Origin: a virus
Length of the DNA: 64,000 nt
IMG/VR virus record: IMGVR_UViG_3300032223_000402
Coordinates: 1-64,000 of that record
Direction: 5' to 3' (one strand)
Below, piece by piece: positions 1-64,000 of the stretch. The notes under the pieces are model-generated. The model did no database searches, was not told the origin of the DNA, and worked only from the letters and a program-made list of their open reading frames with translations. The translations under genes were made by a program, and so were the position numbers. How positions within the stretch are numbered: position 1 is the stretch's first letter; each line of letters starts with the position of its first letter.

Positions 1-2069
1 CGGAATCCTGGAATCTTATTAATTAAACTAAACAGAGCTTCTTTAAATGTCAAGAACCAGTCTTTGAATTTCAATCCCATCAATTTAAATGTATCAGAAA
101 TAACTTGTGTGTCACCACCTAACTTTTTAAATACCAATATCACTGCTGCCACTGCTGCCGCTACTAATAAGAATGGTGCAAGAGGTGCTAGTGCTGCCGC
201 ACCTAACGCTATCAAACTTGCAATCACCGGAATAGATGCTGCGGCTTTGGCAGCTTCCATAGCTACGTTAGCCCATCCAATTAATGTAGATGCAACTACA
301 TAAGTTCCGTAGGCTGCTAATCCAACAGCTAATACCTTTATAATAGGAGTTAGGTTATCCATTATAAATCCAGCTACAACTTTAAATGCTGGTACTACCC
401 AATTCATTATAAAATCGCCTAGAGCCTGTATTGTTGGTTTTAAATCATCAAAAGTCTGCGCAACTGCCGGTATAACATCTACTGCAAGGAATTCTGTAAA
501 TCCTTTGATTGCTGGAATCAATATATCATTGAAGAATCCTCCAACGCTTGCGATTGCAGGACCAAAACTGTCTATTAACGATCCAACAATAATCTGTACA
601 GATGTGCTGAGTACATTAAACAAAGGAACAACATAAGTCATTACAAAATTTGCTGCAAATTCAAATGCTTTCATTAACAAATCTAACATACCGCTGTTAG
701 CCAGAGCCATTTGGAAAGCGTTACTAAATGCTGCCAGCGACTGCTTGTTGCGTTCGATGGCTTCATTCATTTTATCTGTTTTTTCTTTGGCTTCTGCTTG
801 AGCTTTAGTTGCTTCTTTGTTAGCATTGACATTCAAAGAAGCTGCCGCGGTTGATGCCTGCATTGCACCGTCAAACTCTCGAGTAGCAGCAAATGTATCA
901 CCGTAGGTCTTCTGTGCTGTCTTACCAGCTGCTGCTAGAATCTGTCTAAATCTATCTTGTTCAGCATCTGTTAACGCTGTACCAGATTTCATTTTATCTC
1001 GCATACGTTGGAGCTCGTTCATAACGTCTCCGCCCATAATTGCGCCAACTCTCTGAGTTTCTTCTGATGTTAATGTTCCTGTTGCTAAGAAGTCTTTAAC
1101 AAATCCCTGCAACGGTGCTGGAAGTCCTAATACTGTTTTTCTAAATGAGTTTGCCGCAGCTTCATCCATATTAGCCGTAGCTGCTTGGAACTGTGCATCT
1201 TGTGCTAGTCGCTTGGCTTCTGCTTCCTTAGCTGAACGTTCTTCACCTGTGATCTTTGCCAAGGCATCCATCTCTTTGAGATAGCTCTTAGCACCTGCAA
1301 CCATTTCAGCATTGCTCTTGTTAGTTGAACGTCCTTGAGTTCTTAGTAGGTCACCGTACTTGGCAAGACCTTCATTGATTTCTGTAGTTGAGTATCCTAG
1401 TGCAAATAAATCTGAGCTAGTTGCCTGCAGTTGTCTTGAAACCTGTGCAAATCGTTTGGCACCACTTTCAGTAGTTCCACCAAAGGCCAACATACCGTTA
1501 CCATTCTTAGCAATAAGTCCGCCAAACTCTGCCATAGTCATACCAGCCTGGCTGGCTGCTGCTGAGAATTGATTTATGCTTCCGCTAAATGATGCTCCTG
1601 AAGAAGTAGCTTTCTGATAGGCATCAACTGCTCCCGTAGCAGCCGCTGCCACTGCTGAAAACATTGTTCCTAAAATAGGAACTTTGGCAAATATACTTGC
1701 TGCTTTATTCAGGTCGTTGCCAACATTAGCAAACTCTCTAATAAGATCTGTCGATCCTTCCGCTAGTCCAACAAATCCGCCAGCAACTATTCTAGCTGCG
1801 GTGTCAACTTTAGCTAGGGCATACCCAGCGGCCATTGCCATTCTTCCTAGTAATGCTCCGGCTTTGGCAGCTTTACTACCGCCGTCCTCTCCGTTACCAC
1901 CTCTTAAAGATATGTCTTTGCCATCGTCAACAGTCTTTTTACCACCGTCAGTAGACTTGTCAAACTTGCGCATTATTTTCAATATTTCTTGAAGCGTTGC
2001 TTCAGAAGCGGCATTCTTGGCCTCTACTTGACCAATTCCAGGAATGTCTATTAATACTGTTTGCGCCAT
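1..2069 (-). CDS. Tail tape-measure protein, N-terminal part (runs off window)
   Basis: The minus frame is open from an ATG at 2069 to the window edge, about 689 codons without a stop. The product starts MAQTVLIDIPGIGQV and is dominated by Ala/Gly-rich helical sequence, coiled-coil-like stretches and several long hydrophobic segments; the distal visible part, around residues 570-680, is strongly membrane-like. This composition, length and position beside baseplate genes are typical of phage tape-measure proteins, which set tail length and are ejected with the DNA. I see no peptidase motif in the visible part. The start follows a weak GGAAAA ribosome site. A GATAAATA late-promoter box lies about 52 bp upstream, divergent from the gp26-like gene. 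The assignment rests on architecture and context; the C-terminus is missing. Confidence 0.75.
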   Translation of the reverse strand, partial: MAQTVLIDIPGIGQVEAKNAASEATLQEILKIMRKFDKSTDGGKKTVDDGKDISLRGGNGEDGGSKAAKAGALLGRMAMAAGYALAKVDTAARIVAGGFVGLAEGSTDLIREFANVGNDLNKAASIFAKVPILGTMFSAVAAAATGAVDAYQKATSSGASFSGSINQFSAAASQAGMTMAEFGGLIAKNGNGMLAFGGTTESGAKRFAQVSRQLQATSSDLFALGYSTTEINEGLAKYGDLLRTQGRSTNKSNAEMVAGAKSYLKEMDALAKITGEERSAKEAEAKRLAQDAQFQAATANMDEAAANSFRKTVLGLPAPLQGFVKDFLATGTLTSEETQRVGAIMGGDVMNELQRMRDKMKSGTALTDAEQDRFRQILAAAGKTAQKTYGDTFAATREFDGAMQASTAAASLNVNANKEATKAQAEAKEKTDKMNEAIERNKQSLAAFSNAFQMALANSGMLDLLMKAFEFAANFVMTYVVPLFNVLSTSVQIIVGSLIDSFGPAIASVGGFFNDILIPAIKGFTEFLAVDVIPAVAQTFDDLKPTIQALGDFIMNWVVPAFKVVAGFIMDNLTPIIKVLAVGLAAYGTYVVASTLIGWANVAMEAAKAAASIPVIASLIALGAAALAPLAPFLLVAAAVAAVILVFKKLGGDTQVISDTFKLMGLKFKDWFLTFKEALFSLINKIPGF

Positions 2070-2098
2070 TTGATTATTTTTCCAGGGTAAAATGCGTA

Positions 2099-2106
2099 TA
2101 TAAATA
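2099..2106 (+). promoter_or_regulatory. T4-type late promoter (TATAAATA) for the gp26-like gene
   Basis: An exact TATAAATA octamer lies 31 bp upstream of the gp26-like start codon at 2138, the same spacing seen at the other late-promoter candidates in this window. In T4 this element is read by gp55-loaded RNA polymerase with gp33 and the gp45 clamp. Confidence 0.75.
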
Positions 2107-2120
2107 CTCTACGTCAATAG

Positions 2121-2128
2121 TATTTATC
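2121..2128 (-). promoter_or_regulatory. T4-type late promoter for the tape-measure gene
   Basis: On the minus strand this reads GATAAATA, one change from the T4 late consensus TATAAATA, and it lies 52 bp upstream of the tape-measure start. It is arranged divergently with the plus-strand TATAAATA at 2099-2106, giving a compact bidirectional late promoter region. A gp55-type sigma factor is encoded at 9799-10656. Confidence 0.55.
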
Positions 2129-2137
2129 GGAGACAAA

Positions 2138-3004
2138 ATGAGTGAAATTAACAATCAGCAGCAACCAGTAGCAAAGAACCCTTTAGCAAATTGGTTCCGT
2201 CAGCCTAAGATCTATGTAAAATTACCTAGTCAGGGTAAGTTTTATCCTCCGGGTACGCTAGATGTCAGCAGCAACGAAGAATATCCTGTATATGCGATGA
2301 CTGCCAAAGACGAGCTGATGTTTAAAACTCCTGATGCGTTATTGTCTGGACAAAGCAGTGTAGAGGTTATCAAGAGCTGTATTCCAGCAATCAAAGATCC
2401 TTGGATGATGCCTAGCATCGACGTCGACTTTGCACTGATTGCCATACGTGTTGCTACCTATGGCGATAAAATGGAAATTGGTACTAAGTGTCCTGGCTGC
2501 GAAACTGAAAATGACTATGATGTTAACTTAACTAATTGGCTAGGAATGTTTAGTCAGTTTGTCTACAATGATACTGTGGTGATCGATCCGTTGATCATCA
2601 ATCTCAGACCTTACACCTATAAAGAACTGTCAAGAACTCAGATCAAAACACTTGAACAGCAAAAGATCTTTGCTATCATCAATGATGAAAAAATGGATGA
2701 TGAGCAGAAAGTTGAACAGTTTGGCAAAAGTTTTATCAAGATTACAGAACTAACTGTTGATGTTATCAGCGATTGTATTTCTAAAATTGAAACACCTAAC
2801 GGTGCTACCACTGACAAAAAACAGATCAAAGAGTTTATCAATAACTGTAGTAAAGATGTGTTTGACAGAATATCAGATCATCTTAAAATAATGAAAGAGC
2901 AAATTGAATTAAAAGCTCAGCACGTTCACTGTGAGGAGTGTGGCCAGGATTACGAAGTTCCAGTCACAATGGATCAGTCAAATTTTTTCGACGTAAAATC
3001 TTAA
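2138..3004 (+). CDS. gp26: Baseplate hub subunit, T4 gp26-like
   Basis: This is a 288-residue protein resembling the T4 gp26 baseplate-hub family. The N-terminal part (about residues 20-115) carries KIYVKLPSQGKFYPPG, a motif typical of this family in marine T4-like phages. Two CxxC pairs (C118/C121 and C265/C268) suggest a zinc-binding knuckle. The frame is open further upstream, but the ATG at 2138 is preferred: it follows GGAGAC and sits 31 bp downstream of a consensus late promoter, whereas the earlier start at 1997 would lie upstream of that promoter and overlap the divergent tape-measure gene. The last codons contain a slippery AAATTTT followed by a stem-loop, so part of the product is probably extended in the -1 frame. 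The family assignment is from recognition, not from a search. Confidence 0.8.
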   Translation: MSEINNQQQPVAKNPLANWFRQPKIYVKLPSQGKFYPPGTLDVSSNEEYPVYAMTAKDELMFKTPDALLSGQSSVEVIKSCIPAIKDPWMMPSIDVDFALIAIRVATYGDKMEIGTKCPGCETENDYDVNLTNWLGMFSQFVYNDTVVIDPLIINLRPYTYKELSRTQIKTLEQQKIFAIINDEKMDDEQKVEQFGKSFIKITELTVDVISDCISKIETPNGATTDKKQIKEFINNCSKDVFDRISDHLKIMKEQIELKAQHVHCEECGQDYEVPVTMDQSNFFDVKS

Positions 3005-3028
3005 ACTTATCTCTGCCGGAGATTTTAC
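2980..3028 (+). promoter_or_regulatory. Programmed -1 frameshift signal (slippery heptamer plus stem-loop)
   Basis: The heptamer A AAT TTT (2980-2986) is in the phase required for tandem -1 slippage in the gp26-like frame, six codons before the stop at 3002-3004. After a 6-nt spacer, GTAAAATCT (2993-3001) pairs perfectly with AGATTTTAC (3020-3028), a 9-bp stem with an 18-nt loop that contains the zero-frame stop. Heptamer, spacer and stem match the textbook layout of -1 frameshift sites. Slippage would continue into the frame ending at 3216. The stem is AT-rich, so efficiency is uncertain. Confidence 0.7.
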
Positions 3029-3216
3029 AAGAGTCGGAAAGGTTAGACAAAGAGGCGAGATCAATCAAGAAAGACTGTCTAAAACTCTGCTGGTATATGC
3101 GGGGTATTAGTTATGCTGAAGTTATGAATATGAGCTACGAAGAACGCGAGCTCATAGGTGAGATAGTCAAAGAAAATCTAGAAACAACTAAAAAATCTGG
3201 ACTGCCGTTCTTTTAA
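2986..3216 (+). CDS. -1 frame extension of the gp26-like protein (gp51-like / tail-assembly-chaperone-like tail)
   Basis: This 76-codon reading frame continues the gp26-like gene in the -1 frame and ends at 3216 with a KKSGLPFF tail. It has no credible start of its own. The only upstream initiators are a GTG at 2938 buried in gp26 without a suitably spaced ribosome site, and an ATG at 3097, past much of the conserved-looking region. The product is charged and helical (SERLDKEARSIKKDCLKLCWYM is cut here to SERLDKEARSIKKDC, then CWYMRGISYAEV). In T4-like phages gp26 and the hub-assembly catalyst gp51 act together, and in many long-tailed phages the gene beside the tape measure is a frameshifted assembly chaperone; this frame occupies that position. 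Expression by frameshift is my inference; gp51 homology is only suggested by position and size. It overlaps the convergent gene by 4 nt. Confidence 0.6.
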   Translation, partial: FRRKILNLSLPEILQESERLDKEARSIKKDCLKLCWYMRGISYAEVMNMSYEERELIGEIVKENLETTKKSGLPFF

Positions 3217-3602
3217 TGGAACTGTTCTTGGAAATCCAGCATAGCACGTTTTTGCTGTGCGTTTAGTTCTTGTCCGCGCAGCCCTGCTTCCAACGCTGAA
3301 ACCAAAATATCTTTATTGATATGGTTAGCTGGCTTCATTGATCCATTTTTAACCTGTGCTGTGATTTTTTTGAGATTGTTAACGTCTGCTGGTAACAGTC
3401 TATCACCGTTTGCAACAGCACCAACAACATCACGTCCTAATGCCCAGCTAAAGGGATTTTGAACTAGATTAGGATCAACAGCTTTCTCTGTGTCTTTGAA
3501 CCAAGTAGTTGGACTAAACAAATTCTTAGCCGCTGTTCTAGCTTTGTCAAAATGTTGAGGATCGCTAGTATCAACCTTACCAAGGACTTCATTGATACGC
3601 AT
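3213..3602 (-). CDS. Hypothetical structural-type protein beginning MRINEVLG
   Basis: This is a 129-residue protein of unknown function. The start is placed at the ATG at 3602, one base after the stop of the preceding gene (TAATATG), preceded by AGAAAG; a longer version starting at 3644 would overlap that gene by 41 bp. The N-terminus MRINEVLGKV resembles the MKITELLTES start of its upstream neighbour. Such M(K/R)I(T/N)E(L/V)L starts recur in virion-associated proteins of marine T4-like phages, though their role is not known to me. The body is helical and charged, with no recognisable enzyme motif. It is transcribed with the upstream gene from the late promoter at 4674-4681 and converges on the gp26/-1 frame gene with a 4-nt overlap and no terminator between. 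Confidence 0.6.
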   Translation of the reverse strand: MRINEVLGKVDTSDPQHFDKARTAAKNLFSPTTWFKDTEKAVDPNLVQNPFSWALGRDVVGAVANGDRLLPADVNNLKKITAQVKNGSMKPANHINKDILVSALEAGLRGQELNAQQKRAMLDFQEQFH

Positions 3603-3603
3603 A

Positions 3604-4641
3604 TTAGTACTTTCTAAAGATGCTGAATGTACCGTTGCGTACACCTTCAGCTACCATACGTTGTTTGGAACTGTGGATCTTAGAAGCTAGTTTCTCAGAA
3701 AGGTTAGTGCCTACTCTAATAATACTGTCGTTTGCTTGTGGAAGCAGTCTGTCACGTTCTGCATCAATCTCAGCCTGCGATGCCTGCGGAGCAGGAGCCG
3801 CTGCGGTTTTCTTATTGCGTGTACGTTTTGGCTTAGTTACTGGTTCACCAGCAGGTGCTGTTGTAGTTGCTGCATCTGCAGGTGCTGCTGTTGTAGCAGG
3901 AGGTGCTTCAGGAGCAGGTGCTGCGTCTGCTGCTGGAGCTGTATTTGTTTTGCTTACAGGAGCATTAGCCATTGTGTTTGGCTCTTTGCCTTGTAGAGTG
4001 TTTGCCATTGAACCAAATGCGCCTGCGCCTGCATCACCAGCTGCTGCATCAGGTGCTGGTTTAGCTGCTTTGTCAGTCTGTGCTTTCTTGGCCATAACTG
4101 CATCTAGATTCTTTTTAACGCTGTTTAGGTCACGTGTTCTTAGTTGTGGTAACAGTTTGTTAATCTGACCAACTGTTACCTTTGCTTGTTTTTCTTCAGC
4201 TGCTGCTTTTGCAGGATCAGCAGCAGGAGCTGTTGTATTACCTGGCGCTGCATTTTGAGTCGTGTTTACATTTACGTTAGTTGGAGTAGGGTTACCGCCA
4301 TTACCGCCCATACTGTTACCAGTACCATTAGGGCCAGCTGCTCCGCCAGCACCACCTTGTCCTTGACCGTTGGCTGCACCTTGAGCTGCGTCTGCTGGTT
4401 GTTCTGCATCAGCGGCATCTGGATATGGATCAGCATCGCCAGCAACTGTGGCTTTACCTGTGGCGTATCCTTTCTTAAATGCTCGGCCCATTCCGGCAAC
4501 ACCACCAGCTACAGCACCAACTCCGTGTGCTACTCCACCAGCTAGTTTGCCGACTCCAGTGCCAAGAGCACCTAAAGGGCCTTCTTCAAGATGTTGCATT
4601 TCTTGAATTTCTGATTCAGTTAATAATTCTGTTATTTTCAT
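3604..4641 (-). CDS. Ala/Pro-rich low-complexity virion-type protein (MKITELLTES start)
   Basis: This is a 345-residue protein. Residues 1-15 form an MKITELLTES motif, about 20-60 are Gly-rich and hydrophobic, and about 65-275 are an Ala/Pro/Thr/Asn/Gly low-complexity region. After a basic patch (KPKRTRNKK), the C-terminal 70 residues are helical and charged (ERDRLLPQANDSIIRVGTNL). No enzymatic motif is visible. A GATAAATA late-promoter box lies 33 bp upstream, so late, probably virion-associated expression is expected. The Ala/Pro-rich composition creates several long spurious open frames on both strands, which I do not regard as genes. The function is unknown; a flexible internal-head or tail-associated protein is possible but not demonstrated. 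Confidence 0.6.
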   Translation of the reverse strand: MKITELLTESEIQEMQHLEEGPLGALGTGVGKLAGGVAHGVGAVAGGVAGMGRAFKKGYATGKATVAGDADPYPDAADAEQPADAAQGAANGQGQGGAGGAAGPNGTGNSMGGNGGNPTPTNVNVNTTQNAAPGNTTAPAADPAKAAAEEKQAKVTVGQINKLLPQLRTRDLNSVKKNLDAVMAKKAQTDKAAKPAPDAAAGDAGAGAFGSMANTLQGKEPNTMANAPVSKTNTAPAADAAPAPEAPPATTAAPADAATTTAPAGEPVTKPKRTRNKKTAAAPAPQASQAEIDAERDRLLPQANDSIIRVGTNLSEKLASKIHSSKQRMVAEGVRNGTFSIFRKY

Positions 4642-4673
4642 TTTTATAGATTCCTAAACACGCTCAAGTATTT

Positions 4674-4681
4674 TATTTATC
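4674..4681 (-). promoter_or_regulatory. T4-type late promoter (GATAAATA)
   Basis: The minus strand reads GATAAATA 33 bp upstream of the start at 4641. It has the same sequence and similar placement as the box serving the tape-measure gene. Confidence 0.6.
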
Positions 4682-4704
4682 GGAGTAATGAGCTAAAGCT
4701 CATT

Positions 4705-4735
4705 TGCGTTTTCGCTATCGCTCAACGCATTTTTT
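4705..4735 (+). terminator. Probable rho-independent terminator (+)
   Basis: TGCGTT (4705-4710) pairs with AACGCA (4724-4729), followed by TTTTTT (4730-4735). A second perfect hairpin, AATGAGC/GCTCATT, lies immediately upstream at 4687-4704. It would stop plus-strand transcripts reading through from the gp26-like gene antisense to the two minus-strand genes. Confidence 0.5.
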
Positions 4736-4764
4736 CTTTCTTGAACTTATTTAAGATGAATAAT

Positions 4765-4783
4765 AAATGCGAAGCATTTTTTT
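4765..4783 (+). terminator. Probable rho-independent terminator (+) with GCGAAGC mini-hairpin
   Basis: AAATGC and GCATTT form a 6-bp stem closed by a GAA triloop, running directly into seven T residues (4777-4783). The centre, GCGAAGC, is known as an exceptionally stable DNA mini-hairpin. It is the second terminator-like element on the same strand within 80 bp. Confidence 0.55.
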
Positions 4784-5146
4784 AGCATTATCTAGATTGT
4801 TCAGTCACACTTCGCCCTTGCGGGCGAAATAGATGTACATTATCTGAGTTGCACAGTACACTCTAGCGTTACAGCGGTTACAGAGGCGGTCATCCGGTAC
4901 CTCGAGCTGCGTCTTCATATGACGGCGGCCTACAAATCAACGCTAACTGACTTGCAGACGTGGGGTTTTTCTCCCCTCATTTTGCCTTTTATATTATTCA
5001 AATAACCAAATCGCAGGTCTTACAAGCGATCATCATCCAATCGGGTAGTGGTTAAGCACCTTTGCGGCAAGGTTTTCCGTCCCTGTGTACACGAAGACCA
5101 GGTTTAGAGCGCACGAAATTAGGCCTGCGCTAGCCAAAAAACCGCT

Positions 5147-5581
5147 TTATTTTGCCTTTTTGTGTTCTTCTAGACGCTGTCTAAGTATATTTGAACCGCC
5201 AACTCTGACGTTTATAATGCCATTATAGTAGTCATCTGACTCTAAAACTCTGCGTTCAAACTGCTCTCTAGCCTCTAAATACGACATTTCTGCCTTGGAT
5301 TTGCAAAGGTAAAGTATTTCTCTTGTGAAGTTTTCCGGACCTAATGCTTGGACGTCTGCGTTTAACCTATCAGATGAACCATAGTAATCGCGCCAATCGC
5401 TTTCTACTGTGCTTCTTCTTTTAAGTTTTTTGCCTTTGAGTGGAGGTTTAGTACGTTTAAATTGTGCTAATTTCTTGCCTATGTACTTCTGTCCGGTGGT
5501 GTTATTCGTGATGATATAAACAAAGCCAATGTAGCCTTCTGGAATTTCGTTTAATATTTGATTTTGATACGTCCATTGCAC
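5147..5581 (-). CDS. GIY-YIG nuclease-like protein
   Basis: This is a 144-residue protein with the two sheet motifs of the GIY-YIG fold near the N-terminus: GFVYIIT (residues 19-25) and YIGKK (33-37). They are followed by a basic loop, a conserved-looking WRDYYGSS (63-70) and an acidic helix (YLEAREQFE, 101-109) that may supply the metal-binding Glu. GIY-YIG proteins cut DNA and include free-standing homing endonucleases. The protein is short and no separate DNA-binding module is evident. It is the last gene of the gp47-gp46 operon and directly abuts the preceding gene. It could act in recombination or repair, or be a selfish endonuclease; the sequence does not decide. Confidence 0.65.
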   Translation of the reverse strand: MQWTYQNQILNEIPEGYIGFVYIITNNTTGQKYIGKKLAQFKRTKPPLKGKKLKRRSTVESDWRDYYGSSDRLNADVQALGPENFTREILYLCKSKAEMSYLEAREQFERRVLESDDYYNGIINVRVGGSNILRQRLEEHKKAK

Positions 5582-5812
5582 TCACTTAGTTACCTTGGGT
5601 GGTCTACCCAACTTGCCTTTTCTGGCTAACTTGCGTTCTTCGCGCTTTTCTTGTATCTCAACTCGCCTTTTACTTGCCTGATTGCGTATTTCTGAAAGCC
5701 AAAATCGTGCTTTGATACCTGCCTCGTCAGAGCCTTTGTATTCAAATCGTTCCTGCCATTTAAAGTATTCCTGAAAAGCAGCGATCATTTCATCGTGACT
5801 TTCTGTACTCAT
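5582..5812 (-). CDS. Conserved small basic phage protein with C-terminal GRPPK
   Basis: This is a 76-residue, highly charged and probably all-helical protein. It starts MSTESHDEMIAAFQEYFKWQ and ends in a basic stretch (EERKLARKGKLGRPPK) whose GRPPK resembles an AT-hook-type minor-groove contact. Proteins of this kind occur in many marine T4-like phages beside gp46/gp47; I know of no assigned function. Its start overlaps the stop of the upstream gene by 4 nt, and it ends one base before the GIY-YIG gene. A DNA-binding role is a guess from charge and motif only. Confidence 0.6.
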   Translation of the reverse strand: MSTESHDEMIAAFQEYFKWQERFEYKGSDEAGIKARFWLSEIRNQASKRRVEIQEKREERKLARKGKLGRPPKVTK

Positions 5813-6357
5813 TGTAGATTAGGACCTGTGTAGAATTTTGTTAGAGTTATTCGTTGACCTTGCGTTACAGGAGTGACCCTATGTACAATCCAACTAGGAA
5901 ATACTAAGATAGTTCCTGGAACACCAAACTCAACGATCTCTTTTGAGCCGTTTAAAAATAATTCAAACTTGCCGCCTGTGTAATTGCCTTCTGATAGATT
6001 TAGTAGTGCTGTTAGTTTTATGTCAAATGGACGATTCTTTACGCCGTCCTTGTGCCAATCGTATTCGCCTTGGTTGCTTTCATCGTAGGTATTATAGTTT
6101 AACACTTCGTAGTGTGAGGTTTCAAATAAATTAAAGCCAAAGTATTCTTTATTAAGGTCTAGTACTGTGTTATGAAATTTTTCTAGTAGATGTTGAGCCT
6201 GAAAATAGTTAAAACATTTAACTGATGCTGTTTTTGTTATAACATCAGCTGGTTGATCACCAACTCCGATATCAGGTAACCCTTTGATCAGAGTTCTCAG
6301 TGTTGATAATTCTGAGGATGAATAACGTCCTCTTAGATAAACATAGTCACTGTTCAA
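5809..6357 (-). CDS. 2OG-Fe(II) oxygenase, prolyl-4-hydroxylase type
   Basis: This is a 182-residue single-domain protein with the full metal and co-substrate signature of the 2-oxoglutarate/Fe(II) dioxygenase fold: H102-x-D104 in YDWHKDG, distal H159 in PSWIVHRVTP, and R169 in QGQRITL for 2-oxoglutarate. The double-stranded beta-helix core is evident from LTALLNLSEG to ILVFPSW. Such enzymes hydroxylate peptides, nucleotides or small molecules. The substrate here is unknown, though location inside the recombination operon hints at nucleic-acid or early-infection use. It is coupled by 4-nt overlaps to both neighbours. Confidence 0.8.
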   Translation of the reverse strand: MNSDYVYLRGRYSSSELSTLRTLIKGLPDIGVGDQPADVITKTASVKCFNYFQAQHLLEKFHNTVLDLNKEYFGFNLFETSHYEVLNYNTYDESNQGEYDWHKDGVKNRPFDIKLTALLNLSEGNYTGGKFELFLNGSKEIVEFGVPGTILVFPSWIVHRVTPVTQGQRITLTKFYTGPNLQ

Positions 6358-6974
6358 GGTTCTTTCCCGAGAAATACATTGCCTGACACTGATATGCGAG
6401 TTTCATCGCTGCCAAAGAACGGATAAACACAATGTCTTAGCAGACTAGGGAACATCATAGTTTCACCTATGCTGTGTTTGTTAACACCCATAGTTGCACC
6501 TTGTGTTCTACCTAGTATATCTGTATAGGTAAACTCTAATTGACCTGAGAATCTGTCTTTTGTTTCGTCAACACAGTCAGGGATACGTAGCCAAATAGTG
6601 TAACTTAGCACACCTCCGTGCATATGGTTAGGAATAAACTCTCCAGCCTTTTGAAAATTGATCCACGGACGCTCACAATAGTATTGTGGAGGAATCTTAG
6701 GAGCATCAAACGTTGCAAGATACTGACAGGTTTCTCTATATCGTACTGTACAGGCTAGGATATATTCTTTTAGATCTTTTTCAGTATCTGTAGTAAATCG
6801 ATAATGCTTAGGAACACCAGGTGATGAAAGGCCAGACATAGTTTCTTCGGCAGAATCTACATCCTTTTCTATTTGTTCTACTTCTGCTAACATTTTAATC
6901 AACAAATCTTTAGGAACCCTTGCCCTGAGCAGGTTCATATTTGTCAATGCTACGTTAACACTTTCGATATTCAC
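6354..6974 (-). CDS. Putative 2OG-Fe(II) oxygenase-like protein
   Basis: This is a 206-residue protein with a helical N-terminal third, including an acidic coiled segment around residues 28-45, and a C-terminal beta-rich jelly-roll core. NHMHGG (116-121) supplies H117 and H119, RHCVYPF supplies H181, and DETRISVS supplies R193. This matches the pattern of phage 2OG-Fe(II) oxygenase-like proteins in which the usual HxD is HxH, so metal coordination may differ from the neighbouring enzyme. It is translationally coupled to gp46 upstream (4-nt overlap) and to the second oxygenase downstream. Paired oxygenases suggest sequential or alternative hydroxylations; the substrate is unknown. Confidence 0.65.
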   Translation of the reverse strand: MNIESVNVALTNMNLLRARVPKDLLIKMLAEVEQIEKDVDSAEETMSGLSSPGVPKHYRFTTDTEKDLKEYILACTVRYRETCQYLATFDAPKIPPQYYCERPWINFQKAGEFIPNHMHGGVLSYTIWLRIPDCVDETKDRFSGQLEFTYTDILGRTQGATMGVNKHSIGETMMFPSLLRHCVYPFFGSDETRISVSGNVFLGKEP

Positions 6975-8749
6975 GCTACAATCTCCACATCATTGCTGTA
7001 ACTTGTAAAGCCGTTTTCTTTGATAACCTTAAGCACGTGATTTACACGACTTGTTAGGTCATCTCTATGTGAAATTAAGAATACATTCTTATCGCGTTCA
7101 CGAGTCATCTTCTTAAGCACAGCAATACTAGACTCAACTCCGCTGGCGTCCATACCCGAATCAACTAATTCGTCAATGAATAACAGATTAATACTGTGGT
7201 ATAGGTTCTCCCATACATCGCGGAATGCCCACGACATACTGAGTATCAATCGGTTACGTTCACCACGTGACAGATTATCAAAGTCTAGGTCCTGCCCTAG
7301 CTGTGTAATAATAACACTTAGGTCGTTTTGAAACTCAACAATGTGCGGCAAGCCGATCTTGTCAAGATAATAAGTTAGACGTTGATTTAAGAACGCTAGG
7401 TTTTGATCAATAATACGTTTGCGTACAAAACTATCTTTGTTTGTTAGTAGTTTGTACAGGAATTCTTGATGCTCTTTAACACGTACCAAGGTATTAACAG
7501 CTTCCCAGTCAATTTCCTGTACGGCTGTGCTACGTAGTTCTTCGATTTGTTCCTGATAAGGATTTGTTTCGCCTTCTTTGAGCATTAAATCCTTTTCAAG
7601 ACTTTCGATTGTGTTCTTGTGATTCAGTGCTTGCTCTAATGTATCATAGAATACCTTAGGCATCACACCTAGCTCGCCAATTTCTTTAACAGCATCAGTT
7701 AGTTCTATCCACTGTGTATTAGTCGCCAAGGCCTGTAATGCAGCTTCTTGTAGAGATTTCTTTTTGCTTTCTAATACTTCCTCGTGTTTGCTATCGTGTA
7801 GATCCTGACCGCAGGCATAACACTTGTGATCTTCTAGATCTTTGATCTCTTTCTTTAGCTTTTCAACTTGCTTTTCTTCACGAGCCATATCTGCTTCTGC
7901 ACGAGCAATGGTTTTGTTTAGATCTGCAAGATCTTTTTGTTTGTTATTGTATTCTGTAAGTGCTCTATGATTGGCAATTTCAGCTTCTGCGTCAATGTGA
8001 CTCAAATGATCGATACTTTTTAAAATGTTCTCGACGTTTTTTTCTTTTGTATCATCCCACATTTTCTGTTTGCGCTCTAATGCTTCGATGCTTTGCTGAA
8101 TGCGTTCGTTGCTGATTTTGATAGTTTCAATACGAGTGTTTTCTGTTTGAATATTGTCTTTGCTTTGTCGTATTTGTTCTTTGAGTGCTTCTGCTTTTTC
8201 ACTTAGTAGTGTAATACCCAACAACTGTTCGATGATATTGCGCTGATCGGCAGCCTTCATCGATAAGAATGGTTCAGTATAGGTGTTTAATGCCACAAGA
8301 TGTTTGAACATCTCGTGACTCATACTAATCATTTCTTCAATGGCTTTTTGTGTTTCACGGCTGTCGCCTTGACTTTCATCAAGATCTGAAAGCTCTTGTT
8401 CTTGACCATTGATGCTAAACTTCAATACGTTGGGTTTACGCCCACGCTCGATGTGATATTCCTGCCCATCTTTTTCAAATGTAACAGTAACCAGCATTCC
8501 TTTGCTGTTAATTTTGTTGATAAGATTATCACGTTTGATATTAGTTAGGGCCTGCCCGTAGATTGCATAGCTAAGACCGTTGATGATAGTAGTCTTACCT
8601 GTGCCGTTACGAGCGCCACTGTCATCTCCTCCTAGATCTAGATTTTCACCTAAGACGAGAGTAAGCTGACCTTTATCAAAGTCGATGGCCTGGGTTTGAT
8701 TGCCCACGCTCATAAAATTACGTACAGTTAGGTTTTTTATCTTTATCAT
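6971..8749 (-). CDS. gp46: Recombination nuclease ATPase subunit gp46 (Rad50/SbcC-like)
   Basis: This is a 592-residue ABC-type ATPase, close to the length of T4 gp46. It shows a Walker A motif GARNGTGKTT (45-54), a central coiled coil (about 180-420) with a zinc-hook CYAC (309-312), an ABC signature LSRGERNRL (493-501), a Walker B LLFIDELVD (from 522) and a terminal H-loop LISHRDD. With gp47 it forms the Mre11/Rad50-type complex that resects ends for recombination-dependent replication and degrades host DNA. The gene overlaps gp47 by 4 nt upstream. All key motifs appear intact. Confidence 0.95.
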   Translation of the reverse strand: MIKIKNLTVRNFMSVGNQTQAIDFDKGQLTLVLGENLDLGGDDSGARNGTGKTTIINGLSYAIYGQALTNIKRDNLINKINSKGMLVTVTFEKDGQEYHIERGRKPNVLKFSINGQEQELSDLDESQGDSRETQKAIEEMISMSHEMFKHLVALNTYTEPFLSMKAADQRNIIEQLLGITLLSEKAEALKEQIRQSKDNIQTENTRIETIKISNERIQQSIEALERKQKMWDDTKEKNVENILKSIDHLSHIDAEAEIANHRALTEYNNKQKDLADLNKTIARAEADMAREEKQVEKLKKEIKDLEDHKCYACGQDLHDSKHEEVLESKKKSLQEAALQALATNTQWIELTDAVKEIGELGVMPKVFYDTLEQALNHKNTIESLEKDLMLKEGETNPYQEQIEELRSTAVQEIDWEAVNTLVRVKEHQEFLYKLLTNKDSFVRKRIIDQNLAFLNQRLTYYLDKIGLPHIVEFQNDLSVIITQLGQDLDFDNLSRGERNRLILSMSWAFRDVWENLYHSINLLFIDELVDSGMDASGVESSIAVLKKMTRERDKNVFLISHRDDLTSRVNHVLKVIKENGFTSYSNDVEIVA

Positions 8750-9756
8750 AGTTCTTTGTAAATCTCCAATAACATCCCTTTGTCGTAGCTGTCGCTTTCA
8801 ATAGCATTGATCTGATTCATTACGATAGTGTCAACACTTTCAAAATTAATGTCTAACGGCACAGCATTAGATTCTATTTCTACCTTTTCTGGAATTAACA
8901 TCAGTTCACGCAGATTATACTGCGGAATAAACTGTTCCTTAATAAAATTAGCTTCTTCAAACGTGATAGGCAAATCAATTGTCACACGGCAATGCATCTT
9001 TTCACGCAACAACTTTTCTGGACTGTCAATGATTTGACTTAGTTTATAGGTTCTAAATGTAGGTTGACCTGGCCAAGTGTGATATTCAGGCTTGCCTCCC
9101 CACTCTAAGATCATCATTCCTCGATCATCATCGCCCGCATCTGCATAGTTATGTGGAAACGCATTACCGATATAGGTAATGTTGCCTTTGCTTTGACGTT
9201 TATGGAAGTGACCGCTGAATACATATTCTTGATTTGTGAAATGATCACCTTGCAACTGTCCGTGATCTGGCATTTGCACCATTGCATTCATATAAAACAA
9301 TGGCAATTCAAAGTGACCAAATATGTAACGACTCTTTAGTTTAGGTACAGTTTTCCATTCTTCTCCAACTAACCAAGGCATAATAGTTACATCGCCTTCT
9401 GTTAGTGTTTCTTTGATTGGAACTACGTTTGGAAACAACCGCATAAACTCAACAGAGTTGATTTCACGTTTGTCTTTATAGAATAAGTCGTGATTGCCTA
9501 GAATGAAATATACTTTTTCAAATGATTGGCTCAGACGCTCTAAATTACTGACTGTGTAGTTCATTGTACTAACATCGGTGGTTGAACGATTATGGTGCCA
9601 GTCGCCTAGAAAGATACAGGTTTCTGCACCTTGGGCTTTTGCATTTTCACAGAACCAAGTTACAAACTCCTCGCAGTCTTGGTTGTGAGTTCTACTACCG
9701 GATTTTAGTCCGAAATGTATATCGGTAAAACACGCTGCTTTTTTAAATAATGACAT
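8746..9756 (-). CDS. gp47: Recombination nuclease subunit gp47 (Mre11/SbcD-like)
   Basis: This is a 336-residue metallophosphoesterase with the canonical motifs in order: DIHFG (12-16), GDWHH (51-55), GNHD (87-90), GHFE (147-150) and GHFHKR (182-187). It binds two metal ions and acts with gp46 as the end-processing nuclease of T4 recombination and host DNA breakdown. The start follows a strong AAAGGAGAT ribosome site. A sigma70-like promoter lies immediately upstream, overlapping the gp55 stop, so this gene probably heads the early/middle minus-strand operon that runs to 5147. Confidence 0.95.
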   Translation of the reverse strand: MSLFKKAACFTDIHFGLKSGSRTHNQDCEEFVTWFCENAKAQGAETCIFLGDWHHNRSTTDVSTMNYTVSNLERLSQSFEKVYFILGNHDLFYKDKREINSVEFMRLFPNVVPIKETLTEGDVTIMPWLVGEEWKTVPKLKSRYIFGHFELPLFYMNAMVQMPDHGQLQGDHFTNQEYVFSGHFHKRQSKGNITYIGNAFPHNYADAGDDDRGMMILEWGGKPEYHTWPGQPTFRTYKLSQIIDSPEKLLREKMHCRVTIDLPITFEEANFIKEQFIPQYNLRELMLIPEKVEIESNAVPLDINFESVDTIVMNQINAIESDSYDKGMLLEIYKEL

Positions 9757-9772
9757 TTTGATCTCCTTTAAT

Positions 9773-9802
9773 ATTGTACTACATTTACAACACTAAGGTC
9801 AA
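9773..9802 (-). promoter_or_regulatory. Sigma70-like promoter upstream of gp47
   Basis: On the minus strand, TTGACC (9797-9802) and TACAAT (9773-9778) are separated by 18 bp, one mismatch each from the bacterial -35 and -10 consensus. They lie just upstream of the gp47 ribosome site. The -35 overlaps the gp55 stop codon. It fits early or middle transcription by host polymerase, in contrast to the TAAATA-core late promoters. Confidence 0.5.
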
Positions 9803-10656
9803 TCGAAACTTTCTCCATCCCCGCCTGTAACCGGTAGTGAAGGACCAGCAACAGTTGGGCTCGAACCTGAATTTTGTCTAGTCCAACTTGGAGTCATACC
9901 ATTCATTTCAAGGATGTCGTCTCTAATATTTTGATTACGCTTTTCAATGTTAATGATCCGTACAAAGCTGTTAGTAACGGCAGCAGTATAATAAGCGAAA
10001 GGATTATCAGACTTGCTTTCATCGAACTGAAGCCCGATTTGAGTAAGCTGAAGAATGGCCTGTCCCCGCATTTCATCATTATAGGTATATCCTCTAACGT
10101 TACCTCTGGTAGCATATCGTTCGCATAATTTGATAAACATACGAGCTAAATTATCTGTCATCTGTCCGTGGTCTTTGCTGAAGTATCCATTTGATAATCC
10201 GCCTTTCCAATGACTTTTCCCAACGCAGATCAAGTTACCTTGATCGTCATATTTCCAATGTTGGAACGGAGGAAAATTAACTTTGTCGTGACTGTCAGCG
10301 GTATTTTTAAGAGTCTTTTTACGACCAGGAGCAAGAGGAATGTGTTCAAAAGTCATAACACGGAATACTACATCGTGTTTGGCAACTTTTTTATAATCTA
10401 TTTCAAAGTCCTTTGCTGGCAGCTTTTTACCGCCCGCTAGCACAGCAGTTTCGTGTGCTTGTTTTGACATCTTAGCAGCACGGTTTCTTTTGGCTTCTGC
10501 AACAGTACGTACATTCAGCTTATCTAGGCTAGTAATAATTAAATCGTAATCTGAATATTCTGGTGCTAAGAAACTACAATATGTATTTTTACTTCTGTGG
10601 ATCTCTTTAAGAAGATCTTTGTTGGTTAGGTACTTTATTTTTGGTATAATGGTCAT
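9799..10656 (-). CDS. gp55: Late-transcription sigma factor, T4 gp55-like, with N-terminal extension
   Basis: This is a 285-residue protein. Residues about 145-260 match the gp55 sigma-region-2-like core: a HWKGGLSNGYFSKDHG block, then KLCERYATRGNVRGYTYNDE and the helices around NPFAYYTAAVTNSFVRIIN. gp55 directs host RNA polymerase to TATAAATA late promoters, many of which are present in this window. T4 gp55 has 185 residues; here about 140 extra N-terminal residues (MTIIPKIKYLTNKDLLKEI onward) precede the core and resemble nothing I recognise. The Ser/Gly/Pro-rich C-terminus could carry the clamp-binding tail; I do not see a clear canonical clamp motif. The ribosome site is AGGAG. Confidence 0.85.
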   Translation of the reverse strand: MTIIPKIKYLTNKDLLKEIHRSKNTYCSFLAPEYSDYDLIITSLDKLNVRTVAEAKRNRAAKMSKQAHETAVLAGGKKLPAKDFEIDYKKVAKHDVVFRVMTFEHIPLAPGRKKTLKNTADSHDKVNFPPFQHWKYDDQGNLICVGKSHWKGGLSNGYFSKDHGQMTDNLARMFIKLCERYATRGNVRGYTYNDEMRGQAILQLTQIGLQFDESKSDNPFAYYTAAVTNSFVRIINIEKRNQNIRDDILEMNGMTPSWTRQNSGSSPTVAGPSLPVTGGDGESFD

Positions 10657-10704
10657 TGGTTATGGGTTCTCCTACTACTTATTATAATAGCACATTTTGT
10701 TTAG

Positions 10705-10712
10705 AATAAATA
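10705..10712 (+). promoter_or_regulatory. T4-type late promoter (AATAAATA) heading the baseplate operon
   Basis: AATAAATA lies 27 bp upstream of the start at 10740 and is the only promoter-like element before the long plus-strand baseplate operon. It sits in the 83-bp gap divergent from gp55. On the minus strand of the same gap there is a TATAAT-like -10 (about 10681-10686) that could serve gp55 with host sigma70. Confidence 0.65.
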
Positions 10713-10739
10713 GAGTATCGACAAGGAAAATCACTCAAA

Positions 10740-11873
10740 ATGGCCGGACTTTCATTAAATCCTTTATCACAGTTGGTTAATCAAGCCAGCTCGTCTATCC
10801 AAGCATCTATTGCCTCTGCGCAAAGTCAAGCACCTGCGATAGGAGACGCTCTAGGTAAACTTAACCTTGACAACGTTGTTAACCAAGCATCAGGCGGCCT
10901 AGGTAGCGGCCTAAACGGTCTAACTGGAAACATAACATCGGGACTTGGAAATCTAACCACCTTAGCCGGTACTTCGATCCCCGGTGCAAGCGCATTTGGT
11001 GGAATAGCCAGTACCGTACAGTCTAGCGTTGGCGGAGCAATTAATAGTTTACAGTCTGTGGCAGCAAACACCAGTAACATTACTTCAGATATTTCTGGTA
11101 GCATCGGAAAATTAACTGGCGGTAACTTAGCAGGTGGCTTAATGAGTATTGCTGGATCGATATCTTCAGCAGCAGGAATGCTAAACAATTTGCTTAGCCT
11201 TACTAGAGGAAAAAATCTACCCGCAGGCGGTGAACTAGCTCTTAAACAAAGCCCTGCAATTAAGTTGAATCCAAATAATCCCAATGATTGGCGAGTAAGA
11301 ATCAATGCCAATTGGCCGATCTTCCAAGGCAATGCGTGGTTTGCATTATTAGATAGATCCGGTGGCGTAGTTTGGCCCTACACACCTACAATCACAGTTT
11401 CAACAAAAGCAGAATACACAACAGTTCAGCCAACACATAGTAACTATAACTATATGTCATACAAAAACAGCACAGTTGATGACATTCAAATTTCAGGCGA
11501 ATTTAGCTGTGAAACTGAAACAGATGCGGCTTATTGGATTGCTGCAACAATGTTCTTTAAGACAGCTACAAAAATGTTTTTTGGTTCAGGAGACAACGCA
11601 GGTAACCCTCCCATTGTTTGTAACTTGTCTGGTTACGGTTCTCATATTTTTGACAATGTTCCGGTAGTTATTAAATCATTTTCTGTAGATCTTAAAGATG
11701 ATGTCAACTATATTAACTGCGGCATTAATGGTGCCAATACCTGGGTTCCAACTTCTAGCACAATCACAGTTACAGTAACTCCGGTTTACAATAGAAGACG
11801 TTTGCGCCAATTCAACTTAAATGACTACGCCAAAGGCCGCGTAGCCGGTTCACCGGGTGTAGGATACATCTAA
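10740..11873 (+). CDS. Baseplate/tail-tube junction protein, probably gp48- or gp54-like
   Basis: This is a 377-residue structural protein. Residues 1-165 are a Ser/Gly/Ala/Asn-rich low-complexity region. The C-terminal 200 residues are beta-rich and well folded (WRVRINANWPIFQGNAWFAL, then PTITVSTKAEYTTVQPTHSN, then RRRLRQFNLNDYAKG). In T4-like phages the gene before gp53 and the hub genes commonly encodes the tail-tube cap or initiator (gp48/gp54), whose C-terminal half shares the tube-protein fold. I base this call on position and on resemblance to proteins so labelled in marine T4-like phages; I cannot separate gp48 from gp54. It is the first gene of the operon behind a late promoter, one base before the next gene. 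Confidence 0.55.
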   Translation: MAGLSLNPLSQLVNQASSSIQASIASAQSQAPAIGDALGKLNLDNVVNQASGGLGSGLNGLTGNITSGLGNLTTLAGTSIPGASAFGGIASTVQSSVGGAINSLQSVAANTSNITSDISGSIGKLTGGNLAGGLMSIAGSISSAAGMLNNLLSLTRGKNLPAGGELALKQSPAIKLNPNNPNDWRVRINANWPIFQGNAWFALLDRSGGVVWPYTPTITVSTKAEYTTVQPTHSNYNYMSYKNSTVDDIQISGEFSCETETDAAYWIAATMFFKTATKMFFGSGDNAGNPPIVCNLSGYGSHIFDNVPVVIKSFSVDLKDDVNYINCGINGANTWVPTSSTITVTVTPVYNRRRLRQFNLNDYAKGRVAGSPGVGYI

Positions 11874-11874
11874 T

Positions 11875-12177
11875 ATGGCATCACGATACGCAAAATCTAG
11901 TCCTTGGTCTTCAACCCTAGAAAATAATTTTAATCTTGAGTTGTTAGAAATTAGACCAGTACCTGCAGAAGCAGATGATTTTCTGTACACTATTGAAAAC
12001 CATTACAAGCATCGTCCTGATTTGTTGTCTTATGATTTGTACGGAACACCGAAACTTTGGTGGGTATTCGTTCAACGCAATATGAGCGTTATTAGAGACC
12101 CAATTTATGATTTTGAACCAGGTGTTCAGATTTATATCCCTAAAAGATCTAACTTAGAAAAATTTCTAGGATTGTAA
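11875..12177 (+). CDS. gp53: Baseplate wedge subunit, T4 gp53-like
   Basis: This is a 100-residue protein with the gp53 pattern: a LysM-like segment in which YTIENHYKHRPDLLSYDLYG is followed by TPKLWWVFVQRN and DPIYDFEPGVQIYIP. gp53 clamps neighbouring baseplate wedges together in T4, where it is longer (196 residues); short versions are usual in marine relatives. It is packed between its neighbours with gaps of 1 nt on each side. Confidence 0.8.
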   Translation: MASRYAKSSPWSSTLENNFNLELLEIRPVPAEADDFLYTIENHYKHRPDLLSYDLYGTPKLWWVFVQRNMSVIRDPIYDFEPGVQIYIPKRSNLEKFLGL

Positions 12178-12178
12178 A

Positions 12179-14548
12179 ATGTCAATTAGAGATCTAGGAA
12201 TTATAAACAATCTAATAACCAAACCAGATGGGACTGGAGTACTCAATGGATTACTATCCACAGCATCGGTCACGGGCGTTGTTGAAAGAGTTACGGGTTT
12301 AAATCCTGCAAGAGCAATAGATACAATCACCAACGGAGTTAGCTCGGTATTTACAGCACCTAATAAAACAGCGACTTCTGGTGGTAAAAATCTAACAGGT
12401 ATTATTTTTAATCCTTTAGAGCAGTTTGCATCTTATACTCCGTTATGGACGATGGCCTGCCTTACTCCGCAACAATTCAATAATCCAGTGTCATACCGCA
12501 ATAGTCCTGCTGCTCTACAACACGTGGTATTTGCCTCAGCAGGCCGATATGACAGTCAGCGTGTGCAGACATTGTATGGTACTCCTGAATATTATGTTAA
12601 TAATTTTACGATGCAATCTGTGGTTGCTTCGTCTGAAAAAGTTGGCAATAGTAATGCCGTTAAATTTAATTTTGAAATCTATGAACCTTATAGTATGGGA
12701 ATACTATTACAGAGTTTAGAAGTTGCCGCTAAGAAAGCAGGATATGTAAACTACCTGCAAAATGCACCATATGTTCTTAGATTAGACATTCAAGGATATG
12801 ACGAAGATGGAAAAATATATACCACAGTTAAACCTAAATTCTGGACACTAAAACTAACCAGTTGTAAATTTTCTGTAACTGAGTCAGGCAGTACCTATAA
12901 GGTAGAAGCTATTCCTTATAATCATCACGGATTCAGTGATGCAATTAACGTTGCCTATAACGATGTTGCCATTGCAGCTTCAACAACTAAAACAGGACAA
13001 TTTGACGCCGGCACGGTTGGAGATTTATTGGTCACAGGAGAAAAGAGTCTAATTAGGTTTCTCAACGATAACGAAGAAAAATTAAAAAAAGAAAAATTAA
13101 TAACCTATCCTGACATCTATGAAATTCAATTTCCAACAGAGTCAAATGAATTTTATACAAACAATCCTCCATTGACAACGCCTCCTAAAGCCACTGTAGA
13201 TCCTAACGCCGCTCCGCCGAAAGAAGCAGTTGCCGGAGCTTCCCTTGGAATAGAAACAGCAAACTTTGGTAGAAATGCTATCTCAACAAGCGACCTTGGA
13301 TTTACTCAAAGTCAAGGTGGTAATTTCCGATTTAAGAAAAATGACGAGAGAGATCCCAAAACTGGAAAAGTTAAACGTGACAATATGACCATTGATCCTA
13401 AGACACGTAACTTCCAGTTTGCACAAGGACAGAGTCTTACAGCAATTATAAATCAGGTTATTGTAAGTTCTGATTATGCGATTGCGGCCTTAGATCCAAA
13501 CAATAAACAGAATGGTTTTATCAAATGGTTTAAATTAGATGTACAAGTACAGCTTCAGGCAGATAAATTTGATCCGCTAACCGGTGACTATGCGATGAAG
13601 ATAATTTATCGTGTAGTTCCTTTCTTAGTACACGAAAGTATTTTTGAACCGCCTACCTCAGCCTCTGCAGGTTACAACGAATTAGAAAAGAAAATTAAAA
13701 AAGCCTATAATTATATCTACACTGGTAAGAACGTTGATATATTAAAATTTGATATTGAAATTAACAATTTGTTTTACTCAGGTGTAAATCCCAGCAACGA
13801 ATCTAAAACAGGAACAGCTGGTGATCCTAATCAACAAGGTGTACAAAATAATCCGCAGACAAAAGTCTCTGCCGGTAAAGGCGATCAATCTAAAGAAGCA
13901 TTAACTGCTAATCTTGGAAGATCAAGACCTCGTCGAGATCCTGAATTATTAAAAAGCACAGTTGGTGGTAGTACAGCCGGAAGTACAGAAAGACAGGTTG
14001 CAAAAAACTTTCAAGAATCTATTCTTAAAGGCACAAGTGCTGATATGTTTACGTTATCTCTCGAAATATTAGGAGATACGTACTGGATGATAGATAGCGG
14101 AATGTCTAACTATTTTTCTAAACCAGTAAGTCCAGGTGCACTGATTACCGAAGACGGTACAATGAATTATGAAGGTACTGATGTTTACATTTACATCAGT
14201 TTTAAGACACCAGTTGACCTAAACGAAAATACTGGCCTATATGATTTTCCAGCAGATGCATCTATTGAAAGTCCGTTCAGCGGAATCTATCGCGTGGTAA
14301 TGTGTGATAATATGTTCAATGACGGCCTTTTCAAACAAAAATTAAAATGTGTGAGAATGCCAGCACAGCCACAAGATTTCAACGGCAAGGCACTAACACA
14401 AGAAAAACAAAACTCTGTAAACAGAGTGTTGGAAGGTAAGGTACCAGATGCTAAATCTCCAGAGGACGCTCCGCAAGACACTGGTCCTACTACAAAAGCA
14501 GAAGCAGTAGCATCTAATAATAATAACAATGGATGGGGTGAAGGTTAA
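12179..14548 (+). CDS. Large virion structural protein, probable baseplate hub component (gp27 position)
   Basis: This is a 789-residue protein without enzyme motifs. It has a helical N-terminus, a beta-rich block (residues about 110-290, including VEAIPYNHHGFSDAINVAYN), a charged linker (about 300-400), a second beta block (about 405-540, KWFKLDVQVQLQADKF) and a disordered Lys/Gln/Asn-rich C-terminus ending in an Asn run. It lies between gp53 and gp5, where a gp27-type hub trimer would be expected to partner the needle. I infer a hub role from order and from similarity to unnamed structural proteins in related marine phages; direct gp27 homology is not evident by eye. Its stop overlaps the gp5 start (TAATG). 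Confidence 0.55.
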   Translation: MSIRDLGIINNLITKPDGTGVLNGLLSTASVTGVVERVTGLNPARAIDTITNGVSSVFTAPNKTATSGGKNLTGIIFNPLEQFASYTPLWTMACLTPQQFNNPVSYRNSPAALQHVVFASAGRYDSQRVQTLYGTPEYYVNNFTMQSVVASSEKVGNSNAVKFNFEIYEPYSMGILLQSLEVAAKKAGYVNYLQNAPYVLRLDIQGYDEDGKIYTTVKPKFWTLKLTSCKFSVTESGSTYKVEAIPYNHHGFSDAINVAYNDVAIAASTTKTGQFDAGTVGDLLVTGEKSLIRFLNDNEEKLKKEKLITYPDIYEIQFPTESNEFYTNNPPLTTPPKATVDPNAAPPKEAVAGASLGIETANFGRNAISTSDLGFTQSQGGNFRFKKNDERDPKTGKVKRDNMTIDPKTRNFQFAQGQSLTAIINQVIVSSDYAIAALDPNNKQNGFIKWFKLDVQVQLQADKFDPLTGDYAMKIIYRVVPFLVHESIFEPPTSASAGYNELEKKIKKAYNYIYTGKNVDILKFDIEINNLFYSGVNPSNESKTGTAGDPNQQGVQNNPQTKVSAGKGDQSKEALTANLGRSRPRRDPELLKSTVGGSTAGSTERQVAKNFQESILKGTSADMFTLSLEILGDTYWMIDSGMSNYFSKPVSPGALITEDGTMNYEGTDVYIYISFKTPVDLNENTGLYDFPADASIESPFSGIYRVVMCDNMFNDGLFKQKLKCVRMPAQPQDFNGKALTQEKQNSVNRVLEGKVPDAKSPEDAPQDTGPTTKAEAVASNNNNNGWGEG

Positions 14549-16131
14549 TGGCAGAATATTCAAGACCGACGGACGACTTAATAAAACACTCCGATATGGG
14601 CTCTGGGCTGTATACAGCCAGAGTAGTAAGTCATCTTGATCCTAGTTTTATGGGAGATCTCGAAGTCACTTTGTTAAGAGAGCAAGGCAATACTGTAGGC
14701 GACGACAGTCAGACTTTTGTTGTTCGCTTTGCCAGTCCTTTCTTTGGCTATACTGGTTTTGAGTATATGGGACAAAACAAAGCCGATTTCAACGACACAC
14801 AAAAATCTTACGGTATGTGGTTTGTTCCGCCTGATGTAGGAGTTACAGTTTTAGTTTCGTTTGTCAACGGTGACCCAGGACAAGGTTATTGGTTTGCTTG
14901 TATTCCTCCTAGATTTGCTAATCAAATGGTGCCAGCGATTGCAGGAACAACGCAGGTAGAATTAACCACAGAAGACAATAAAAAGTTTAATACTAAGATG
15001 CCGTTGCCAACCGGCGAGATGAATAAAAAGATCAATGCAGATCCGGGCGATAAAGGCGAAAGTAGCATTGACACTGATAAGATTAAAAAAGCAGTACATC
15101 CTATTGCAGATGCATTTCTTAGACAGGGACTATTAGAAGATGATGTCCGTGGTGTAACTACAACATCGGCAAGACGAGAAGTGCCTAGTATGGTATTTGG
15201 TATTAGCACTCCTGGGCCATTAGATCGTCGTCCTGGTGCAAAGAAAGGTTCACAAGGCAAAGACAAAGATCAAACACCAACACCGGTTCCAGTTAGTAGA
15301 CTAGGCGGAACAACATTGGTAATGGATGACGGCGATGATCGCTATCAACGTAAAACCCCAGCAAAGACAGGGCCGGTTGAATATGTTGATTCTTTAGAAA
15401 ATAAACCAACCACAAGCGGTCAACCTGATATTCCATACAATGAATATTTCCGTGTTCGCACAAGAACAGGTCATCAGATCCTGATGCACAACAGTGAAGA
15501 TTTAATCTACATTGCCAATGCTCAAGGAACCGCTTGGGTAGAATTAACTGCTAACGGTAAGATTGATATCTATGCTGCTGATAGTATTAGTATCCACACC
15601 GAAGCAGATTTAAACATACGTGCTGATCGTGACATTAATATGGAAGCTGGCCGTAACATTAATATGAAAACTGAAACGGGTCGTTGGCACGCTGAAGTAG
15701 CCACCGACTTAGAATTTTTAGTCAATGCAGAAGCAAAGATTACAGTAGGTCAAAATTTCCAGTTATTAGTTGGACAGGCTACAAAAATTTCCAGCAACAC
15801 AAATTGCGAAATTAACAGCAACAATGATAATTTATTCAGTGCAGGAAACAATACAAATATTGGTAGCGGCGGTAATCATATCGAGTCTGCAACTAAGATC
15901 TATATGAATAGCATTGCCGCAACTCCTGCAACAGTCGCTGATTTCGTACAGCCTTTGGAATTAAGACCGAACGCATCGACTTCAATAGAAGTTGGTTGGA
16001 ATCCTAAAAAATATCAGGCTGGGGTAATGAAAAGCATTATGAAACGCATACCGATGCACGAGCCTTGGTTGCTTCACGAAAATATGGCTCCGCAATTAAT
16101 GACACCTGAAGAAACAGATAGAGAGGTATAA
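14548..16131 (+). CDS. gp5: Baseplate hub/needle protein, T4 gp5-like, without lysozyme domain
   Basis: This is a 527-residue protein with an N-terminal OB-fold-like domain (about 15-130; LYTARVVSHLDPSFMGDLEV, VPPDVGVTVLVSFVNGDPGQ). A polar linker (about 135-290) follows, then a repetitive beta-helix rich in short repeats such as DLNIRADRDINMEAGRNIN (about 320-460), as in the gp5/VgrG membrane-puncturing needle. The T4 gp5 lysozyme domain between OB fold and helix is absent, replaced by the low-complexity linker. The needle role follows from the fold and from its place before gp25. Confidence 0.85.
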   Translation: MAEYSRPTDDLIKHSDMGSGLYTARVVSHLDPSFMGDLEVTLLREQGNTVGDDSQTFVVRFASPFFGYTGFEYMGQNKADFNDTQKSYGMWFVPPDVGVTVLVSFVNGDPGQGYWFACIPPRFANQMVPAIAGTTQVELTTEDNKKFNTKMPLPTGEMNKKINADPGDKGESSIDTDKIKKAVHPIADAFLRQGLLEDDVRGVTTTSARREVPSMVFGISTPGPLDRRPGAKKGSQGKDKDQTPTPVPVSRLGGTTLVMDDGDDRYQRKTPAKTGPVEYVDSLENKPTTSGQPDIPYNEYFRVRTRTGHQILMHNSEDLIYIANAQGTAWVELTANGKIDIYAADSISIHTEADLNIRADRDINMEAGRNINMKTETGRWHAEVATDLEFLVNAEAKITVGQNFQLLVGQATKISSNTNCEINSNNDNLFSAGNNTNIGSGGNHIESATKIYMNSIAATPATVADFVQPLELRPNASTSIEVGWNPKKYQAGVMKSIMKRIPMHEPWLLHENMAPQLMTPEETDREV

Positions 16132-16132
16132 T

Positions 16133-16579
16133 ATGGCTGTACTAAAAAGACTTTACAACACTAAAACTGTAGCTACTAACAAAGCATCTGTTGGTTCACA
16201 GGGAAATAATTCCTTTACCTATAGAGGATTTAATTCACAAGAATCTGCAACTAATTACAAGCTCTATGATATGGATCTAGTCAAGCAAGATATTATGAAT
16301 CATTTCCATATCCGCAAAGGAGAAAAATTAGAAAATCCAGATTTTGGTACAGTTATCTGGGATATGCTGTTTGAACCTTTCACAGAAGATGTTAAAAGAA
16401 TTATTTCCAAGGACGTAGAAGATATTATTAACTATGATCCGAGAATCGCAGTAAACGCTGTAACCGTAGACACCACAGAGCAGGGCATTAGAATACAAGC
16501 GGACCTAGTGTATATTCCGTTTAATATTAATGAACGTATGACCTTTGACTTTGATAAAGCCAACTCTATCATTAAGTAA
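16133..16579 (+). CDS. gp25: Baseplate wedge subunit, T4 gp25-like
   Basis: This is a 148-residue protein matching the gp25/GPW family: VKQDIMNHFHIRKGEKLENP followed by DFGTVIWDMLFEPF (about 56-85), an acidic helix, DPRIAVNAV in the position of the family's EPR-type motif, and a C-terminal beta pair. gp25 is a conserved wedge and sheath-initiator component in all contractile injection systems. It sits between gp5 and gp6, the conserved order. Confidence 0.92.
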   Translation: MAVLKRLYNTKTVATNKASVGSQGNNSFTYRGFNSQESATNYKLYDMDLVKQDIMNHFHIRKGEKLENPDFGTVIWDMLFEPFTEDVKRIISKDVEDIINYDPRIAVNAVTVDTTEQGIRIQADLVYIPFNINERMTFDFDKANSIIK

Positions 16580-16595
16580 GCGGTTAATTTTATAT

Positions 16596-16603
16596 GGTAA
16601 ATA
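16596..16603 (+). promoter_or_regulatory. Candidate late promoter (GGTAAATA) upstream of gp6
   Basis: The octamer keeps the TAAATA core but differs from TATAAATA at the first two bases. It ends 17 bp before the gp6 start. The same GGTAAATA occurs in a 60-bp gap upstream of the gene at 45333. It is weaker evidence than the consensus sites. Confidence 0.35.
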
Positions 16604-16620
16604 TGCTATAGGAACGAAAA

Positions 16621-19600
16621 ATGACCACAACGACTAGACAGAATAACCTAATTTTAAATCAAGATTGGAAGAGAATATATCAGACATTTAGAAATGCTGA
16701 CTTTAAATCTTACGATTTTGAAAATCTACGCAGGGTTATTATCACATATCTGCGCCAGAACTATCCTGAAGATTTCAATGATTACATTGACAGTTCTGAA
16801 TATCTAGCGTTGATCGATGCAGTGGCATTCATTGGTCAAAGTCTTGCGTTCCGTGTCGATCTAGCATCAAGAGAAAACTTCATTGAGTTAGCAGAACGTA
16901 AAGAAAGCGTACTACGAATTGCTCGTATGTTGAGCTATAACGCCAAACGAAATATTGCTGCCCAAGGACTTTTGAAGTTTACCACTGTAACAACTACAGA
17001 ATCTTTGCTAGACGGCAACGGAAAAAATCTTGCTAACCAGATCATACAATGGAATGACCCAACAAACTCAAACTGGTTAGAGCAGTTTATTATTGTGTTA
17101 AACGCCGCAATGGCAGATAATACAGAATTTGGTCGCAGTCAAGGTACTGCAACAGTTCAAGGCATTCCTACAGAACAATATCGATTCCGCACAACATCAA
17201 CAGATGTTCCTATTTTTACCTATGACAAAACAGTATCAGGTAGAGGTATGCAATTTGAAATAGTTAGTACTACTTTCAACGGTCAAAACTATTTCTATGA
17301 AGAAGCACCTTTCCCAGGAAACCAACTAGGCTTTGTTTATAAGAATGATGGTAAAGGCCCAGGCAGCGCAAACACTGGTTTTTATCTGATGTTTAAGCAA
17401 GGCAGTCTAGAGCTTGCAGATTTTAATATTGATGTACCAACAACTAATGAAACAATCAGCGTCGGCGCACAAAACATCAACAACGATGATGTTTGGTTGT
17501 ATAGCTTAGATTCAGTTGGCACACAAACTGATCAGTGGACACAGGTAGCTAATTTAATCGGCAACAACATTGTTTACAACAGTGTGTCACAAAATATTAG
17601 AAATATTTTTTCAATTGTTACAAAAGAAAATGACACAGTAGATTTAACATTTGCTGATGGTGTCTACGGTAACTTGCCACAAGGTAACTTCCGTTTTTAC
17701 TACAGAGTCAGCAATGGTCTTTCTTATACAATATATCCAAATGAAATGAAGGGTATTAATATTTCTGTTCCTTATTATAACAAGGCAGGGATACAACAAA
17801 CAATTACTATCGGTCTTGGACTGCAATACACAGTTAGTTCATCGGCTGCTAGTGAAACAATTGATTCTATTAGAACAAACGCACCTGCTGTTTATTATAC
17901 ACAAAACAGAATGGTAACTGGTGAAGATTATAATCTTGCACCGTTGGGTACCAGTCAAGATATCTTAAAAGTAAAATCAATTAACAGAACGTCTAGTGGA
18001 ATTTCAAGAAACTTTGAAATTATCGACGCTAGCGGAAAATACAGTTCTGTTAATGTATTTGCCAATGACGGTTACATCTATAAAGAGTATGTAGAAAAGA
18101 CTTTGTCTTTTAAAGACTTTAACAACAGAATCGATATTTTAAATTTCTTGGTCCAAGGCGGCACGAGCGGTTATAGTATATTCCAAGACACTGATGTGTT
18201 TAATTTTTACCTAACAAAATATGACAAAATTTTGTTTGATACCGCATCTGCAAACTTTAGATGGAAACAGATAACCACAGGTACAAATATTACCACAGGT
18301 TATTTTTATAACTCAACAGATAATAGTTTGCGAAAAGTTGGTTCATACTCTACTAACAGTTTGAAATATGCAGTTCCTGGGGCTCTAATGAAATTTGTTC
18401 CACCGACTGGGAAAGCCTTTAGAAAAGGAAAATTAGTTACAGCAAATCCCTCAGATCCTTTGCAGACTTCATATATCTGGACTGAAGTTGTTAAGGTAGT
18501 AGGCGACGGCACAAACGCAGGCCGTGGCACGCTACCTTCAGGATTGGGACCAGTGACATTTAACACCACAGTTCCGGATGGATCAGTCGCTGCTAGGATC
18601 GTTCCAAAATGGGCTGAGAATCTTACTGATGCACTAGCACAAGAAACTGCCATCCAAGTCTATGAAGGTTTAAATTTTGGTCTTCGCTATGATGTTACTA
18701 CAACATCTTGGAAAATTATTACAACACCTAACTTGGATTTAGTAAGTCCTTTTAGTCTAGGTAAATCAGGCGACTCAACAAATTTAAATTTAGACTCGTC
18801 TTGGATGATAGCATTTATTAAACAACCAGAACAGTATGAAATTAGAATTAGGTCAATGGCCTATGTATTTGGTAGTGTGATGCAGAATAGATTTTACTAT
18901 GACGATACTCAGTCATTTTATAACAGCCAAACAGGAACAGTGGTCAAAGACCAAGTTAAGATTTTAAGTATCAATACTAGCAGTGATTTAATTTCGGCGT
19001 TGGGCGTCGATATCCCCTTCCAGATCGACGATAGTATAAAGTTTGATGACGGGTATGAAAGCACCAGCGAGATTAAACTAGCGTTCTTTGACAGTGATGA
19101 AAACGGCGTTATCGATAACCCTCAGGCATTTGAAGATATCGTCGGAGAAGATGCGCTTAATAGATATTTGTTCTTTAAACAGTCAGTTGATACTTCTGGT
19201 GCAACATATTATCAATTAGTTGACAACAGTAACGATATGATTTTAATTCGTTCAAGCGAACTATCTATCAGTGTAACAGACTATGAAGATGGCCAGCTGA
19301 TATATTTTTACGATATTTTAGAAGATAGAGTTAAAAAGGTCAATAGAACTACTAATACTTTAGAATTAGATTCTTCATACAAGGCAAATATCGGACGTGA
19401 TAATCTCAAATTCCAGTATCTACACAATGCCGATGCTGAGAGAAGAATTGATCCAAGCTCTAGCAATATTATTGATTTATTTTTATTAACTAGATCTTAT
19501 GATACTTCATATAGAAACTGGTTAGCTGGAGCATTGACAGTGGAGCCTACTCCGCCGGATAATGATGGATTAAGAGATGTATTCGGTGGCAAGCTGTCTT

Positions 19601-20043
19601 TGATTAAAACAGTTAGTGATGAAGTTGTATATCACCCTGTTAGATACAAAGTATTATTTGGTGCTAAAGCCGATATAAAATTACAGGCACAGTTTAAGGT
19701 AGTTAAAAATCCTAACAAATCCGTAAACGACAACGATATTAAAGTTAGAATTATAAATGCTATTAACACATTCTTTGATGTAAACAATTGGGATTTTGGT
19801 GATAGATTTTATCTCAGCGAATTAACAACTTACATTTTGAATACAACTGCCCCTGATATCAGCAACCTTGTAATTCTTCCAAGACAGATATCCCAGGTAT
19901 TCGGTAGTTTGTTTGAAATACAAAGTGCTCCGGATGAAATTTTCGTAAGCGGTGCAACAGTAGATGATGTTGAAATTGTTACAGCAATTACAGCAGCAGA
20001 GATTCGAGCTTCAACAAGTTCAGTAGTTAACACAACGGCATAA
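16621..20043 (+). CDS. gp6: Baseplate wedge subunit, T4 gp6-like
   Basis: This is a 1140-residue protein. The N-terminal 120 residues (SSEYLALIDAVAFIGQSLAF, RENFIELAERKESVLRIARM) are characteristic of gp6 of T4-like phages, the ring-forming wedge protein that drives baseplate opening. The rest is beta-rich with insertions; the C-terminal region (about 1000-1110, KVVKNPNKSVNDNDIKVRII) fits the gp6/baseplate J-like domain. T4 gp6 is 660 residues, so this version is greatly enlarged, as in other marine T4-like phages. It directly follows gp25 and precedes the giant ORF by 5 nt. Confidence 0.88.
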   Translation: MTTTTRQNNLILNQDWKRIYQTFRNADFKSYDFENLRRVIITYLRQNYPEDFNDYIDSSEYLALIDAVAFIGQSLAFRVDLASRENFIELAERKESVLRIARMLSYNAKRNIAAQGLLKFTTVTTTESLLDGNGKNLANQIIQWNDPTNSNWLEQFIIVLNAAMADNTEFGRSQGTATVQGIPTEQYRFRTTSTDVPIFTYDKTVSGRGMQFEIVSTTFNGQNYFYEEAPFPGNQLGFVYKNDGKGPGSANTGFYLMFKQGSLELADFNIDVPTTNETISVGAQNINNDDVWLYSLDSVGTQTDQWTQVANLIGNNIVYNSVSQNIRNIFSIVTKENDTVDLTFADGVYGNLPQGNFRFYYRVSNGLSYTIYPNEMKGINISVPYYNKAGIQQTITIGLGLQYTVSSSAASETIDSIRTNAPAVYYTQNRMVTGEDYNLAPLGTSQDILKVKSINRTSSGISRNFEIIDASGKYSSVNVFANDGYIYKEYVEKTLSFKDFNNRIDILNFLVQGGTSGYSIFQDTDVFNFYLTKYDKILFDTASANFRWKQITTGTNITTGYFYNSTDNSLRKVGSYSTNSLKYAVPGALMKFVPPTGKAFRKGKLVTANPSDPLQTSYIWTEVVKVVGDGTNAGRGTLPSGLGPVTFNTTVPDGSVAARIVPKWAENLTDALAQETAIQVYEGLNFGLRYDVTTTSWKIITTPNLDLVSPFSLGKSGDSTNLNLDSSWMIAFIKQPEQYEIRIRSMAYVFGSVMQNRFYYDDTQSFYNSQTGTVVKDQVKILSINTSSDLISALGVDIPFQIDDSIKFDDGYESTSEIKLAFFDSDENGVIDNPQAFEDIVGEDALNRYLFFKQSVDTSGATYYQLVDNSNDMILIRSSELSISVTDYEDGQLIYFYDILEDRVKKVNRTTNTLELDSSYKANIGRDNLKFQYLHNADAERRIDPSSSNIIDLFLLTRSYDTSYRNWLAGALTVEPTPPDNDGLRDVFGGKLSLIKTVSDEVVYHPVRYKVLFGAKADIKLQAQFKVVKNPNKSVNDNDIKVRIINAINTFFDVNNWDFGDRFYLSELTTYILNTTAPDISNLVILPRQISQVFGSLFEIQSAPDEIFVSGATVDDVEIVTAITAAEIRASTSSVVNTTA

Positions 20044-20048
20044 GAAAT

Positions 20049-23000
20049 ATGGCAAAGTCAATTTACCCACAAAGTCAATTACCAATTAGAAGATCAGTAG
20101 AGTTATTGCCAACAGTATTCCAAACTGGTGCTAATTCTAAATTTACATCTGCGGTCATTGATCCTTTGATACAACCTGGTGTCTTACAGAAAACTGTAGG
20201 ATATATTGGTCGTAGATATGGAAAAACTTATAGGGGTAGTGATATCTATCTCGATACTGATAATACTCTGCGTAGCAGGTATCAGTTAGAGCCTGGCGTT
20301 ACATTTAAAGAAAATCAAAAGATATTAGATTTTTATGACTATCTTGATTTTAAAAATCAAATAAAGTTTTTTGGCAATGATATTGACAGAGATGATTTTG
20401 TAACAAGCCAACAACATTATTCTTGGAACCCGCCGATTGATTGGGACAAGTTTATTAATTTCCGTGAATATTACTGGGAACCAAACGGTCCACCACCTGT
20501 GCCTGTTTACGGGCAATCGGGAAAAATTACCAGCAGCTATAAAGTTATGCTGGGAACACAATCGTCTTTTGTGATTACTCCAGACGGTGCTACTAATAAT
20601 CCTACACTAACATTTTATAGAGGCCAAACCTACAAATTTAAAATTAATGCCCCTGGACAAGGATTTGTAATTAGAACAAATTATGACACAGGATCATTAC
20701 GCTATCTCCCAGCCCAAGGATACGCCGCCGGATCGGTGGTGTATTTTGATAATAAACTTTGGAGAGCCAAAGTAACCATCTCCCCAGGCGATGGTAGCAC
20801 TATTGATATTAACACACAAGACTGGGAACCGTTGGGCCTAGCTGACCATACAACAGTATTAGATTACAACCAAGGTGTAACCAACAACGGGATTGAAAAC
20901 GGAACATTGACATTTAAAGTTCCTTTTGATGCTCCAGATGTTTTATTTTATCAAAGCAAAGTTGATCCAGATAGATTTGGTCAAATTGTTATTACCAATG
21001 TTATTGAGAACTCAAAAATAGATATCAATAAAGAAGTTATTGGAAAATTAGAGTTTACCAGCAGCAACGGTATAGTCTTCACTAACGGATTAATTATAGA
21101 ATTTAAAGGGCAGGTGACTCCGTCGATGTACGCCAACGACAGTTGGTTGATAGAAGGTGTTGGCAGCGGAATTACATTGACACGCTATCTTGATTTAATT
21201 GTTCCTGTATTGACTAAAGATACTCCGGAAGTATTATTCGACAATGAAGGATTTGACACACAGCCTTTTGATGATGCAACAGCATATCCTTCGCAGTTAG
21301 ACTATATTACTATTGCAAGAAACAGCAAGGACTCTAATCCTTGGTCTAGATATAATCGTTGGTTTCATAGAAGTGTTTTAGATTATGCACACGGGATTCG
21401 TGGGACTGATTATGAAGCTCCAGAAAGTGCAAGAGCAAAGCGACCAATTATTGAATTTCAACCAAACATTCAATTGTTTAATCACGGCGCTGAATCAAAG
21501 ATAACAGTTGATTACATCGATACCTATACCTCTGATGTGTTTTCAAATATTGAAGGCAGTACTGGATATAACGTAGACGGTGAATTCTTATTCGAAGGAG
21601 CGAGATTATTAGTTATAGCAGACACCGATAGCCTAGCTAACAATAAAATTTACACTGTTCATTTTGTTACATTTAACGGCAATACGCAAATTAATCTTAA
21701 AGAAGCAAGCGACGGAGAATCTTTAGCAGGGCAGGGTGTTCTTGTTAGACGAGGAATAGCGAATGCAGGGCTGATGTACCACTTCACAGGATCAGAATGG
21801 GTAGTTAGCCAAAAGAAATCAACAGTTAACCAGCCTCCGTTATTTGATGCTTTTGATGATTCAGAAGTTAGTTTTTCTGATTCTACAACGTATCCAATTT
21901 CTACATTCGCTGGAAGCACATTGTTAGAATATAAAGTAGGAACCAGTATTGTTGATCAGCAGCTAGGATTTAGTTTAAGCTATCTTAACATCGACAATAT
22001 TGGTGATATACAGTTTAATTGGACTTGGGATACAGATTCTTTCTATTATACAGAATCACAAAAAGTTAACACTAAAAAAATATCAACTGGTTATTACAAA
22101 CAAAACGGATCGCTAGCTAATGGATGGATTGCAACAGATTTAACATACATTCAACCGCTGATTGACAGCGTTGTTACTCCGTCAGCTACTAATGTTGTAA
22201 CATTAACAACTTTAGATTGGGAATCTGTAACCGACAACAGTAAATTAATCATTAATTTTTATCTTAACGGTGAAAAATTAATCAACAATCCTTATACACG
22301 TGATCGAGGAACATTTACATTCCAGAATAGTTTTGCAGTTAATGATGTTGTTTCTGTAAAAATTATCACCGACGTTGAACACGTCACAGGTTATTTTGAA
22401 ATTCCTTCCGGATTAGAAAAGAATCCGATGAATGATTCGCTGGCAACCTTTACATTTGGCCAAGCAGCGGATCACGTTATTTCTGCATTAGAATTTAATG
22501 ATAACTTTACTGGATCTTTGCCGGGCAGTTCTAATCTTCGAGACATTGTCGACTATCAACAACACGCCAAGCGATTTTTAAAACACGCTGGACTTAATCC
22601 TGTGTCTATTGCATTATTGTGCGACAAGACAAACAACATAATTAAATCTTTACAATATGCAAAATCTCAATATACAGAATTTAAAAATAATTTCTTGGCT
22701 AGATCAACTGAAATAGATTTTGTAAAATCTATTCCTGATTTTGTTGATAACATCCTTGAAGAACTTACAAGAATAAAAACAGTCGACACCCCATTCTCTG
22801 ATTCAGATATGATCGGGTCAGGAGCCTTTAACACTATCAGTTACACTGTTGAAGATACCGGTATCAAGACATTTGCTTTATCTCAAGCATTTAGTCTCAA
22901 TGAATTAAGCAGAAGAGCAGTTTATGTTTACATTAACAGTCGTCAGCTGTTGAATACTTTAGAGTATGAATTTAATCCGACATTTGGTTTTGTTATTATT

Positions 23001-26000
23001 AAAAATGATTTGTTGGAAGGTGATAAAATTGAAATAAGAGAATACATTTCCACGGCTCATTGTTTTGTTCCACCAACACCAACATCTCTCGGGCTATACA
23101 AAAAATATACTCCGATGATATTTGTAGATGATACTTATCGCGAACCTAAAACAGTTATTCAAGGACACGACGGTAGCCTTACTGTTACCTACGGTGATTA
23201 CAGAGATGATTTATTATTAGAATTAGAATATCGTATCTATAACAACATTAAACAACAATATGATCCGGCAATTTTTGATAACGATGCGATTCTTGGCGGT
23301 TACTACGGTAATGCGTTATACACCAAATCACAACTTGATCAAATTGTTGAGCAAGAATTTTTAAGATGGGTTAAGAATACAAATATTGATTATACTAATA
23401 ACAATTATTTTATTGACACCGAACCATTTACCTACACCTATAGCAATATGTCTGATCCATCAGGTACACAGAATCTACCAGGCTATTGGAGAGGTGTGTA
23501 TCAGTGGGCATTTGATACCGACAGACCGCATCGTTGTCCTTGGGAAATGTTAGGATTCAGCGAAAAACCAGACTGGTGGGATATACAATATGGATCAGCA
23601 CCGTACACCAGTGGAAACTTGTTGCTATGGGAAGATTTAGAAGCAGGTATAATTCGCCAAGGTCCCCGAGCAGGTACCTATGACAGATACAAACGACCAG
23701 GATTAGTAAATTATATTCCGGTAGACATCGAAGGTAACATAGTCAATCCATTAGATTCTGGGTTTGCAGGAAACTTTGTTTTAATCAATAACAGAGGTCC
23801 GTTTAAGTTAGGAGACATCGGACCAGTTGAATATGCTTGGAGATCAAGTTCTGAATGGCCATTTGCTGTGGCTATTGCATTATGTTTAATGAAACCTTTT
23901 GAATTTATCACAGACAGCTTTGATAGATCTAGAATTAAATTAAACAACCTAGGACAAACAGTTAATGTTGACACAGGACTGTTTATAACGTTAGAAGATT
24001 TAGTAATTCCACGCCCCGGCGTTGATCTAGCATCAGGGTTGGTACAATATCTAGTAAGCTATGCACAATCTAAAGGATTATCTCTTGATGTTATTGAAAG
24101 CAAAATCAAAGGACTAGATGTTAACTTGTCAACAAGACTAAGCGGCTTTGTTGACAAAGCACAACAGAAATATCTATTAGATAGCAAAAATCCAAAATCG
24201 ACCAGTGGTAGCATTTATATCCCTGCTGAAAACTACGATATTATTTTTAATACCAGCGCACCGATCGCAACAGTTTCATACAGTGGAGTTATTGTAGAAA
24301 AGAGTGAAACTGGGTGGGTAATAACAGGCTATGACGATATACATCCCTACTTCAATACATTTGAAGCACAAGAAAGCCAGGCCGATCCGCTGTTGTCGAT
24401 AGGCGGAATAAGTGAAAACTTTGTTGAATGGGCCGCCGGTACAGATTTTGCCAACGGCATCATTGCAAGATATAACAATACATATTACCGTTCTTTAAGT
24501 ACGCATCAAGATCTAGACGCCAACGGGCTGAGCAATGCAACTCTATGGAAGAAGCTACCAAAACTTCCATTAGTGGGAGCGGTAGAAGCATATAAGAGAA
24601 GAGCATTTAATACTTTTGAAATTACAAAAGTTGGCTACGGAACAAACTTTACAACAATTCAAGGAGTTGTAGATTTCTTGTTAGGATATGAAGCCTATCT
24701 AAAATCTCAAGGATTCTTGTTTGAAAATTATGATCCAGATAATCAGGTAAGTCAAGACTGGACTACTAGTTGTAAAGAATTTATGTTCTGGACAAAACAT
24801 AATTGGGCGGTAGGCTCTATTATTTCGTTGAGCCCTTCATCATTAAAAATCGACATTCAAACTCCTGTTGGGGTTGCTGACAACCTATTAGATGGATTCT
24901 ACGATTATCAGGTATTGAAGAGTGACGGAAAACCTTTACAACCTCAGTATATAAATGTTAATCGTGAATTCCAAGAAATCACTGTTGAAACAACAAATAC
25001 CACTGACGGGATTTATTTCCTTAGATTGTATTATGTTCTAAAAGAACACGTTGCTGTGTTTGATGATAGAACAGTCTTCAACGATGTAATCTACGATAAA
25101 GCAACAGGATATCGCCAACAGAGGATTAAATCTCAAGGTTTTAGAACTACCGATTGGTACGGTGACTATACAAGTCCTGGTTTCTTATTTGACAACGTTG
25201 ATATAGCTGTCTGGGAGCCATTTACAGATTACAAGTTGGGAGACATTGTTGCTTATAAATCTTACTACTGGACCAGTATGCAGAACCAGATGGGCCAAGA
25301 AGTCTTTGATTATACAATGTGGACCAAGTTAGACAGTGTTCCTGAAAAACAGTTGGTGTCAAATTTTGATTATAAGATCAATCAATTTGACGACTACTTT
25401 AACGTTGCCTCTGAGGGCATCGGTAACACACAGCGCGATCTTGCAAGACATACAGTGGGATATCAAACACGAGATTATCTACAAAACCTTGCACAAGATC
25501 CTATAACACAATTTCAGCTATATCAAGGATTTATTAGAGAAAAAGGCACAGCAAACGCCATACATAAGGTCTTTGATAAACTAAGTCGATATGATGGAGA
25601 CAGTGTCGTATTAGATGAAGAATGGGCATTTAGAGTTGGTCGAGTTGGTGGATATGACCAACTAAGTCAAATTGAAATTCAGTTGTCTAAATCCAATTTC
25701 TTAATTAATCCGCAGCCAATAGTAGCAGTTAACTCTGTTCCTAGTTACAGCAGCGACAAATATTATAGGGTTCCAGAATCGGCATTTACCTTTGCACCGA
25801 TACCGTATACAACAGATATACATCCGCTGTCGTTAGAAGCTGAACCAACTCAGGTTGCAGGTTATGTAAAATTAGATCAGACAGATTATGCTGTAGGAAC
25901 AGCAGATGACATCTTGAATTTAGATATTTCTACAGTTTTAGAAAATGCAAACATTTGGTTAACTTTTAATGTCCCATCTTGGACTGTGTGGAGATTAAAT

Positions 26001-29000
26001 GCTTCTACAGTATTCACAGTAACCGGAGTATCTAAATCAGGGACTAGTGTAACAGTTACTTTAACAAGACCGCATAGTATTAATATCGGTGATGTTGTTG
26101 GATTTAGAAATATTACAAACTTAACAGGATTCTTTAAAGTTTCAGCTGTTGATACGTTAACAATTACCGTAACTGTTTCAGCGTCCGCCGAGACTCCTGT
26201 TCTAGGAACCGATGTTTATCAAATCAATTTGTTTACTCCTGTACGTTTTTCAAATTATGGAACAGTTGATCAAGAAGCTGCTGCACTATTAGCAGAAGGA
26301 TCAAAACTTTGGCTAGACGACAACGGTAACGGTCTATGGGAAGTTATTGAAAAATACAAGCAATACACCTCAACAAAGATTGTTGAGTTTGGAACAACTA
26401 CACCGCTACGTGCTGGTTCTAAAGTAATCTATAACGATTCCACAAAAGAAATTATTGTAGGTATCCCAGAATCTGGAATCGTTGTAGCATATATTGAATC
26501 AACTGCAGGCCTGATTCCAAAACAAATTATTCTTCCGCCTGATGCATTTAAGACACAGGCAAATGGTTCCTTTGGGTCGTCGATTGCAATTAGCCCAGAT
26601 AACAAATGGATGGCGATTGGCTCTCCCCTAGCAAGCGGAATACACAGCAACTTTAGAGGATTGTTTGTGCCTACAAACAATTATTTCATCGACGATATCG
26701 TATTGTATGATGGTGATCTATGGCAGGCTGTTAGTGACACACGCGGTGACGGCAGCACAATTAATATCTATACTCAAGATTGGGTACCAGCAACAGTAAA
26801 CCTTGCAGCAGGATCTGCGTTAGGTGATGGTTTCTATCATCAAGGTATGGTTACATTGTACGAGTGGTCAAACCAACAATGGGAAATTAGAGAAACGTAT
26901 GCCAGCCCACGTCCCGCAGCTAACGAAATGTTTGGCTCAAACATTTCTCTGTCTAGCGATGGTTTAAATTATAAAATGGCAGTTTCTGCGCTCGGAGCAG
27001 TTGATAACACTGGTAGGGTTTATATCTATTCAGGTACCCCTACAACTACTATTGATCTAACAGGAGCAACAGTTACAGTTACTGAATGGACACACCAATC
27101 AGGACAATATATGTTGCCTCAACAGGCAGCATTAATCGACGACGGTTCAACAAAAGTTCCAACTATTGCCAATAATCAATTGGTTGAAATTTTAAAAATC
27201 AACGATCAATATGGTTACAGTGTTGCATTGAATATGTCTGGCACTGTGTTAGCAGTTGGTGCACCTAACAGTGATGGACAATATTTTGCAAACTATAGAG
27301 GAATATGGAGACCGGATCACAACTACTCAGGCGGTGATGTTGTACAATACGGGCCATTATACTATACATTAGATATTAACTCTGCTGGTAGCACCGGCGA
27401 CGTGCCAGACGTTGGAAGCCCTTGGGTGTCAATGGGAGACAGTACACAGCAACATTCTGGTAAGGTATTTTTATATCAATTAGTTAATGGTGCTTATGTC
27501 CTAAAACAAACAATTGACAATGCTACATTGAATAGTATTAGTGACATATCCGACTCGACAGAAACGATCGGTTCTGGTGATAAGTTTGGTTTTGCAGTTG
27601 CGTTGGATTATTCAGGAACATCATTAGTTGTAACCAGTCCAATGGCAAATTTAAATCTTGAATATAAAGGCGCTGCCTATGTATTCAGAACAGATGATCT
27701 AACAACATTTAAATTTAGATTAAAACAAAAACTTAGAAACTTTGAAAGTTATGCCGACGAATATTTTGGTCAAAGCGTAGATATTACAAGCAACACTGAA
27801 AAAATTATTGTTAGCTCAAAAAATACTCCTGCGAACGGTTCAGGCGATGCCGGAGCGGTTTATGTATTTGAAAGAAAATCTGATTATTATTTCTTGACAG
27901 AAAAGTTAATCGATACTCTATCACCTTTTGAATCTTTTGGTTACAGCGTTAGCTGTCAAGGTTCTGCGATAGCCGTTGGTTCTCCAGATTACTCTACCAC
28001 AGGTATGGTAAGACTGTTTAGAAAAGATCCAACTACAAATTCTTGGAATACACTTGCTTCTCAAAGTCCTGTGGTAGACTACACAAAATTAAGAAGTATT
28101 GCATTATATGATGCTGTTAAAGATATTAAATTAGAAGACCTTGATATCATTGATCCAGCTAAACTTAAAATCTTAGATGATGCAGAACAAGAGATATCTT
28201 TTAAGACGCCGTTTGACCCTGCAATATACTCAGTAGGCACTGATAATCAAATAGTGATTCCGGAGCAAGAGTGGACCAAAGAAAATGTTGGAAAACTATG
28301 GTGGAATATTTCTACAGTTAAGTGGAATTACTACGAGCAAGGTGATGCTCCTTATAGAATAGCAAACTGGAGTTCGTTGGCAGCAGGCTCAAGCGTAGAT
28401 GTATACGAATGGGTTGAAACTGTGTTGCTTCCAAGCGAGTGGGCTGCATTGGCAGATACCAACGATGGCATTGCTAACGGTATTTCTGGTCAACCATTGT
28501 ATCCCAATGACAATGTTTATGCTGTAAAAGTTTTATACAATTCATCGACAGGGTTGCCAACTAATACATTATATTATTACTGGGTAAAGAGCAGCGTGTT
28601 AGTTCCTGCAAATACTCCAGGTAGAAGAATTCCAGCATCAACAGTTGCATCTTATATTAAAAATCCAGCAGGTTCTGGAAAACCGTTTGCGGCAATAATT
28701 TCTTCTGATACAGTATTACTGTACAATATCTTGTCAATTTTAAAATCTGATACCGCATTATTAAACATTGAATATCGCAAAGACGACAGCAATCTTAATG
28801 CTATCCATAATGAGTATCAGTTAATTGTAGAAGGCGATGCAAGAGGTCTTATTGCTAAATCCTTAGAAACTAAATGGATTGATAGTCTTGTTGGTTATGA
28901 TAGTGTTGGTAACCGCGTTCCTGATCCTTCATTGCCTGCAAGACAACGCCACGGTATTTCTTTTAGACCAAGACAAAGTATGTTTATTGATCGAGTAGCA

Positions 29001-32000
29001 GCTCTTAAGATAACCATATTCAACATCAACAACTATTTGTTGTTGGTCCCTTACACTGATGTTGCAGATTTTACGTATCTATACGCAGTTGATCCAGTAC
29101 CAAACGCTTTGCTATCTCTATATGATGTGTCAATTGATACCTACGAAGAATTAACAACAGTTGGTACTATTCGTGTTAAACCGGCAGTGTTAAGCGTTAA
29201 CATTGTTAACAGTGAAGTTGATACGATTGATATTGTATCGGCAGGGTTTGGATATAAAGTTGCGCCTCCGATCGTAATCGACGGCGACGGCTCGGGTGCG
29301 ACAGCTACATTGACTATTGACAATCAAGGCAGAGTAACCTCTGTAACGGTTGTTACTAGAGGTAAAAAATACACAGTGGCTAATGCTATTGTTCGTCCTT
29401 TCTCTGTATTGGTAAATCAAGATGGTACAGCAAACGGCATCTGGAGCATCTATGCCTGGGATTCAGTTAAACAGACATTCTACAGAAGTCGTTCTCAAGA
29501 CTACGACACTACTCGTTATTGGTCGTACATCGATTGGTGGGCAGTAGATTCAAAACCAGTAGTGCCAGTAAGGCTCTATGACGAAACATCAAGAATCGTT
29601 AAAGAAATTCAAAATATCTCAGATGAACCAAGCATCTCTGTAAAGATAGGTGATTTAATTCGAGTTAAAGAATACGCCAACGGCGGTTGGGCTGTGTTCT
29701 TAAAAGTAGCCGACGGCGGAACATTTGCAGACAATTATCAACAAGTCGGCCGAGAAAAAGGTACGATTCAGATCAGCGATGCGTTCTATAATACTTCTAC
29801 TTCAGGAATTGGATATGACAATACACGTTCATATGACACTGGGTCATATGACGTTGAAAATGCCAAAGAATTAAGAAATATTCTGCAGGCAACTAAAGAA
29901 AATGCCTATAATCTAGGTCTAGGAAACATCTGGAACAACTTGTTCTTTATATCCATACGATCAGTTTTAACAGAACAAAAATATGTTGATTGGTTGTTTA
30001 AAACAAGTTTATTAAAAGCAACACACAATGTTGGTGCTTTTGAACAAAAACTAAACTATAAGAACGACAATCTCGAAAGTTTCCAAGATTATATCAACGA
30101 AGTTAAACCATACAGAACAACTGTAAGAGAATACATCAGTCGATACGATACTGTCGAGCAGTACGGTTCTGCGGTAGCTGATTTTGATATTCCGCCTGCA
30201 TTCTCAACAGTGGAAGGTAAGGTAGCAGCCATTACCTCTACAGACGAGCGTCTTGGATCTTATCCTTGGAAATACTGGACTGATAATCATACATATTCTC
30301 TAACAGATATCCAAATTTCTTATGCTGGTACAGACTACACATCGCCACCGACTGTGGTAATTGATGGTGACGGTACTGGAGCAACAGCACAAGCCTACAT
30401 ATCCAATGGGGCGGTTTCTGGAATAGTAGTTCTTAATGTGGGTTCGGGTTATACCAAGGCTACAGTTACACTGGTCGGAGGTAACGGAAATAGTGCAAAT
30501 ATTGCCAAAGCTGTTGCTATCTTAGGCGATACAAAAGCCAGAACATTTAATATGACAATGAAGTTTGATAGGGTGTCAAAAGAAGGGTTGTTTAAATCGT
30601 TCTCACACAGTCAAACATTCACAGCCTCGGGTAATTCTGCAGTATTTAATTTAGAATATGCCCCGACAAGAGATAAATCTAAAATTAAAATTTTAAAAAA
30701 TAGTCAGGTTGTCTATAAAGACGAATACTCTATTAGTTTGTTTAAGACCAACGAAGACGGATATAATATTTTAAAAGGTAAAATTATATTTGCTACAGCA
30801 CCGGCTAAAGGCGATGCAATTACAGTATCCTATGAAAAGAATGACGAATTATTAGATGCTGTTAATAGAATAACAAAATATTACCTAACAGATCCAACAT
30901 CAGATAATGCAGTAGGTATGGCAGGTAACGAACTCAATCAGCTAATGACCGGTTTTGATTTTGGTGGAGTACAAGTACAAGGCACAACGTTTGAAGTCAC
31001 TGGCGGATGGGATGCGCTTCCTTGGTTTACAGACAGCTGGGATAGCGTTCAATCAGCAGCCGATATTTATTATGTTTCAGATGGCAGCACCACTGAATAT
31101 ATCTTTGACAAAGCTCCGGCAAGCGGACAGGTTATAACGATCTACATAAAACGTGTAGGGCAAGCAAATGCTATTAGGATTGATGATCCGTTATACAACA
31201 TTGCCGGAGATTCAGCAATGGTTACAAATCCTAATGCTGTGATTCCAACGTTTGTTGGTGACGGTTCTACAAGAGTTATTCCTATTGGAATTTATGTCCA
31301 CACAGATGCTGGAGACATATTGATCTTTAGACCAGAAGACAGTGACGGTTCTGTAACAATTAATGATCCTAATATTGTCGATACTAATCTCAGCGGAGGC
31401 ACATTGGCAGCAATGGCAGGTGCATATACTACGGCTAACGGTGTTGCCGCTGAAGAAATTGTTATTGAAGGCGGCGAGTTTATCAGCCCAGAACAAGTTT
31501 CTGCAACTGAAGAAAATGTTCCAGGCCAAGTACTTGATAGTGTTTCGATCAAAGTATTCCAGAGTTCATTGAGCGGGCCGAGTCCGATCCAAGCGAGAAC
31601 TATTGTAAGCGATGGAGTAACTAGAACCTATGATATTGGAATTCAGGTTTTAGAATATTCATCGGTTCTTGCTTATGTTAATAAGTCTCTCAAAATATTA
31701 GGTACAGATTACAACATTCAATTAGCTAGCCATCAGATAACATTTAATACTGCACCAACAGCAGGTAACGTAATTGAGATTGTTGCTGTTGGAATCGGCG
31801 GCCACGCTCTGTTAGATTATCAACAGTTTATCGCCGACGGTGAAACTAATTTATTCTTAACCAATGCTGTTTATATAGATACAAAATCAGTGTTTGTTAG
31901 TGTTAACGGTGTTTATCAAGATACTGGGTTTATCAATAGCACCGGAGTTGTTGATTCGACTAACAGAACATTGATTCAATTTGGTACTACTCCTAATGTC

Positions 32001-33620
32001 AACGATATTATTGAGATAATAGCATTAGGATCTAACACAGCATCGGTATTAGACGGATCGTCGATTGTAAAAGTAAATCAACAGATCTTTATATTTGATG
32101 GTAGCACACGTTTTTATAATCTAGATAATTCTGTAATTCCAGATCCATTATCAGCTGGCCCAGTAAAACAAAGTGAAAGCAATTTTAAAAACATCGTCAG
32201 TTCCTCAGCAGCATCTTCGATGGTTGTTGAAATCAACGGGAGGGCGTTAAAAGGTCCCGATACAACTTACTTTGTTTATGACGGAATTCAAAATCAGTTT
32301 GTGTTAGGTGTAGATCCTTTTGTACCACCAGGAGCAATCTTAACCAGCAACATTAAATGTTATATTAACGGTCGTTTGTCTCAATTTATTCAAGACTATG
32401 TTTATGACGGTAGTGCTAAGACAATTACTTTCGCTAAAACATCTTTGACTGTCGGTGATATAATTAAAATTGAAACAGACTTTTTGTCTGAATACAGAAT
32501 TGAAGGAACACAACTACACATTTTAAGTAATGTGGGCCTCGGTGAATTAATTAATGCAACAATTAAAGTTACCTGGTTTAACGAATATCCTTCTATGAAT
32601 TTAATCTCAGATGAATTCACAGGCGGTAAAGTTCAGTATCAGCTAGCTCACTTACCGTTGTCCTCAAGCTATGTTTGGGTTTATAAAAACGGAAACAGAC
32701 TGACACAAGATCAAGACTATTATGTTGTTGTTGAACGAGGTGTTGTTTACTTAAAAGTGGCTTCAACTAACTCTGACACAATTAAGATCTTGTTATTTGG
32801 TTCTGGAATATATAGATTACCAAGCGGTTTTGAAATTTACAAAGATATGCTAAACGTATATCATTTCAAACGTTATTCCATCACCGACGATATTAAGTTG
32901 ACTAAAGATCTTAATTATTACGATCAGACAATCACAGTAAGTGATGCTTCTAGTTTATCAGATCCTATTCCGACAAGAAATATTCCAGGAATGATTCTAA
33001 TAAACAACGAAAAGATCGAATATATGTCAAAACAAGGTAACGTATTAAGTCAGCTACGCCGTGGAAGTGTAGGAACGTCAATTGCTACATTACACCTTGC
33101 TGGTAGTTTTATAGTAGATGAAGGGCCAACAGAAACGTTGCCGTATAACGAAACACAAGATAGACAAGACTTTACAAGTAACGGTACTCCGGACGATTCG
33201 ACTATTGGATCTGCACAAACCATTGGACCTCTAGATTTTACACCTGCTCAAGGAAAACGTTCTGCTTGGCACAGAGATACTATCCCAACAGGATTTGGGC
33301 CCTGTGATCAGATTGAAGTATTCGTGGGCGGTCGTCGTTTGCGTAAAGATCCAGTTGATGTTTACAGCGAAGAATTAGGATCTCACAGTCCATCTGCTGA
33401 TAAAACGCTTGAGGCAGAATTTTCCGTTGACGGATTAACACCTTATATTCGTCTAACAACCACAGTTCCTGCTGGAACTAGAATCACAATTATTAGGAGA
33501 TCTGGTAAAATTTGGTATGAAAGAGGCAATACAACCGCCAGCAAGGGCGTTACATTGCTAGAAAACAATACAGCTATATCTAATTTCATAGCTCAACGTA
33601 CATCGAAATTGCCAGAATAA
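20049..33620 (+). CDS. Giant 4523-residue baseplate-wedge protein in gp7 position
   Basis: A single uninterrupted frame covers 13.6 kb. The N-terminal 150 residues (IYPQSQLPIRRSVELLPTVF) resemble the gp7-position baseplate protein of marine T4-like phages. Visible modules include: cupredoxin-like FYRGQTYKFKINAPGQGFVI (around 187); six FG-GAP-like repeats (about 2170-2650; for example NGSFGSSIAISPDNKWMAIG, YGYSVALNMSGTVLAVGAP, FGFAVALDYSGTSLVVTSP), suggesting an integrin-type beta-propeller; two GDGSGATA/GSGYT-type domains (about 3047-3120 and 3419-3485); and seven or eight tandem beta-sandwich repeats with a D-G-x-T start and a G-D-x-I-x-I end (about 3520-4260). It ends with a segment typical of marine phage structural proteins (NIPGMILINNEKIEYMSKQG). 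T4 gp7 is 1032 residues. Most of the body is probably peripheral baseplate or host-contact structure; fusion of gp7, gp8 or gp10 functions is possible. Confidence 0.7.
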   Translation: MAKSIYPQSQLPIRRSVELLPTVFQTGANSKFTSAVIDPLIQPGVLQKTVGYIGRRYGKTYRGSDIYLDTDNTLRSRYQLEPGVTFKENQKILDFYDYLDFKNQIKFFGNDIDRDDFVTSQQHYSWNPPIDWDKFINFREYYWEPNGPPPVPVYGQSGKITSSYKVMLGTQSSFVITPDGATNNPTLTFYRGQTYKFKINAPGQGFVIRTNYDTGSLRYLPAQGYAAGSVVYFDNKLWRAKVTISPGDGSTIDINTQDWEPLGLADHTTVLDYNQGVTNNGIENGTLTFKVPFDAPDVLFYQSKVDPDRFGQIVITNVIENSKIDINKEVIGKLEFTSSNGIVFTNGLIIEFKGQVTPSMYANDSWLIEGVGSGITLTRYLDLIVPVLTKDTPEVLFDNEGFDTQPFDDATAYPSQLDYITIARNSKDSNPWSRYNRWFHRSVLDYAHGIRGTDYEAPESARAKRPIIEFQPNIQLFNHGAESKITVDYIDTYTSDVFSNIEGSTGYNVDGEFLFEGARLLVIADTDSLANNKIYTVHFVTFNGNTQINLKEASDGESLAGQGVLVRRGIANAGLMYHFTGSEWVVSQKKSTVNQPPLFDAFDDSEVSFSDSTTYPISTFAGSTLLEYKVGTSIVDQQLGFSLSYLNIDNIGDIQFNWTWDTDSFYYTESQKVNTKKISTGYYKQNGSLANGWIATDLTYIQPLIDSVVTPSATNVVTLTTLDWESVTDNSKLIINFYLNGEKLINNPYTRDRGTFTFQNSFAVNDVVSVKIITDVEHVTGYFEIPSGLEKNPMNDSLATFTFGQAADHVISALEFNDNFTGSLPGSSNLRDIVDYQQHAKRFLKHAGLNPVSIALLCDKTNNIIKSLQYAKSQYTEFKNNFLARSTEIDFVKSIPDFVDNILEELTRIKTVDTPFSDSDMIGSGAFNTISYTVEDTGIKTFALSQAFSLNELSRRAVYVYINSRQLLNTLEYEFNPTFGFVIIKNDLLEGDKIEIREYISTAHCFVPPTPTSLGLYKKYTPMIFVDDTYREPKTVIQGHDGSLTVTYGDYRDDLLLELEYRIYNNIKQQYDPAIFDNDAILGGYYGNALYTKSQLDQIVEQEFLRWVKNTNIDYTNNNYFIDTEPFTYTYSNMSDPSGTQNLPGYWRGVYQWAFDTDRPHRCPWEMLGFSEKPDWWDIQYGSAPYTSGNLLLWEDLEAGIIRQGPRAGTYDRYKRPGLVNYIPVDIEGNIVNPLDSGFAGNFVLINNRGPFKLGDIGPVEYAWRSSSEWPFAVAIALCLMKPFEFITDSFDRSRIKLNNLGQTVNVDTGLFITLEDLVIPRPGVDLASGLVQYLVSYAQSKGLSLDVIESKIKGLDVNLSTRLSGFVDKAQQKYLLDSKNPKSTSGSIYIPAENYDIIFNTSAPIATVSYSGVIVEKSETGWVITGYDDIHPYFNTFEAQESQADPLLSIGGISENFVEWAAGTDFANGIIARYNNTYYRSLSTHQDLDANGLSNATLWKKLPKLPLVGAVEAYKRRAFNTFEITKVGYGTNFTTIQGVVDFLLGYEAYLKSQGFLFENYDPDNQVSQDWTTSCKEFMFWTKHNWAVGSIISLSPSSLKIDIQTPVGVADNLLDGFYDYQVLKSDGKPLQPQYINVNREFQEITVETTNTTDGIYFLRLYYVLKEHVAVFDDRTVFNDVIYDKATGYRQQRIKSQGFRTTDWYGDYTSPGFLFDNVDIAVWEPFTDYKLGDIVAYKSYYWTSMQNQMGQEVFDYTMWTKLDSVPEKQLVSNFDYKINQFDDYFNVASEGIGNTQRDLARHTVGYQTRDYLQNLAQDPITQFQLYQGFIREKGTANAIHKVFDKLSRYDGDSVVLDEEWAFRVGRVGGYDQLSQIEIQLSKSNFLINPQPIVAVNSVPSYSSDKYYRVPESAFTFAPIPYTTDIHPLSLEAEPTQVAGYVKLDQTDYAVGTADDILNLDISTVLENANIWLTFNVPSWTVWRLNASTVFTVTGVSKSGTSVTVTLTRPHSINIGDVVGFRNITNLTGFFKVSAVDTLTITVTVSASAETPVLGTDVYQINLFTPVRFSNYGTVDQEAAALLAEGSKLWLDDNGNGLWEVIEKYKQYTSTKIVEFGTTTPLRAGSKVIYNDSTKEIIVGIPESGIVVAYIESTAGLIPKQIILPPDAFKTQANGSFGSSIAISPDNKWMAIGSPLASGIHSNFRGLFVPTNNYFIDDIVLYDGDLWQAVSDTRGDGSTINIYTQDWVPATVNLAAGSALGDGFYHQGMVTLYEWSNQQWEIRETYASPRPAANEMFGSNISLSSDGLNYKMAVSALGAVDNTGRVYIYSGTPTTTIDLTGATVTVTEWTHQSGQYMLPQQAALIDDGSTKVPTIANNQLVEILKINDQYGYSVALNMSGTVLAVGAPNSDGQYFANYRGIWRPDHNYSGGDVVQYGPLYYTLDINSAGSTGDVPDVGSPWVSMGDSTQQHSGKVFLYQLVNGAYVLKQTIDNATLNSISDISDSTETIGSGDKFGFAVALDYSGTSLVVTSPMANLNLEYKGAAYVFRTDDLTTFKFRLKQKLRNFESYADEYFGQSVDITSNTEKIIVSSKNTPANGSGDAGAVYVFERKSDYYFLTEKLIDTLSPFESFGYSVSCQGSAIAVGSPDYSTTGMVRLFRKDPTTNSWNTLASQSPVVDYTKLRSIALYDAVKDIKLEDLDIIDPAKLKILDDAEQEISFKTPFDPAIYSVGTDNQIVIPEQEWTKENVGKLWWNISTVKWNYYEQGDAPYRIANWSSLAAGSSVDVYEWVETVLLPSEWAALADTNDGIANGISGQPLYPNDNVYAVKVLYNSSTGLPTNTLYYYWVKSSVLVPANTPGRRIPASTVASYIKNPAGSGKPFAAIISSDTVLLYNILSILKSDTALLNIEYRKDDSNLNAIHNEYQLIVEGDARGLIAKSLETKWIDSLVGYDSVGNRVPDPSLPARQRHGISFRPRQSMFIDRVAALKITIFNINNYLLLVPYTDVADFTYLYAVDPVPNALLSLYDVSIDTYEELTTVGTIRVKPAVLSVNIVNSEVDTIDIVSAGFGYKVAPPIVIDGDGSGATATLTIDNQGRVTSVTVVTRGKKYTVANAIVRPFSVLVNQDGTANGIWSIYAWDSVKQTFYRSRSQDYDTTRYWSYIDWWAVDSKPVVPVRLYDETSRIVKEIQNISDEPSISVKIGDLIRVKEYANGGWAVFLKVADGGTFADNYQQVGREKGTIQISDAFYNTSTSGIGYDNTRSYDTGSYDVENAKELRNILQATKENAYNLGLGNIWNNLFFISIRSVLTEQKYVDWLFKTSLLKATHNVGAFEQKLNYKNDNLESFQDYINEVKPYRTTVREYISRYDTVEQYGSAVADFDIPPAFSTVEGKVAAITSTDERLGSYPWKYWTDNHTYSLTDIQISYAGTDYTSPPTVVIDGDGTGATAQAYISNGAVSGIVVLNVGSGYTKATVTLVGGNGNSANIAKAVAILGDTKARTFNMTMKFDRVSKEGLFKSFSHSQTFTASGNSAVFNLEYAPTRDKSKIKILKNSQVVYKDEYSISLFKTNEDGYNILKGKIIFATAPAKGDAITVSYEKNDELLDAVNRITKYYLTDPTSDNAVGMAGNELNQLMTGFDFGGVQVQGTTFEVTGGWDALPWFTDSWDSVQSAADIYYVSDGSTTEYIFDKAPASGQVITIYIKRVGQANAIRIDDPLYNIAGDSAMVTNPNAVIPTFVGDGSTRVIPIGIYVHTDAGDILIFRPEDSDGSVTINDPNIVDTNLSGGTLAAMAGAYTTANGVAAEEIVIEGGEFISPEQVSATEENVPGQVLDSVSIKVFQSSLSGPSPIQARTIVSDGVTRTYDIGIQVLEYSSVLAYVNKSLKILGTDYNIQLASHQITFNTAPTAGNVIEIVAVGIGGHALLDYQQFIADGETNLFLTNAVYIDTKSVFVSVNGVYQDTGFINSTGVVDSTNRTLIQFGTTPNVNDIIEIIALGSNTASVLDGSSIVKVNQQIFIFDGSTRFYNLDNSVIPDPLSAGPVKQSESNFKNIVSSSAASSMVVEINGRALKGPDTTYFVYDGIQNQFVLGVDPFVPPGAILTSNIKCYINGRLSQFIQDYVYDGSAKTITFAKTSLTVGDIIKIETDFLSEYRIEGTQLHILSNVGLGELINATIKVTWFNEYPSMNLISDEFTGGKVQYQLAHLPLSSSYVWVYKNGNRLTQDQDYYVVVERGVVYLKVASTNSDTIKILLFGSGIYRLPSGFEIYKDMLNVYHFKRYSITDDIKLTKDLNYYDQTITVSDASSLSDPIPTRNIPGMILINNEKIEYMSKQGNVLSQLRRGSVGTSIATLHLAGSFIVDEGPTETLPYNETQDRQDFTSNGTPDDSTIGSAQTIGPLDFTPAQGKRSAWHRDTIPTGFGPCDQIEVFVGGRRLRKDPVDVYSEELGSHSPSADKTLEAEFSVDGLTPYIRLTTTVPAGTRITIIRRSGKIWYERGNTTASKGVTLLENNTAISNFIAQRTSKLPE

Positions 33621-33623
33621 ATA
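33616..33623 (+). promoter_or_regulatory. T4-type late promoter (AATAAATA) overlapping the giant gene's stop
   Basis: AATAAATA overlaps the TAA stop at 33618-33620 and lies 25 bp upstream of the ATG at 33649. It implies transcription starting near 33629, which excludes the in-frame ATG at 33628 as the start of the next gene. Confidence 0.6.
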
Positions 33624-33648
33624 CACTATGGAGTCCAAAGAGAATAAT

Positions 33649-34287
33649 ATGTCAGATAATCAAAAACCAGAAAAAGAACAGCAACCTAACGAAGTAGGAG
33701 GCTTCCACTTTGAAGGGCACATTAAAATATTTGATCCTCAAAACGGAGAAGTTTTTGTTGATAAACGCAACGCTATTCACTATGAAAATATGAGTGTAGC
33801 GATGGTTAACAGCCTTTCAAATCAGGGCTATGGTTACATATCTCAAATGGACTTTGGTAATGGTGGCACAACTGTTGATCCTACAGGATTAATTACATAC
33901 CTTACACCAAACACTGTCGGTGTAAACACCAGTTTATATAACAAAACTTACAGCAAACTTGTAGATCAAAACTCAATCGCCAATACAGATTCTGTAAGAA
34001 ATAAGATGGAAATTCGTCATATCAGCGGAGCGACCTACAGTGATATTTTAGTTAGTTGCCTACTTGACTATGGTGAGCCAACAGATCAGCAGGCCTTTGA
34101 TAATAGTGTTGACCTAAGCGGAACCTTTGTGTTCGATGAGTTAGGGCTAAGATCCTATGAGCCAGGCGGAACTGGCAAATTGTTAACTCACGTAGTTTTC
34201 CACCCAGTACAAAAATCACTGAATAGATTATTACAGATTGATTATACAATCCGTATACAGAGTTTAACTGGTTTCACTGGAGTCTAA
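33649..34287 (+). CDS. Conserved virion structural protein of marine T4-like phages (function unassigned)
   Basis: This is a 212-residue protein beginning MSDNQKPEKEQQPNEVGG. After a polar leader come GHIKIFDPQNGEVFVDKRNA, FGNGGTTVDPTGLITYLTPN and a beta-rich C-terminus (FVFDELGLRSYEPGG). I recognise this as a protein type found beside tail-fibre genes of related phages, but not a named T4 homologue; a baseplate-to-fibre connector (gp9/gp8-like role) is possible. The start at 33649 is chosen over 33628 because of the overlapping late promoter. It is followed 3 nt later by the first tail-fibre gene. Confidence 0.6.
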   Translation: MSDNQKPEKEQQPNEVGGFHFEGHIKIFDPQNGEVFVDKRNAIHYENMSVAMVNSLSNQGYGYISQMDFGNGGTTVDPTGLITYLTPNTVGVNTSLYNKTYSKLVDQNSIANTDSVRNKMEIRHISGATYSDILVSCLLDYGEPTDQQAFDNSVDLSGTFVFDELGLRSYEPGGTGKLLTHVVFHPVQKSLNRLLQIDYTIRIQSLTGFTGV

Positions 34288-34290
34288 TAA

Positions 34291-36426
34291 ATGCCATATA
34301 CCGTAAATTTTACAGATAAAAATAACAAGACTCCTATCACAGTATTTGATAACACCTCAAGTACTGATACAAGTTTAACATTCCCAGGCCGCAACGTTAC
34401 TGGGTATGGTCAGATTATCGCAGAAAACTTTCTTCATCTACTAGAAAACTTTTCTAGCGCAACAGCACCGGTTGCTCCAACTGAAGGCCAACTTTGGTAC
34501 GATACATCTACTGGTACAATGCAACTATGGGACGGAACTTCTTGGAAAGCAGCTTCAAACATTCAAAAAGGTCCTACAACTCCTGATGTCGAAACATCAA
34601 AGATTGGAGAACTATGGGTTGACACTACTAATCAACAGCTAAGAATTTTCACAGGAACACGCTGGATTTTAGTTGGTCCGAACGAAAGTAGTATTGACGG
34701 CCTAAGATACGGCCCAGCAGTTGAAAGAATTGCTGACTCGGATAACAACTTAAAAAATATTTTATCTTTTTACGTAGCTGACGTTCCGGTTATTGTTGTA
34801 AGTAAAGACAGTTTTACTCCTAAAATTTCCATCACTGGTTTTGCAAATGGTATTAAAGCAGGTGTAAACATTACATCACCATTGAATGATACAGAAGCAT
34901 TGACCTTTGGTGGCGGATTCTTACCAAAGTTATACGGAACAGCAACATCTGCAGATTCATTGAACGTTGCAAACGTGGCAATTTCCGCTGGTAAGTTTTT
35001 AAGATCAGACATTATCAACACCACTGACTATGCTTTTAACGTTAGAAGCAACAGTGGTATTACATTAGGTGTAGACGGAACATTTACTATTTCTAATACA
35101 GCTAATTCTGCAACAATTTATAATTCGCAAGCAGGTAGCAGTTTAAATTTACAAACAAATAAAAACGGTATTCCTAACACGGTATTGAGTATTAGAGATA
35201 CCAACGTAGGTATTAATATTGTAACTCCTGCAGAAGCACTAGACGTAGATGGAAATATCGGACTTACAGGTTCGTTGATTATTTCTAATACCACCGACAG
35301 TTCAAACTTTGGCAACGGTAGTATTAGAACCGCAGGCGGCGCAGCAATTTCTAAGAGTCTGCTAGTTGGAAACAACTTATCTGTAGCAGGCACAACTCAA
35401 GTAGCAATAGTACAGCCGTCGGTGACAGATATCTATGACAACGGTACTGCTACAAAGAGATGGAAAACTATAAGAGCTAAAACTGTTGTCGCTGATGAAA
35501 TCCAGGGTGTATTGAGTGGAAGCATTACGGGTAATGCAGGAACTGCCACAAGTTTAAAAACAGCCACTGTCTTTAAATTAGACGGTGACGTTATTTCACC
35601 AAATGTCACATTTGATGGTCAGGTTGGAGGTCAGGTAAAAACATTTGCCACTCAGCTGACAGCAAATATCATTGCTAGTAAAAATGAACCGTCGCCCAAT
35701 GTTTCTAAATTAGAAGATTTGGTGTTAACATATAGACCAAGTCTTGCTGGTATCGGTGGTAATTCTGGGTTATTGAAGCAGACTAGAAATACATTTATCG
35801 GAGACTTAGGAGTTCCTATTGGCGGTATTATGCCGTTTGCAGGATCAACAGCTCCGTACGGTTATCTACTATGTGATGGATCAGAAGTTGAGATTGTGAA
35901 ATATCAATTATTATATGACGTAATTGGTGCAACATATAACGGTTCAACAGCGTTAGTAGGTATCGGTACTTTTAGATTACCAGACTTGAGAGGACGTTTT
36001 GCACTAGGCCGTGATAATATGGACAATGCTCAAACAGTTCCAAATGTAGACGGCGGCTTTACAGATGCGGGCGGTGGAACAGCAAGTCGTGTTCCAGACA
36101 TCAAAGCACAGTCGATCGGTGGCGGTGCTGGTCAAAGTTCAGTTAAATTATCTCTGGCAAATTTACCAGATCACGAACACAGTTTAGCAGTTAACGGTAT
36201 ACAATACTCTGCGGTTAGAGTTGACACTGCGATTAATTCTCCAGGTGTAACAGGATTAGGCCCAACAGCACCAGGACAAGCACAATACCTAAATGAATCA
36301 GGCGGCGTTAAGTTACCTGCTGCCGACTTCCAACTAAACGAAGCAGTGGGTATTATGAATCCATATCTAACGGTAAACTACATTATTAGATCTGGTCCTC
36401 CAGCGTTTACTACTACAACAGGTTAA
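34291..36426 (+). CDS. Tail-fibre protein with collar domain (paralogue 1)
   Basis: This is a 711-residue protein. The N-terminal 130 residues form an anchor shared with the next three genes: a GYGQIIAENFLHLLENFSS block followed by GQLWYDTSTGTMQLWDGTSW and a second GELWVDTTNQQLRIFTGTRW. The shaft has repeated short beta segments. From about residue 508 there is a phage tail-collar domain (GGIMPFAGSTAPYGYLLCDG, then FRLPDLRGRFALGRDNM) as in T4 short-fibre and many tail-fibre tips. This is a probable receptor-binding or fibre component; the target is unknown. Confidence 0.8.
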   Translation: MPYTVNFTDKNNKTPITVFDNTSSTDTSLTFPGRNVTGYGQIIAENFLHLLENFSSATAPVAPTEGQLWYDTSTGTMQLWDGTSWKAASNIQKGPTTPDVETSKIGELWVDTTNQQLRIFTGTRWILVGPNESSIDGLRYGPAVERIADSDNNLKNILSFYVADVPVIVVSKDSFTPKISITGFANGIKAGVNITSPLNDTEALTFGGGFLPKLYGTATSADSLNVANVAISAGKFLRSDIINTTDYAFNVRSNSGITLGVDGTFTISNTANSATIYNSQAGSSLNLQTNKNGIPNTVLSIRDTNVGINIVTPAEALDVDGNIGLTGSLIISNTTDSSNFGNGSIRTAGGAAISKSLLVGNNLSVAGTTQVAIVQPSVTDIYDNGTATKRWKTIRAKTVVADEIQGVLSGSITGNAGTATSLKTATVFKLDGDVISPNVTFDGQVGGQVKTFATQLTANIIASKNEPSPNVSKLEDLVLTYRPSLAGIGGNSGLLKQTRNTFIGDLGVPIGGIMPFAGSTAPYGYLLCDGSEVEIVKYQLLYDVIGATYNGSTALVGIGTFRLPDLRGRFALGRDNMDNAQTVPNVDGGFTDAGGGTASRVPDIKAQSIGGGAGQSSVKLSLANLPDHEHSLAVNGIQYSAVRVDTAINSPGVTGLGPTAPGQAQYLNESGGVKLPAADFQLNEAVGIMNPYLTVNYIIRSGPPAFTTTTG

Positions 36427-36439
36427 TTAGGGCAACAAA

Positions 36440-38320
36440 ATGGCATATCAAATTAATAAAACAGATGGAACAGTGGTAGCTACAGTTGCTGACGGGCAAG
36501 TTGACCAACTATCAACTGACATAACTTTAATCGGAAAAAACTACAGCGGTTTTGGAACTTATCTCAACGATAACTTTGTTGCATTATTAGAAAATTTTGC
36601 AAACACATCGAGACCGGCGCATCCATTACGTGGTCAGATTTGGTACGATACTTCGGAAAGCAAACTTAAAGTTTATACCGGAACAGGATTTGTGCCTGTT
36701 AGTTCAGCAACTATTTCAAGTACGCAACCAACTACATTAGGCGTTGGCGACCTATGGTTTAATAACGTCGACAAACAGTTATTCTTCTTTGACGGCACAG
36801 GTACAATTTTATTAGCACCGGCATATTCAGTTAGTCAAGGCACCAGCGGATTAAAAGTAGAAAGTATTTTAGATACATTGAATCAAACTCGTGTTATTAC
36901 TAGCTTATATAATAACGGTATCTTATTAGGAATTTTCAGTAAGGATACTTTTACTCCAAAAAATGCTATCACTGGATTTTCAGGTAGCATTACTCCAGGA
37001 TTTAACGCAGGTACACTAAGCGGATTGAAGTTTAATGTAACAGCAACCAATTCAGAAAATTTAAACTCAGTCCCTGCTGCTAACTATGTTAGAACTGATA
37101 CTGCAAACAATATGCAAGGCCAGTTAAAAATTACAACAGACCTGGGTTTAATTGTAGGCAGTGCCGACCAAGGAACTTTCCGTGTTACCAGCGGTGACGT
37201 ATTGCTATCAAACTCTGCATCAAACAGAGATTTGTATCTTAATGTGTTCAAAGATACTTCACCAGAAACTGGTCTTCGCATAACATCTGGAACTAGAACT
37301 ATTGATTTGTACCCAAACAGAGCAGACAGCCAAGTAAATGTAGGCGGAAGTTTAACAGTAACCGGAAATTTAACAGTCAATGGTACAACAACCACAGTTA
37401 ATTCTTCTACAGTGACCGTAGAAGATAAAAATATTGTACTAGCAAAGCAAACAGGAGTAACTCCTACAGATGCAAATGCAGCCACTGGCGGAGTTATATT
37501 ACAAGGTGCATCAAGCCACGTTTTCCTCTGGAGTGATGTAACTAAAAATGCCACAACAACTAGTGATCAAGCAACTGCCGATGGATACAATGATGCACTA
37601 CCAAAATTATACAGTCAGGCCTGGAACAGTTCAGAACATATTAATCTTGCTGCTGGAAAATATTTTGCCATTGATGGCGTACCGGTTATTACTGGAAATT
37701 CTTTAGGACTTAATATTACAAGTATTCCGGGGGTCACATCGTTCGGTACACAATCAGTTGTTAATATTGGACCCGATGTAGCCCATCCGTATATTAGGTT
37801 AACATCTAATAGAATTTCTACAGTTCAAACAAATCAAGATTTAGAAATTGCGCCTAACGGCACAGGCAACATTGTATTAATTGATTCCCCGCAGATTAAA
37901 GGTCTAGGAGATCCGAGCCTTGCTCAAGATGCCGCAACTAAAGAATATGTAGACAACGAAGTTCAATCGAGAACATTGGTATTCAGTATTGACCTTTCAG
38001 ACGCCAAGGATAACTCATACATCATAACAAACTTATTAAACAATATCGCACCAGTTTCAGAATTTAGAAACGGTGCGGTTGCTAGGGTATTATGTAACTT
38101 ATTGAGTTCTTCTTCAACAACACTAGATTTGAATCCGTTGATATCGCAGAGCGTTTCAACATTTAGCACACCAAGCGGTACTGCGCCAGCAGTTACTAAC
38201 GTTGCTATTAACACTGCTACAGTATCTGCCGGTTCAATCTCAACCACACGTATTATTAAACAATTCCAGATTATCGCAAATCTTTGGACGTTTGTTTCAG
38301 ATACTGTGTTACCGCCATAA
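36440..38320 (+). CDS. Tail-fibre protein without collar domain (paralogue 2)
   Basis: This is a 626-residue protein. Residues 1-130 repeat the anchor of the flanking genes (GKNYSGFGTYLNDNFVALLE, RGQIWYDTSESKLKVYTGTG). The shaft includes a GGSLTVTGNLTVNGTTTTVN segment (about 300-330) followed by EDKNIVLAKQTG, a common phage fibre module. A QDAATKEYVDNEVQSRTLV helix precedes a C-terminal domain ending in LWTFVSDTVLPP. There is no collar domain, so the tip differs from paralogues 1 and 3. It lies 13 nt after paralogue 1 and has no own promoter that I can see. Confidence 0.75.
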   Translation: MAYQINKTDGTVVATVADGQVDQLSTDITLIGKNYSGFGTYLNDNFVALLENFANTSRPAHPLRGQIWYDTSESKLKVYTGTGFVPVSSATISSTQPTTLGVGDLWFNNVDKQLFFFDGTGTILLAPAYSVSQGTSGLKVESILDTLNQTRVITSLYNNGILLGIFSKDTFTPKNAITGFSGSITPGFNAGTLSGLKFNVTATNSENLNSVPAANYVRTDTANNMQGQLKITTDLGLIVGSADQGTFRVTSGDVLLSNSASNRDLYLNVFKDTSPETGLRITSGTRTIDLYPNRADSQVNVGGSLTVTGNLTVNGTTTTVNSSTVTVEDKNIVLAKQTGVTPTDANAATGGVILQGASSHVFLWSDVTKNATTTSDQATADGYNDALPKLYSQAWNSSEHINLAAGKYFAIDGVPVITGNSLGLNITSIPGVTSFGTQSVVNIGPDVAHPYIRLTSNRISTVQTNQDLEIAPNGTGNIVLIDSPQIKGLGDPSLAQDAATKEYVDNEVQSRTLVFSIDLSDAKDNSYIITNLLNNIAPVSEFRNGAVARVLCNLLSSSSTTLDLNPLISQSVSTFSTPSGTAPAVTNVAINTATVSAGSISTTRIIKQFQIIANLWTFVSDTVLPP

Positions 38321-38342
38321 TGAAACCAGGAGCGATTAAGCT

Positions 38343-40529
38343 ATGTCATATGTAATTAATAGATACAACGGGTCGGAGTTAGTAGTCTTACAAGACGGAA
38401 CACTCGACACCACTACTAGCTTAGGCTTGGTAGGGCGTAACTACGTTGGCTATGGCACACAACAAAACGAAAACTTTTTATACCTGTTAGAAAATTTTGC
38501 TAACAGTGCTCCTCCAGCGAGACCAATCTCTGGACAAACTTGGTTTGATACTGATAATAATTCTTTAAACGTCTATGACGGTGAAAAGTGGCATCCTGTT
38601 AGCACTAATGTTTCTGATACTGCACCAGCAAATCCTACCGCTGGTGCTATTTGGTTAAAAACCCCAGTTAATCAACTTTATGTTTACAACGGAGATGCTT
38701 GGGCATTTATAGGTCCAGAAGCAGTAGAAGGATTTGGAATCACTAGACCAAGATCTACTACATTAATCGATTCTACTAGTGTTGCACGTCCGGTTATACT
38801 GTTCACAGTAAATGACGTTATAATTGCTATTGCTTCTGCGGTAGCCTTCACGATTGATCCTTCCAACGGCATACTTGGATTTAGTAACTTAGTTGCAGGT
38901 ATTACTATTTCACAACTAGTATCAATTCAAGGCGACATACACGGCGTTGCAGATAGAGCATTACAGTTAGAATATGCAAGAACAATCAATGGTGTACAAT
39001 TTAACGGTACACAAAATATCAACATTTCAGCATCAACTCCAAATTTATTAAAGAAAGGCAGTTACATAACCGGTAGTGATTTCAATGGTTCTACTGAAGT
39101 TACTTTTGCGGTTGATGCAACACCGTTAAACACAATAGGTAAAATCGTTGCACGTAACAGTCAAGGTGGATTTGCCGCTGGAACGATTACAGCAGATTTG
39201 GTTGGAAATGTTACCGGTAATATAACCGGTACGACAGGAACATTCAGTATTGTTACAGCCAACGAATTCCGCGGTGCGACTCTAACAGGTAATGCGTATT
39301 CGGCAAGCAAATTACAAACAGGTCGCAATATCAATGGTGTATTTTTTGACGGCACTGAAGATATTACTGTTACCGCTGAAGCACGTACATTAACTGGTGA
39401 TACAATTAACCCAGGTGTTACTTATTCGAGTCTTACACAATTAGGATATCTTGAGGCAGTATCAGTTCAAGGGTCTGGCGGTATTTCTGTTGGCAACGGC
39501 ATAACCACTGCCGCAAAAATCAGTGTTAACGGAAGTACTCCTACAATTACAGGTTATTCAAATCTAGCAATTAGTGTAGCTGACGGAAACGTATTAGGCG
39601 GCTATGCTACACTTAATTTATTGTCTAGCGATGCTGCTCTTACTGCCGGCGGAGAAAAGAAAACCACATTAACGCCTGAGCTTGATTTAGTATGGGATCT
39701 TGGTATACCGTCAAAGCGTTTTAACAAAGTATATTCTCAAAATTTCTACGGTGATTTAACCGGCAATGCATCGTCATCGACTACATCTGTAACTGCAACA
39801 AATATTGCAGGCGGCAGCGGCGGCGCGGTCCCGTATCAAACAGCATCAGGTACTACTACGCTGTTGCCACCGGGCAACGCAGGACAAACTCTACAATCTG
39901 CAGGATCAGGAAATCCTCCATTTTGGGGAACAAGCTTCATCCACGGTATGATTATGCAGTGGTACGGAGCATCAAATGCTGTTCCAGAAGGCTGGCACGT
40001 ATGTGATGGCACATACGGAACTCCAGATTTAAGGAATAAATTCGTAGTTGGTGCAGGCGGCACATACACAATGGGCGCCGCAGGCGGTTCTACAACAGCA
40101 ACAAACTCATCAACTATTTCGATTAATGGCACAACTTCTACAGCAGGTAGTCACAATCACGGAGGTGTTACAGGTGATACATCATTAACGGCTAATCAAC
40201 TACCTGCTCACCAACATAATTTTACAGATGTTTACGCTATTGTTGGAGATTACGGATTAGGCGGCAGTACAGCAAGTACACGTGATAGAAACGGAACGTA
40301 CATATATCCTAGCTTCTATGCTGGTAATGCCAGCGATGGAGACCAAGATAACGGTGCTTACGGATTCCCAAGCGTGACCGAAGCAACAGGGCAAAATCAA
40401 GGGCACCATCACAGTATAGGAACAGATGGAGCTCACAATCATACGGTTACAGTAACAGCAGCAAGCGGAGTTATTTCTGTTGACGCTGTTCCGCCATATG
40501 TTGCGCTGTTCTATATAATGAAACTCTAA
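38343..40529 (+). CDS. Tail-fibre protein with collar and His-rich tip (paralogue 3)
   Basis: This is a 728-residue protein. It has the shared anchor (GRNYVGYGTQQNENFLYLLE, SGQTWFDTDNNSLNVYDGEK), a repetitive shaft with GNVTGNITG-type turns, then a collar domain from about 533 (HGMIMQWYGASNAVPEGWHV, PDLRNKFVVGAGG). The tip has clustered HxH pairs (SHNHGG, AHQHNF, GHHHSIG, AHNHTV) like the metal-coordinating histidines of T4 gp12 and gp37 fibre ends. It probably forms a trimeric fibre tip stabilised by metal. The GGAGCG ribosome site is upstream. Confidence 0.8.
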   Translation: MSYVINRYNGSELVVLQDGTLDTTTSLGLVGRNYVGYGTQQNENFLYLLENFANSAPPARPISGQTWFDTDNNSLNVYDGEKWHPVSTNVSDTAPANPTAGAIWLKTPVNQLYVYNGDAWAFIGPEAVEGFGITRPRSTTLIDSTSVARPVILFTVNDVIIAIASAVAFTIDPSNGILGFSNLVAGITISQLVSIQGDIHGVADRALQLEYARTINGVQFNGTQNINISASTPNLLKKGSYITGSDFNGSTEVTFAVDATPLNTIGKIVARNSQGGFAAGTITADLVGNVTGNITGTTGTFSIVTANEFRGATLTGNAYSASKLQTGRNINGVFFDGTEDITVTAEARTLTGDTINPGVTYSSLTQLGYLEAVSVQGSGGISVGNGITTAAKISVNGSTPTITGYSNLAISVADGNVLGGYATLNLLSSDAALTAGGEKKTTLTPELDLVWDLGIPSKRFNKVYSQNFYGDLTGNASSSTTSVTATNIAGGSGGAVPYQTASGTTTLLPPGNAGQTLQSAGSGNPPFWGTSFIHGMIMQWYGASNAVPEGWHVCDGTYGTPDLRNKFVVGAGGTYTMGAAGGSTTATNSSTISINGTTSTAGSHNHGGVTGDTSLTANQLPAHQHNFTDVYAIVGDYGLGGSTASTRDRNGTYIYPSFYAGNASDGDQDNGAYGFPSVTEATGQNQGHHHSIGTDGAHNHTVTVTAASGVISVDAVPPYVALFYIMKL

Positions 40530-40535
40530 TAAATA
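40528..40535 (+). promoter_or_regulatory. T4-type late promoter (AATAAATA) before paralogue 4
   Basis: AATAAATA lies just after the stop of paralogue 3 and 25 bp upstream of the start at 40561, the same spacing as the site at 33616. Confidence 0.6.
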
Positions 40536-40560
40536 CAATGATTAAGGTGGAGCAAGCCAT

Positions 40561-42354
40561 ATGGCATATACAATAAACAAATTTAACGGTACTTTTTTAG
40601 TAACAGTACAAGACGGAACAGTAGACACAACTACAGATCTTAGCTTAGTTGGTAAAAACTATGCAGGCTATGGTGCTATTGAAAACGAAAATCTTGTGTA
40701 TATGCTAGAAAACTTTGCTAATACAAATCCTCCACCTAAAGCACTCAGCGGTCAAATCTGGTACGACAGCGGTAACAAAAAATTAAGATTTTATGATGGT
40801 ACACGTTTCCGTGTAGCAGGCGGCGCCGAGCCAAGTTCATCGGCTCCATCTGGATTAACTGTTGGCGATTTCTGGTTTGATACCAGCGCCAAGCAGTTGT
40901 ACACCTGGACTGGTACAGATTATGTATTGATTGGTCCACTAGCCAGCCCTGATTTAGGTGCATCTTCAGTGATTTCGCAGGTAGTTAAGGATGTATCAGG
41001 AACAAATCAAACTATTCTAAAAATGCAGGCCGGCGGCAAAGTAATGGCCGTTGTAAGTCAATATGCGTTTGAACTTGATACATCAGTCAATCCTATTCAA
41101 GATTTCAGATATATCAAGAAAGGTATAACTTTAGTTAAATCAAACAGCGATGGTATTTCTACAGACGATAATTATTTCTGGGGTACAGCATCTGCTGCAA
41201 CTGGGTTGGTCGCCAACGGCGAATTTGTATCAGCTGCAAACTTTGTACAAAAAGGTGCTATTACTTTTGACCAAGAAATTAAATTTAAAAATCCAGGTTT
41301 AACTGTAGGTGATAATAGTGATCTACGTTTATATATCGACAGCCTAGACGGTGCTGTTTTAGAAAACAGACGTGGACTACCAATTACAGTACGTATTGAT
41401 GTATCAGATGTTGATCAGCGTAAAGTTGCGATATTTGATGAAAACGGAGTTACTCCGGGCGACGACAATACCTACACATTAGGATCATCTAGTCTACGAT
41501 GGGGTGATATTTACGGTGTTGACATCTATACAACGACTTTACACGGTAACGTTACAGGTAATGTTACAGGTAGTGTAACAGGCAATGTTATCGCCAGTGA
41601 TGCAACAGTATTGGTAAATGCATCATCAAAACAAATTGGTTATGACGGTGCTACAATCCGTGGTAACTTAGTTGGTACAGTATCAGGAAGTGTTACTGGT
41701 ACAGCAACTAATGCCTATACACTTACTAACTTTGTTCCATCAATATCAGTACCTAGTACTAGTGATAAAACTTCAGTTCCGGTACGTGATACTTCAGGTA
41801 ATATCGCAGCAACACAATTTATCGGAACTGCAAACCAAGCAGATCGTATGAAAATTAACGATGCGGCTGCAGATACCGATCCGACCTACCGTTCTGCAAA
41901 GACATCTGCAACACCAAATACGATTGCTGCTAGAACAAGCAGCGGAAATCTTGTTGCTGTATTGTTTGACGGCACAGCAACAGCAGCTCGTTATGCTGAC
42001 TTGGCAGAAAAATATCTAGCTGATCAAGAATACGAACCTGGCACAGTTGTTACAGTTGGTGGCGAAAAAGAAGTAACAGAATGTCAAAATGGTCAACGTG
42101 CTATAGGAGTAGTAAGTACTAATCCTGCATATATGATGAACAAAGATTTGGTCGGAGGAACATATATTGCGCTTAAAGGTCGCGTTCCTTGTAAAGTAAG
42201 TGGCACAGTAACCAAAGGTGATCAACTAGTTGCTTATAAATTTGGTACAGCTAGATCCTACGGAGGAGATGGAGATACAGGTTTAACATTTGCCATAGCT
42301 CTTGAATCTAGTGACGACGAAGGCGTTAAAGTTATTGAAGTATTGGTGTTGTAA
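40561..42354 (+). CDS. Tail-fibre protein with ADLAEKY C-terminal domain (paralogue 4)
   Basis: This is a 597-residue protein. It has the shared anchor (GKNYAGYGAIENENLVYMLE, SGQIWYDSGNKKLRFYDGTR), then a shaft with GNVTGNVTGSVTGNV repeats (around 328). The distinctive C-terminal domain starts ADLAEKYLADQEYEPGTVVT (about 480) and includes GQRAIGVVSTNPAYMMN and KGRVPCKVSGTVTKGD. That end is widespread in marine phage fibre proteins and resembles the tail-associated domain of peptidase-G2-type appendage proteins; I cannot tell if it is cleaved. It has its own late promoter and a GGTGGAG ribosome site. Confidence 0.75.
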   Translation: MAYTINKFNGTFLVTVQDGTVDTTTDLSLVGKNYAGYGAIENENLVYMLENFANTNPPPKALSGQIWYDSGNKKLRFYDGTRFRVAGGAEPSSSAPSGLTVGDFWFDTSAKQLYTWTGTDYVLIGPLASPDLGASSVISQVVKDVSGTNQTILKMQAGGKVMAVVSQYAFELDTSVNPIQDFRYIKKGITLVKSNSDGISTDDNYFWGTASAATGLVANGEFVSAANFVQKGAITFDQEIKFKNPGLTVGDNSDLRLYIDSLDGAVLENRRGLPITVRIDVSDVDQRKVAIFDENGVTPGDDNTYTLGSSSLRWGDIYGVDIYTTTLHGNVTGNVTGSVTGNVIASDATVLVNASSKQIGYDGATIRGNLVGTVSGSVTGTATNAYTLTNFVPSISVPSTSDKTSVPVRDTSGNIAATQFIGTANQADRMKINDAAADTDPTYRSAKTSATPNTIAARTSSGNLVAVLFDGTATAARYADLAEKYLADQEYEPGTVVTVGGEKEVTECQNGQRAIGVVSTNPAYMMNKDLVGGTYIALKGRVPCKVSGTVTKGDQLVAYKFGTARSYGGDGDTGLTFAIALESSDDEGVKVIEVLVL

Positions 42355-42356
42355 TT

Positions 42357-43286
42357 ATGACAGGCGCCGTTGGTACAAACATTGCTGCTGTTGATTACAA
42401 CAACATACGATCTAAAGTTATTTTACTTTTAGGTACTGGTTCTGCAGATAAAGGATACGGACAAACCATTCTCAGTTCAGCTGTGTTTGGCGGTAATGCA
42501 GTTACCAAAGATTCGTGGGATGCGTTGAGATACGATCTTATGAATATCAAATATCACCAAGACGGTGTTATTCCACCGCTGGTACAAATACAAAAAACAG
42601 ATCCAATCCGTTATGGTCCAGGAAATCCTAATACAGACTATGACACAGTTGCCGATCAAGCCACTCTTAATAGATTTTATATAGCATCTTCTCAAGCAAT
42701 AGTTTCAACAGCAGCATCTGGACAGTTATCTACAAGTTGGAGCACCCAAGCCCAGTGTACTTTAACAGCAACATTTGATAATGCAAACAAAGCTAGATAT
42801 TTTTTCAACACAGGTAGCAAACTACGAATCACATCAAGTAGAACGGGCGGTGCTGCAACCGCACAAAACGGTGCGTGGACATCATTATTATCGTCAGTTG
42901 GAACAGTGGCCTTTGGCGGAGACCCGATTAATACTTTAAATTTTTATCGCCTAACTAACGTATATCAACAATTATTTCAATTGTCTTCAAGTACACCATA
43001 TTCAAATAACAATTATTTGATAGAGGTCAAATCAAATGTTGCTGATAATTCCACAGGAACAGCCACGCAGATATTTGTTCGTGTAACTTGGTCAGACGGC
43101 TATGTTGATCCAGACACATTACAAAATCCAGGATCATATCCTGCAAGTAACGCACCGGATGATGTAGTTGATGGATATTTGAACCTCACAGTCGAAGAGT
43201 TTAAGGCTTCAGGAACAACTTTTCCTAGCGGTAATTTTATCGTAACAAGTCCTAGTTATTCGTTATCATCAATTGCTGCAACTTAA
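42357..43286 (+). CDS. Tail-fibre-associated protein, paralogue of the C-terminal half of the next gene
   Basis: This is a 309-residue protein of unknown family. Over its whole length it aligns with residues about 340-650 of the next protein: DYNNIRSKVILLLGTGS with DYNTTRNKVVSVLGVGS, KGYGQTILSSAV with FGYGQTVLSTAV, NKARYFFNTGSKLRI with DAARYFFNAGGEIRF, and TAQNGAWTSLL with TPQNNAWTQIL. The position directly after the fibre genes suggests a fibre tip, adhesin or fibre chaperone. The fold looks beta-rich. Two bases separate it from paralogue 4. Confidence 0.6.
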   Translation: MTGAVGTNIAAVDYNNIRSKVILLLGTGSADKGYGQTILSSAVFGGNAVTKDSWDALRYDLMNIKYHQDGVIPPLVQIQKTDPIRYGPGNPNTDYDTVADQATLNRFYIASSQAIVSTAASGQLSTSWSTQAQCTLTATFDNANKARYFFNTGSKLRITSSRTGGAATAQNGAWTSLLSSVGTVAFGGDPINTLNFYRLTNVYQQLFQLSSSTPYSNNNYLIEVKSNVADNSTGTATQIFVRVTWSDGYVDPDTLQNPGSYPASNAPDDVVDGYLNLTVEEFKASGTTFPSGNFIVTSPSYSLSSIAAT

Positions 43287-43290
43287 CTGT

Positions 43291-43298
43291 GTTAAATA
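43291..43298 (+). promoter_or_regulatory. Candidate late promoter (GTTAAATA) before the glycine-rich adhesin
   Basis: The TAAATA core lies 22 bp upstream of the ATG at 43321, matching the spacing of the other late sites. The first two bases deviate from TATAAATA, so support is modest. Confidence 0.35.
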
Positions 43299-43320
43299 AC
43301 AGCCTACATAGAGTTTAATA

Positions 43321-45273
43321 ATGGCACTAAACACACTAACTTTTACATCTAGCACAACTTGGACGGTTCCTAACGGCGTTTCGTTAATGGAGACCGTATT
43401 TGTTGTTGGCGGTGGTGGATCTGGCGGCGCATATAGTGGTGGCGGCGGCGCAGGCGGCCAAGTTATTTGGACTACGAACGTAGCAGTAGGAGCCACAGTA
43501 GGTATTACAATTGGTGGTAGCAACCAAGCGTCATCATTTGGTTCAATAACTGCCGCTAGTGGAGGCGCTGGTGGTAACACTGGTAACGGCGGAACTACTT
43601 CTCAAAGCATCAAAGGAGTAGGAGCAACTTATTACGGCGGTGCTGTCTATGGATATACTCCACCTAATCAAGGAACAAGATACTCCGGCGGAGGCGGTGC
43701 CGGCGCAGGATCAAACGGATATACATCTGGTCCATTCCCAGGAGCAGGCGGCGATGGGTATCGCTGGCCAGTAACCGGGAACTACTACGGAGGTGGTGGT
43801 GGGGGTGGCGGAGACTCTACAGTTAACAATCAGACCGGTAATGCTAACAGTCTAGGTGGACTTGGTGGTGGCGGAGCAGGCAGCGTAAACGGCGGTGGTG
43901 CTAGTGGAGCAGCTAATACCGGTGGTGGCGGTGGTGGTGGCAATCGAGGAAGTGGTGGCGGAGCAGGTGGCACTGGAATTATTATTGTTCAATACTACGA
44001 TCCAAGTTATTTTTTAACCACAAGCCAACCGGGCATTGCCGAAGGCGAAACTATTACAGTTACGTTGAAAACAATGAACGTAGCTAATAATGCAGTTTTA
44101 CAATATTCTTTATCTGGTAGTGGCATCACCGCAGGTGATTTTGCCAGCAATTCTCTTACAGGTAACTTTACAGTAACAAGTACAGACGGCGGTGCAACTG
44201 GTACAGCAACCACAACAATTACGTTGGTAAACGATAGCACCACTGAAGGTAATGAAGTAGTAACATTAGCATTATCAAATGGATTTGCGTCGACAAGTTT
44301 TATTGTTGGCGATGCATCAAGGGGCGGATTTACTAATATTACTTCTAAGACTATTTCTCAAGCAGACTATAACACTACTAGAAATAAAGTTGTTTCTGTT
44401 CTTGGAGTTGGTTCTGGAAATTTTGGATATGGACAAACTGTACTAAGCACCGCTGTTGCAGAAGGCAATACAGTTTCTATCAACGAATGGGGTAAACTTA
44501 GATACGATATCATAAATGCCTGGATCCATCTATATGGTACAGCACCAACACTATCAACAGTAGCACTAGGAAATACTGTAGTCGGCAATGCGTTTACAGC
44601 ACCGTATGGTCAATATGACACTTATTCAAACGTTTTAGTATCGAATAGAATGGATTCTCCGGTCGCCAGTCAGTATATTACAAGAAGTGCCCCTCCTGCA
44701 CCAAGAACTGAAGTCTGGAACACGAGTTATGGAACTCCGTGGGTTTCGAGATTAAGCGCATTGATCAGTGTTTCTTGGAGCAACGCCGACGCCGCAAGAT
44801 ATTTCTTTAATGCCGGCGGAGAGATTAGATTCAACTCCGGCCGCAGCGGCGGTAGCGGTACTCCACAAAATAACGCCTGGACACAGATTTTAATCAATGC
44901 CGGTATGGTGAGATTTGGCGGGGCATTCCCGGGACCACTCAATGGCAGCGGCGTTAATTTCTATACTCTTACAAGCACGTTCCAAACATATTTTAGCGTT
45001 GATACTTCAAATCCTTATTCTGCAAACGTATTCCGTATTTCTGCTAGAACTCCGGGAGTTACAAACACCTTGGGTACAGCATCTGCTATGGAATTTTTAG
45101 TTGAATGGGTTGACAATCACGTAGGCACATCAGGTGGCCCAGATGCTGCTGATGGCACAATTTCACTGTATGCCACTACCTTAGAAGCAACAGGTATTTT
45201 ACAACCATCCGGCACTGGTAATTTTGTTATTGAAGGCCCAGTGATTAGTATGGGTGCTGTTATCCCAGGTTAA
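43321..45273 (+). CDS. Probable adhesin: glycine-rich domain, Calx-beta-like domain and duplicated tip domain
   Basis: This is a 650-residue protein in three blocks. Residues about 1-225 start with a beta-sandwich motif (TFTSSTTWTVPNGVSLMETV) and continue as a glycine-rich region with many GGGG/GAGG runs. Residues about 230-335 resemble a Calx-beta domain (GIAEGETITVTLK, then STTEGNEVVTLALS). Residues about 340-650 are a paralogue of the preceding protein. Glycine-rich loops form the receptor-binding surface of T-even gp38 adhesins; by analogy this is a candidate host-range determinant. Repeated GGT/GGC codons (43410-43970) could promote slippage or recombination. The adhesin role is inference from composition and position. 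Confidence 0.65.
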   Translation: MALNTLTFTSSTTWTVPNGVSLMETVFVVGGGGSGGAYSGGGGAGGQVIWTTNVAVGATVGITIGGSNQASSFGSITAASGGAGGNTGNGGTTSQSIKGVGATYYGGAVYGYTPPNQGTRYSGGGGAGAGSNGYTSGPFPGAGGDGYRWPVTGNYYGGGGGGGGDSTVNNQTGNANSLGGLGGGGAGSVNGGGASGAANTGGGGGGGNRGSGGGAGGTGIIIVQYYDPSYFLTTSQPGIAEGETITVTLKTMNVANNAVLQYSLSGSGITAGDFASNSLTGNFTVTSTDGGATGTATTTITLVNDSTTEGNEVVTLALSNGFASTSFIVGDASRGGFTNITSKTISQADYNTTRNKVVSVLGVGSGNFGYGQTVLSTAVAEGNTVSINEWGKLRYDIINAWIHLYGTAPTLSTVALGNTVVGNAFTAPYGQYDTYSNVLVSNRMDSPVASQYITRSAPPAPRTEVWNTSYGTPWVSRLSALISVSWSNADAARYFFNAGGEIRFNSGRSGGSGTPQNNAWTQILINAGMVRFGGAFPGPLNGSGVNFYTLTSTFQTYFSVDTSNPYSANVFRISARTPGVTNTLGTASAMEFLVEWVDNHVGTSGGPDAADGTISLYATTLEATGILQPSGTGNFVIEGPVISMGAVIPG

Positions 45274-45298
45274 AATATTTCTCCCCCTAAACTAGCAC

Positions 45299-45306
45299 GG
45301 TAAATA
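45299..45306 (+). promoter_or_regulatory. Candidate late promoter (GGTAAATA) heading the accessory plus-strand operon
   Basis: GGTAAATA lies 26 bp before the ATG at 45333, in the only sizeable gap (59 bp) upstream of the tightly packed accessory operon. It is identical to the candidate upstream of gp6. Confidence 0.35.
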
Positions 45307-45332
45307 ATGTGCTATGTTAATTGGGAGATAAT

Positions 45333-45683
45333 ATGGAAGACCAACTTCAAAAAGCCTTAGACTTTTCTAACTATAGACAGTCTTTTGCAATCCAACGTAA
45401 GACACTCAAAGAAAAAATTGAAGCCAAACTAACCTATGGGTTTAATGGCGGCATTTTTAAAATCAATAGAGAGCTTGTAAGTTTTGTTCAAACACTTTTG
45501 GACAAAGAAAGACGATCTGGAGTAGTGTTATTGGATCAAAACGATAATCCGGTTATCGTAGACGATTTAGAAAAATTTCAAGAAGAAATACTCACTCGAT
45601 ATTTTGAGGTTACTAACGAGTATTTTGAACAATACCAAAATCTTAAAAAAAGTAGAACAGTTGAAAAATTGTTAGACCTATGA
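45333..45683 (+). CDS. Conserved small phage protein, unknown function
   Basis: This is a 116-residue helical, charged protein (MEDQLQKALDFSNYRQSFAI; later LTYGFNGGIFKINRELVSFV; ending KKSRTVEKLLDL). The ATG at 45333 is chosen because GGGAGA lies 7 nt upstream; an in-frame TTG at 45321 is less likely. Proteins like this occur between tail-fibre and accessory genes in other marine T4-like phages, with no assigned function. Its stop overlaps the next start (ATGA), so it is coupled to the glycosyltransferase genes. Confidence 0.6.
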   Translation: MEDQLQKALDFSNYRQSFAIQRKTLKEKIEAKLTYGFNGGIFKINRELVSFVQTLLDKERRSGVVLLDQNDNPVIVDDLEKFQEEILTRYFEVTNEYFEQYQNLKKSRTVEKLLDL

Positions 45684-46543
45684 CTCGCGGCGCCTTAATT
45701 TTCGCTCATAATAATCGAGACATTGACTATGCGTTGATGTCTGTGATATCAGGCGGCCTAGCAAAAAAGAATCTAGGTATTCCTGTGTCGTTGGTTACTG
45801 ATAAAACAACTATTGATTGGATGGTCGAATCGAGCATCTATAATACAGCAACTAAAGTCTTTGATAGTATAATTGAAGTTGAAAAACCTGTGTCAAATAA
45901 TCAACGTAGATTGTTTGACGGAGTTACAAATAAAGTAGTTCCTTTTGTAAATTCTAATAGAGCCAATGCCTATGATCTAACTCCCTATGATCATACATTG
46001 TTATTAGATAGTGATTTTTTAATATTTTCTGACAGGCTCAATGAGTATTGGGAAATAGATGAAGATGTTTTAATTGCAGAAGCAATGAATGATGTCTATG
46101 GACCAACAAGAGTAGGATATCACGATAGATATATTTCAGATACCGGAATCCATATGTTTTGGGCAACTACAGTGATGTTTAAGAAAACAGATTACAGTAG
46201 AGAATTTTTTAATCTCGTGAATTTTGTTAGAGAAAATTATCAGTACTACGGAGATCTTTTTAGATTCGATACGCAACAATATAGAAATGACATTGCTTTT
46301 AGTGTTGCAAAACATATTATGTCTGGATTTGAAACTGATAAAAAAGTAAGTTTGCCGGCAGTGCTAACAACTATAGACAAAGATATTTTACACAGTGTTG
46401 ATGCTAACGGTAAGTTAACATTTTTAGTAACACCTATGTTAGATTCAAAATTTTGTGCGGCTACAATTAAAGGTTTAGATATACACATAATGAACAAACA
46501 AAGTCTAGTAAGAAATGCAGATGAATTATTGGAGTTGTTATGA
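45680..46543 (+). CDS. GT-A-type glycosyltransferase-like protein 1
   Basis: This is a 287-residue protein with a Rossmann-like N-terminus (MTRGALIFAHNNRDIDYALM) and a DxD motif in YDHTLLLDSDFLIF (D110, D112), followed by acceptor-side segments (MFWATTVMFKKTDYSREFF). This is the arrangement of a nucleotide-sugar-dependent GT-A transferase. Donor and acceptor are unknown. It overlaps both neighbours by ATGA junctions. The next protein has a similar layout, so the two may add successive sugars. Confidence 0.65.
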   Translation: MTRGALIFAHNNRDIDYALMSVISGGLAKKNLGIPVSLVTDKTTIDWMVESSIYNTATKVFDSIIEVEKPVSNNQRRLFDGVTNKVVPFVNSNRANAYDLTPYDHTLLLDSDFLIFSDRLNEYWEIDEDVLIAEAMNDVYGPTRVGYHDRYISDTGIHMFWATTVMFKKTDYSREFFNLVNFVRENYQYYGDLFRFDTQQYRNDIAFSVAKHIMSGFETDKKVSLPAVLTTIDKDILHSVDANGKLTFLVTPMLDSKFCAATIKGLDIHIMNKQSLVRNADELLELL

Positions 46544-47379
46544 GTTTTGGATATTTAATTTTTGTTTCAACATCAACTGAAGCTGATTACGCACAATTAG
46601 CATACGCATTGGCGTTAAGTATTAAGAATACACAGCGTCCTGGCTATGACCAAGTAGCATTAGTAATTGATGATCCTCATCAGATCACAAGATTTAATTC
46701 TACCTGGGTATTCGACCACGTGATTCCTTGGGACAAAGAAACTTACTGGGACGGTCGTAGCTGGATGGATCAGCTGAGCCCATTTGACAACACCGTCTGC
46801 CTAGATGCAGATATGTTGTTCCTTAGAGATTACAGTCATTGGGCAGAATATTTTATAGAAAATTCTGAATTATATGTCGCCAACAAGAGTTATACCTATC
46901 GAGGGGAGCTTGTAACGTCGGACGAATATAGAAAAACATTCATAAAAAATAACTTACCTAATCTATATAGTTTTTATACATTCTTTAAAAAAGACAGTGA
47001 GCTTGCAAAAGAGTTTTTTACTCTTGGTAGATACATTCTTAAAAATCCGCAGGAGTTTTCTAATTCGTTTCTTACGGCACACAAACCAAAAGTTATAGGA
47101 ACTGATGAAGCATTTGCGTTGTCTGCTAAAATTTTAGATATCAGTGACGATATATCTTATCCTTTAGATTTTCCTAAAGTTGTTCATATGAAACCGATGG
47201 TTCAAAATTGGCCGTGGCCTGCAGATTTAGTTTCAGATCACGTAGGATTTTATCTCAACAAAAAAGGGCAACTGAAGATAGGTAACTATCAACAAACAGA
47301 CATTGTTCATTATGTCGAGAAAGAAAAGATCAATACAGAGATGATTAATATCTTGGAGGAAATAGCGTGGAAGAAATAA
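46540..47379 (+). CDS. GT-A-type glycosyltransferase-like protein 2
   Basis: This is a 279-residue protein. It opens with MSFGYLIFVSTSTEADYAQL and carries a DAD motif in FDNTVCLDADMLFLRD (D89, D91), the metal and nucleotide-sugar site of GT-A enzymes. The C-terminal part has VIGTDEAFALSAK and VVHMKPMVQNW, typical of the acceptor side of GT8-like transferases. It is related in layout to the preceding protein and coupled to it by ATGA. The substrate is unknown. Confidence 0.65.
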   Translation: MSFGYLIFVSTSTEADYAQLAYALALSIKNTQRPGYDQVALVIDDPHQITRFNSTWVFDHVIPWDKETYWDGRSWMDQLSPFDNTVCLDADMLFLRDYSHWAEYFIENSELYVANKSYTYRGELVTSDEYRKTFIKNNLPNLYSFYTFFKKDSELAKEFFTLGRYILKNPQEFSNSFLTAHKPKVIGTDEAFALSAKILDISDDISYPLDFPKVVHMKPMVQNWPWPADLVSDHVGFYLNKKGQLKIGNYQQTDIVHYVEKEKINTEMINILEEIAWKK

Positions 47380-47996
47380 TTGATTTTGACAAATGGTTAG
47401 AGAATTATACTCCTCCCGAGATAGTCTATGTTGCTGTGTTCAATCCTGACACAGGCCAAGTAACCAGCGTAGGTCCGTCATATGCCTTTGAGACAGTTGA
47501 ACATAAACTGCCTATTGATTCTGAAATCGCCGAAATGATTCTCGAAGGCAAAATCAAGATCCATACCTGCGTTGTGGATATTCAGGCAGGCACATTAGAA
47601 ATTGCAGAAATTAAATCTGTTTTTAAAATTGATGATGTACTACATAGGATTATCAGCAAAGAGTGGACAGATATTGAAAAGCCCGATATCTACATTACTT
47701 ACGATAGAAGTAAAAAATCTATGAAGTTCGAATTGACTGAAGAATTCGGCGGAACATATAAACTAGCAGAAAAGTTTCAGCCTGTAAAATCTCGCAAGAT
47801 ACATTGGGACGGCGATACACTAATGAACTTTTTAGTCACAGAATACAACGATCCTAACATATTAAATGAAATGATTTCGTTTAAAATTTCTGATCTTATT
47901 GGTCAGGCAAAAATAATTAGAAGTTTAGATCTAGAAGAGAAGTTCAGCGTTTATACTAGACGCATTTTTAAAAATTACATTATAGAGGAAAAATGA
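47367..47996 (+). CDS. Unknown protein within the glycosyltransferase operon
   Basis: This is a 209-residue protein of no recognised family. The start is a GTG at 47367 with GGAGG 8 nt upstream, overlapping the previous gene by 13 nt. The N-terminal half looks beta-rich (PEIVYVAVFNPDTGQVTSVG), the centre contains YITYDRSKKSMKFELTEEFG, and the C-terminus is helical. No catalytic motif is visible. Position between glycosyltransferases, with overlaps on both sides, suggests a role in the same process, perhaps as an accessory or structural partner. Confidence 0.55.
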   Translation: MEEIIDFDKWLENYTPPEIVYVAVFNPDTGQVTSVGPSYAFETVEHKLPIDSEIAEMILEGKIKIHTCVVDIQAGTLEIAEIKSVFKIDDVLHRIISKEWTDIEKPDIYITYDRSKKSMKFELTEEFGGTYKLAEKFQPVKSRKIHWDGDTLMNFLVTEYNDPNILNEMISFKISDLIGQAKIIRSLDLEEKFSVYTRRIFKNYIIEEK

Positions 47997-48904
47997 AAGT
48001 CGTTGAATTTGATGTAGTATTCTTAAGCTACGATGAACCAAACGCAGATTTACATTACGCAGATCTCTGCAACAAAGTGCCCTGGGCCAAACGTGTACAC
48101 GGAGTCAAAGGCAGCGACCACGCACATAAAGCAGCAGCCGAACTAAGTGACACAGACTGGTTCGTTACTGTAGATGCGGACAACATAGTTGATCCAGACT
48201 TTTTCAATTTAGAACTAGATATGAGCGATCCTAAAATCCAGGTCTATGGATGGTGTGGTCGCAATAGTATTAACGGTTTACGTTATGGTAACGGCGGATT
48301 AAAAATCTGGAAGAAAGATTTTGTTCTTAATATGCAGACACACGAAAACGCAGCCAGCAATCGTGCGCAGGTAGATTTCTGTTGGGAAGATGGATATAAA
48401 AACTTTCCACGCATCTACAGTGAAAGTATTATTACAGGATCGCCATTCCAGGCCTGGAGAGCAGGATTCCGCGAAGGTGTTAAAATGACGTTACTTGACG
48501 GCGTCAAAGTTCCACCTCAGGAAATCAAAGAACGTATTTGGTGGCACAATATTCATAGACTACGTATGTGGTCAACTGTCGGCGCACACGAGGAAAATGG
48601 ATCGTATGCAGTATACGGTGCTAGGTTAGGAACCTGGTTAGCAAATTGCACAGAATGGAATTATGTAGAAGTTAGAGATTTTGAAATTCTTAGAGGTATA
48701 TGGAATCAATATGGTCGCCCATACGAGGAAGTTATTAGCGAAGGTCTTGAAGATGCCATAACAGATTTAGGGGAAAAAATTAAACTACAGTTAGGGTTGG
48801 ATTGGCCGTTCCTCGATGCTGCTCAAAGCAAATACACATTAGACCTATACGATGAAACAATCAATCTAGGCCTCACTTATTATAGAATGCCTGAAAATGT
48901 ATGA
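47993..48904 (+). CDS. Phage glycosyltransferase-like protein (FDVVFLSYDEP family), short form
   Basis: This is a 303-residue protein with FDVVFLSYDEPNAD (6-19), VHGVKGSDHAHKAAA (35-49) and FVTVDADNIVDPDFF (57-71). The DAD at 61-63 is in the place expected for a GT-A metal site. The C-terminal half (FQAWRAGFREGVKM, WWHNIHRLRMW) is shared with its neighbour. This family is common in large marine T4-like phages but no substrate is known to me. It is coupled to both neighbours by overlapping start and stop codons. Confidence 0.6.
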   Translation: MKVVEFDVVFLSYDEPNADLHYADLCNKVPWAKRVHGVKGSDHAHKAAAELSDTDWFVTVDADNIVDPDFFNLELDMSDPKIQVYGWCGRNSINGLRYGNGGLKIWKKDFVLNMQTHENAASNRAQVDFCWEDGYKNFPRIYSESIITGSPFQAWRAGFREGVKMTLLDGVKVPPQEIKERIWWHNIHRLRMWSTVGAHEENGSYAVYGARLGTWLANCTEWNYVEVRDFEILRGIWNQYGRPYEEVISEGLEDAITDLGEKIKLQLGLDWPFLDAAQSKYTLDLYDETINLGLTYYRMPENV

Positions 48905-49937
48905 TATATTTTATGTTGGCAAAGGAGCGATTAGTAATACTGCTTGGGAAGAGTTCAAAGGCAGATATCCTAACGCACAAAAATTAGAAAACGTAAAATC
49001 TTTTGAAGAAGTAAAACTCAGAGCTTTTACAAAAATGTTCTGGGTAGTTTGGGATTATGTATTAGTTAATCCTGAATTTAATTTAGACTATCGAGTTCCT
49101 AAATGGGATGAAGAATACGTACACGTATTTAAAAACGGAAACTTCTACGATGGTATTTGTATATTTCCAAAAAATATTAGAATCTTACAGCGTGAATGGG
49201 ATTATAGATTTTTTACAAACAAAAAAGAAATAGACGTTGTAGCAAGCTACCCTAGAAAATTCGATGTTGTATTCCTAAGTTACAATGAACCATCGGCAGA
49301 AATTAACTTTTCAAAATTGCTAGGACATCTCAATGGCAATCGTACTCATTGGGTGCAAGGAGTTAAAGGTATACATCAAGCACATATAGAAGCAGCACGT
49401 AGAGTTTCGACAGATATGTTTTATGTTGTTGATGCTGATGCGGATATAGTTGATACTTTTAATTTCGATTATCAAATTCCACATTATGATTTCAATGCCA
49501 AAAGTACAGTACACGTTTGGCAAAGCCAAAATCCAGTTAACAACTTGACTTACGGTTACGGTGGTGTTAAACTATTACCAACGAAGCTGACTTTAGATAT
49601 GGACCTATCCAAGCCGGATATGACAACTAGCATATCGAAGTTATTTAAATCTATGCCAGAAGTTTCAAATGTAACTCGCTTTAACACAGATCCATTTAGT
49701 ACCTGGAGATCAGCTTTTAGAGAATGTTGTAAATTAGCTAGTCGTGTTATTGATAGACAAGATGATCTAGAAACAACTGAACGACTAGATGTTTGGTGTA
49801 ATACTTCTACTGATGCTTATGCACAGAACGGTGCAATAATGGGTAGAGATTACGGGCTCGATAACAAAACAAATTTAGAAGCATTAAAACTAATCAACGA
49901 CTTTGATTGGTTAAAGGAAAGATTTAATGGACGATAA
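48897..49937 (+). CDS. Phage glycosyltransferase-like protein (FDVVFLSYNEP family), long form with extra N-terminal domain
   Basis: This is a 346-residue protein. Residues about 120-346 are paralogous to the preceding gene: FDVVFLSYNEPSAEINF, VQGVKGIHQAHIEAA, MFYVVDADADIVD with DAD at 179-181, and DPFSTWRSAFRECCKL. Residues 1-115 add a domain (RAFTKMFWVVWDYVLVNPEF, VHVFKNGNFYDGICIFPKN) that lacks the acidic metal motif and may be a degenerate or non-catalytic copy. It overlaps the preceding gene by 8 nt and the radical SAM gene by 11 nt. Confidence 0.6.
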   Translation: MYDIFYVGKGAISNTAWEEFKGRYPNAQKLENVKSFEEVKLRAFTKMFWVVWDYVLVNPEFNLDYRVPKWDEEYVHVFKNGNFYDGICIFPKNIRILQREWDYRFFTNKKEIDVVASYPRKFDVVFLSYNEPSAEINFSKLLGHLNGNRTHWVQGVKGIHQAHIEAARRVSTDMFYVVDADADIVDTFNFDYQIPHYDFNAKSTVHVWQSQNPVNNLTYGYGGVKLLPTKLTLDMDLSKPDMTTSISKLFKSMPEVSNVTRFNTDPFSTWRSAFRECCKLASRVIDRQDDLETTERLDVWCNTSTDAYAQNGAIMGRDYGLDNKTNLEALKLINDFDWLKERFNGR

Positions 49938-51291
49938 GGCAAGGATACAAAAATTCATTCCTATAATGAATGAAATCTCGCCTACCTTTTGTCTGGCTAA
50001 ATGGCATCACACTACCATTTATCTGCAAACAGGCGAAACACATAGTTGTTACCATCCAGCACCGCATAAAATTCCTTTAGATGAAATAGCGGTTGATCCT
50101 AGTGCATTACACAACACCAAAGAAAAAATTAACCAACGTGCAGAAATGATGGAGGGAAAGAAACCGTCAGGCTGTCAATATTGTTGGAACATCGAAGCAT
50201 TAGGCGAAGAATATATCAGTGACCGCAAAGAACGCAATGCTAGTATCTATACAGAAGAAAGACTAGGAGCTATTAAAGAGAATCCGCTAGCTCCAGTAAA
50301 TCCACAATACATTGAAATTAGTTTTGGCAATGAATGTAATTTTAAATGCGGATATTGCCATCCTAAACACAGCAGTGCATACTACAAAGAGATCAAAGAT
50401 TTTGGTCCTTATACAATGGTTAAGAATCATCGCAACGATATTGATTGGTTCACTACCTATGAAGAAGAAACTAATCCTTATGTAGAAGCTTGGTGGCGCT
50501 GGTGGCCTGAAGTCAGCAAAACTTTAACGATATTAAGAATTACAGGCGGTGAGCCGCTGTTGCAGCAATCAACCTGGAGACTGCTAGATGACTTATATAA
50601 TAATCCTAAACCTAATCTTGAGCTTAATATTAATAGCAACCTCGGCGCCAAGCCGATTATGGTTGAAAGACTGGTGGAAAAAGTAAACAAATTACTAAGT
50701 GAAAATAAGATCAAAGATTTTAAATTGTTTACCAGTATTGATACTTGGGGTAAGCCTGCTGAATATATTCGCACAGGACTAGACATTGCTGTATGGGAGC
50801 AAAACCTAGACACATATCTAACTAAAACTTCATTGCCTGTTACGTTTATGATTACGTTTAATATCTTATCTGTAACAACTTTCCAAAGCCTGCTAGAAAA
50901 GATATTAGAATGGCGTGTAAAATACAACGGAGACGCTCAGAATAAATGGCAGCGTATTCGATTTGATACTCCATTTTTAAAAGAGCCGTTGCAGTACGAT
51001 ATGAATATTCTGCCCAAAGACGAGTTTATGAAGTATATGAAAACCCATCTAGACTTCATTCTAGCCAATTTAGACGATAAAAACCGCAGTAAATTCAACG
51101 ACTTAGAGTACGCAAAATTTGAAAGAGTCGTAAAGTATATGGAAACGACTCAGTATACTAACGAGAAGCTTAAAGAGGGGCGTAGAGACTTCTTTAATTG
51201 GTTTACTGAGTATGACCGCAGACGCGGCACTGATTTCGTCCAAACATTCCCAGAATTGGAAAATTTCTATTATGACTGCCGCATCGTCTAA
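49927..51291 (+). CDS. Radical SAM protein with auxiliary cysteine (twitch/SPASM-like) region, copy 1
   Basis: This is a 454-residue protein with the radical SAM cluster motif CNFKCGYC (C137, C141, C144) and a GGEP motif (ITGGEPLLQ, about 199-207) that binds the methionine of SAM. N-terminal cysteines (C41; C83 and C86 in GCQYCW) could hold an auxiliary cluster. The C-terminus ends RGTDFVQTFPELENFY, closely matching the next protein's end. Such enzymes modify peptides or small molecules by radical chemistry; no precursor peptide is evident nearby. Location among glycosyltransferases suggests a sugar or surface-related substrate. Confidence 0.75.
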   Translation: MDDKARIQKFIPIMNEISPTFCLAKWHHTTIYLQTGETHSCYHPAPHKIPLDEIAVDPSALHNTKEKINQRAEMMEGKKPSGCQYCWNIEALGEEYISDRKERNASIYTEERLGAIKENPLAPVNPQYIEISFGNECNFKCGYCHPKHSSAYYKEIKDFGPYTMVKNHRNDIDWFTTYEEETNPYVEAWWRWWPEVSKTLTILRITGGEPLLQQSTWRLLDDLYNNPKPNLELNINSNLGAKPIMVERLVEKVNKLLSENKIKDFKLFTSIDTWGKPAEYIRTGLDIAVWEQNLDTYLTKTSLPVTFMITFNILSVTTFQSLLEKILEWRVKYNGDAQNKWQRIRFDTPFLKEPLQYDMNILPKDEFMKYMKTHLDFILANLDDKNRSKFNDLEYAKFERVVKYMETTQYTNEKLKEGRRDFFNWFTEYDRRRGTDFVQTFPELENFYYDCRIV

Positions 51292-52456
51292 GACTTTCTG
51301 CATACTTCCTTGGGTGCATTTTTACGCTAACCCTGATGGCAGTGTGTTGCCCTGCTGTATTGGCGATCATCATAAACCCCTAGGAAATGTACGATCTAAC
51401 ACTATAGAAGAAATTTGGAACAGCGACAAATATAAATCAATGCGTTTAAAAATGCTGAACGGCGAACGCTGTGACGAATGTTCTGCTTGCTATCAAAGCG
51501 AAGACAACGGAATTAAAAGCGCAAGGCAGCACCAAAACATAGAGTTTCAAGATTACAACAAATTAGCATATTTTACAAATCCTGATGGATCTGTAAACTC
51601 GATGGATCTAAAATATCTTGACATACGCTGGAGTAATATCTGTAACTTCAAATGTCGTAGTTGTTCTAGTACCTATTCAAGTAGTTGGGCCACAGAAGAT
51701 AATAAAAACGGGTATAACAAGCCTGTGTTTATTTTGTCAGGCGGCGATAATAATGATCAATTATTTTCACAGATAAAACCGCATCTAGCTAATATTAGAG
51801 AGTTTTATTTTGCAGGTGGTGAGCCGTTGCTCACAGACAAGCATTACGAGATATTAGACTATCTAATCGAAATCGGTAACACAGACGTTAAACTGCGTTA
51901 CAACACAAATCTCAGTAACCTGCAATATAAAGATAAGTCGATCATAGATTATTGGAATCAGTTTACACGAGTTGAAGTGTATGCTAGTTTAGACAGTTGG
52001 GGCGATCGTGCAGAATATATTCGTGAAGGCACAGTCTGGGAAGATATAGAAGCCAATGTTTCAAAAATAAGACTAGAAGCTCCTAATGTTAAACTAGGAG
52101 TAAGCTCGGTTATATCAGCATTCAACGTTGCTACACTGATTCCTTTTATAGATAAAATAACAGATATGATGGGTAATCATCTTAATTTAAATTTCTATAA
52201 TTTAATCAATCCCCATTATTACAGCACATCAATAATACCTGCCGATCTCAGAAAAGAAATTATTTTAAAATTAGAAAGAACTCGTTATAACAATTCAATT
52301 AATCGACAGATTGACAATGTTATTTCTCATTTGAAAAATACAGAATACAGCAATGAGTTGAGATTAGAATTTTTAAATGTCACGGATCATTATGACGATA
52401 TTCGCAATAGACATTTTGTCGAAACATTTCCGGAACTAGCGGAGTTATATTCTTGA
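51272..52456 (+). CDS. Twitch-domain radical SAM protein, copy 2
   Basis: This is a 394-residue protein from the ATG at 51272, preferred because the conserved start (KTFCILPWVHFYANPDGSVL, then PCCIGD) begins just after it; an earlier in-frame ATG at 51212 would overlap the previous gene by 80 bp. The radical SAM motif is CNFKCRSC (C124, C128, C131), with GGEPLL about 60 residues on. N-terminal cysteines (C10, C28, C29, C67, C70, C73) fit the twitch-type auxiliary cluster that in SPASM/twitch proteins is usually C-terminal. The C-terminal RHFVETFPELAELY parallels copy 1. Function is unknown. Confidence 0.75.
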   Translation: MTAASSKTFCILPWVHFYANPDGSVLPCCIGDHHKPLGNVRSNTIEEIWNSDKYKSMRLKMLNGERCDECSACYQSEDNGIKSARQHQNIEFQDYNKLAYFTNPDGSVNSMDLKYLDIRWSNICNFKCRSCSSTYSSSWATEDNKNGYNKPVFILSGGDNNDQLFSQIKPHLANIREFYFAGGEPLLTDKHYEILDYLIEIGNTDVKLRYNTNLSNLQYKDKSIIDYWNQFTRVEVYASLDSWGDRAEYIREGTVWEDIEANVSKIRLEAPNVKLGVSSVISAFNVATLIPFIDKITDMMGNHLNLNFYNLINPHYYSTSIIPADLRKEIILKLERTRYNNSINRQIDNVISHLKNTEYSNELRLEFLNVTDHYDDIRNRHFVETFPELAELYS

Positions 52457-53688
52457 AATCATATTTTGACAATTTAAACACCTATGATTCTAATATGATA
52501 GAGTTTACGTCAAGCGGCGATAATTCTTTTTGGATAGTATCTCCTGGCTCAATAATTAAAAAAAGACTAGTGGAATACGGGTTTGAAATAGACACAGTTG
52601 CTAACATCAGTAGCCCTGGCTGTTATTTTATCGATGTTAATGCAGATCCTCAATGGTGGTCTGGTGTACTAAAAGACAACGGTATCCCTAAGGATCATAT
52701 TATTGATCTAATTCCTGAACATATAAAAAATCTTGTAAGAAAAAGACTCTTGAGAATTATCATTGCTGCGGATAAAGAAGGAGGGGTGTTTGTCACTGAT
52801 GATTGGGACTGCTATCAAGCGACCACTGATTCGGTTGAGCGTTCTTTATTACCTCCGGGCTCAGTTTTAATTTTACACGGCAATATGAAAGCCGAGGAAC
52901 AATATCATCAATGGTTAGACAACACAAACAACCCAAAGCTGTTTGAAGTGATGTATTCGAATACATTCTTAAAAGTTTTCTTTGATGAAAGGATTCCGCA
53001 GACTCCTGTAATAACACAGGCAATATCGAATCTCAATGTAAAAGATTACAACAGTCTTAACCGTGTTTTTAGACCGCATCGTGGTGCGCATCTGTACAAG
53101 TTAGTTAAAGATAATATTTTAAAAAATGGATTAGTTAGTGCTAATGAAGTATTTCGAGATGAGGCAGCAGTTGAATTATCAGGCAGTACCAGCGATGATT
53201 ATTATACAGTAATGTCCAGCAACTATCCTAAGTTTATTGACGGTGACTGGTCGAATGAAAATGCAGGCCCGCAATACAATATTGACATTTACAAAAATAG
53301 TTTATTATCTTTTATAACCGAAACTAAATTCAACGAGCCGAGTGTGTTCCCGACAGAAAAAATTTATAAACCGTTGGCACTAGGGCATCCAGTCATATTG
53401 TTAGCTGCGGCCGGCACACTCGCGGCACTACGTAAGATGGGATTTAGAACCGACTGGTGCGATATAGATCCCAGTTACAACGATATAGAAGATGATGCAG
53501 AACGACTACAGGCAACACACAGTGAATTATTAAAATGGGTTAAGCTGCCAACGCAGGAAAAAATTGAACGTATTAACAATTCAATGCCTACCATAGAACA
53601 TAATTTTCTTTTATCTAGAACCAGTAATTTTCATAAAGAATCTTTGTCTGAAGCATTAAATAGATCCGAGAGGTATTTCAATGATTGA
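52453..53688 (+). CDS. Exostosin/fucosyltransferase-like glycosyltransferase-type protein A
   Basis: This is a 411-residue protein. The start is a TTG at 52453 in a TTGA overlap with the upstream stop, with GGAG 8 nt before it. The C-terminal third has the block seen in two other proteins here: SLLSFITETKFNEPSVFPTE, then KIYKPLALGHPVILL and LRKMGFRTDW. This E-T-x(n)-E-K-x(2)-K-P-L pattern is the nucleotide-sugar side of GT-B enzymes such as exostosins and alpha-1,3-fucosyltransferases. The N-terminal half is divergent. Specificity is unknown. Confidence 0.55.
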   Translation: MKSYFDNLNTYDSNMIEFTSSGDNSFWIVSPGSIIKKRLVEYGFEIDTVANISSPGCYFIDVNADPQWWSGVLKDNGIPKDHIIDLIPEHIKNLVRKRLLRIIIAADKEGGVFVTDDWDCYQATTDSVERSLLPPGSVLILHGNMKAEEQYHQWLDNTNNPKLFEVMYSNTFLKVFFDERIPQTPVITQAISNLNVKDYNSLNRVFRPHRGAHLYKLVKDNILKNGLVSANEVFRDEAAVELSGSTSDDYYTVMSSNYPKFIDGDWSNENAGPQYNIDIYKNSLLSFITETKFNEPSVFPTEKIYKPLALGHPVILLAAAGTLAALRKMGFRTDWCDIDPSYNDIEDDAERLQATHSELLKWVKLPTQEKIERINNSMPTIEHNFLLSRTSNFHKESLSEALNRSERYFND

Positions 53689-54469
53689 TTTTAAAAAGTA
53701 TAAAAGATTCTTTGCTTTTGGTTGCAGTATGACTGACTATTGGTGGCCGACCTGGGCAGATATACTTGGAATGCAGTTTGAAGAATATTATAATTTTGGT
53801 AGAAGCGGTGCCGGTAATACTTTTATCGCATTACAAATTGCCGAAGCACACAAGAGACACAAATTTCAAGAGGACGATCTGGTCATAGTTATGTGGACCA
53901 GCATCACAAGAGAAGATCGTTATGTTAACCGCTATTGGCAAACACCTGGAAATATCTATACACAAGACTACTATGATTCGGAGTATATCAGAAAATATTC
54001 TGATGTAAGAGGGTATTTAATTAGAGATCTTGGTCTAATATCATTAGTGTCAGAAACATTAAAGTCTGCACACTGCGATTTTCATATGTTGAATATGAGT
54101 CCATTTGTTAAAGAACCTTCGCACTATGGTGATTATAATGCCAACGATCCGACAGCGGGTCTTGAAGACGTGGTCGAATTATATAAAGATACTATCGGAG
54201 ATATACTTCCAGATTTGCTGACAACATCCTGCAACGGAAAATGGCCGCAGGTGCCTATCTCTCACAGTAAACATCAAAAAACTGATTATCACCCGACTAC
54301 AGCAACACACCTACATTATCTTAAATCTGTATTTGAAGGAATTGACATTCCTGAAAAAACACTTAATTGGGTTGATTACCACGAAGATAAGATTAGATCT
54401 TCTAAACAAATCACTGATTTAGATTCAATAAAGTGGAAACTAACTAGAAAAAATCAGCGGCCACTATAA
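53681..54469 (+). CDS. SGNH-like hydrolase/acyltransferase 1
   Basis: This is a 262-residue protein with SGNH-family blocks: FAFGCSMTDYWWPTW (block I, candidate nucleophile S16), NFGRSGAGNTFIALQ (block II Gly, block III Asn), and DYHPTTATHLHYL near the C-terminus for the Asp/His dyad. SGNH enzymes deacylate or acylate sugars, lipids or peptidoglycan. Beside glycosyltransferases the likely role is O-acetyl or other acyl editing of a glycan, but this is inferred. It overlaps the previous gene by 8 nt and the next by 1 nt. Confidence 0.65.
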   Translation: MIDFKKYKRFFAFGCSMTDYWWPTWADILGMQFEEYYNFGRSGAGNTFIALQIAEAHKRHKFQEDDLVIVMWTSITREDRYVNRYWQTPGNIYTQDYYDSEYIRKYSDVRGYLIRDLGLISLVSETLKSAHCDFHMLNMSPFVKEPSHYGDYNANDPTAGLEDVVELYKDTIGDILPDLLTTSCNGKWPQVPISHSKHQKTDYHPTTATHLHYLKSVFEGIDIPEKTLNWVDYHEDKIRSSKQITDLDSIKWKLTRKNQRPL

Positions 54470-55626
54470 TGCCTTGCGTTAATAATCCTAGTCCTTATCT
54501 AATCACATACGATCCTTCTAATCCTCGATTAGAAATGACTTCGTCTCGAGCCACATTTGTTCGCCGTAACGAAACATTTGATTATTGGTATTGCCAATTT
54601 AGCTGCCATAACAGTTTTAAGTGTTTTGATATATTTCAATTGATGACAGCTGATGAAATCCAACGTGTTAAACAAGGCACATTGTTTATAGTATTAGACA
54701 ACGGCCTAGAACCTTTCTTGAAATCTGCAGATGGGATTTACCACAATATTGTAATGCGAGGTATTCCTGCATCACAGATAATTTTTATGAGTTCTGTTCC
54801 TACAATGATAGACTACGTTAACAAGCTATCAAGACAACTAGGACAAGATCCAATTCGTGTAGAATGGTATAGCCTGTTTGAAGAAGCGATGTGGGACATA
54901 ATAACACACCAATTAACAACGCCACTAGACACATTGACAAAAAAACAGTATAATAAAAAATACATCAATTTTAATCGACGTTGGAGATTACATCGTCCTT
55001 TGATGTTGACTTTATTAAAGGATAAAAATCTAATAGATCAAGGATACGTGAGTTTTGGAAAGAGTGATTTCCCTCAAGACACTTGGCCTAGTAGATGGAA
55101 TGAAATGCAAAGATACTATTCTGGCAATCGAGACATACTTGATATATTAGAAAGAAACGCAGATATACAAGATATGGATCCCTTGTATCTTGATACAGAA
55201 GATCTTGTAACTAATCGTGCAGAGCAAACTGATTCTACAGACAAGTATTACCTCGATACTTACTTTAGCTTAGTCAATGAAACAACATATCATACTCGAC
55301 CTGGGTATGATGGTGTTCCGTTCTGGAGCGAAAAGATTTTTAAATGTATTGCGATGAAGCATCCTTTTGTAGTTGCAACAGCACCGAATAGTTTGCAATA
55401 TCTAAAACAGCTAGGATATAAAACCTTTGAAGGCATCATCGACGAAAGTTACGATCTTGAACTTGATGACGGAAAACGTATGATCAAGATAGTCAACGAA
55501 ACTGAACGTCTCTGTAATCTGCAAGACACGGCATTAGAAAACTTTTTAACGCTGGCCAAATCTATCTGCGAATACAACTATAACGTACTAAAAAACAAAA
55601 CAGAATTCATCAAGGCAATGAACTAA
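54469..55626 (+). CDS. Exostosin/fucosyltransferase-like glycosyltransferase-type protein B
   Basis: This is a 385-residue protein sharing the layout of proteins A and C in this cluster. A divergent N-terminal half contains KKYINFNRRWRLHRPLMLTL. The C-terminal block is YLDTYFSLVNETTYHTRPGY, then WSEKIFKCIAMKHPFVVATA and LQYLKQLGYKTFEGIIDESY. This is the GT-B donor-site pattern of exostosin or GT10-like enzymes. Donor and acceptor are unknown. It is coupled to both neighbours by TAATG junctions. Confidence 0.55.
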   Translation: MPCVNNPSPYLITYDPSNPRLEMTSSRATFVRRNETFDYWYCQFSCHNSFKCFDIFQLMTADEIQRVKQGTLFIVLDNGLEPFLKSADGIYHNIVMRGIPASQIIFMSSVPTMIDYVNKLSRQLGQDPIRVEWYSLFEEAMWDIITHQLTTPLDTLTKKQYNKKYINFNRRWRLHRPLMLTLLKDKNLIDQGYVSFGKSDFPQDTWPSRWNEMQRYYSGNRDILDILERNADIQDMDPLYLDTEDLVTNRAEQTDSTDKYYLDTYFSLVNETTYHTRPGYDGVPFWSEKIFKCIAMKHPFVVATAPNSLQYLKQLGYKTFEGIIDESYDLELDDGKRMIKIVNETERLCNLQDTALENFLTLAKSICEYNYNVLKNKTEFIKAMN

Positions 55627-57812
55627 TGGGATTTAATTTTAAAAAATTCAAACACAAGTCAGAGCCAAGAGAAAAGCCTGCAGATCTAGAAGATCGCCAC
55701 AAGGCAATGCTAGCGGCTATCGCTCCCTATGCCAAAGCCAGCGTTCAAAAGAATGTTACTGATGTTACAATTGATTACGCCAGCAGAAAAACTAAATTGA
55801 TATTGGTTTTAATGCCGGAGTGGTCTGCACGTTTCCCGCCATTCAATCTTGCACGTCTAAGTGCAGTAGCCAAGGAAGCAGGATATCAAACTCGCATATT
55901 AGATATCAATGCTAAATGCTATAGAGAATACAAACTGAACATCAGGCCAGCAAACACACTTAATTTTACTCTATGGAATCCAGCAAGTAGTTGGAGGTGG
56001 GTAGGTGAAAATTATTATAAATTTGTTCATCCGTTGTTTGAAGAAAAATACAGAGAGTACATCAATAATATCGTTGAGTATGCTCCTGACGTTATAGGAT
56101 TTTCGATGTATCAGTTCAGCGAAGAACCAACTAAATGGATAATAGCTGAACTCAAGAAGCATTTACCAGATGCAAAAATAGTTATTGGTGGTAGTAATGT
56201 GCAACACGGATGGTTTCGTGTTGAAAATTATTACAACTATGTTGTTAATGGCGAAGGCGAACAAAATATTTTAAAAATACTAGACGAAGTTGAGCAAGGA
56301 ATTCATCATTCAATTACACAATATCTAACACAGCCTGAAGAACAACGCATTAATCTAAACAACTTGCCAATGCCTGATTATTCTAGCATTGACTTTAACG
56401 ATTATGAAATACCCAACGGTGCGTTAAGCGAATTAAGTCGCGGTTGTACAGCTAAGTGTACATTCTGTGAAGAAACACATTTTTGGAAGTATCGCCAACG
56501 TCAAGCAGTAGATGCACTATCTGAGATAGAATATTTGTATTATAACAAAGGCACAGATATTATTTGGTTTATCGATAGTCTAGTCAACGGTAATTTAAAA
56601 GAACTACGTGCTTTTGCCAAAGGAGTTGTTGCCAAAGGTTTAAAAATCAAATGGACCGGATATGCGAGATGTGATGGTCGTATGGACCTAGACTATCTAA
56701 AAGATCTAGCAGACAGCGGATGTATTGCTCTTAACTACGGCTGCGAAAGCGGAAGTCAAAAAGTTCTAGACGACATTGACAAAGGTGTTACTGTAGCTGA
56801 GATGGAACAAAACTTCCGTGACGGCAAGCGAGTCGGTATCTACGCAGCAACAAATTGGATTGTAGGATTTCCTACAGAAACATATCAGGACTTTGCAGAT
56901 ACAATGACATTCTTGTGGCGTATGCGTAACGAGAATATCAATAACATCGGCACAGGTATGGGCTTTGGTCTAGGACCAGAAACCATTGCAGGACAGAATC
57001 CAGATAGGTTTAATCTTTCAGGACAGAAATATCTAGGATTTTGGATCACAAAAGATTTTAAACTCGGTGGCAGTCACGTATTAACTCGTGTAAAGAGTTT
57101 TAACATACTTGTTGATAACCTTGCACCTGATCAATATATCGATTATCCTGTGCGCCCTGACCTTGCCAAGTATCATTATGATCTAACTTTTAATAATGAC
57201 AATACACGTAAAGACCTAGCGTATGAAAAGTACGATTACAACATTATCAAAACAGATATTAACCCCTATGCTGATAGTCTTGTAAACGAAATATGGCCTG
57301 TGCTGCGTACTCTGTGGAGAGCTAGAGGCGGATACAGTATAACTATCAGGTTCAGTCCTGAACTAGACACAGCGGAGTTTGGCGGCCACTTCGGCACAGG
57401 ACAATATTGGGCAGACTATCATTTTGTTGTTGATGATGCAGGTAGTTGGTCAGCTGATTTTAAAATTAAATTCAATCAGATACACGATACAAAGAATGAT
57501 CCTCGTGAAGCACACAGGCACGGTCCTTTCTTTGCTCAGGAGTTTAGTCGTATGCAAGGAAATGCTGCTAAACGTGCTAGAAAATTAGCCAAGCCAGTAT
57601 GGGGTGAAGAAGGGCGCAGCCATAAAGACTTTGAAGAATTACTAAACGAAGAATTCTATCTAAATCAAACTACCGAATGGAGTTTTGATTGGGCTTGGAA
57701 AGGCACAGGTGACTGGAGTGATTATAAAGATTATGAAATTGCCGTGCCAACAGCAATAGAACAACCGATGATTTTTATAAAACCACAGAGTTTGAACGAA
57801 ATTCCTTCATAA
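55626..57812 (+). CDS. B12-binding-type radical SAM protein
   Basis: This is a 728-residue protein. Residues about 55-225 resemble the cobalamin-binding Rossmann domain of B12-dependent radical SAM enzymes (LILVLMPEWSARFPPFNLAR, DVIGFSMYQF, KIVIGGSNVQHGW). The radical SAM motif CTAKCTFC follows (C274, C278, C281), with GYARCDGRM and NYGCESGSQKVL as in the elongator-type core. The C-terminal 230 residues are unassigned. Known members methylate or rearrange lipids, sugars and peptides. No canonical DxHxxG cobalamin motif is obvious, so actual B12 binding is uncertain. It ends the plus-strand run and overlaps the convergent gene by 38 nt. Confidence 0.75.
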   Translation: MGFNFKKFKHKSEPREKPADLEDRHKAMLAAIAPYAKASVQKNVTDVTIDYASRKTKLILVLMPEWSARFPPFNLARLSAVAKEAGYQTRILDINAKCYREYKLNIRPANTLNFTLWNPASSWRWVGENYYKFVHPLFEEKYREYINNIVEYAPDVIGFSMYQFSEEPTKWIIAELKKHLPDAKIVIGGSNVQHGWFRVENYYNYVVNGEGEQNILKILDEVEQGIHHSITQYLTQPEEQRINLNNLPMPDYSSIDFNDYEIPNGALSELSRGCTAKCTFCEETHFWKYRQRQAVDALSEIEYLYYNKGTDIIWFIDSLVNGNLKELRAFAKGVVAKGLKIKWTGYARCDGRMDLDYLKDLADSGCIALNYGCESGSQKVLDDIDKGVTVAEMEQNFRDGKRVGIYAATNWIVGFPTETYQDFADTMTFLWRMRNENINNIGTGMGFGLGPETIAGQNPDRFNLSGQKYLGFWITKDFKLGGSHVLTRVKSFNILVDNLAPDQYIDYPVRPDLAKYHYDLTFNNDNTRKDLAYEKYDYNIIKTDINPYADSLVNEIWPVLRTLWRARGGYSITIRFSPELDTAEFGGHFGTGQYWADYHFVVDDAGSWSADFKIKFNQIHDTKNDPREAHRHGPFFAQEFSRMQGNAAKRARKLAKPVWGEEGRSHKDFEELLNEEFYLNQTTEWSFDWAWKGTGDWSDYKDYEIAVPTAIEQPMIFIKPQSLNEIPS

Positions 57813-58920
57813 CATTTCTGTTGTGTTCTAACACGTCCTGCATTTCTCTACGCATTAGTACTAGTTCATCTAAAGATTTACTGTTAATAAAATCAATAAT
57901 TTCAAATATTTGCATCATACGGTCGGTGTGATTTTCTATTTGATCGTAATCTTCATTCCACCATTGACTAAAAGTTTTAAATCCTAGTTTTTGTAAATAC
58001 TCTAAGGTATATGGAGGTGCTACTAGTACGAATGGAATGCCTAGTGATAACGGTATTAAAGTTTTTTCACTAAAGTTAGCTGTTGGTTGTGCAAATCTGG
58101 TTTCAGTTATCACTGCACAGAAACAATCAAGGTAACTTTCTAAAAAATTAAGACTAGCTCTTGGAGCATTGTGATTGGGAATATACACATCGGTTGGATT
58201 TGATACTTCCATACAGTAATCGAACTCAATACTAAAAATTTTAGATTCTAGGATCTTTGCACCTTCTTCTAATCTTGATTTAATTGTTTCGTCTATGTCG
58301 AACCAGACATTGTCTTTTAGATCTTCAAAAGTTGATTTCAAATGCCAGCTAAATGTTCCATCAAGTTTTGCCATCCAGCTCATTATAATATGCCGATGCG
58401 GAGTATAACGCCAATTACCGCACCAAAACTTTTTAGTGATTTCTTTATCGATATTAATTCTATCATCGGTATAATCTTGTCTTAGAAAAAAATCTAGGCA
58501 TTTTAAACTTAGACGAGGATAAGAAAGGCAACTCATATTATAATCGCCTGTATACACAGTAATGTCTAAGTTATATTTTTCTGCAAAGATTGAAATACTA
58601 TCGAGCTCTATTGCACGTAGGTTAGTTTCGTTATCGCGGAATTCGCTATAGAAAGATCGATTAAAAAAATCTTTGTACAGAGACAGCGGTTCGTACAAAT
58701 ATATAGATAGTCCTCGCTTGCGTAAGCGATTTGCCTGCTTTTCAGTTAGCCTAAAGTTTTCTAATCTTTTTATTTTACCAGTACCACTAAAAATAAAAAA
58801 TGGTTCAGTGACATCTCTTAAAAAAGACTTCTGTATTTTTTTATAAAGGAATCCTTCATTGTTCGGCGTATCGATAGGAAGGTTTTTCCAGAATAACTCG
58901 TGTACGTGATCGTCAGACAT
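57775..58920 (-). CDS. Exostosin/fucosyltransferase-like glycosyltransferase-type protein C
   Basis: This is a 381-residue protein, the third of the GT-B-like set, on the opposite strand. The diagnostic block is CFCAVITETRFAQPTANFSE, then KTLIPLSLGIPFVLVAPP and LEYLQKLGFKTFSQWWNEDY. A WCGNWRYTPHRHIIMSWMAK segment corresponds to the NFNRRWRLHR region of protein B. It overlaps the 3' end of the B12-type radical SAM gene by 38 nt and the upstream oxygenase gene by 8 nt. Confidence 0.55.
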   Translation of the reverse strand: MSDDHVHELFWKNLPIDTPNNEGFLYKKIQKSFLRDVTEPFFIFSGTGKIKRLENFRLTEKQANRLRKRGLSIYLYEPLSLYKDFFNRSFYSEFRDNETNLRAIELDSISIFAEKYNLDITVYTGDYNMSCLSYPRLSLKCLDFFLRQDYTDDRINIDKEITKKFWCGNWRYTPHRHIIMSWMAKLDGTFSWHLKSTFEDLKDNVWFDIDETIKSRLEEGAKILESKIFSIEFDYCMEVSNPTDVYIPNHNAPRASLNFLESYLDCFCAVITETRFAQPTANFSEKTLIPLSLGIPFVLVAPPYTLEYLQKLGFKTFSQWWNEDYDQIENHTDRMMQIFEIIDFINSKSLDELVLMRREMQDVLEHNRNVMKEFRSNSVVL

Positions 58921-59410
58921 TTTTTATTCCCGTGATTTGTAAAGTGTAACGATCTAGCAATCCTATATTACTAGCAGCGTGAGAAGCATCGTTATTCCAA
59001 AGAACATAGTCGCCTTTTTTATAATCTACAACAGCAACGCCTTCTATTTCAAAATAGTGTCCGGGTTTCCAATCATCTAAGAATACAATAGCTCTCCACA
59101 CGTCTTTTCTTTCTACATTAAACACCTGACAATAACGTGAGAAATGATCTGCGTGTGTGGGCATAACAACGCCAGTAGTCATTCTATAGAAAACAAATCC
59201 GCAGTTATTTAGGCCTATTTCGTTGGCAACATCATTACACCAATGCGGCATAGGATTTGTACTGTCGTACATCAGACCTGTAAAGTATTCATTAGTATAA
59301 CCGGCAGCTCTCCATTCTGTTTCTTCTTCGTGAGTAAGCGGTTGTCTTATATAGTTGAAAGACTTAAATGAATCGTCCCACTGCGTGAGTATATGTCCTT
59401 TAGTCCACAT
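58913..59410 (-). CDS. Small 2OG-Fe(II) oxygenase-like protein
   Basis: This is a 165-residue single-domain protein with the jelly-roll metal motif H86-x-D88 (MPTHADHF), distal H144 (DASHAASN) and R154 (DRYTLQITG), the pattern of aspartyl/asparaginyl hydroxylase-like 2OG enzymes. The segment VWRAIVFLDDWKPGHYFEIE is typical of a family widespread in marine T4-like phages. Within this operon a hydroxylated amino acid, peptide or sugar is conceivable. It overlaps both neighbours (8 and 11 nt). Confidence 0.7.
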   Translation of the reverse strand: MWTKGHILTQWDDSFKSFNYIRQPLTHEEETEWRAAGYTNEYFTGLMYDSTNPMPHWCNDVANEIGLNNCGFVFYRMTTGVVMPTHADHFSRYCQVFNVERKDVWRAIVFLDDWKPGHYFEIEGVAVVDYKKGDYVLWNNDASHAASNIGLLDRYTLQITGIKNV

Positions 59411-60362
59411 TTCTTTCTAGATCCAAAGTAACACAATGAAAGCATCCGCCGAGCGTTCGGCTATGACGCATTGGTAGCATTGCACACTCTATTCCTTTTT
59501 CTTGTAATAGCTTTCTAAGATTATGTTGATGTTCTTCTAACACAACTAAAGTTGGCGATACACTTAATAAGTTTACATTAATCCAAGTTGATGCGTGGCA
59601 GTATCCTGGGTAGTGTCCGATATCTACAGGCTCAGGAGCCCAGATGACATCCCAGTTACGGAAGTACTCTGGTAGTTGGTCAATGCTTTTTATCCTACTA
59701 GGATTTAATAACATTAGGCCTTCTCGTAAAAATGCAACAGTGCTGTCGATGTGCATATAGCTATAGACATTTTCCAATGTATGTACTTTTGCTTTAACTA
59801 TGTTATTCAAATAATCTGCTCCGGCTTTGTTGCCGCTGTTTGACACAAGGTATAGAAGATGGTTGTTGGCCTTGATAACATTCGCAGCATCAAACTTAGG
59901 ATATGTTTCATTCAATGCTAGGATATCAGGATTGCCTACACAGAGTTCGTTATAAACATCATCACCTTGATAATTTGGAATTTCTACAATATATTTTAAA
60001 TGTTCTGCATACGCTAGATATTCTTTGTTTCTAGATTGTAAGCTCATTGGAGCAACAATAGATTCTCGTCCGTAGGTTAGCACAGTATCTCTAGGACAAT
60101 AGTTATAATAATTTACAGTATTTCTTTGTGGCCTAACAACGTCTACTGAACATTTTGTTAAAAAATCTGCAAATGTTTCTAGGTCTTCGTTGGCTTCGTC
60201 AATGACTTGCTGAGGATAGGGTCCTGATTTAATTGTAGATTCGTCCCCGACATCAGCATAATTTACTGTTCTAAGACTCTTATCTAACGTAGGGATCTGT
60301 GCATAGTCGGCAACGCCTACTACGATCTTTTTCAGTGTGCCCCATTCGTTTATTGTTGACAT
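59400..60362 (-). CDS. Amidinotransferase (glycine/inosamine-phosphate amidinotransferase family)
   Basis: This is a 320-residue protein from the ATG at 60362, which overlaps the upstream stop by 13 nt; a longer start at 60389 is less likely. It has the AGAT/StrB fold signature from the start (NEWGTLKKIVVGVADYAQIP), a CPRDTVLTYG motif, and what looks like an intact catalytic triad: D158 (PKFDAAN), H204 (YMHIDST) and C310 (GGCFHCVTLD). The family moves the amidino group of arginine onto an amine, making guanidinoacetate, or guanidino-cyclitols in streptomycin biosynthesis. In this operon of sugar enzymes an amino-sugar acceptor seems more likely than glycine, but that is inference. Confidence 0.85.
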   Translation of the reverse strand: MSTINEWGTLKKIVVGVADYAQIPTLDKSLRTVNYADVGDESTIKSGPYPQQVIDEANEDLETFADFLTKCSVDVVRPQRNTVNYYNYCPRDTVLTYGRESIVAPMSLQSRNKEYLAYAEHLKYIVEIPNYQGDDVYNELCVGNPDILALNETYPKFDAANVIKANNHLLYLVSNSGNKAGADYLNNIVKAKVHTLENVYSYMHIDSTVAFLREGLMLLNPSRIKSIDQLPEYFRNWDVIWAPEPVDIGHYPGYCHASTWINVNLLSVSPTLVVLEEHQHNLRKLLQEKGIECAMLPMRHSRTLGGCFHCVTLDLERNVD

Positions 60363-61051
60363 ATAATTTCTTTTAAGTGCTTGGCCCAAGCAGTGTGTCC
60401 ATCTTCGTTAGGATGTCCGCAATTGAGAAAATATTTTGTGTCTCTGAGTTCTTCTCGTTCAACACAGGCATATTGCCATTTATCACCTAGATATTTCTTG
60501 GCAAAATTTTCAGTGGTGATATTATCTTCGTGTAAAAATCCAAATTCAAAAATCGGAATTTTATATTTAAAATCTACCCCTTGCAGATTTGCTAGATATT
60601 CTAAAAAAGATTTATCAAGAAACTCTGAATGGTTACGTGCAGGTACATCTCCAAATACACTGAACATCATTACAGGAACGCCCATTCCTAACACTCGAGA
60701 AATTTGATATTCCCAATTATCTAGTAAATCGTTTAACGAAGTATTTTCAAACCATTCATCTCGTTTTTTAGAAAGTTCGGGGTCGACGTAACTTAGAGAA
60801 AACTGCGTAGATCTAAATAACTTAGATTCAAAGTATCTTGTAACACCGCTCCATCCTATAATACATAGATTTGGTTTATATTTCTTAACTAATCGTTGGG
60901 CAGTTTTAACAATGGTTTCGTTGTCTGATCCTGGATTGGCACCGACTATTACTTCAGCATTTAATAATCGTCCTAGCACATACGGCCAGGTAACTGCAGG
61001 ATCGATATCCCAACCCTTGGTCCAGCTATCTCCCACACATAAGATTTTCAT
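60350..61051 (-). CDS. SGNH-like hydrolase/acyltransferase 2
   Basis: This is a 233-residue protein from the ATG at 61051, in an ATGA overlap with the upstream gene. It has clear SGNH blocks: CVGDSWTKGWDIDPAVTWPY with GDSW (nucleophile S9), GANPGSDNETIVKTA (block II), CIIGWSGVTRYF (block III position), and GHPNEDGHTAWAKHL with the terminal His. It may add or remove an acyl group on the glycan assembled by the neighbouring enzymes. It sits between the aminotransferase and the amidinotransferase and resembles SGNH protein 1 in context rather than in close sequence. Confidence 0.7.
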   Translation of the reverse strand: MKILCVGDSWTKGWDIDPAVTWPYVLGRLLNAEVIVGANPGSDNETIVKTAQRLVKKYKPNLCIIGWSGVTRYFESKLFRSTQFSLSYVDPELSKKRDEWFENTSLNDLLDNWEYQISRVLGMGVPVMMFSVFGDVPARNHSEFLDKSFLEYLANLQGVDFKYKIPIFEFGFLHEDNITTENFAKKYLGDKWQYACVEREELRDTKYFLNCGHPNEDGHTAWAKHLKEIICQQ

Positions 61052-61635
61052 TTGAATACAGCCATATCTGGTAAGTGCGGGTAGTCTTTGTATTCCCAAG
61101 TTCTAGGAATAGTCCTTGCAGCTTCTTCAAATTTTTCTAATCCTAGTTGAGCAGTCTCTGGAGTCATATAATAATGGTACCCAACAGTGTCTATATTTTG
61201 TTCAGCCCACGGTGTATTTCGTTCTCTGCCATCGTAGACCATTTTTTTCAAAGCATTATAGATCTTTACGTCATCAGTTAGTATTGCCCCGCCGCGACCT
61301 AGATTTAGATGTTTTTTAAATTGAAAACTTAGGCACATCAGAGTCCCAGGTATGTAACCATTGCGTTGCCAAAACACCGCAGCATCGATTACATTAGTAT
61401 TCCCTAGGCAATAATAATCTTTCCAAAGGCGGTCTTCGAACTTCCATTTGATATTTAATTTTTCTAGTGTAAATGGAATTGATATATAGGTGTTACTTGG
61501 ACAGGTGGCTGCAACAACTTTTTGATGTCTTAGGCAAAGCTCTATTGCGTGTGTGCAACAATCAGTAGATACCGCATAAGGGGCACCAAAAAAATCTGCG
61601 ATCTTATTTTCAAATTCTTCGACTATTTTAAACAT
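61048..61635 (-). CDS. Compact DegT/DnrJ/EryC1/StrS-type aminotransferase-like protein
   Basis: This is a 195-residue protein carrying the large-domain core of the DegT family: an N-terminal FENKIADFFGAPYAVSTDCC, the PSNTYIS segment, VIDAA with the PLP-contacting Asp, and SFQFKKHLNLGRGGAILTDD with the Schiff-base lysine, probably K108. Normal members are about 370 residues; the C-terminal small domain is missing and the reading frame ends cleanly, so this is a compact form rather than an obvious frameshift. DegT enzymes transaminate keto-sugars or inosose. No Shine-Dalgarno sequence is visible before the ATG at 61635. It is the first gene of the minus operon that includes the amidinotransferase. 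Confidence 0.65.
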   Translation of the reverse strand: MFKIVEEFENKIADFFGAPYAVSTDCCTHAIELCLRHQKVVAATCPSNTYISIPFTLEKLNIKWKFEDRLWKDYYCLGNTNVIDAAVFWQRNGYIPGTLMCLSFQFKKHLNLGRGGAILTDDVKIYNALKKMVYDGRERNTPWAEQNIDTVGYHYYMTPETAQLGLEKFEEAARTIPRTWEYKDYPHLPDMAVFK

Positions 61636-61649
61636 ACCATATTTATTGA

Positions 61650-61657
61650 TATAAATA
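61650..61657 (+). promoter_or_regulatory. T4-type late promoter (TATAAATA) for the sugar dehydrogenase
   Basis: This is an exact TATAAATA 30 bp upstream of the ATG at 61688, in the 52-bp gap between divergent genes. It indicates late expression of the dehydrogenase. Confidence 0.7.
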
Positions 61658-61687
61658 TCTGGTCAGTTTATTTTTCAAAGAGGTTAT

Positions 61688-62920
61688 ATGAAGATTGGTT
61701 TTATTGGTCTAGGTAAATTAGGGTTTCCCTGCGCTGAAGCAATAGCAAACAAAGGTCACAATGTGACGGGATACGATGTTCGTACAGTCGATCCAACAAT
61801 GCTAATAGCAATTAAAAAAACAATTAAAGAAGCGGTACAAGATAGAGAAATTGTTTTTATCGCAGTGCCAACACCGCACGATCCTGCCTATGATGGGCGC
61901 ACACCAACTGCTCACTTGACACCAAAAGACTTTTCATATGACATAGTAAAACAATGCCTCGAAGAAGCCAACAAGCATATGAATAAGGGTCAGCTATTGG
62001 TTCTTATCTCTACAGTGTTACCTGGAACTGTAAGACGTGAATTTGTACAGTATGTTACCAATACTAGATTCATTTACAATCCTTATCTCATCGCTATGGG
62101 ATCGGTGGCTTGGGATATGGTCAATCCTGAAATGGTAATGATCGGAACCGAAGACGGAACCGAAACAGGCGATGCAAAACAGTTAGTAGACTTTTATAAA
62201 ACCGTTATGGAAAACGATCCTAGATATGTTATTGGTACTTGGGACGAATGTGAATGTATTAAAGTTTTTTATAATACATTTATCAGCGCAAAGATTGGTC
62301 TTGTTAATATGATACAAGATGTTGCTATCAAACAAGGTAATATAAATGTTGACGTAGTAACAGACGCATTGGCAAAATCAACAATGCGTATTATGGGACC
62401 TCAGTATATGAAGGCAGGTATGGGAGACGGCGGTGCTTGCCATCCTCGTGATAATATTGCATTACGTTATATGGCAGATAATCTTGATCTAGGTTATGAT
62501 CTATTCGATGCTATTATGAATGCTCGTGAAGTGCAGGCAAAAAATCTTGCCAAAGAATTAGTTAAACACGCCAAAGAAAATAAGATGAGTATCTTTATTC
62601 ACGGTAAGGCTTATAAACCAGATGTAGAATACTGTGACGGAAGTTATAGTTTGCTAGTCGGACACTATTGCACAGAACTAGGTTACCCTCCGATTTACAT
62701 TGATCCGTTAACAGGCGATGATATGGGAGGAGTCTACGGAGTTGTCTTACTGGCACATAACAAGAAAGTCACCTATGAGTACAGAGGCTTTGAAGAACTT
62801 CAAGGATTATATTGTACAATAGAAAAAGGGTCAATCGTAATTGACCCTTGGAGAATGTTTGATCTAAACAACAAAGATTACAAAGTAATCCACTACGGTA
62901 ACACTAGAGTATTGTCTTAG
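61688..62920 (+). CDS. UDP-glucose/GDP-mannose 6-dehydrogenase family protein
   Basis: This is a 410-residue protein with an N-terminal NAD-binding GFIGLGKLGFP (4-14) and the family segments FIAVPTP (57-63) and LISTVLPGTV (106-115). The central helical domain carries the catalytic cysteine in GDGGACHPRDN (C251), which corresponds to the usual GGSCFPKD. The C-terminal domain binds the nucleotide sugar (HGKAYKPDV). Members oxidise UDP-glucose, UDP-aminosugars or GDP-mannose to uronates. It has its own consensus late promoter and an AGAGG ribosome site. It is divergent to the aminotransferase/amidinotransferase operon and may provide its sugar precursor. The 3' end encodes a minus-strand terminator. 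Confidence 0.88.
   Translation: MKIGFIGLGKLGFPCAEAIANKGHNVTGYDVRTVDPTMLIAIKKTIKEAVQDREIVFIAVPTPHDPAYDGRTPTAHLTPKDFSYDIVKQCLEEANKHMNKGQLLVLISTVLPGTVRREFVQYVTNTRFIYNPYLIAMGSVAWDMVNPEMVMIGTEDGTETGDAKQLVDFYKTVMENDPRYVIGTWDECECIKVFYNTFISAKIGLVNMIQDVAIKQGNINVDVVTDALAKSTMRIMGPQYMKAGMGDGGACHPRDNIALRYMADNLDLGYDLFDAIMNAREVQAKNLAKELVKHAKENKMSIFIHGKAYKPDVEYCDGSYSLLVGHYCTELGYPPIYIDPLTGDDMGGVYGVVLLAHNKKVTYEYRGFEELQGLYCTIEKGSIVIDPWRMFDLNNKDYKVIHYGNTRVLS
62823..62849 (-). terminator. Rho-independent terminator embedded in the dehydrogenase gene
   Basis: On the minus strand AAGGGTCAAT pairs with ATTGACCCTT (10 bp, 62826-62835 with 62840-62849) around a TACG loop of the UNCG type, followed by TTTTT. It lies about 55 bp beyond the stop of the 62904 gene and would end the minus operon entering from beyond 64000, although it is located within the coding sequence of the convergent dehydrogenase. 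Confidence 0.75.
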
Positions 62921-63209
62921 TCGAATCGGCGATATCCTTTTTCAACTTTTCAATATCTACTTTAAAATCCATTTTCTTAATATCTTCTTTATATTCCTGC
63001 ATCGTTTCTAATAAACGATCAGCAATAGAGTCAGGGTCAGCATCTCTAAGCTGTTCCTTGACATCTATTTGCCAAACTCGCCCATCAACAAACTCTATAT
63101 GAACTTGCTCCAGATAAGCTACTGGCATTGTATTCATATACAGGTCTTCGAAAACTTCTGGCCACTCTTTGACTAGGTGTCGAGGTGGCCTAAATAACGG
63201 ATTAGGCAC
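62904..63209 (-). CDS. Conserved small phage protein, unknown function
   Basis: This is a 101-residue protein: MPNPLFRPPRHLVKEWPEVF, then PVAYLEQVHIEFVDGRVWQI and a charged helical C-terminus (KKMDFKVDIEKLKKDIADST). I recognise similar proteins in marine T4-like phages but no function. It overlaps the upstream gene by 8 nt and converges on the dehydrogenase with a 17-nt overlap; a terminator lies just past its stop. Confidence 0.6.
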   Translation of the reverse strand: MPNPLFRPPRHLVKEWPEVFEDLYMNTMPVAYLEQVHIEFVDGRVWQIDVKEQLRDADPDSIADRLLETMQEYKEDIKKMDFKVDIEKLKKDIADSTKTIL

Positions 63210-63837
63210 TTGCTGACTCTGCTACCTTTGCGGATTTTTTCTTTGGTGGATCTAATTCGTCTGCTTGTTTACGCAATCTTGCAGCTTCTTTATACATAGC
63301 GTCCGCTTGGCTACGATAAGATTTTGCAATGTCTAAATCAGATAACACCCCGTCTTGTGGTGCTTGTGCTCTTGCCGGAGCTTCTTCGGTCTTTGTTTCA
63401 GCAACCGTTGGTGCCTGTTGTGCAGGAACACTGGTTGACGAGCCGCCCGATACGAAGTTGCACAGATCATCGATAGCACAGTTCTTTTGTTCAGCGATCA
63501 AAACATTCAATTGATCTAGCTGAATTTCTGTATTAGGTGATGGAGTCATAATCACAGTGTCTGTTGCTACTTTCTGCAAACGATTATCAGCCTGCATTGC
63601 ACGTAGCATAGGACGCCCGTCTGGGAACGGACGAATGTGCATAATTTCTCCAAACTCAAATGCATCTTGAGCTTGATCAGTTTCCACTAACTGCATAATT
63701 GCATCGTGGTAAGCATCTGGCAATGTTGAGGTAGGCAACACTAACGCCGTATTTGCTTCACCTGGCAAAGTTCTAAACACTACTAGAACCTTAACTCCAG
63801 TATTTTTAATTTTACCTATATGTTTAAGGCTACGCAT
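63202..63837 (-). CDS. Conserved phage protein with disordered Ala/Pro-rich linker, unknown function
   Basis: This is a 211-residue protein. The N-terminal 130 residues look folded (MRSLKHIGKIKNTGVKVLVV, ALVLPTSTLPDAYHDAIMQL, DDLCNFVSGG). Then come an Ala/Pro/Thr linker (about 131-165) and a helical, Lys-rich C-terminus. The N-terminal block resembles a conserved protein of marine T4-like phages whose role I do not know. The start has an excellent AAGGAGG ribosome site that lies inside the end of the upstream gene. Confidence 0.6.
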   Translation of the reverse strand: MRSLKHIGKIKNTGVKVLVVFRTLPGEANTALVLPTSTLPDAYHDAIMQLVETDQAQDAFEFGEIMHIRPFPDGRPMLRAMQADNRLQKVATDTVIMTPSPNTEIQLDQLNVLIAEQKNCAIDDLCNFVSGGSSTSVPAQQAPTVAETKTEEAPARAQAPQDGVLSDLDIAKSYRSQADAMYKEAARLRKQADELDPPKKKSAKVAESASA

Positions 63838-64000
63838 TTATGCCTCCTTTTTAGCAACCGCTTCTAAGAAAGCATTTAGTTTGTTGAATGTCTTACCAAC
63901 TGCTTCTAATTCGTTTGCTTTGAACGCTCCTCTTGTACTAGCCACATCAATGATGCTTCTTAGTGCAGCCAAATCACTGATGTTCAGATCAGGTGCTGGT
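63838..64000 (-). CDS. Partial conserved phage protein (C-terminal 53 residues)
   Basis: A minus-strand frame enters from the window edge and stops at 63838-63840, immediately before the next ATG. The visible tail contains LNISDLAALRSIIDVASTRG and ends in FLEAVAKKEA, a helical pattern seen in small conserved proteins of marine T4-like phages. Function is unknown. The ribosome site of the downstream gene is within its last codons, so the two are translationally coupled. Confidence 0.55.
   Translation of the reverse strand, partial: PAPDLNISDLAALRSIIDVASTRGAFKANELEAVGKTFNKLNAFLEAVAKKEA

Follow-up and report, generated by a model that had tools for sequence, protein, structure and literature searches.

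A predicted −1 frameshift at a conserved poly-T slip site would yield short and long forms of a gp26/gp51-type tail-assembly chaperone

What does a gp26-like phage gene encode when, at its end, a second reading frame stays open far beyond its stop codon? We encountered this question in a stretch of viral DNA of 64,000 nucleotides (positions 1 to 64,000 of the 66 kb virus record IMGVR_UViG_3300032223_000402, hereafter called the window), for which an initial annotation had proposed a programmed −1 frameshift joining the two frames. From the comparison with related loci we conclude that this single locus very probably gives rise to two forms of a gp26/gp51-type tail-assembly chaperone by −1 frameshifting.

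The zero frame (positions 2138–3004, plus strand) encodes 288 amino acids, the putative short form of a tail (hub) assembly chaperone, and has a GGAG ribosome site upstream of its start. In Pfam, the protein matched PF12322 (1.2e-18, 68.1 bits compared with a curated cut-off of 24.5) and no other family; the known Phage_TAC families were unmatched. It also matched PHROG 150, ‘baseplate hub’ (4.6e-23). NCBIfam gave no useful match, and neither sequence nor structure searches found a PDB match to a solved chaperone fold. In a viral fold library, small uncharacterised phage proteins were the best matches (E 3.4e-3) and annotated chaperones matched weakly.

The gene ends with TCA AAT TTT TTC GAC GTA AAA TCT TAA, with the stop codon at 3002–3004. 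Two overlapping heptamers lie in this stretch. A AAT TTT, put forward initially as the slip site, is present at 2980–2986 in exactly the phase for −1 slippage, and T TTT TTC (U UUU UUC) follows in the same phase at 2983–2989. Slippage on either heptamer would produce the identical fusion protein (...SNFF-RRKIL...). From the slip point, where the C at 2989 is re-read, the −1 frame (2989–3216, plus strand) is open to 3216, i.e., for 75 residues and for 70 codons beyond the zero-frame stop. The predicted long form is thus a fusion of 359 amino acids (...DQSNFF-RRKILNL...). Its junction-spanning peptide would be AQHVHCEECGQDYEVPVTMDQSNFFR, with AQHVHCEECGQDYEVPVTMDQSNFFDVK as the unshifted counterpart, and ILNLSLPEILQESER attached to gp26 would be a further diagnostic peptide of the fusion.

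Within the window alone, a heptamer with a −1 extension is indecisive. Among the 54 ORFs of at least 100 amino acids, an in-phase heptamer at the end and a long −1 extension recur in two further cases, apparently as a result of an overlap with the following gene in the −1 frame. The case rests on conservation among homologues and on compensatory changes in the stem described below. On the minus strand, the ORFs 3604–4641 and 3213–3644 overlap in different frames; a frameshift between them was considered and dropped by eye, since the latter ORF can start at its own ATG just past the stop of the former, and they are probably two ordinary genes.

Conservation of the junction was assessed on 167 distinct IMG/VR junctions among the matches listed, sampled by similarity to PF12322 queries, with no more than 80 loci per scan. 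Collections were scanned with subsets of 22 diverse gp26 relatives, as the full set was too divergent; Phosso, PVA8 and bacterial-genome scans contributed few extra loci. In the first comparison, T TTT TTC stood in phase in all of 17 IMG/VR loci, PA5oct, Phosso and Atu_ph07, and their −1 frames were open, with alignable tails. The same heptamer and an open −1 frame were also present in RaK2, PBECO4, Munch, BF, GAP32, Vibrio 2.275, XaC1 and Hallingskeid, and XacN1 and RAS14 have T TTT TTT at the junction. Of the 167 distinct junctions among the matches listed, all carried T TTT TTC in phase. From the codon use of the same genes, this heptamer would be expected in about 8–13% of loci, and Phe-Phe can be encoded otherwise. 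The loci are related, and a joint probability of this conservation is no formal test; the pattern nevertheless spans very distant groups.

These counts also bear on the possibility that a sequencing or assembly error, i.e., one lost base, had split a single gene. Homopolymer runs are error-prone and a −1 relation fits a one-base error, but the −1 relation, the stop and the heptamer recur in the 167 distinct metagenome junctions among the matches listed and in the complete genomes of 20 phages from diverse sources. This refutes an artefact, to which we assign a negligible probability.

Which of the two heptamers would be the slip site? The bases that precede T TTT TTC across the junctions are AA, AG, AC, GA, CA, CG, GC or TC, and the residue before Phe-Phe is any of seven (N, S, A, H, T, D or R), its codon always ending in T. 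Since the preceding bases vary, conservation does not extend to A AAT TTT. It may still be argued that in the window's clade slippage takes place mainly on A AAT TTT, with T TTT TTC kept for another reason. AA stands ahead of the T run in 65 of the 74 window-like junctions, and A AAT TTT has the longer spacer to the stem, 6 nt compared with 3 nt from T TTT TTC; a 3-nt spacer is shorter than usual and counts against our preferred explanation. Yet the remaining window-like loci, with AG, AC, GA or CA, still keep the −1 tail. Moreover, A AAT TTT is missing from nearly all cyanophage-like loci, where T TTT TTC is invariant, and the product is the same either way. We regard predominant slippage on A AAT TTT as improbable and take T TTT TTC as the conserved slip site. 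The proposed −1 frameshift thus stands, with T TTT TTC in place of the heptamer originally chosen, which is common in the window's clade but not conserved.

The second element is a putative stimulatory hairpin at 2993–3028 on the plus strand. As first described, its 9-bp stem (GTAAAATCT at 2993–3001 and AGATTTTAC at 3020–3028) is perfect, 6 nt separate the stem from A AAT TTT, and the loop holds the stop codon; this 18-nt loop (3002–3019) opens with the zero-frame TAA. We examined the stem in 59 distinct window-like sequences. Here, 91.5% of cells paired, compared with 28–55% when the stem was slid, and 35 stem cells had changed on both sides, compared with 7.8 expected by shuffling. The covariation score was 0.228 as opposed to 0.124 in shuffled data, and none of 500 shuffles reached it. 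The fold of 2983–3045 had a z of −2.8. Compensatory changes hence back the stem in the window's clade, and the picture is less clear elsewhere: single folds of PBECO4, GAP32, XacN1 and KVP40-type relatives showed no unusual fold beside the slip site. As folds outside the window's clade are mixed, the hairpin is not universal. We also observed that the predicted fold of 2983–3045 extends beyond this stem, the T run itself pairing with the downstream GUCGGAAAGG. Chance as an explanation of the whole signal was rejected on the conservation at all 167 distinct junctions among the matches listed together with the compensatory stem changes.

Among the matches listed, the −1 frame was open at every junction, with tails of 57–77 amino acids. 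In tails of equal length (75 codons), the −1 frame was free of stops in 61 of 61, and the other two frames were always stopped. Substitutions concentrate at third codon positions throughout the tail, also in codons 14–35, upstream of the ATG at +108, where we counted 4265, 2819 and 7114 by codon position. Judged by this substitution pattern, the −1 frame evolves as coding sequence. AlphaFold2 predicted a helical domain for the tail, with a pLDDT of 91.6.

The −1 frame might instead be a small gene in its own right, expressed by translational coupling or by re-initiation where the frames overlap; it is annotated in this way in Phosso, PBECO4 and cyanophages. In some relatives an ATG coincides with the stop or lies close to it, i.e., ATGA in Phosso and Atu_ph07, and many cyanophage-like loci have one at +9, +18 or +57. 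However, the start positions differ among lineages, and a coding pattern of evolution is seen already in codons 5′ of the candidate starts. In the window, the only candidates up to +120 from the slip point are a GTG at −51 and an ATG at +108, neither conserved in homologues, in line with the initial view that the frame has no credible start of its own. A search for a conserved start found that 15 of the 74 window-like junctions have no ATG, GTG or TTG before +105, and an SD-like 4-mer preceded a candidate start up to +60 in just 15 of the 167 loci among the matches listed. An independent gene would, in addition, leave two things unexplained: the invariant T TTT TTC, and why a separate gp51 is not required in one-gene genomes. 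We therefore consider it very unlikely and favor the tail as the C-terminal domain of a frameshifted long form.

Public annotations of the tail are variable. It is unannotated in PA5oct and a separate gene from varying starts in Phosso, PBECO4 and GAP32. In S-RIM8, Melnitz and HTVC008M it appears as a ‘baseplate hub assembly catalyst’ of 45–47 amino acids. Small genes labelled gp51 baseplate hub assembly catalyst in cyano- and pelagiphages (positions 3232–3369, 3223–3366 and 2253–2390 of our loci L037, L036 and L225) were seen to correspond to a truncated −1 tail of gp26. The annotated small gp51 genes of these phages are probably misannotations.

How does the tail relate to T4 gp51? Both T4 gp26 and T4 gp51 match PF12322, with an additional C-terminal stretch in gp51. 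With hhalign, the fused long form aligned to T4 gp51 over its full length, tail included, at 99.6% for the cyanophage set and 96% for the jumbo set; the jumbo −1 tail set alone matched the gp51 C-terminus weakly (12.6%). PHROG 634, ‘baseplate hub assembly catalyst’, matches residues 147–246 of T4 gp51 and also the −1 tails of S-RIM8, Melnitz, PVA8 and ZPAH1, i.e., of cyanophage, Methylophilales-phage and KVP40-type origin. By these profile comparisons, the −1 tail and the C-terminal domain of T4 gp51 are homologous, the match being weak for jumbo tails alone. T4 gp26 served as a control: it ends with ...EFFELL, and the Phe pair at the equivalent place is written TTC TTT, which is not slippery.

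Two PF12322 genes were found in 4 of 28 complete phages (T4, KARL-1, Phi1 and RB43), without a poly-T heptamer at the end of gp26. All 24 complete phages with a single PF12322 gene had a −1 tail, and 20 of the 24 had a T TTT TT[C/T/G] heptamer. From the gp51-like tail and this alternation of one-gene and two-gene phages, we propose that gp26 and gp51 would equal the short and the long tail-assembly chaperone. The suggestion that T4-type gp26/gp51 follow the G/GT logic is thus borne out, with the correction that the second frame corresponds only to the C-terminal domain of gp51 and does not constitute a gp51 gene. In Ackermannviridae and Vibrio K382, the −1 tail beyond the gp26-like stop is open as well, but a canonical heptamer is missing; another mechanism may therefore exist there. 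Their junctions (3200–3290, 2260–2350, 2240–2330 and 2180–2270 of loci L040, L223, L227 and L224) read ATT TTC ATT TAA or CTT TTC AAG TAA.

In a tree of 37 rows, all eight separate gp26 and gp51 proteins fell into one group (99/98), and frameshifting lineages stood on both sides of the midpoint root; RB43 gp26 formed a long branch. The simplest reading of this midpoint-rooted tree would be a single duplication in core Straboviridae, with frameshifting as the ancestral state. A broader proposal, to which we give somewhat less than even credence, would hold that the U UUU UUC frameshift is ancestral across the whole T4 superfamily (jumbo phages, Kyanoviridae, pelagic and KVP40-type phages), that a single core-Straboviridae duplication fixed gp26 and gp51, that the ‘truncated gp51’ of cyanophages are not genes, that the window's clade has a new stimulatory element in its covarying hairpin, whose loop holds the stop, and that such breadth is unpublished.

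We infer slippage, the slippage rate and chaperone action, as follows. Most ribosomes would translate the zero frame to the stop at 3002–3004 and release the short form of 288 amino acids, the presumed counterpart of T4 gp26 or TAC-N. A fraction of the ribosomes may be slowed by the hairpin at 2993–3028 and slip back by one base in the T run, so that the Phe tRNAs on TTT TTC would re-pair on TTT TTT. The shifted ribosomes would read the −1 frame to 3216 and complete the long form of 359 amino acids, the presumed counterpart of T4 gp51 or TAC-NC. If lambda G/GT is a guide, short forms in large numbers may cover the tape measure protein, and the long form presumably uses its helical C-terminal domain to attract subunits of the tail tube or hub.

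The divergent neighbor (1–2069, minus strand), which runs off the window, had no Pfam or PHROG match; it resembles a RaK2 protein annotated as ‘similar to ... tail tape measure’ (E 4e-7) and the Phosso neighbor (2e-8). We thus regard it as a putative tape measure protein on this weak similarity. Its position is not lambda-like, as it lies on the opposite strand and not downstream; the divergent arrangement is common to RaK2-type phages. In HTVC008M, an annotated tape measure gene lies just downstream of the chaperone locus. Elsewhere in the window, a single ORF of 4523 codons (20049–33620) probably encodes a giant virion protein, and a cassette of glycosyltransferase-like, radical-SAM-like (49927–52456 and 55626–57812) and nucleotide-sugar-enzyme-like ORFs was noted by eye beside structural genes at 45680–62920.

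The supposition that no such signal had been described for T4-type gp26/gp51 is doubtful. As cited by the PRFect paper (PMC10885494), Vladimirov, Gautam and Davidson (2022) reported that some T4-like phages carry the short and the long chaperone as separate genes and do not rely on frameshifting; as cited by the Adele paper (PMC12846349), the same work reported poly-T slippery sequences in T4-like chaperone genes. Going by these citing passages, the short/long chaperone logic for T4-like phages is already published. In open full texts, prior reports of a gp26/gp51 frameshift came up only as such citations of Vladimirov et al. (2022) and in the Adele paper itself. Sullivan et al. (2010, PMC3037559) described cyanophage gp51 as about 20% of the usual length, with about 200 residues missing from its N-terminus; this would be explained if this gp51 were the frameshifted end of gp26. 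Our reading would unify gp26 and gp51 as two versions, short and long, of a single chaperone. Most T4-like lineages examined would obtain both by frameshifting, and T4 and its close relatives from duplicated genes; the poly-T signal is common to marine, pelagic and giant T4-like phages. Many annotations in marine and jumbo phage genomes would be corrected accordingly, and the requirement for a short:long ratio would become testable in one-gene and two-gene phages.

The tail assembly chaperones G/GT of lambda and E/E′ of P2 are made as a short form and a −1 frameshifted long form; tail assembly chaperone frameshifts were reportedly treated by Xu, Hendrix and Duda in 2004. The chaperone locus shares with these systems two predicted forms, a heptamer close to where the first frame ends, a small C-terminal domain predicted to be helical and a putative tape-measure-like gene nearby. 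It differs from them in that its first frame is a PF12322 member for which no Phage_TAC match was detected, its slip site is U UUU UUC and its tape-measure-like gene is divergent and not directly downstream. T4 gp26/gp51 resemble the locus in PF12322, in the end of gp26 at the equivalent Phe-Phe and in a gp51 with a counterpart of the −1 tail. In contrast to this locus, where one gene would give both forms, T4, KARL-1, Phi1 and RB43 use two genes, and the poly-T heptamer is absent. The ‘gp51’ of cyanophages and pelagiphages (CDS of 45–47 amino acids) is, like our −1 tail, found directly after gp26 with T TTT TT[C/T], but is annotated as a truncated gene of its own and not as the frameshifted end of gp26. 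Finally, the TAC genes of Pakpunavirus and Andersonviridae also have a poly-T −1 slip site at the end of the chaperone gene and an unannotated −1 extension (PMC12846349); their motif is GTTTTT, and they belong to a different phage group.
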